Of a stretch of DNA of 22,653 nucleotides, positions 1 to 22,653 are shown in pieces (the first letter of the stretch is position 1; every line of letters begins with the position of its first letter). The DNA comes from a virus. A program made the position numbers and the translations under genes. The stretch covers positions 1 to 22,653 of the IMG/VR virus record IMGVR_UViG_3300042328_000403; one strand, written 5' to 3'. Under the pieces are notes generated by a model. The model was not told the DNA's origin and ran no database searches. It was given only the letters and a program-made list of their open reading frames with translations.

Positions 1-205
1 CCTCTAACTCTGCTGTCCAGCCTGCAAGGTCTAACTTAGCGTGGTTCTTAATCTCTATTGTTACTCCTGGTATGCCACTGATATCACCCTTATCAAGGGT
101 AGCACCTGCTAATCTGCGGTCTGCATAAACAAAACCGTTGGCTTTAAGCCAAGCAACTACATCTCGTTCTGCTCCGCTACCTTTACGCTTAGATGCACTA
201 CTCAA
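1..205 (-). CDS. Holliday junction resolvase-like PD-(D/E)XK nuclease, 3' end cut by window edge
   Basis: The first 68 codons of a gene that runs off the left edge. The translation has the layout of Hjc-type resolvases and their actinophage relatives: a basic KRKGSGAERD start, then GDISGIPGVTIEIKNH. The likely catalytic residues are E13, D41, E51 and K53 (numbered from the TTG at 205), a PD-(D/E)XK set. Such enzymes cut four-way junctions or flanked branches in phage recombination and replication intermediates. No ATG or GTG lies in frame near the beginning. TTG at 205 is the simplest start and overlaps the preceding gene by 8 bases. Another in-frame TTG at 220 is possible. Neither has a clear SD, so initiation is probably coupled to the upstream gene. 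It is the most distal gene seen of the leftward DNA-metabolism operon. It could instead be a general nuclease of the same fold. Confidence 0.72.
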   Translation of the reverse strand, partial: MSSASKRKGSGAERDVVAWLKANGFVYADRRLAGATLDKGDISGIPGVTIEIKNHAKLDLAGWTAELE

Positions 206-374
206 TTGCTGCCAATGCAATCTTAGTTACTTGTGCTTGAACCGTATTGTAAAGAGTATCGTTGTTATACAACTCATCAACTACTATGTTCCATTCACCA
301 TCTGTTAGTGCTTTACCTATTGATACTTCTACATCTTCTTTGCTGAATGAACAATCCCATATCTTAATTTCCAT
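198..374 (-). CDS. 58-residue hypothetical protein
   Basis: A small gene beginning MEIKIWDCSF and ending at a TAG at 198-200. Its ATG overlaps the stop of the upstream ATPase gene by one base (TAATG), and an AGGAGACA box lies 5 bases before the ATG. Its end overlaps the resolvase gene by 8 bases. This tight nesting, the SD and the protein-like composition support it as real. It is acidic in the middle with an amphipathic C-terminal half. I do not recognise a family. Its position between the ATPase and the resolvase suggests a role in replication or recombination, but that is only inference from context. Confidence 0.65.
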   Translation of the reverse strand: MEIKIWDCSFSKEDVEVSIGKALTDGEWNIVVDELYNNDTLYNTVQAQVTKIALAAIE

Positions 375-1183
375 TACATTGTCTCCTGTGCGTATTTAAT
401 TTGTACATCTTCTAGATACATACTGTCAGGGTTGAAGGCTAGGCTGACATAGTTGTTACCTGTCTGGTCTGCTCGCCCGTATCTGTTCTTGACTGGGGCT
501 ACGCATAGATAGGTCTCATCACCCTGCTTCATCTGACCGATAGTTAATACCATTGCTGGTATCTGATTGACTAACCCTTGTATTGCTGAACGGGGTTGAC
601 AGGGATAGCCATCAAAGCCTTCCTTAGTATGGTGCAGAACAAGCACGGCGGAATTGGTATCTCTTGCAAGATACTTTAACTCCTTCATTGCTGCACGCAT
701 ACCTTGAAATTCTTCGTGTCCATCCATTGCAATATCCATTAGGTTATCTACAACTATAAGCGTAGGACTTCTACCCCAAACTGTTTCAAATGCACTGACC
801 TCATCATCTAAATCTTTTAGAGTGGGAGTGGATTCAAAGGACCAGAACAAATGATTGTTAAGGGTAAGAACTTCTTCTGCCTGTTGTGGTTCACGCTTTA
901 GCATCTGTTCTGCTGCTGTCTGTGTAATGCGACTAGACATAGCAAGTAATCTCATAGCCATAGTGTGAGCGTTAGTATCTGCGCTGAAGTACAGCGTAGG
1001 TACTTTTGCTCTGGCTGCAATAGCCAGTGCAATAGATGATTTACCTGCACCTGGAGTGCCAGCAATCATTGTAATTTCTGCACGGCGCAGGATAATTCCT
1101 GCCCGTTCAAATGCAGCAAAGGCAGGCGGTAATGGTTCTCCGCCTACCTCTGCTTTGTTGATACTGCGTTTAAGTGTTCTCAT
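374..1183 (-). CDS. RecA/DnaB-fold ATPase (AAA_25/RepA-like, possible replicative helicase)
   Basis: A 269-residue P-loop ATPase. Walker A is GTPGAGKS at residues 42-49. Walker B is LIVVDN at about 142-147. A third motif, LVLHHTKE, at about 181-188 matches the histidine-bearing motif H3 of DnaB/RepA-type hexameric helicases and AAA_25 proteins. It is much shorter than DnaB (about 450 residues) and lacks the N-terminal primase-binding domain, so it is closer to RepA or KaiC-like single-domain forms. It could be a phage replicative helicase or a recombination ATPase of the UvsX/Sak4 kind. The short length and the H3 motif lean toward helicase. The ATG overlaps the previous stop by one base (TAATG), and the gene is one base from the next, inside a nuclease-ATPase-resolvase cluster. 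Confidence 0.82.
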   Translation of the reverse strand: MRTLKRSINKAEVGGEPLPPAFAAFERAGIILRRAEITMIAGTPGAGKSSIALAIAARAKVPTLYFSADTNAHTMAMRLLAMSSRITQTAAEQMLKREPQQAEEVLTLNNHLFWSFESTPTLKDLDDEVSAFETVWGRSPTLIVVDNLMDIAMDGHEEFQGMRAAMKELKYLARDTNSAVLVLHHTKEGFDGYPCQPRSAIQGLVNQIPAMVLTIGQMKQGDETYLCVAPVKNRYGRADQTGNNYVSLAFNPDSMYLEDVQIKYAQETM

Positions 1184-1644
1184 TACTTGACTTGTTCAGC
1201 AACAAATGTATTCCATTCTGGTGAGCCTGCTTTGACATATGCATTTCTGCACTTGTCAATTGCACCTTTCGGTGCTGGGCAGAAGTAACCACGATAGGTG
1301 GAACCATCTTTACCTGTCCCTTGAATTGCTGTCATCTTTCCGTGTGGACAATTACGCCCATTGATTGATGGTGCTGAGCCCCAACCACCGTTAGCAACTG
1401 GTGCTGCTACTGGCTGGCTGTCAATGATAGAAGCGCCGAGAGTTGCCGCTACCTGTGCTGGTGCCATTACTGCTGGTGCTGTTGCTTTGATGGCTGATTC
1501 AAGTTCTGTTACTGCTGACTTGATAGCATCTAATGCTGTTGCTACTAACTGGTCTAGTTCATCTCCGTGCTCTGCACGGACTGTTACTAGTGAGCCTGCT
1601 GATGTTTTTACTGTGATACTGATTGGTGCTTCAGTGCTAGCCAC
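1183..1644 (-). CDS. 153-residue protein with C-terminal CHCC zinc-ribbon-like motif
   Basis: From the GTG at 1644 the product has an N-terminal beta-rich part, an Ala/Val-rich helical linker (about residues 35-85) and a C-terminal zinc-binding pattern with C99, H101, C122 and C132 (CPHG... then FCP... then KC). The GTG start is preferred over the ATG at 1662 because AAGGAG sits exactly 6 bases before it and it gives an 8-base overlap (GTGGCTAG) with the preceding nuclease gene, the same kind of junction seen elsewhere here. I do not recognise a named family. In context, between a Cas4-like nuclease and a RecA-fold ATPase, it may be an accessory single-strand DNA-binding or loader factor, but that is inference. 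Confidence 0.72.
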   Translation of the reverse strand: MASTEAPISITVKTSAGSLVTVRAEHGDELDQLVATALDAIKSAVTELESAIKATAPAVMAPAQVAATLGASIIDSQPVAAPVANGGWGSAPSINGRNCPHGKMTAIQGTGKDGSTYRGYFCPAPKGAIDKCRNAYVKAGSPEWNTFVAEQVK

Positions 1645-2419
1645 TGATATCTCCTTCTTCAAATGGAGTAACGAGACCCTTTTTGTCTCGCCACTTTCTT
1701 ACTTTCATTGCGAATTGTACTCCCTTCCAGCCTTCTTTAATGTCTATCCAAACTAATTTGCATAGACCAGTTCCTGCTGGGAGGTGGATGATAACTGCTT
1801 TCTCTTTATTGATATCACCCCAACTACCACGGCGACCCGTAGCAACGTCATACGGGGAGCCGTTGGCGTAAATTGCTAACTGAATAGCAATGTTATTGGG
1901 ATGGTCAATGCGACCAGTCTTTATATCTGCAATGAACTTCTCACCTTTATATTCAATTATCCTGTCGGGAGTACCAGCAATCTTGTACTTATCCAACACG
2001 CAGAACTGTTCTATAAAGAACTTCTTGAGATGTCCTGTTGTTTGTTCATAGGCTCGGATGTCCCCTGCCCATTCGTCTGGTATTGGGCCAGGTGACTGTC
2101 CCAAATCTAGTTTCTCTGCTATTGCGTGTAGTGCTGTGCCGATACTGGCTGCACGGCTAGCGCCTGCTACTTCCATAGCATCTTCTATCAACTTGTTAAT
2201 AGCCATCTTGTCATCGCCTGCTGCGCTGATGGCTAGTAGTAAATCACTGCGTACTGTTAAACCTATCGCAGCCATACGCATTTTCCAGGCTGTCAGTGCT
2301 GAGGCATCATCTAAACTGTTGGCAATTGTAGTTGCTCTTGTATAAGCAACTGGCTTGCCGCCTGCTTTAGGAATTATTAATGGTCGTCCGTACCTATCAC
2401 GTTCTATTTCTATTTTCAT
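1637..2419 (-). CDS. Cas4/RecB-like PD-(D/E)XK exonuclease
   Basis: A 260-residue protein with the ordered motifs of the RecB/Cas4 nuclease family. GTALH at 94-98 holds the first active-site histidine. GTPD at 149-152 holds the metal-binding Asp. DIKTG at 165-169 holds D165 and K167. IQLAIYA at 179-185 is the family's QxxxY signature. I see no Cys cluster like the Cas4 iron-sulphur site, so it is closer to the plain phage exonuclease type. The expected role is end resection for annealing or recombination and DNA processing during replication. The gene follows a terminator-like hairpin at 2443-2486. An AAGGAGACA box lies about 9 bases before an additional AGGG nearer the ATG, so the SD is a little distant but strong. 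Confidence 0.85.
   Translation of the reverse strand: MKIEIERDRYGRPLIIPKAGGKPVAYTRATTIANSLDDASALTAWKMRMAAIGLTVRSDLLLAISAAGDDKMAINKLIEDAMEVAGASRAASIGTALHAIAEKLDLGQSPGPIPDEWAGDIRAYEQTTGHLKKFFIEQFCVLDKYKIAGTPDRIIEYKGEKFIADIKTGRIDHPNNIAIQLAIYANGSPYDVATGRRGSWGDINKEKAVIIHLPAGTGLCKLVWIDIKEGWKGVQFAMKVRKWRDKKGLVTPFEEGDISG
1651..1656 (-). promoter_or_regulatory. RBS that decides the GTG start at 1644
   Basis: AAGGAG on the minus strand, 6 bases before the GTG at 1644-1642. The box lies inside the longer open frame that would start at the ATG at 1662, where no comparable SD is found. Confidence 0.7.
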
Positions 2420-2442
2420 ATGTCCCTTGTCTCCTTGTAAAA

Positions 2443-2486
2443 GAGACGGGCTGGAAAAGGAGACTAATCAAACTCCAGCCCATCTC
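2443..2486 (-). terminator. Intrinsic-terminator-like hairpin, possible attenuator
   Basis: A 13-position inverted repeat (2443-2455 with 2474-2486, one mismatch at 2447/2482) around an 18-base loop. Read on the minus strand the second arm is followed by TTTTA, as in a Rho-independent terminator. The SD of the nuclease gene begins only a few bases beyond. The stop codon of the 28-codon frame 2468-2554 lies in the loop just after the first arm, so translation could melt the stem. It could also be a simple internal terminator or an mRNA-processing or stability element. Confidence 0.6.
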
Positions 2487-2554
2487 AGTAGGCAGAGTGT
2501 ATCAGATAGAACGGGTATCTGATTGCTCTGATATGGAATGGCATTGACAAGCAC
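2468..2554 (-). CDS. Possible 28-residue leader peptide upstream of a hairpin
   Basis: A GTG-started frame with an AAGGAG box 5 bases upstream, part of the AAGGAGACAGT sequence used before several certain genes here. It encodes a mostly hydrophobic 28-residue peptide ending ...LLRWAGV. The coding sequence runs through the first arm of the 2443-2486 hairpin and its TGA lies in the loop. It overlaps the end of the 57-residue Cys/His gene in another frame. The SD is as good as any in the arm, so initiation here is credible. Whether the peptide matters or only its translation does is not shown. Alternatively the SD-like box is a chance or degenerate copy of the repeated initiation sequence. Confidence 0.4.
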   Translation of the reverse strand: MLVNAIPYQSNQIPVLSDTLCLLRWAGV

Positions 2555-2675
2555 ACTGTCTCCTTAATGCACGGATACCGATGACCACAATACCCCCGCA
2601 TTCTTTGTGCCTACCTGCCATACATTTACCAGATGGCAGTGCCTCAACATAAGTGTGGTCTGCTATCTTGGGCAT
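2502..2675 (-). CDS. 57-residue Cys/His-rich protein (zinc-binding candidate)
   Basis: A short gene beginning MPKIADHTYV. It carries C18, H23, C26 and then a dense cluster C41, C43, C45 and H46, enough ligands for one zinc site. The ATG lies 3 bases after the stop of the preceding 146-residue gene. A weak AGCAAG is the only SD candidate, so initiation is probably coupled to the upstream gene. Its last 50 bases overlap the possible leader peptide in another frame. Family unknown. It resembles the other short zinc-ribbon proteins of this arm in size and Cys content. Small phage proteins of this kind often bind host proteins or nucleic acid, but nothing in the sequence identifies a target. Confidence 0.58.
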   Translation of the reverse strand: MPKIADHTYVEALPSGKCMAGRHKECGGIVVIGIRALRRQCACQCHSISEQSDTRSI

Positions 2676-2678
2676 TAG

Positions 2679-3119
2679 TTAATCTTGCTCTGTGCTTTTG
2701 ATATCAATTGACCAGTCAGATAACTCAGCATCTCCACCAAGTTCAGCAGATAACTCATTCATTACATAGTCATTTGCTTCTTCTTCATTGGATGCATAGA
2801 TATTATTAACTGTAAAATCAATGGTGCCTATTACTGTCCATAATGTTTTGAGTTCGTCAGAGCCAATACTTCTGAGTAGTTCGTTGACATCTTCTACAGT
2901 GCAGGTTATATCATCATTGTCATCGCCATCATTACGTTCAGTAAAGAACAGATGAACCTTATCTCTTATATCTACTATCTTTCCATAGCGTTCAGCCAAA
3001 CCCACTTGGCAGTTACTTAGTTGTTTGCGTAGTTCATCACGTTCAGTGATGGCTGCGATAGCCATCTCTTCGGTGAACTTAACTGTTGTTCCATCTTTAT
3101 CTGTATAGATAATTTCCAT
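2679..3119 (-). CDS. 146-residue acidic hypothetical protein
   Basis: The ATG has an AAGGAGACAGCA box at ideal spacing, and the stop of the upstream gene (TAA) is fused to that SD. The protein has a beta-type start (MEIIYTDKDGTTVKF), a helical stretch at about 19-60 that could form a short coiled coil, a very acidic patch (DGDDNDD at about 64-70) and an acidic C-terminal half (FTVNNIYASNEEEANDY and following). No catalytic motif is apparent. It is strongly acidic overall, as are some phage DNA-mimic or host-inhibitor proteins, but that is only a compositional resemblance. Family not recognised. Confidence 0.72.
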   Translation of the reverse strand: MEIIYTDKDGTTVKFTEEMAIAAITERDELRKQLSNCQVGLAERYGKIVDIRDKVHLFFTERNDGDDNDDITCTVEDVNELLRSIGSDELKTLWTVIGTIDFTVNNIYASNEEEANDYVMNELSAELGGDAELSDWSIDIKSTEQD

Positions 3120-3129
3120 TGCTGTCTCC

Positions 3130-4134
3130 TTATGCTAGTGCTAGTTCTTGTGCTCTTATCTTTAGGCTATCACTGCCACCTGACATTGTTCTAACGCCTA
3201 GTGACTTTGATTTACCTGGTTTGCCGTGGTCGGCATACTCAATAACTGCCTGCCATAGACCGAAGGCAGTCTCTCGGATGTTCTCTTGAGTAGGACTGTT
3301 CTCGTATATATCTAGGCTTTTGGCTCTGTGGTTGAGAGCATTGGTGCGTTGCATCTTCTCACCTGCAGATAGTAAATCTAGAGGTGTATCTTCTACCTTG
3401 CTAGGCAATGGGAATACTTTCTTAAAGTAATCCACTGCTTGCTGGCGGGTAACCTGACGTTCAAGCATTGCTTCTGACATAACTGTGTAGTCATCAATAG
3501 TTGTGTAAGCAATATCAAGAATGCCACGGACATCATTGACATCTAACTTAGAGTTAGTTGTATGACGTAGCATATAGGTACGCTTCTTATCAGTAGCCCG
3601 ATAGATTTTGTTTATCTGATTGTGACAGAATAACCGTTCAATGATAGGGCGGATAAGAACAGAGCCACTACCATCGTGTGTAGTTTTGGCTAGCAGGAAT
3701 GCTGCGTGTGGGTCACCTTTGATTTCCATTTCAATAGGCAACTGCATAAGCATCCATACTTTGGCACCTGCTGCATACTCACCTGCTGCTGCATACCGTG
3801 CATCTCCTGAATCAATCAGGGTATCTAGCACTGAGAATACTTCAGCATTTTGTAGCGGCTTGTACTTGTTGCCGACAATACCTAATGGTATTACCTCACC
3901 TGTTGGTGTTGTCTTAACAACTGCTTGCTTGTTGTTGACAGGGATATGCATAGGCAATCCCTTGCCTGGTATTTGGTAAAGAGTTGTGACTGGATGCAGT
4001 GATACCGACCAGTCAAGTCCTGCTTGTCTGGCTACATCACTGGCTGATGTGGCTGTCACTGCCACACCAGATTTAGTCCAGGCTGATTCGTTCTTTGCCG
4101 CTATCTGCGGCCTGTTAACTACCTCTGTGGTCAT
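3130..4134 (-). CDS. DUF932 / TIGR03299-type phage-plasmid protein
   Basis: A 334-residue protein matching the DUF932 family (phage/plasmid-like protein TIGR03299). Recognisable blocks are the N-terminal LDWSVSLHPV, the GIVGNKYKPLQNAEVFSVLD block near residue 90 (numbered from this start), and the central SVLIRPIIERLFCHNQI segment. The family is common in phages and plasmids and is often near replication or recombination genes. Its biochemical role is not established. The start is set at 4134, giving MTTEVVNRPQ. There the ATG overlaps the previous stop as ATGA and is preceded by AGAGGAAC, whereas the longer frame from 4170 lies inside the upstream gene. The length agrees with family members I know (roughly 300-400 residues). 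Confidence 0.85.
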   Translation of the reverse strand: MTTEVVNRPQIAAKNESAWTKSGVAVTATSASDVARQAGLDWSVSLHPVTTLYQIPGKGLPMHIPVNNKQAVVKTTPTGEVIPLGIVGNKYKPLQNAEVFSVLDTLIDSGDARYAAAGEYAAGAKVWMLMQLPIEMEIKGDPHAAFLLAKTTHDGSGSVLIRPIIERLFCHNQINKIYRATDKKRTYMLRHTTNSKLDVNDVRGILDIAYTTIDDYTVMSEAMLERQVTRQQAVDYFKKVFPLPSKVEDTPLDLLSAGEKMQRTNALNHRAKSLDIYENSPTQENIRETAFGLWQAVIEYADHGKPGKSKSLGVRTMSGGSDSLKIRAQELALA

Positions 4135-4340
4135 ACAGATTGTTCCTCTGCTACTCTGAGTATTGCCCAAGTATTTCCTTCATTCATTTTTACTAATGCC
4201 GCGCCTATCATTTCTTTTGCTGCTTCAGTAAAGAACTCTTGACGAGTTGCCTCTGGCATACCTTTGATTTTGTAGACACTTAGTTCATTTACTTCTTCAT
4301 TGATTACTGTCTCTAGTTCTATTACATGTTTGATTATCAT
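4131..4340 (-). CDS. 69-residue hypothetical protein
   Basis: A short gene with an AAGGAGACAGCA box directly before its ATG and an ATGA overlap into the DUF932 gene, so it is probably translated and coupled to it. The product is mixed alpha/beta: a hydrophobic-acidic strand region (MIIKHVIELETVINEE), then a helix with GMPEATRQEFFTEAAKEM, and a short hydrophobic end (TWAILRVAEE). No family recognised and no metal ligands or membrane segment seen. The coupling suggests it could be a small partner of the DUF932 protein, as inference only. Confidence 0.68.
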   Translation of the reverse strand: MIIKHVIELETVINEEVNELSVYKIKGMPEATRQEFFTEAAKEMIGAALVKMNEGNTWAILRVAEEQSV

Positions 4341-4351
4341 TGCTGTCTCCT

Positions 4352-4774
4352 TTATAGGTACTTGCTTATGTTGCCGTATGTTCCTGTATTAATGTATTCG
4401 TCTTCACACATTTTAAGAACACGAATAGCGTTTTCTATTTCCTCTTTGCTATCTTTGTATTGCCATTCAGGAATAGAATTAAACTGACGCGAAGGTTCTT
4501 CAGGTAGATTGATTTCGCCAGCAGGTATATCAAAGTCAACGTTTACGCTACCGTTATAACGGCTATTGACTTTTAAGTTTATTGCTTTACTAAACCTTGC
4601 TACTGCTAGTTTAATAACTCGTTGCTCCCATTTTTTATAGGTAACATCATACTTTTTTTGCTCTGCATCTTGATTCTTATAATCAGTTTCTAACTTAACC
4701 AATGCTTGTTCAAGAGCCTTAACAACTTTTGTTCTTGGCACTTTGACATTGATTGCTTTACTTTGCCTTGCCAT
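4352..4774 (-). CDS. 140-residue hypothetical protein with coiled-coil N-terminal half
   Basis: The product begins MARQSKAINVKVPRTKVV. The start at 4774 is chosen because AAAGGAGACAGT precedes it at good spacing. The longer frame to 4822 would begin inside the transglycosylase gene with no such box. Residues about 15-60 are charged and helical (KALEQALVKLETDYKNQDAEQKKY) and may form a coiled coil. The C-terminal half carries acidic and aromatic residues (PEWQYKDSKEEIENAIRVLKMCEDEY). The N-terminus and middle share a short internal similarity (SKAINVKV and SKAINLKV), perhaps a small duplication. Function unknown. It sits just downstream of the transglycosylase but need not act in lysis. Confidence 0.72.
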   Translation of the reverse strand: MARQSKAINVKVPRTKVVKALEQALVKLETDYKNQDAEQKKYDVTYKKWEQRVIKLAVARFSKAINLKVNSRYNGSVNVDFDIPAGEINLPEEPSRQFNSIPEWQYKDSKEEIENAIRVLKMCEDEYINTGTYGNISKYL

Positions 4775-4788
4775 ACTGTCTCCTTTGT

Positions 4789-5226
4789 TTAGTACCAGCC
4801 GTGCTTGCGCCAGTGCGCCCACGCTACTGATGGTTTGCCGTACCTATGTTCTATGTACGCCAAGCCCCGAGCAATCTGCTCGGGCGCAGGCGTTTCTGGT
4901 TTCATCTTTAGCAACTGCGGTATCCCATACGCTGATGACTTAGGGTTATCTGCTGTGTGGTCCCACGCTGATTCTTTACCCCATAGTTTTGACAACGCAC
5001 GGAATTCTGATTTGGTATCCCATTGTTCATACTGTGCTGACATCAACGCCTTCGCATAGGATTTGCTCAATGACTTGGTCCATATGATTTCTTTCTGCAC
5101 ATTCTTGGGCGACTCGTCTTTGTCTAAGAACTGTTCTGCTGCTTGCATTGCGTGTGACTGAGTCGGAAAGATTGCATACGATACTGTCAATGCCCAACTG
5201 AATAGCGCGGCTAACTTGTTCTTCAT
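4789..5226 (-). CDS. Secreted SLT-type lytic transglycosylase / Rpf-like lysozyme
   Basis: A 145-residue muralytic enzyme candidate. Residues 1-26 look like a Sec signal peptide: basic MKNK, a hydrophobic core LAALFSWALTVSYAIF and an SHA cleavage site. A linker follows, then a lysozyme-like domain from about residue 70 with LWGKESAWD (E85 the likely catalytic acid), TADNPKSSAYGIPQ at 91-104 and a C-terminal AWAHWRKHGWY. The NP-x-S-x-AYG-x-PQ pattern is typical of SLT/Rpf-like domains in actinobacteria and their phages, which cleave the glycan beta-1,4 bond of peptidoglycan. The ATG has GGAG at 6 bases and overlaps a possible 31-codon gene as ATGA. A signal peptide implies Sec export without a canonical holin. 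It may be the endolysin or an entry or release accessory. Confidence 0.8.
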   Translation of the reverse strand: MKNKLAALFSWALTVSYAIFPTQSHAMQAAEQFLDKDESPKNVQKEIIWTKSLSKSYAKALMSAQYEQWDTKSEFRALSKLWGKESAWDHTADNPKSSAYGIPQLLKMKPETPAPEQIARGLAYIEHRYGKPSVAWAHWRKHGWY

Positions 5227-5318
5227 CTAGTACTCCATCTGTATATGCAATACCCAATGCCAATGAGGTATAGCCAGGTGATTCCTGTTGTGATGTGTGG
5301 AAAGATAACTTCATACAC
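5223..5318 (-). CDS. Possible 31-residue single-pass membrane peptide
   Basis: A GTG-started frame with AAGGAG 7 bases upstream. It overlaps the previous gene by 8 bases (GTGTATGA) and the transglycosylase start by 4 (ATGA). The peptide has about 20 hydrophobic or aromatic residues (HITTGITWLYLIGIGYCIY) followed by RWSTR, like a tiny membrane protein with a positive tail. Placement immediately before a secreted cell-wall enzyme invites a lysis or holin-like reading, but that is inference. A competing 95-codon frame, 5027-5314, starts from an ATG 4 bases later and would overlap the transglycosylase by 200 bases. I prefer the 31-codon frame for its SD spacing and neat fit, with modest confidence. 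Confidence 0.42.
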   Translation of the reverse strand: MYEVIFPHITTGITWLYLIGIGYCIYRWSTR

Positions 5319-5529
5319 TCTGTATCTCCTTTGTGCTACGGCATATCTCCTGTGCTTTTCTGATTAGATTAAACACTATCAACCTTGAGTTAGCATCAAG
5401 TTCATCACATTCTGTTACTAACTGTCTTAGATGTACAACCATTTCGTTCTTGCCAAAACCATAAAACTCTCTAAGTAATATGGCTTGGGCTTTCATCTGT
5501 GATGGTAACAACCCTTGTTCTACTTCCAT
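5311..5529 (-). CDS. 72-residue hypothetical helical protein
   Basis: A GTAGGAGACAGCAT sequence precedes the ATG, and the gene overlaps the upstream 54-residue gene by 10 bases. The product is mostly helical and amphipathic: MKAQAILLREFYGF, EMVVHLRQLVTECDELDANSRLIVFNLIRKAQEI. There is no membrane segment and only two Cys, not arranged as a metal site. Its end overlaps the next frame as GTGTATGA. Family not recognised. It may be a small dimeric regulator or host-takeover protein, but nothing decides this. Confidence 0.68.
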   Translation of the reverse strand: MEVEQGLLPSQMKAQAILLREFYGFGKNEMVVHLRQLVTECDELDANSRLIVFNLIRKAQEICRSTKEIQSV

Positions 5530-5684
5530 ATGCTGTCTCCTACTTTATCCCACGCTTCCACTGATACTGGAACTGTTGCTATAAGGTCAGTTATTATTAG
5601 GTTTAGAGCGTGTATTTCTTGGCCTAGTTTATCTAACCATTGTCCTATCTCATATAGGTTTAACAGTATATTTTCATCACGCAT
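5520..5684 (-). CDS. 54-residue hypothetical helical protein
   Basis: A short gene starting MRDENILLNLYEIGQWLDKL, ending with TAG at 5520-5522. The ATG overlaps the previous stop by 8 bases (ATGCGTGA) and has GGAGAT at 5 bases. It fills what would otherwise be a 148-base gap between two certain genes, and its end overlaps the next start by 10 bases, so it fits the packing of this operon. The protein is a likely helical hairpin with hydrophobic faces (HALNLIITDLIATVPVSVEAW). It is too polar to be a clear transmembrane protein. Family not recognised. Confidence 0.62.
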   Translation of the reverse strand: MRDENILLNLYEIGQWLDKLGQEIHALNLIITDLIATVPVSVEAWDKVGDSIWK

Positions 5685-5859
5685 TTTCTATCTCCGTATC
5701 TACTTGTAACTTATCTAGTTCTTCAAGGCTGACGCCTCTTGTGTGTCCCATATAACTACTAGCGCACGGGTAACAGAAGTTCCTGTCTGATACATACTCA
5801 TAGTTGGGCACCCATATAGCGGTGCCACACTTGAAACATTCTGCTTCTAGGTTAGTCAT
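5677..5859 (-). CDS. 60-residue zinc-ribbon protein
   Basis: Two CxxC knuckles, C8-x2-C11 (CFKC) and C29-x2-C32 (CYPC), are 17 residues apart, a classic four-Cys zinc ribbon. An acidic helix follows (VSLEELDKLQVDTEIE). AGGAGACTATCA precedes the ATG. It overlaps the preceding gene by 8 bases and the next by 8. Zinc ribbons of this size in phages may bind DNA, RNA or host RNA polymerase, but the sequence alone does not say which. One of a run of Cys-rich small proteins in 5677-6228. Confidence 0.72.
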   Translation of the reverse strand: MTNLEAECFKCGTAIWVPNYEYVSDRNFCYPCASSYMGHTRGVSLEELDKLQVDTEIENA

Positions 5860-6073
5860 TGATAGTCTCCTCTAGTTCTTGTCCGAACATTTGTTGCCAG
5901 CATTCAGGATGCGTGCCAGTTATTACCTGTTCACGCAGTGGTGCTGACATAGACTTGAAAGAATCCTGAACATAATTGCCACGCAGATAGTGTAGCAATT
6001 CCTGTTCATCTACCATAATAGTTCCTGTCTTATGGCATACAGCGCAACGCCTTGTAGCATATACGGTCATCAT
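5852..6073 (-). CDS. 73-residue Cys/His zinc-binding candidate
   Basis: The product begins MMTVYATRRCAVCHKTG, with C10-x2-C13-H14 near the start and HPEC (H56, C59 by approximate count) near the end. Together they could form one zinc site across a helical insert (DEQELLHYLRG and following). This knuckle plus a distant HxxC pattern is common in short actinophage proteins. The first ATG overlaps the previous stop as ATGA, so translation is probably coupled. The second ATG directly follows and cannot be excluded. No family name recognised. Confidence 0.7.
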   Translation of the reverse strand: MMTVYATRRCAVCHKTGTIMVDEQELLHYLRGNYVQDSFKSMSAPLREQVITGTHPECWQQMFGQELEETIND

Positions 6074-6228
6074 TGTAATAGTTCTCTTTCTACTTTTAGA
6101 ATATCTAAACTTTGTATTGGTGATTCGTATCTATATGAAGATATCCATCCGCAACTTTCGCATTTATAAAAGCCTCTTAGGTCTTGGCTATCTCCTGTTA
6201 TTTGACGGGCACAACTCCAGCATTTCAT
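6070..6228 (-). CDS. 52-residue zinc-ribbon protein
   Basis: Starting at 6228 the product is MKCWSCARQITG..., with CWSC at residues 3-6 and CESCG around 24-28, a compact four-Cys zinc ribbon, then a charged tail. The start is set here and not at 6288 because this ATG overlaps the stop of the membrane-protein gene by one base (TAATG), and the longer frame lies inside that gene with no SD. Its end overlaps the next gene by 4 bases. Function unknown. It may act with the neighbouring Cys-rich proteins. Confidence 0.7.
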   Translation of the reverse strand: MKCWSCARQITGDSQDLRGFYKCESCGWISSYRYESPIQSLDILKVERELLQ

Positions 6229-6380
6229 TATCTGTTTGCCCTTTCCATTTTTAATACTCTGTATATATCGTGGTATGCCTGCTCCCATTGATGGGCTTTG
6301 TATACAGCAATACCTGTCATAGTCATTGTAGATACCAGCGCTATGATGATTGCCAGTGTTGTCATATTATCTAAATACAT
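6228..6380 (-). CDS. 50-residue single-pass membrane protein
   Basis: Starting at 6380 the product is MYLDNMTTLAIIIALVSTMT... with one clear transmembrane segment at about residues 7-27, then a charged cytoplasmic-type tail (AHQWEQAYHDIYRVLKMERANR). The start rests on AGGAGG 5 bases before this ATG. The longer frame would start at 6446, next to the UUCG terminator, and has no SD. It is the first gene after that terminator, so it may have its own promoter or rely on read-through. A holin or an antiholin is possible by size, but the gene is over 1 kb from the transglycosylase, so this is open. Confidence 0.68.
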   Translation of the reverse strand: MYLDNMTTLAIIIALVSTMTMTGIAVYKAHQWEQAYHDIYRVLKMERANR

Positions 6381-6385
6381 AGTAG

Positions 6386-6391
6386 CCTCCT
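6386..6391 (-). promoter_or_regulatory. Strong RBS that sets the start at 6380
   Basis: AGGAGG on the minus strand, 5 bases before the ATG at 6380-6378. It is the closest match to full SD complementarity in the left arm and shows that the upstream extension of this frame is not coding. Confidence 0.72.
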
Positions 6392-6446
6392 GTATAAAAT
6401 TGATTGACTCGCATTGGTCTGTCTTGGGAACCTTGGGCTCCGCCAA

Positions 6447-6478
6447 AACAGAGCAGAGACCGAAGCCTCTGCTCTGTT
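6447..6478 (-). terminator. Rho-independent terminator with UUCG tetraloop
   Basis: A 14-pair stem (6447-6460 with 6465-6478) closed by a four-base loop that reads UUCG in minus-strand RNA with a C-G closing pair, the extra-stable tetraloop. The stem ends in a run of U (UUUU at 6448-6445). The only irregular position is 6459/6466, a G·U wobble in minus-strand RNA but an A·C mismatch in plus-strand RNA, which points to the minus strand as the functional one. It lies 11 bases beyond the stop of the 105-residue gene. Confidence 0.88.
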
Positions 6479-6488
6479 GTTTGGATGG

Positions 6489-6806
6489 TTAGATTAGTTC
6501 TAACTCTGTGACAATTTGGTTGTCGTACCATCTCGTCTGTCCTTTGTCCTCACGGACTGTGGTGGTCATATAGCCTGAGCAATTGACTGGGACTTCTGGT
6601 GTCTCAGTGATGGCTTGGCGTAGTAGTGTGACAAGTGCTGGGTCATAGATGGTCACTTGGCGTGATGCGATAAAGCGTGAACGGATATTGCCATCAGGTG
6701 TGCGTTCGGTCTGGCGTGACTGAACTTGACCTGTGAGGAAATTACCACGGTCATTGATTGACTTAAGCAGTGCATTGTTGAAACTGAACTTGTTTGCGTA
6801 CTCCAT
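6489..6806 (-). CDS. 105-residue hypothetical protein, possible OB-type fold
   Basis: The product begins MEYANKFSFNNALLKSIND. The start at 6806 is supported by AAGGAGAATAAA just upstream. The longer frame to 6935 runs into the preceding gene and a hairpin. The sequence alternates strand-like segments (NFLTGQVQSRQTER, SRFIASRQVTIYD, VNCSGYMTTTVRE, TRWYDNQIVTELEL), suggesting a small beta-barrel. A single-strand DNA-binding OB fold is a possibility I cannot prove. It is the second gene from the leftward promoter and is closed by a strong terminator, so it is probably expressed early and strongly. Family not recognised. Confidence 0.72.
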   Translation of the reverse strand: MEYANKFSFNNALLKSINDRGNFLTGQVQSRQTERTPDGNIRSRFIASRQVTIYDPALVTLLRQAITETPEVPVNCSGYMTTTVREDKGQTRWYDNQIVTELELI

Positions 6807-6829
6807 TTTATTCTCCTTAGTTATTTGTG

Positions 6830-6863
6830 GGCGAAGCCCCTGTCGCTTGCGACAGGGCTCGCC
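6830..6863 (-). other. GC-rich hairpin between the first two leftward genes
   Basis: A long stem with two single-base bulges: the core 6839-6845 pairs with 6850-6856 around a CTTG loop, and the flanks 6830-6838 pair with 6857-6863. It has no U-run after it on the minus strand (CCACAAAT), so it is not a standard intrinsic terminator. It may stabilise or process the mRNA, or be a Rho-type pause site. Confidence 0.5.
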
Positions 6864-6871
6864 GTTCGGAC

Positions 6872-7360
6872 TTAGTAGCAAATTGGACAGTTGTCCAGTG
6901 ATTTGCCGTTGTAGTAGAGGTGGCAAGATGGGCAAGCCACTTCATAGTCAAGAACAGTGACTGAAGTTTCTAGGTCATTGGGAATCCTGTCTATCAGATT
7001 ACTGATAGGAGGAAGGAACTCATAGCGTTCGTCAACTATAGTTCCGTCAACTGTTCTGTATGGTCGGGTCAGTTTGGTGACTGCTCCAACCCAATCGTGA
7101 GCGGTAGGCTCATCACTAGGTGATGAGAGTGGTCTAGGCTCAGCCATACTGCCACCGCTAGCAACAGCATGGTTAGGCACCTGATTGAGAACAGTGCCTT
7201 TGAAGGTGGAAATCAGATAGTCGTAGTTCTCATCAACTATCTGATGGGCTGAATAGATATCCCGACAATCCTTGGCGTCAAGGCAGTCAGGGCAGAGTTC
7301 GTTAAGGCTATAGCACTGATAGCATATATTGGTTATGGCTATACCTAGCGATTCTGACAT
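6872..7360 (-). CDS. 162-residue protein with zinc ribbons at both ends
   Basis: The first gene of the leftward operon. Its N-terminal part has C13-x2-C16-x6-C23-x2-C26 with a further C32. Its C-terminus has C143-x2-C146 and C158-x2-C161 (CPSC, CPIC). The middle is polar and Pro/Ser-rich (PRPLSSPSDEP) and then strand-like (TRPYRTVDGTIVDERYEF). Two separate four-Cys sites joined by a linker suggest a nucleic-acid or polymerase-binding protein. As the first gene after the promoter it could be a regulator, though this is inference. The ATG at 7360 has AAGGAA 4 bases upstream. Family not recognised. Confidence 0.78.
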   Translation of the reverse strand: MSESLGIAITNICYQCYSLNELCPDCLDAKDCRDIYSAHQIVDENYDYLISTFKGTVLNQVPNHAVASGGSMAEPRPLSSPSDEPTAHDWVGAVTKLTRPYRTVDGTIVDERYEFLPPISNLIDRIPNDLETSVTVLDYEVACPSCHLYYNGKSLDNCPICY

Positions 7361-7372
7361 AGGTTCCTTTCC

Positions 7373-7395
7373 ATATATAAGTATCTCTTATATAT
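7373..7395. repeat. AT-rich perfect inverted repeat over the leftward -10 region
   Basis: ATATATAAG and CTTATATAT are exact inverted copies around TATCT. The right arm overlaps the proposed -10 box of the leftward promoter and the left arm lies just before the SD, so a dimeric repressor or a leader hairpin could act here. Confidence 0.65.
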
Positions 7396-7421
7396 ACTTC
7401 CCTCATAATCAGGGGTGTCAA
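7391..7421 (-). promoter_or_regulatory. Leftward sigma-70-type promoter
   Basis: On the minus strand an exact TTGACA (7421-7416) is followed after 19 bases by TATATA (7396-7391). AGTATA at 17 and GTATAT at 18 bases spacing are alternatives. Start of transcription would be near 7385, leaving a ~25-base leader with AAGGAA before the ATG at 7360. The -35 lies within the 7408-7454 palindrome and the -10 within the 7373-7395 one, a layout that suggests regulation. Confidence 0.62.
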
Positions 7422-7454
7422 GTCAGATGCTTTTCCTGACTTGATGCCCCTGAT
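7408..7454. repeat. 19-bp inverted repeat overlapping the leftward -35
   Basis: Arms 7408-7426 and 7436-7454 around a 9-base loop (ATGCTTTTC). Seventeen of 19 positions are Watson-Crick pairs. The other two are G·U wobbles in plus-strand RNA but A·C mismatches in minus-strand RNA. There is no U-run after either arm, so it is not an obvious terminator. It could be an operator, a cruciform-forming origin element, or an RNA hairpin on an unseen plus-strand transcript. Confidence 0.75.
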
Positions 7455-7459
7455 ACTTA

Positions 7460-7492
7460 CAGCCAGCGATTCCGTTATTAATCAGCCAGCGA
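7460..7492. repeat. Direct repeat CAGCCAGCGA, two copies 23 bp apart
   Basis: Exact copies at 7460-7469 and 7483-7492. A 23-base period places them roughly on the same DNA face, as in tandem regulator or initiator sites. Two copies are too few to call iterons. Confidence 0.5.
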
Positions 7493-7541
7493 CAGATGTA
7501 TTTATAGGGCGAGGTCAGCGCACCTGACTGAGCCAGAGATA

Positions 7542-7578
7542 GTATCCTGCCAGGCACCTGCTGATACAGGACAGCCTG
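7542..7578. repeat. Nested palindromes
   Basis: GTATC (7542-7546) pairs with GATAC (7563-7567) and encloses CAGG-CA-CCTG (7551-7560). Directly adjoining is CAGG-ACAG-CCTG (7567-7578). A related GTCAG-N5-CTGAC lies at 7514-7528. Repeated CAGG/CCTG half-sites suggest a protein-binding cluster. Confidence 0.45.
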
Positions 7579-7703
7579 CCTACTTGTCTTGTTCTGTTCT
7601 GTATAGTTCAGACCCTAGACTATTTAAATCGGCGCAGACTTAAGTATTGTTACTCTATAAAAGATTTTTCCGTACAGAGCCTGTGCCCCTGTTCTGTCCT
7701 ATT

Positions 7704-7733
7704 TTGTCCTGATTAGACTGTTATCTGTATAAC
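7704..7733 (+). promoter_or_regulatory. Candidate rightward promoter
   Basis: TTGTCC (7704-7709) and TATAAC (7728-7733) separated by 18 bases, the best -35/-10 pair I can find on the plus strand before the terminase. This would leave a structured leader of ~160 bases. The match is moderate and other AT-rich sites nearby could serve. Confidence 0.35.
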
Positions 7734-7787
7734 AATTTCGTTATAAACCGTTCGGAATGGCTGTTTGAACGGGTTAATACTATATAG

Positions 7788-7831
7788 GGGCACAAAGTGC
7801 CCACTGGTAGTAGCAAGCCTTGAGGGCTTGC
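7788..7831 (+). other. Two tandem hairpins in the terminase leader
   Basis: GGGCAC-AAA-GTGCCC at 7788-7802 and GCAAGCC-TTGAG-GGCTTGC at 7813-7831 are both perfect stems. Neither is followed by a U-run. They lie between the candidate promoter and the proposed terminase start, within the part of the frame I regard as untranslated. Confidence 0.55.
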
Positions 7832-7896
7832 GTTACAGACTGTATCTCTATCTGTATCTGACAGCCTGTACAGACTATTGCAGATGGGACAATACT

Positions 7897-9780
7897 GTGA
7901 CTTTTCAGACTAGTAATAACCCTAGGACAAAGGCTATGGCAGAGGCCAAGGCTAAAGTCTTAGCCCTTGTATCTGAGGGTATGCCTGTACATAGGGCTAT
8001 GGAGCAGTTGGGCAAAAAGCCAGACACTGTCCGTATCTGGATATCTAGGGATAAGAAGTTTGCTCAGGATTTGGCTGACGCCAAAGAAAGCGCTAAAGAG
8101 AACTCCCTAAAAGCGCTAGGGGTAGCCCGTGAGGATGTATCCTTCCCACAGTTCTCTGAGATGTTTCTTGACCAGAAGGTCTTTCCTCACCATCAGGACT
8201 GGATTGACCTACTAGAGGGTAAAGACCCTAGTTGGCTCCACCCTAATATGATTTACGAGCCTGGCGATAAACATCGCCTCCTTGTAAACGTGCCGCCTGA
8301 GCACGCTAAGTCCACCGTAATTACGGTGAATTACTCTACCTACCGCATCGCGCTAAACCCCAATGTTAGAATCATCGTAGTTTCTAAGACGTTAGTCAAA
8401 GCACGGGAATTCGTGTACGCGATAAAGCAAAGGTTAAGCCACCCGCGCTGGTTGAAGTTGCAGACAACTTTTGGACCAGAAGGGGGATGGAAAGAAGACT
8501 CTGATACCTGGCGTGTTGATACCGTCTATCTGGGTAACGATGCTCGTGATTCATCTGAAAAAGACCCGACTATTCAGGCACTCGGTATGGGGGGTCAAAT
8601 CTATGGTGCCCGTGCTGACCTGATTATTCTTGATGACTGTATAACCACAGCCAATGCTCACGAACACGAAAAGCAGATTAACTGGCTACAGAAAGAAGTT
8701 ATTACCCGTCTGGGTAAGAATGGTAAGTTGCTGGTGGTAGGGACCCGAATTGCGGCAAATGACTTTTATAAAGAACTCCGTGACCCGAAGCATTGGTCAA
8801 GCGGCAAAAGCCCATTTACGTATATGGGTATGCCTGCTGTTTTACAGTATGCTGATAAGACGAAAGACTGGACCACGCTCTGGCCTAAATCGGATGTTGC
8901 CTGGGATGGCGATGCGGACACCCCAGATGCGGAGGGATTATATCCTAAGTGGGATGGTCCGACCCTTGCACGGCGCAGAGGCGAAGTTACTCCGTCTACG
9001 TGGGCTCTTGTATATCAGCAAGAAGATATAACTGAAGATTCTATTTTCCCGCCTGAGTTGGTTCAGGGTTCTGTTAACGGTATGCGTAAGAGAGGTCTGT
9101 TAAGACCTGGCGCTGCTGGACATCCAACGCAAGTTGAAGGTTATACCGTAGTTGGTTTTGACCCTGCTATGGCAGGGCACGCTGCTTTTGTGGCTATGAC
9201 TTACAACAGGATGGATGGAAAGATTTATATATTGGACTGCCTAAATATGGCAGAGCCAAACCCACAGAAGATTAGGCAGGCAATAGAAGACTTTGTCCAG
9301 AAATACAAACCGCAAGAACTTAGAGTTGAAATCAACGCCCACCAAAAAGCCTACGCCCTCGATACAGATTTACAGCAATGGCTGGCAACTTATGGCGTTC
9401 GCCTCAATGCTCACTTCACTGGAAAAAACAAATGGGACACAAACTTTGGTGTCGCATCTATGTCAACGCTCTTCGGAACTGTCGCCAATGGTAAACACCA
9501 AAAGAACAATATTATCGAACTCCCTTCTACTGAAGGTTCTGAGGGACTTAAGGCTTTAGTACAACAACTACTTACTTGGAAGCCTGAAACTAGAGGTAAG
9601 ACTGACTGCGTGATGGCTATGTGGTTTGGTGTTCTTAGATGTCGTGAGTTTATGCAACAGAACTCTGTAGTGCAAAGGTATGCCCATAATCGTTGGGCTA
9701 CAAGAGCACAGTCACAAAAACGTTATAGTGTTAATCTAGATGAAATGATTGCCGAGCAATGGCAACAAACATACGGGTAG
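7897..9780 (+). CDS. terL: Terminase large subunit
   Basis: The ATP-driven motor and nuclease that packages DNA into the head. With the GTG at 7897 the product is 627 residues. It has an N-terminal helix-turn-helix-like segment (about 24-52, SEGMPVHRAMEQLGKKPDTV), which may replace or assist a small subunit. The ATPase has a Walker A PPEHAKST at 133-140, Walker B LIILDD at 242-247 and a coupling motif LVVGTR at 279-284. The C-terminal RNase H-type nuclease has D422 (GFDPAMAG), E478 (RVEIN) and D570 (KTDCVMAMW). The start is uncertain: GGGA lies 7 bases before the GTG, and an ATG at 7936 has AGGA 8 bases before it. The ATG at 7765 is rejected because it would translate two hairpins and a repetitive LYLYLYL stretch. 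No separate small terminase gene is visible. Confidence 0.93.
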   Translation: MTFQTSNNPRTKAMAEAKAKVLALVSEGMPVHRAMEQLGKKPDTVRIWISRDKKFAQDLADAKESAKENSLKALGVAREDVSFPQFSEMFLDQKVFPHHQDWIDLLEGKDPSWLHPNMIYEPGDKHRLLVNVPPEHAKSTVITVNYSTYRIALNPNVRIIVVSKTLVKAREFVYAIKQRLSHPRWLKLQTTFGPEGGWKEDSDTWRVDTVYLGNDARDSSEKDPTIQALGMGGQIYGARADLIILDDCITTANAHEHEKQINWLQKEVITRLGKNGKLLVVGTRIAANDFYKELRDPKHWSSGKSPFTYMGMPAVLQYADKTKDWTTLWPKSDVAWDGDADTPDAEGLYPKWDGPTLARRRGEVTPSTWALVYQQEDITEDSIFPPELVQGSVNGMRKRGLLRPGAAGHPTQVEGYTVVGFDPAMAGHAAFVAMTYNRMDGKIYILDCLNMAEPNPQKIRQAIEDFVQKYKPQELRVEINAHQKAYALDTDLQQWLATYGVRLNAHFTGKNKWDTNFGVASMSTLFGTVANGKHQKNNIIELPSTEGSEGLKALVQQLLTWKPETRGKTDCVMAMWFGVLRCREFMQQNSVVQRYAHNRWATRAQSQKRYSVNLDEMIAEQWQQTYG

Positions 9781-9786
9781 GATTAA

Positions 9787-10746
9787 ATGGCAAAAAAGAA
9801 TCCATTAAATAAAGATTTAAAAGAAGTCATTAAGGAGTTACCTAAGGCTCCTGGTGGAAATGTTGCTCAGCCACGACCATTAGTTCCTGGCGGCATTCAA
9901 GGCGGACCACCTTTAGTTACTTCTTCTATTCCAGGTGCTACTCCTGCAGGCCCTACTGGTGAAGTATTTACAAAGAGCGACCCTGCTCGTGATTTATTTA
10001 AGTTTTACAAAACTGGTGTAGATAGACCTTTAGATATGCCAGCAGAACCTGTTGATTTAGAAACAATTGAAGAAAAAAAAGTAAAACCTACTGGCGCAAA
10101 AGGTTCTAAAAAAACTCAAGAACGTTTAGAAATTGCAAAAGGCGTTCGTGGTGGAACCATTGGCGGTATGACTAGAGCACCTGGTTCTAAACCATCATTA
10201 GCAAAATCTTTGCCGATGGCTATTGAAATTGCAATGGAACGCACTAGAAGAAGAATAGAGTTAGAAACAATTCAAGAATCTTTAAGAGATGCATTAATTG
10301 TTGAACGTGGAGAAAAAACCACTACTTATGTAAGTGACCCTAATTCACCTAAAGCAGGTGGAATAACTAGAGATGAACAAAAAATTATTGACCGTGCTGC
10401 TCAAGCAATAAGAGATGCTTTATTAGATAGAGATGCTGCTATTAGAGAAGCAGTAATGATGCGTGATGTTAATACTGGAGAAGTAAATCCTTTAGCGCAG
10501 TCAGTGACACAAAGTGAAGCAGACCGCCGTGCACTTGAAGGAATAAAAGAATTTGAAAAAACTGTTGGCAAAAAACCAAAAACAAAAAAACCAGTTTCTA
10601 CTTTTAAACCACCCATAGTTGGTGGCAAAGGAATGGCTGCATTTGGTGCTGTAGGTTTAGCATTAGATGCTGTTTTGCTATGGAGACAATTAATACAAGA
10701 AACAGAAATACAACGACAACAAATACAATCTGAAACTATGAATTAA
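9787..10746 (+). CDS. 319-residue hypothetical protein between terminase and portal
   Basis: A Pro/Gly-rich and probably disordered N-terminal third (about 20-65), a Lys-rich linker, a long charged helical region (about 138-265), and one hydrophobic segment at about 282-299 (GMAAFGAVGLALDAVLLW) followed by a Gln-rich tail. The ATG has AGGA 4 bases upstream and follows the terminase stop by 6 bases; the portal gene follows after 8 bases. It is notably poorer in GC than its two neighbours (about 32% in the 60 bases at 10021 against 58% at 8941). Family not recognised. It may be a virion protein with a membrane-active tail or an inserted gene. Confidence 0.78.
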   Translation: MAKKNPLNKDLKEVIKELPKAPGGNVAQPRPLVPGGIQGGPPLVTSSIPGATPAGPTGEVFTKSDPARDLFKFYKTGVDRPLDMPAEPVDLETIEEKKVKPTGAKGSKKTQERLEIAKGVRGGTIGGMTRAPGSKPSLAKSLPMAIEIAMERTRRRIELETIQESLRDALIVERGEKTTTYVSDPNSPKAGGITRDEQKIIDRAAQAIRDALLDRDAAIREAVMMRDVNTGEVNPLAQSVTQSEADRRALEGIKEFEKTVGKKPKTKKPVSTFKPPIVGGKGMAAFGAVGLALDAVLLWRQLIQETEIQRQQIQSETMN

Positions 10747-10754
10747 GGATAGCA

Positions 10755-12488
10755 ATGTTATCAATTGAGCAAATTTCAGCACGTGTTGAGAATCTACGCC
10801 AACGTGCTGCAGAGCGCGATTCGCGCCAACAAGATGTTCTTGCTGTCCGTAAAGGTCAGATTGCAACTGTATATCCAGATTTTTTTCCTGAAGGCGTAGA
10901 TGCCAATGTTGTTGCAAATTTTATTGATATTGTTGCGCGAGACCTTTCCGAGGTTATGGCGCCTTTACCATCAGTCAACTGTTCGGCAGCGAATCAGGCT
11001 AATGACCGCGCTCGTAAGTTTGCTGACACCCGCACTCGTATTGCTACTAATTATTTTGCTAACTCGGACTTGCAAGTCCAGATGTATACAGGAGCCGATG
11101 TATACATAACATTTGGTTTCGTTCCGTTCATAGTTGAACTAGACGAAGAAGCAGGGCTGCCGCGTATCCGCATAGAAAACCCAGTGGGCGCTTACCCAGA
11201 GTTTGACCGCTATGGTCGCTGCATTGCCTTTGCAAAACGCTACTATATGGCTATAGGCGAAGTTGCCTCACAGTTCCCTGAGTATGCGAATATCTTACTT
11301 GGTAAAGAAATGTACAAGTCTGATATGACGGCACAAATTGAGATTGTTCGTTATTACGATGAAAGTCAATCTGTGCTTTATGTCCCTGAGCGCAATAATC
11401 TATTACTATCCCACGCCAAGAATCCTCTTGGCAAGATGATGGTTGTTGTTGCTAAGAGACCATCTATTGATAATGAGATGCGTGGTCAGTTTGATGACGT
11501 GCTCGGTATTCAGTTGCTTCGTAATAGGTTCGCATTACTTGCGATGGAAGCAGCGGAGAAGTCCGTGCAAGCACCAATTGTTCTACCATCAGATGTCAAT
11601 GAACTTGAAATGGGTGGCGATGCTGTTATCCGCACCGCTAACCCTGCTGGTGTACGCCGTGTTGATTTAAATATTCCACCTGGAGCATTTACTGAACAGG
11701 CTTTACTACAGCAAGAATTAAGATTAGGGACACGTTATCCAGAGGGAAGAACTGGAAACATTGATGCCAGCATCATCACAGGACAAGGTGTGCAGGCACT
11801 TATGGGAGGCTTTGACACACAGGTTAAGTCTGCTCAGGCTATTTTTGCTTCAGCGTTACGCGATGTTATTTCTGTTTGCTTTGAGGTTGATGAGAAGTTT
11901 TTTGATTATGAGAAGACTATCCGTGGTGTAGATGCTGGTAGCCCATATCAAATCACTTACAAGCCAAGCAAAGATATTAAGAAAGATTACTCAGCCGATG
12001 TTCGTTATGGAATGTTGGCAGGACTTAACCCAGCACAGGGTCTTATCTTTATGTTGCAAGCCCTCGGTGGCGGTTTAATTTCTACCGACCTTGCTATGCG
12101 TGAACTACCATTTGGTATTAACGTAACACAAGAACAAGAAAAAATTGAGATAGAGAATATGCGTAAAGCATTAGTTCAATCTTTACAAGCGTATACTCAG
12201 GCTATACCGCAGATGGCTGTTCAAGGCGCAGACCCATCTACAATTATTAAGAAAATTGCTGATGTAATTAAATCACGCCAGAAAGGTGTGCCAATTGAAG
12301 ACGCTGTTGAAGAAGTCTTCGCTCCAGAATTACCTCCTGCTGGCGCACCACAGGTTGAGCAAATGTCCCCTGCTCCCGCTGCGCCAGTGGGAGGCGCCCC
12401 TCAACCACCTTCACTACAAACATTATTATCCAGCCTAAGCGCTGGAGGAGAAGCAAGCGCTAGCGCCAGAACTGCTATACGGAGGTAA
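10755..12488 (+). CDS. Portal protein
   Basis: The ring protein at the head vertex through which DNA is packaged and ejected. The assignment rests on its position after the terminase, its 577-residue length, the N-terminal block with VVANFIDIVARDLSEVMAPLPSV, the mid-part strand region (RIRIENPVGAYPEFDRYGRC), the IQLLRNRFALLAMEAAEKSV helix (portal wing/stem type) and the following DVNELEMGG and PPGAFTEQ segments. It resembles the SPP1-gp6-like portals of actinophages. The C-terminal 45 residues are Pro/Ala/Gly-rich and probably disordered. AAGGATAGCA gives a clear SD. Its GC content is above that of the genes on either side. Confidence 0.85.
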   Translation: MLSIEQISARVENLRQRAAERDSRQQDVLAVRKGQIATVYPDFFPEGVDANVVANFIDIVARDLSEVMAPLPSVNCSAANQANDRARKFADTRTRIATNYFANSDLQVQMYTGADVYITFGFVPFIVELDEEAGLPRIRIENPVGAYPEFDRYGRCIAFAKRYYMAIGEVASQFPEYANILLGKEMYKSDMTAQIEIVRYYDESQSVLYVPERNNLLLSHAKNPLGKMMVVVAKRPSIDNEMRGQFDDVLGIQLLRNRFALLAMEAAEKSVQAPIVLPSDVNELEMGGDAVIRTANPAGVRRVDLNIPPGAFTEQALLQQELRLGTRYPEGRTGNIDASIITGQGVQALMGGFDTQVKSAQAIFASALRDVISVCFEVDEKFFDYEKTIRGVDAGSPYQITYKPSKDIKKDYSADVRYGMLAGLNPAQGLIFMLQALGGGLISTDLAMRELPFGINVTQEQEKIEIENMRKALVQSLQAYTQAIPQMAVQGADPSTIIKKIADVIKSRQKGVPIEDAVEEVFAPELPPAGAPQVEQMSPAPAAPVGGAPQPPSLQTLLSSLSAGGEASASARTAIRR

Positions 12489-12490
12489 CT

Positions 12491-12742
12491 ATGGCACCGC
12501 GGAAAAAAAAACCACAGCGCACACGTAAACCGCGTACTGTAGCAAATGAAGAATATACAGAGTTAGAAATGTATTGCATCTGGCTTAATGAATACTACAA
12601 GTCTTTACTTAAGGCAGGATTTACTAGCGAGTTAGCGTTAAGTTTTGTAATGGAAAAATCTTCTTACCCAAGTTGGGTAGCGTATAAAGCGCCTACCGAT
12701 GAAGAGTTAAAGAAATATCTAGATGAAGAGGATGAGGACTAG
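12491..12742 (+). CDS. 83-residue hypothetical protein, basic N-terminus and acidic end
   Basis: A GGAGG box 5 bases before the ATG, overlapping the portal stop region, gives a strong start. The first 16 residues are very basic (APRKKKPQRTRKPRTV), the core is aromatic and helical (ELEMYCIWLNEYYKSLLKAGF), and the end is acidic (EELKKYLDEEDED). A charge-polarised small protein after the portal may bind DNA or the head interior, or link portal and shell, but no family is recognised. Its stop overlaps the next GTG by one base. Confidence 0.75.
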   Translation: MAPRKKKPQRTRKPRTVANEEYTELEMYCIWLNEYYKSLLKAGFTSELALSFVMEKSSYPSWVAYKAPTDEELKKYLDEEDED

Positions 12743-13131
12743 TGGCAGATATTGCAGAAAAGGTTTCTGGGATTGGTTCTATGTCTGAAAGAACAGACCT
12801 AAATGTTTCTCAACAGCCAGCACGTTATATCTCTGGAATGCCATATGGTGAAGGTCAGGCTACTTATAATCAACAAACTGCTGCTCCTATGGCTGGAACA
12901 CCTGAAATTTTTAATAGTCCAATTACATCTTTAACTGCTCCAACAAATCGTCCTAATGAACCTATTACTGCAGGTGCAGACTTTGGCCCTGGACCTGGTT
13001 CAAATATTCTTAATCTTCCAAAAAATACACAACCAACAGTTCTTAGTGTATTAAGACAAATTGCACAAAATGACCCTAGCGGTGAAACCGAATTAATTTT
13101 TCAATCTATGCTTGAAAAAGGTATTGGATAG
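12742..13131 (+). CDS. 129-residue hypothetical protein, mostly disordered
   Basis: GTG start overlapping the previous TAG by one base (TAGTG), with GAGGA a few bases upstream. The first 95 residues are rich in Pro, Gly, Thr, Asn and Gln (AAPMAGTPEIFNSPITSLT, GADFGPGPGS), typical of a flexible segment. A C-terminal helix (SVLRQIAQNDPSGETELIFQSMLEK) may be a docking site. Its stop overlaps the next GTG in the same way. It may be a minor virion or linker protein. Not recognised. Confidence 0.72.
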   Translation: MADIAEKVSGIGSMSERTDLNVSQQPARYISGMPYGEGQATYNQQTAAPMAGTPEIFNSPITSLTAPTNRPNEPITAGADFGPGPGSNILNLPKNTQPTVLSVLRQIAQNDPSGETELIFQSMLEKGIG

Positions 13132-16100
13132 TGCCAGAAATAATTGACCCTTCTGTAGCCGAACTTAGCCCTAATCTTTATAAGGCTGCACGTAATGCTG
13201 GACTATCGTCGCAATCGGCTAAGTTTTTAAACCAAATGAGTAAGCAATATAAAAAAGGTGAAAACTTATTAAAGTTAAGTGAGTCTGCTGCTCGTGTGAA
13301 ATTTTTAGATTTAGACCCAAAAGTTCAAGAAAACATACGTTTATTTTTTCCTAACCAAAAAGTGTTTGACCCTGAAAAAAGCGCAATAAGAGAATTTGTT
13401 GATATGACTGTTGCAGGATTTTTTTCTCCATTAAAATTAGTAACAAGTCCAATTATGGCTGCGCTTGACAAACTAGAGCAATGGGAAAAAACAACTAAAA
13501 CTCCTTATTCCTTAGCACGTCAGACTCAAGAAGCAGATAAAGCAAGACAATTAAATTTACCAGTAGTTAAACGTCCAGATTTTAATCCTGGCATCATAAA
13601 AGATATTTATGATGGCAAGAATAATTGGAAGTGGGACAAAGTAGATATGTATGAGCAACGCTACGGCGTAGCGCTTACTACTTTGGCTAGAGGTATTGCT
13701 GAAGGAAGAACTGTTGGTGAGTCTATTGAGTTATTTGGTAACTCTGAAGACCCAGAAATTATGGCTGCTGTTGTATTTATGTTTGATAAAGAACAAGAAT
13801 TTAATGTTATTAAAGATGGTTTAAAAATTGATGCTCAAATTTCTCCAGGCCGTGATGCAATTGAACCATACGGCTCAATTGGCAAAGTAGTTGAAGGTAA
13901 TTACTGGCAAGGCGTAGCACAAAGATTACTTGGTACACAGCCAAGAATTATTTTACCTCCAGATATATCGCCTGATAGTAAGCGTGGTAAATTACTCTTG
14001 AAAGAAGAAGAATTAAAAGTTAAGAAAAGATACTCTGGCGCCATAGATGCTTTTTATACTATTTTTATAGACCCTATAACTTATTATGGTTTTGGTCTTG
14101 GAGGAGTAGCAAAAACTCTTGCTAAAGGTGTTGGTGGTATTCGCGTTGGAGTTCGTGAAGCATTTCAACAATCAGCCTTAAAGACTAGAGGTCAACGTCT
14201 TGCTGAGCAGTTTAAATTTGTATCTGAGCGCAAAGGTGTAGAGGAAGGGTATGCGTGGTTATTTAATGAACCAGAAATTAAAACTCTTTGGGATAACCAA
14301 TTAGGACCACGGTTAAAGTCTTTATCTGAAACTGACTCTCCTTCTGCTAAAGCCTCAATTATTGAGTCTATGAAATTTGATTTTCCAGATTGGTATGAAG
14401 ATAAAGTTATAAAGACTTTGGTTGATAATAAAACGTTTGATGCTAAAAGCGCTCAAAAGTTTTTTACTCACGTAGATGACGCTAACCTTATGCTTAACGG
14501 CAGAGTTAATGGTATTTCATTTCGCCGTAATGGCATACCTTATGCCCGTAAAAGCAGAACTCTTACCTCTGCTATGCACCGCGTAGCCTATGCGGTTTTT
14601 AATCCTTCTAGTGAAATTGATATAACCACTAAAGCAATTTTAGAAAAAGGCGATGCAGAAGCAGCAAGGGCTTTATCTATTATTACAAAGGTTGCTGATG
14701 AAGAAAATAATCTTCTTAATCCTGCAATTAATGATTTGTTTGAGTTACAAGCAGATGTTGGTAAAGCACGTAGGATTGCTTTAAAACTAGGAACTTCTGC
14801 CAGTAGAATTCCTGGACCCATTAAGTTTGGCGAGAACGCCATTGAGACTGCAGACAATATTCGCAATACTGCTAATTTAGTTTTACCTAAAAATATTGCT
14901 AATGCTGTAACTATAATGCTTTTAGACCAACCTTTAGATATTCAATTAACGGCTGTCCGTAATATGCAATATGCATTTATGAAAAGACTAAATGTTCCAG
15001 AAGAAGATATTCAAAAAATTCTTCAAGATACATACAATGGTCAGGCTGGTTTTACTCCTGTCATAGATATGCCGCTTGCGGCCAACGTTGCATCTCAAAT
15101 GCATCCAATGGCAGTTAACTTTATGAATGGTACGCCTACACTTGCTGCTACTGGCGCTATTGAACCATCGCAATTACGTAAAGGTATTAAACAATTACCA
15201 TTTGATTTAATTTACCAATTATCATCTAAGGCCAATTTGGATAAGATGCAAAAAGGTACTCCAGTAAGAAATTTTCTTTTATTGTTTAACGGAGCGACAA
15301 GAAGCCGTGCTGTTGGTATTTATAATACTAACTGGGCAGCCTATACATTAGCCCCGCGTTTGGGTATTAGAACTAATGTTGACGAAGGTTTCTTTTACTT
15401 GATGACAAAACCGCTTACTGACATACTTGATTTTGTTGCTAGTAAATTTCAAAAAGACATTAAAGGTATGCAGGCTGTTACTGGTAGCAGCGATGCTATT
15501 GGCCCTTGGAAAGGGTCTATGTATTACCTTGCAAACAAGGCTGGTATTAAAGTAGATGGTCGACCAATAGACCCAAGACAAATTTTAACGCAGCCACAAC
15601 TTGCTAATGTTCTAGAAGAACTTAGGGCTCGTATATCTAAAGATGTTGGGTATGAGGTTCCTATGTCAGAGATACAGCCAGCATTTATTAAAGAAGCAAT
15701 TATTACCCGAGTGGAACAAATACTTAAAGTAGATAGCCCAGAATGGAAGAACTGGAAACGCGTATTGCGTAACAACCCTAACTTTGCAGAGGCTATGACA
15801 GCATCTATGGGTGCTCGTGATTTAATTGCTGGCAGGATGGATAGAGATTTCTTTGACTCTGTTTTTAATGTAGACCAATTAACTTTATTTATTAAAGAAC
15901 TAGGGTTAGAACGCTCAGGACTTTATACTCCTAAAGAGATAAAAAAGATGAGTGAACTAGAACTTGGTATTTCTATGTGGGACAACTTTGCTATTCGTTT
16001 TGGTTTTAATCAAATTAAATTAATTGGCAATGATTATCTTGACCCAGTAAGTGTATTCTATAAAAATAATGGTTTAAAGAATGATGACTTCTTTGGCTCT

Positions 16101-18569
16101 ATGAAGCCAAGTAGTAATTTTTCTAGCGCACGAACTGAACTTATGGAGCAAATGGGTGCAACCTATAATGAAGCAACTGCTATGTACGACATATTGGATG
16201 CTAAAAAACTACAAGCAGCCCTATCCAACTTTGGCGAAACTGTATATTTCCGTCAGCAAAATGTATCAGACCCAGAAATAGCACGTATTTATGCAGAACG
16301 TATATTGAATGATATGCGATTTGCTTTCCACGGCAGCGCAGATGGGTTTAACGAAGACTTATTCCAATTGATGCAAAAGAAATATGCAGAGGTTATTAAA
16401 GCGGCTAGCCGTCAAAAGAAGCCAGTTGCTAATGCTTGGTCTCGTGCTGCTAATAATTTAACTTGGAAAGAATTTGATGAGGCTACTGTAGGTAAGCGTC
16501 CCTTTTCTGGCTATATAAATACTCGTTTAGTAGGAAATGGAAAAGTTGTTGACTTAGATAACCTTAAAGAAGACTTAGGTACTCTTGAAAAAATGTATGC
16601 AAAATTTCCAGATATGGTTCTTGAAATGATGGACCGTCAAGTAACAGGTTTTTTCCGTTTACCAGCAATGCGTGTGGCTATTAACAAAGCCTTTGACGAT
16701 TTAAAGCCTTATGAGAAGATGTTATCTGACCGTCATTATAATGCAATGCTAGAGGCTAAGCCTTTTATGAAGCCTGAAAAGGCTAGAGAAAGGGCTGATG
16801 AGATGGCAGAAAAAACTGTAAGTAACATTGCGGTTAATATGGCTACTGATTCTGTACTAGAGTTTGTTGATAATCCTAATATCCGCTCTAACTTTGCTTT
16901 ATCTATTCGATATGTAAGCCGATTTTTCCGTGCTACTGAAGATTTTCAACGCCGTGTTTATCGTCTATATACAAAAGAAACACCAAAAGCGCTAATGCGT
17001 TTACGTCTTTTGCACTATGGTCTAGAAAATATGGGCTCTGTATATGAAGATGAGAATGGCGATGAGTACTTAACAATGCCTACAGATATTGTTATGAATA
17101 CCGCTATTCAAAAAACACTTAGCGCATTTAATATTGATTACAAAGTTGGTTCTTTTAATGAGTTTGCATTTAAGTTTCGATTAATTAATCCATCTTTTGC
17201 TCCTGATGCTGGGCAACCAGCCTTTGCTGGTCCAATAGCAGGGTTAAGCATTACCGCTTCTAAACGGTTCCTTCGTGATTTACCAGTTGTAAGTGCTTTA
17301 TTGCCAGCAAATTGGGAAGATAAAATTTATCCTTGGACTAACGAAGCAGCCGATTATTTAGATAAGTTTGCTATGGGTCACATTGGTCAAAATACTGATA
17401 TTGGCGAAGCACTAAGAATGGCTTTTCCAATGATGGCTGTTTCTGCCTGGGATGCTTTGTCTCCAGCAGACCTTAATAAAAATAAAGGCAATGCTGTATT
17501 TCAGGGTATATCTTATTTAGAAGCATTTGGCAATGGTGTACCAGAAAATGCTGATAGCAAAGAAAAAAGACAGTACTTGCAAAATTTAAAGACTGCTGCT
17601 GGCAATGTAACTCTTGCCCAAGCAATGATAGGTATGTTAAATCCAGCCTATCCAAGTCTTAAAGATAGCAAAGGTTTACCAGACTTTATTAAAGAAAATG
17701 GTATTAGTACTTGGAGCAGTGCTTTTTGGGACATTTATGAAGGTGTAATAAAAACAAGTCCTGAAGTAACAAATCCATTTGAGTTAGCAATTGCTATGTT
17801 TATTGGCGATAATCCAGGTAAGGCTGTTTATACAATACCTAAAACGAACAAAGCCTTTAAGGCAGTTATAGCAAAGACCGATGAACTAAAACAATGGTCT
17901 ATAGATAACAAACGCTTTATAGATAACTACAGTGAGTCTGGGATTGGTTTTATATTTTCGCCTAAAGTAGGAGAATACAATCCAGATATTTATGGCTGGA
18001 TGGAATCTCATGGATTAATTAAACGTGCTGACTTTGCTGAGTATTTAAACAAAGTTCAGATAGCCAGAGACAAAGAAAAGTATTATGCAATCAATGATGC
18101 ACTAACAGAAAAGTTAGCCAATGCTACTGACTATCAACAACGGCAGAGTTTAATTGCTTTGGCTGATGCTGAACAGCAAGCATTGTTACTTTCTAATCCA
18201 GAGTTAGAAGATTCATTAGATGACAATATATCTGGTCGTGATTTAAAGACTATGTTTAGAGATATTAAAGGTGCTATAGATGATAAAACATCACCTATCT
18301 CAAAAAATACTAGAATTGCTATGCGTCTTGCAATTAATGAAGTTCAAGGTTTTGTTGATTATTCAACTAACCCAGCCTATGGACAGTTGTATACATTTTC
18401 GGATGACCGTAAACGTATGAAGGAAGAAGTTATGGCAATTCTTGGAGAGTTAGCCTTTGACCCATCAGTTAAAGAAGCAACCCGTCTAATATTTGTTCCT
18501 ATGTTAAACAAGTATTCCCGTGATGTAATGGGTGCTTCTATAGAAAGGGCGTATGTCCGTGGTAGATAA
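13131..18569 (+). CDS. Giant 1812-residue virion-type protein, function unknown
   Basis: One uninterrupted frame of 5.4 kb with a GTG start (TAGTG overlap), nearly a quarter of the window. It is mostly helical. A weakly hydrophobic part lies at about 300-335 (SGAIDAFYTIFIDPITYYGF) and others at about 1365-1440 (PIAGLSITASKRFL, MAFPMMAVSAWDAL), but there are no clear permanent membrane spans. I see no polymerase, protease, lysozyme or kinase motif. The C-terminal 200 residues are charged and helical. By size it could be a T7 gp16-like ejected protein or a fused minor head protein, since it occupies the portal-scaffold interval where SPP1-like phages encode the MuF-type protein. A tape-measure role is less likely: the position is too early and no heptad or hydrophobic tape pattern dominates. 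Low GC compared with the portal. Confidence 0.75.
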   Translation: MPEIIDPSVAELSPNLYKAARNAGLSSQSAKFLNQMSKQYKKGENLLKLSESAARVKFLDLDPKVQENIRLFFPNQKVFDPEKSAIREFVDMTVAGFFSPLKLVTSPIMAALDKLEQWEKTTKTPYSLARQTQEADKARQLNLPVVKRPDFNPGIIKDIYDGKNNWKWDKVDMYEQRYGVALTTLARGIAEGRTVGESIELFGNSEDPEIMAAVVFMFDKEQEFNVIKDGLKIDAQISPGRDAIEPYGSIGKVVEGNYWQGVAQRLLGTQPRIILPPDISPDSKRGKLLLKEEELKVKKRYSGAIDAFYTIFIDPITYYGFGLGGVAKTLAKGVGGIRVGVREAFQQSALKTRGQRLAEQFKFVSERKGVEEGYAWLFNEPEIKTLWDNQLGPRLKSLSETDSPSAKASIIESMKFDFPDWYEDKVIKTLVDNKTFDAKSAQKFFTHVDDANLMLNGRVNGISFRRNGIPYARKSRTLTSAMHRVAYAVFNPSSEIDITTKAILEKGDAEAARALSIITKVADEENNLLNPAINDLFELQADVGKARRIALKLGTSASRIPGPIKFGENAIETADNIRNTANLVLPKNIANAVTIMLLDQPLDIQLTAVRNMQYAFMKRLNVPEEDIQKILQDTYNGQAGFTPVIDMPLAANVASQMHPMAVNFMNGTPTLAATGAIEPSQLRKGIKQLPFDLIYQLSSKANLDKMQKGTPVRNFLLLFNGATRSRAVGIYNTNWAAYTLAPRLGIRTNVDEGFFYLMTKPLTDILDFVASKFQKDIKGMQAVTGSSDAIGPWKGSMYYLANKAGIKVDGRPIDPRQILTQPQLANVLEELRARISKDVGYEVPMSEIQPAFIKEAIITRVEQILKVDSPEWKNWKRVLRNNPNFAEAMTASMGARDLIAGRMDRDFFDSVFNVDQLTLFIKELGLERSGLYTPKEIKKMSELELGISMWDNFAIRFGFNQIKLIGNDYLDPVSVFYKNNGLKNDDFFGSMKPSSNFSSARTELMEQMGATYNEATAMYDILDAKKLQAALSNFGETVYFRQQNVSDPEIARIYAERILNDMRFAFHGSADGFNEDLFQLMQKKYAEVIKAASRQKKPVANAWSRAANNLTWKEFDEATVGKRPFSGYINTRLVGNGKVVDLDNLKEDLGTLEKMYAKFPDMVLEMMDRQVTGFFRLPAMRVAINKAFDDLKPYEKMLSDRHYNAMLEAKPFMKPEKARERADEMAEKTVSNIAVNMATDSVLEFVDNPNIRSNFALSIRYVSRFFRATEDFQRRVYRLYTKETPKALMRLRLLHYGLENMGSVYEDENGDEYLTMPTDIVMNTAIQKTLSAFNIDYKVGSFNEFAFKFRLINPSFAPDAGQPAFAGPIAGLSITASKRFLRDLPVVSALLPANWEDKIYPWTNEAADYLDKFAMGHIGQNTDIGEALRMAFPMMAVSAWDALSPADLNKNKGNAVFQGISYLEAFGNGVPENADSKEKRQYLQNLKTAAGNVTLAQAMIGMLNPAYPSLKDSKGLPDFIKENGISTWSSAFWDIYEGVIKTSPEVTNPFELAIAMFIGDNPGKAVYTIPKTNKAFKAVIAKTDELKQWSIDNKRFIDNYSESGIGFIFSPKVGEYNPDIYGWMESHGLIKRADFAEYLNKVQIARDKEKYYAINDALTEKLANATDYQQRQSLIALADAEQQALLLSNPELEDSLDDNISGRDLKTMFRDIKGAIDDKTSPISKNTRIAMRLAINEVQGFVDYSTNPAYGQLYTFSDDRKRMKEEVMAILGELAFDPSVKEATRLIFVPMLNKYSRDVMGASIERAYVRGR

Positions 18570-19458
18570 GTCTCCAGATACAGCAAAAAATCGCGGCGAA
18601 AAAGAAAGTGCCGCTGCCGCTGCTGCAACAAAGAAACGCCGTGAATTAGAAGCCCAGCATATAGCAGACCTTAAACGCATACTCGGTGATATAGGTCAAG
18701 ACAATGGTTTGTTAACGGTTGGCACAGACCAAAATAGCAACCTTGTTTTATATGAAGAGGTTCTTGATAAAAAAGGAAAACCAACAGGTCAAAGAAATGA
18801 AGTATTTTTTTGGGTTGACCCAGATGGAATTGGGTTTAGAAAAAAATACGGTTCAGACGTTATTAAAACTATAAAGACCAATTTTAAAGGAAATCTTGAA
18901 GTATTACGTAAACAGTTATTTGACAAGGATTTTCTTTCTGAAAATGATTATACGACTAAAAATGAAACATCTTTTAATCAGGCTATTTTAAATGCTGCTA
19001 GAAACCATACATTAACTCAAGTACAGTCTTATACTATTGACGGCAAAACAAAATTTAGTCCGTTTAAAAATTGGCTAAGTGGTTTAGGTGCCGTTAGTAA
19101 AGATAAAGATGGTAGCCAATATCCACTTCGTGACATCAATATGATGGACCGTAATGTAGTCGAGGCTATTGTTAGAGATTCTTATTCTGACACAACAGAT
19201 ATGTCTCCTGACGAAGCAGATGCTTTTATACAACAAAAAACAGATATGTATATGAACCAAATTAAAGAAGGTACTTTAACTACCCTTAAAAAAGAAGGTG
19301 GAGTTACTGTTCGTAAAACGACTAAACCATTTAGTGAAGCACAAGTACGAGCAGAAATACCAGAATTAATTAAAAAAGAACTTCCTGGGGCTACAGATAT
19401 GAAAACAAGTTTTGACTTCTTAGCATTTCTCGATGGATTAGGAGCACCAATAGCATAA
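18553..19458 (+). CDS. 301-residue probable virion protein
   Basis: The ATG at 18553 has AAAGGG a few bases upstream and overlaps the giant gene by 17 bases. An in-frame GTG at 18559 is an alternative. The product has a charged Ala-rich helix at the start (KESAAAAAATKKRRELEAQ), a strand-rich middle (LVLYEEV, EVFFWVDPDGIGFRKKYG) and a C-terminal region with MSPDEADAFIQQKTDMYMNQ and a final FLAFLDGLGAPIA. The gene is joined to the next by TAATG. I read it with the three other large proteins here as one structural set. No enzymatic motif seen. Confidence 0.75.
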   Translation: MSVVDKSPDTAKNRGEKESAAAAAATKKRRELEAQHIADLKRILGDIGQDNGLLTVGTDQNSNLVLYEEVLDKKGKPTGQRNEVFFWVDPDGIGFRKKYGSDVIKTIKTNFKGNLEVLRKQLFDKDFLSENDYTTKNETSFNQAILNAARNHTLTQVQSYTIDGKTKFSPFKNWLSGLGAVSKDKDGSQYPLRDINMMDRNVVEAIVRDSYSDTTDMSPDEADAFIQQKTDMYMNQIKEGTLTTLKKEGGVTVRKTTKPFSEAQVRAEIPELIKKELPGATDMKTSFDFLAFLDGLGAPIA

Positions 19459-20399
19459 TGGCACCTACACCAGATGAACTAGAACGAGCAAGAATTAAAG
19501 CAGCAGCCGAAGCAAAGGCCAAGGCAGATGCAGCAGCAGCAGCAGCAAAAACAGCAGGCGATGCAGCGGCACTAGCCCTTGGTATTACTGAGGTTTTAAT
19601 TAAAGCCTTTCCTGAACTACAATCTATCTTTGATGATTTTGCTAAAGGTAATATTGCTAAAGCAAGATTAGATTATTTTAATTCTAATTACTTTAAAAAC
19701 TTAACAACTACTGCTCAAACCCGTCAGGGAAAAAAGGCTACCCAACCTGGAGTTTATGCTCAAGAATTTGATGCTTTTAAGGCAGAGCAAAAGAAAAGAT
19801 TAATAGCCAAAGGCTTTATGTGGAATCCACAAATTGAGGCTTTACTGGAAGATTCTTTTCTTAAAGGACATACTGATACTCAATTAGAAATTGCTATCCT
19901 TAACTCTGGCAAAATGGGTAGTAAAATTGGTGGCAGTGCTTTAGGTACTGTTAATGCCCTTAAAGATTATGCAGATGACCAAGGCGTAAACAAAATTCTT
20001 CCTAAGTCTTATTGGGATAAAATATCTATGGGACTATTAGACGGTTCATTAACTGATGAAACTATTAAAGAAGAACTAAAAGGTTTTGCTATATCTGCTT
20101 TTCCAGCCTACGGTAATGGTATACAGGCTGGTCGTTCATTTTCATTACAGACATCGGCGCTACGACAGACTATTGCTAATCTACTAGAAGTAGATGTGGA
20201 TACTGTCACAAATGATAATCCAGTCTTCAAAGAATTAGTTGGATATCTTAACCCTAAAACTCAAGCACCAGAAATAGTGCCATTATGGCAGGCTGAAAAA
20301 ATTATTAAAAGTAAAGATGAATGGAACTATACTAAAAATGCTAGGGATACTTATGACAATCTTGGCCTTAAAGTACTTAGAGATATGGGGCTAGCATAA
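19458..20399 (+). CDS. 313-residue actinophage-type structural protein
   Basis: The TAATG junction with the previous gene supports translational coupling. The N-terminal 45 residues are an Ala-rich helix (KAKADAAAAAAKTAGDAAAL). The C-terminal half has segments I associate with a recurrent actinophage structural family: FPAYGNGIQAG, then a tract ending LLEVDV, then VPLWQAEKIIKSKDEWNYT and KNARDTYDNLGLKVLRDMGL. The memory of that family is approximate and no accession can be given. The protein is probably packaged in the virion and may act with its two neighbours during DNA delivery. Confidence 0.75.
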   Translation: MAPTPDELERARIKAAAEAKAKADAAAAAAKTAGDAAALALGITEVLIKAFPELQSIFDDFAKGNIAKARLDYFNSNYFKNLTTTAQTRQGKKATQPGVYAQEFDAFKAEQKKRLIAKGFMWNPQIEALLEDSFLKGHTDTQLEIAILNSGKMGSKIGGSALGTVNALKDYADDQGVNKILPKSYWDKISMGLLDGSLTDETIKEELKGFAISAFPAYGNGIQAGRSFSLQTSALRQTIANLLEVDVDTVTNDNPVFKELVGYLNPKTQAPEIVPLWQAEKIIKSKDEWNYTKNARDTYDNLGLKVLRDMGLA

Positions 20400-22238
20400 A
20401 TGGCAGATATAAAGTTTAATCCAAACTTACCAGTACACTATGGCGAAGTGGTAAAAGCCGAAAGACCTAGAAGCACTGGCTTAACTTTAGTTCCAATAAA
20501 TCGTTATAGCGGTAGAGCAGTTGTTGATACCGATGTTGCATACTATGGAAATAAACCAGGCGATGTTATTGAGCGACTTTTCAAAGACGGAATACCTGCA
20601 CAAGGTTTTATTAATAACAAATTTTATAGAGATGGGCAAGAATTATCCGCAGAGCAAATTCAGGCTCAAACAATTGAAAATGTAATTGATATTACGGGTC
20701 CACTTGCTACTCTTGGTTTAAGAGAAGCAAGAGGAATAGCAGGTGAAAAATTTGTCCGCGATGCTGAAGCAGAAAAGAGATATGCTGAATTAGTTAGAAA
20801 AAGTGGAAGAGATTATCTTGCAAAAAAAGGTAACTTAACTATTCCTGGCTTCGCATATATTGCAAGCGCTGACAGTATGTCACCAGAAAAATATGCCAAC
20901 TATTTAATTAACCTTTCCGATGAAGAAATTATTGCAAATGTCGGCGGTGTAAACAAAGAAAACATAACTGCTAGTAGGTTTGGTATAAATGCTACGATGG
21001 GTTATCCTGCAGGGGTAGCCTTCACAGAGTATGTTCAGGGTTCTCGTGTTATTGACATACCAGACATACTTGCACTTGCTAAAATATCTTCCAATCCTGG
21101 AGACCCTCAGCAAGGTAATGCAACCAAACAACTTATATCTATCTTTGAAAATGACTCGTCTTTTAAAAGACGGGAACAGGCAAGAGATGCACTATCTTAC
21201 GGTCTTCCTGGTTACACTGGTAGTCCTGGAGGTGCCAAGGGCGTCTACGGAGCAGACCGACCTAGTGGCACTAATAGTCAAGGAATAAATACATCTACGG
21301 ACCCAGCAACAATGGCTTTAATTCAATCTTTACAAAGCCAAATAACATCTTTGTCTGCAAGTAATCAACAGGCTGCAATGGATAAAGCAGCAGAAGTTGC
21401 AGCAGCCAAAAAAGAAAAGGCTGAAAGTGCTATTGCTGTTTTAACAGACCGTTTTAGTAGATATGGTTTGGCTAGCCTAGTTCCTAAAATAAAAGAGTTG
21501 GCTATTGGTGGTGCTGGTGAATCTACTATTACTTTACAGTTGCAAGAAACAGAAGAATATCAACAACGTTTTCGTGCTAATAAAGAACGTATTAAAAAGG
21601 GTTTAGCCGTACTTGACCCTGCAACTTATATTGGTTTGGAAGACAAATATCGGCAAGTGCTTAAGTCTTATGGGTTAAAACAATTTGATAACGATGATTA
21701 TGTAACTCAATTTCTTGAGAACAATACTTCTGTTGATGAAGTGGCTAGTCGTATAAGTCTTGCTGTTGACCGAGTTAAATTTGCAGACCCTATGATATTA
21801 GAAACTTTACGTACATATTATCCTAACATTAATGATACTGATTTAGTTGCTTATATGTTAGACCCTAAAAATGAAGAACCTAAATTAATGCGTCAAGTTC
21901 AAACAGCAGAAGTAACAGCAGCAGCCAGAATGCAAGGCTTAACCCCTGGAAAACAATATGCAGAAGAACTTGTTGGCAAAGGTGTTACTAAACAAATGGC
22001 TCAAAAAGGTTACGCAACTATTGCGGATATTCTTCCTACTGCTGAAAAGTTGTCTGATATTTATGGAACAACATTGCCTGGTTACCGCCAGACTCAAGCA
22101 GAGGATGAAGAATTTACTAAGTTAGCCTCAGCGAAACGTAAACGTATAGCACTTATTGAAAGAGAAATAGCCGAGTTTGGTGGACAGTCTGGTGTAGGCA
22201 GAGGTTCATTAGGAAAACAAACAGGCGGTACATACTAG
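20400..22238 (+). CDS. 612-residue modular probable virion protein
   Basis: Begins directly after the previous stop. Three parts can be seen. Residues 1 to about 260 are a mixed region. From about 270 to 305 a Gly/Ser/Pro/Thr linker (YTGSPGGAKGVYGADRPSGT) leads into a coiled-coil-like helix at about 315-345. From about 348 to 465 lies a conserved-looking helical domain: DRFSRYGLASLVPKIKEL, then EEYQQRFRANKERIKKGLA, then YIGLEDKYRQVLKSYGL and VDEVASRI. The YQxRF...GL...YxxLExxYR pattern recurs, to my recollection, in structural proteins of other actinophages. The tail is Gly-rich. It could be a head-associated or ejected protein. Last gene before a 120-base gap and the scaffold. Confidence 0.76.
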   Translation: MADIKFNPNLPVHYGEVVKAERPRSTGLTLVPINRYSGRAVVDTDVAYYGNKPGDVIERLFKDGIPAQGFINNKFYRDGQELSAEQIQAQTIENVIDITGPLATLGLREARGIAGEKFVRDAEAEKRYAELVRKSGRDYLAKKGNLTIPGFAYIASADSMSPEKYANYLINLSDEEIIANVGGVNKENITASRFGINATMGYPAGVAFTEYVQGSRVIDIPDILALAKISSNPGDPQQGNATKQLISIFENDSSFKRREQARDALSYGLPGYTGSPGGAKGVYGADRPSGTNSQGINTSTDPATMALIQSLQSQITSLSASNQQAAMDKAAEVAAAKKEKAESAIAVLTDRFSRYGLASLVPKIKELAIGGAGESTITLQLQETEEYQQRFRANKERIKKGLAVLDPATYIGLEDKYRQVLKSYGLKQFDNDDYVTQFLENNTSVDEVASRISLAVDRVKFADPMILETLRTYYPNINDTDLVAYMLDPKNEEPKLMRQVQTAEVTAAARMQGLTPGKQYAEELVGKGVTKQMAQKGYATIADILPTAEKLSDIYGTTLPGYRQTQAEDEEFTKLASAKRKRIALIEREIAEFGGQSGVGRGSLGKQTGGTY

Positions 22239-22358
22239 ATTCCTGACACGGACCGACCAGCCCCGTGCAGTGTATAAGACTGGTAGCAAGAGCCAGCCTG
22301 CCCTCCCCTGAGCAGAACTGTGGCTTGCGACTAACAACGAATAGAAAGGGTGGTTGCT

Positions 22359-22653
22359 ATGAGCAACAACTACTGGGATGAAGAAGACGACGAGGTAGAA
22401 GTACCTGAACATCAACTAGATGGCGATGCTTTAGTCAAAAGACTAAGAAAAGCCAAACGTGCTGATGAGAAGCGTATCAAGGAACTGACCGAACAACTTG
22501 AAGGATTCGTCAAGGAAAAACGGCAACAAACTGTCTCCGAAGTCCTGGCTAAAAAAGGAGTAAACGCTAAGGCTGCACGCCTTATTTTGAAAGATGTAGA
22601 GGATGCCACAGAGGAATCTATTGATTCTTGGCTCCGTGATAACGGAGATTTAA
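22359..22653 (+). CDS. Capsid scaffold protein, C-terminus cut by window edge
   Basis: The first 98 codons of a gene preceded by AAAGGGTGG about 6 bases from the ATG. The product has an acidic start (MSNNYWDEEDDEVEVPEHQ), a coiled-coil helix (LVKRLRKAKRADEKRIKELTEQLEGFVKEK, about residues 25-54) and a helical end with TVSEVLAKKGVNAKAARLI and EESIDSWLRDNGDL. This acidic head, coiled coil and xxWLxxNGDL tail is the usual form of actinophage scaffold proteins, which template the procapsid and are then lost. The major capsid gene is expected just beyond the right edge. The 120-base gap before it has only short inverted repeats and no convincing promoter. Confidence 0.78.
   Translation, partial: MSNNYWDEEDDEVEVPEHQLDGDALVKRLRKAKRADEKRIKELTEQLEGFVKEKRQQTVSEVLAKKGVNAKAARLILKDVEDATEESIDSWLRDNGDL

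Follow-up and report, generated by a model that had tools for sequence, protein, structure and literature searches.

The genes lying between portal and scaffold in the window, by which we mean the whole stretch of DNA analysed (22,653 bases from a freshwater phage in IMG/VR), probably encode a set of DNA-ejection (internal virion) proteins of actinobacterial podoviruses that is non-homologous to the known ones. Judged from sequence comparisons, the block would function like an ejection set, while descent from the T7, P22 or N4 families is not supported. Alignments of related genomes show, in addition, that the block is swapped between phages as one cassette with its borders at portal and scaffold. 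On a wider proposal our judgement is evenly balanced: that these phages carry an actinobacterial ejection machine unrelated to those of T7, P22 and N4, with interchangeable wall-cutting or wall-binding cargo on common carriers, and that co-circulating phages of the same strain, near-identical in their head and packaging genes, exchange it wholesale as a single cassette.

Layout and relatives of the block

Four open reading frames fill positions 13131-22238, in exact agreement with the first-pass annotation, and the close joining that it described is borne out: the giant and the 301-residue gene overlap by 17 nt, the 301- and 313-residue genes by 1 nt, and the 313- and 612-residue genes lie end to end. 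To these four a fifth can be added, a cysteine-free 129-residue gene (12742-13131) overlapping the giant by 1 nt. The portal and scaffold earlier named as flanks were both recovered by the profile matches given below, and a terminase (PHROG 38) also lies upstream, before the portal.

10755..12488, + strand: portal, left flank (PHROG 104, E 2e-30)
12742..13131, + strand: 129-aa protein (PHROG 8200), probably a small fifth member; left breakpoint of the cassette within or adjoining it
13131..18569, + strand: giant, 1812 aa, GTG start, no cysteine; probable main ejection protein
16695..18512, + strand: conserved C-terminal region of the giant (about residues 1189-1794), common to E7 and, weakly, to Streptomyces gp9
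16851..17210, + strand: highest conservation within the giant, residues 1241-1360 (from a profile of 90 giants and an alignment)
18553..19458, + strand: 301-aa protein with C-terminal module M2 (residues 82-288, bases 18796-19416; iterative HMM), counterpart of FlowerPower gp10
19458..20399, + strand: 313-aa protein, Ala-rich head (residues 1-45) and module M3 (PHROG 6654, residues 22-313)
20400..22238, + strand: 612-aa protein, whole gene, variable N-terminus and module M4
20400..21437, + strand: variable N-terminal part of the 612-aa protein (residues 1-346)
21453..22214, + strand: module M4, conserved C-terminal part of the 612-aa protein (PHROG 8424, E 4e-76)
22350..22652, + strand: start of a scaffold-like gene, right flank (DUF4355/Gp46, E 8e-5)

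The description of these genes as four unknown proteins holds in that the reading frames are real, but they are not orphans, for the block recurs in other phages. Dozens of contigs preserve the whole frame of the giant, at identities of 95, 62, 38 and about 25%, so that it is not a chance product. The nearest relative (L001/G001, 39,693 bases) has a portal 99.8% and a giant 95% identical to those of the window. At least 600 IMG/VR matches were returned by the portal search, and the cultured phages matched fall into two groups only: the Streptomyces Beephvirinae (cluster BF), with portals 44-45% identical to the window's, and OX376640/OX376641, at 76%. These two accessions belong to the Planktophila phages E7 and F5, whose isolation host was 'Ca. 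Planktophila' strain LanE-43 (PMC10202952). BF phages are described as podoviruses in one report (PMC13097060), as is the BF phage Abafar in another (PMC11536984). Dozens of IMG/VR contigs, E7/F5 and the Streptomyces BF phages have the same slot order of portal, small genes, giant, one to three mid genes, one last gene, scaffold and capsid, with giants of about 1580-1900 aa. Between E7/F5 and the BF phages, gene order is conserved together with homologous portal, TerL, M2, M3, M4 and capsid. A small contiguous operon of several proteins including one large one, as found here, is a feature of podoviral ejection sets.

An actinobacterial host is likely for the clade, because WhiB occurs in 23 of the 28 records examined (the window fragment and four relatives including G001 had no match) and because the cultured members infect Planktophila and Streptomyces; from the clade we infer such a host for the window's phage as well. 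WhiB is found in Actinobacteriota and their phages. A search of GTDB genome contigs for relatives of the portal or the giant found none, and hence neither a prophage nor a direct host assignment.

Four clades of giants were compared by HMM-HMM alignment, with reversed sequences and foreign proteins as controls. Scores from an alignment mixing three of the clades (A3) were set aside and the test was repeated with clean groups. The window clade matched the Streptomyces gp9 giants (P 2e-5, 434 columns in register, score 58) and the L080 clade (P 2.5e-4, 474 columns, score 50), and the F5/L074 clade matched the gp9 giants (P 5e-12, 664 columns, score 110); window and F5 clades did not match significantly (P 0.017). 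Given that the controls reached a maximum score of 36, the giants of the slot are probably related in their C-terminal third. The E7 giant matches the window's directly (26% identity, E 1e-35). In the profile of 90 giants, residues 1241-1360 of the window's protein read DNPxIRSNFAxSxRxVGRFYRATEDFxRRxYRL...

Beyond this slot, the giant matched nothing in Pfam, PHROG, NCBIfam or PDB sequences, whether alone or as a family. Comparisons of the kind proposed by the first-pass annotation, with T7, P22 and MuF proteins, showed no kinship. Profile comparisons of the giants with T7 gp15/gp16, P22 gp16, N4 gp50, epsilon15 gp17, phiKMV gp37 and crAss001 gp44/gp47 stayed at control level, as did hhalign comparisons of M2, M3 and M4 with the ejection proteins of T7, P22, N4, phiKMV and epsilon15 relative to reversed controls, and the block contains no Pfam Phage_Mu_F domain at E up to 1. 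A confident assignment of the giant to a family of tail or tape-measure proteins, named at the outset as the result that would speak against ejection, was looked for and not found; as a tape-measure protein the giant was rejected, with no PHROG or Pfam match, none to lambda gpH, and cultured BF relatives that are podoviruses. AlphaFold gave a poor, mostly helical model of its last 812 residues (pLDDT 67.5, pTM 0.34), which found no usable structural match among PDB folds. In hydrophobicity the giants peak at a median KD19 of 1.42, equal to T7 gp16 (1.44) and under a usual transmembrane threshold.

Several side observations concern the window and its relatives. Histidine is scarce in the block (13131-22238), at 0.39% against 1.43% in the other window proteins. 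The terminase-portal interval holds a cysteine-free 319-aa gene (9787-10746), absent as a conserved gene from most relatives and possibly another exchangeable gene; in the Streptomyces BF phages this slot is taken by the endolysin. A 162-aa protein (6872-7360), probably zinc-binding, has nine cysteines in CxxC-type pairs, against none in the portal-scaffold block of the same genome. On the minus strand, a 145-aa protein (4789-5226) is transglycosylase/lysozyme-like by eye, with no Pfam match, and relatives show weak SLT matches in short frames on the minus strand or in the early region. Many relatives (L022, L032, L070 and others) carry an optional 180-190 aa gene between portal and small genes, and in one (L079:3113-7871) the giant is divided between two frames that overlap, 768 and 827 aa long, through a frameshift, a sequencing error or a real split.

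Cysteine depletion

The window's four proteins contain no cysteine in 3038 aa, a result for which chance alone, at the rate of the portals, would give a probability of about 1e-7. Among relatives, none was found in 85 distinct giants (148,912 aa) or in 100 copies of the small gene directly upstream of the giant (13,863 aa); the mid genes hold one in 31,790 aa and the last genes one in 30,156 aa, jointly two in 61,946 aa. The portals of these relatives contain 193 in 37,360 aa, or 5.2 per 1000, and in full relatives the rates per 1000 are 6.6 for TerL, 5.1 for portal and 7.4 for a 735-aa tail gene. The giants form 20 single-linkage groups at 50% identity, which means both that the counts are not independent and that the loss does not stem from one recent lineage. 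In gp11 of FlowerPower and Immanuel3, the sole cysteine sits in the DCSGLV motif of NlpC/P60, where this family has its catalytic residue.

Reference phages behave similarly. The ejection proteins of T7, P22, N4, Sf6, epsilon15 and phiKMV have 6 cysteines in 14,000 aa (0.43 per 1000), with four in those of epsilon15, against 90 in 14,382 aa (6.3 per 1000) in the portal, capsid and tail proteins of these six phages. The signature is unspecific for ejection, because the lambda tape measure gpH has no cysteine in 853 aa and two tail genes of the present phage group have only 0.7-1.3 per 1000. This means that cysteine loss marks channel-passing or extracellular proteins and not ejection proteins alone.

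Modular proteins and cassette exchange

Iterative HMM searches defined three modules shared with the Streptomyces phages. M2 is represented by the window's 301-aa protein and FlowerPower gp10, M3 by the 313-aa protein and both gp11 and gp12 of FlowerPower, and M4, found in every block version searched, by the C-terminal part of the 612-aa protein and by gp13. M2 and M3 are fused into one gene in several relatives. Such a fusion (L027, 483 aa) was modelled by AlphaFold at pLDDT 84.6; the model had no fold match in the PDB and, among viral models, matched FlowerPower gp12 (E 2e-9) and a 271-aa protein of Manuel (E 2e-5). Common ancestry of the three modules was considered and is unsupported: the M2-M3 match consists of 32 columns where the models overlap in fused proteins, and the rest is at control level.

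The N-termini of these proteins vary. FlowerPower gp11 joins an N-terminal NlpC/P60 domain (1.7e-29) to M3, gp12 an N-terminal SLT domain (3.6e-5) to M3, and M4 proteins of three freshwater relatives (L128, L137, L161) begin with LysM, so that the architecture of N-terminal wall module and constant C-terminal module is directly observed. In the nearest relative, the N-terminal part of the M4 protein is unrelated to residues 1-346 of the window's. A peptidoglycan hydrolase domain was looked for in the window's own block and none was recognised. The first reading of the window had not anticipated that the 301-, 313- and 612-residue genes are modular proteins with swapped N-termini.

Since hydrolases are common on the tails of phages of Gram-positive bacteria, the block might instead supply external or distal tail components, such as needle, adsorption or wall-digesting parts. 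GenBank indeed labels gp11 and gp12 of the BF phages minor tail proteins, but the label is an automatic domain annotation. Tail genes in these phages are poor in cysteine too, yet the tail-like genes (PHROG 7578, a fibre gene and PHROG 11667) form a separate run downstream of the capsid, and a giant of 204 kDa that is mostly helical and lacks the beta-rich features of fibres would be unusual for a short tail. We consider a tail role unlikely.

Exchange of the whole block, likewise not anticipated, is shown by flanks that stay alike around a divergent interior. L003 and L004 have identical portals (100%) and giants only 32% identical, and giants fall below 45% in 21 of the 42 pairs whose portals are at least 97% identical. 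The DNA of L040 is 86.7% identical to the window up to base 12747 and 98.6% from 22223, with one short match (67%) between. Between E7 and F5, DNA identity is 96.3% as far as E7 base 8372, where it stops inside the homologue of the 129-aa gene, and 97.7% from 16922. Their '8 kbp genomic island', described as hypothetical genes without homologues in the other phage of the pair (PMC10202952), is the portal-scaffold block. The M3 and M4 genes of both island versions belong to common families, and the two giants are linked only indirectly. A second variable region, with fibre-like and repeat-rich genes, follows the capsid in the nearest relative (G001 bases 4979-13447; L087) and corresponds to the second island reported for E7/F5. 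Because E7 and F5 infect the same strain, host range at strain level is not determined by the cassette on its own.

Some injected proteins, such as the N4 virion RNA polymerase and T4 Alt, act after injection. Were the block's products likewise effectors working in the cytoplasm, in host take-over or counter-defence, and not parts of a conduit, their size, their cysteine loss and the rapid allelic replacement in same-strain phages (E7, F5; PMC10202952) would fit an arms race. This we judge very unlikely: the giants have no enzyme domain, the hydrolase and LysM modules indicate the wall, and the conserved M2-M4 argue for a role in assembly.

The ejection reading and known systems

In the ejection reading, the block's proteins would be produced as one translationally coupled set and stored inside the head, probably over the portal. 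Upon adsorption they would pass through portal and short tail at least partly unfolded, which would explain the loss of cysteine, and then regain their fold within the wall and membrane of the cell, or spanning them, as a route for the DNA. Wall-cutting or wall-binding modules would sit at the N-termini of the smaller proteins, the constant C-terminal modules serving as putative carriers. In the window's version, the N-terminus of the 612-aa protein might, speculatively, be the wall-contact domain, because its block holds no recognisable hydrolase.

The location of tail-type genes elsewhere, after the capsid, was counted in favour of an ejection role. Counted against it were the lack of any sequence match to known ejection proteins or PDB fold match, the low specificity of cysteine loss, the missing hydrolase in the window's own block, and the unusual portal-scaffold position. 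Ejection genes usually lie downstream of capsid and tail genes, whereas the block is encoded before scaffold and capsid; this order is usual, not defining. Nor is a peptidoglycan hydrolase universal in podoviral ejection sets, P22 having none. SPP1-like phages encode a MuF-type protein beside the portal, but that the block, in the same position, makes proteins that stay in the head (core, MuF-like or maturation helpers) is scarcely credible, as it has no MuF or protease domain (E up to 1) and its hydrolase fusions and cysteine loss would go unexplained. The original suggestion of an ejected complex for crossing the actinobacterial envelope gains strong circumstantial support from the hydrolases in the Streptomyces slot, LysM in some freshwater relatives, cysteine loss and the actinobacterial host range.

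If the ejection reading is true, actinobacterial podoviruses possess an ejectosome of their own, unrelated in sequence and differently placed in the genome, for which Abafar, Immanuel3, FlowerPower, E7 and F5 offer culturable models. A major variable island in the first phages brought into culture for an abundant order of freshwater bacteria would gain a physical meaning, and phages with near-identical heads would be exchanging the entire injection machinery. An almost complete loss of cysteine seems to offer an inexpensive, general marker of proteins ejected via the portal; among ejection proteins it is in print for N4-like virion RNA polymerases only, where it was proposed to aid passage through tail and periplasm (PMC3715699, PMC3915230).

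Among the closest known systems are the Streptomyces BF podoviruses (Beephvirinae: FlowerPower, Immanuel3, Manuel), whose gp9-gp13 follow the window's order (TerL-x-portal-small genes-giant-280-433-430-370-scaffold-capsid). M2, M3 and M4 are homologous, and the BF giant, gp10, gp12 and gp13 likewise have no cysteine. The BF giant is only weakly similar to the window's (C-terminal third, P 2e-5), two hydrolase-M3 genes stand in place of the window's one hydrolase-free M3 gene, and, unlike in the window, a tRNA array follows gp13. The Planktophila phages E7/F5 carry a giant, an M3 gene and an M4 gene in the same slot, all without cysteine. MuF-type minor head proteins (SPP1 gp7) share the portal-scaffold position, but the block is far larger, comprises several proteins and has no MuF domain.

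T7 gp14/15/16, P22 gp7/20/16 and N4 gp50-52 are likewise contiguous sets of three to four cysteine-poor proteins, one of them a giant and some with an N-terminal hydrolase. They have no detectable sequence relation to the block and lie after the tail genes, whereas the block precedes scaffold and capsid and its hosts are Gram-positive. According to a 2022 review, ejection proteins occur in podoviruses that infect Gram-negative bacteria and are lacking in the phi29-like phages of Gram-positive hosts (PMC8954989). In the same account (PMC8954989), the hydrolase is swapped modularly between homologues of T7-type gp15 and gp16, and gp16 refolds after passage; the block is in keeping with that style, without homology to the T7-type proteins.
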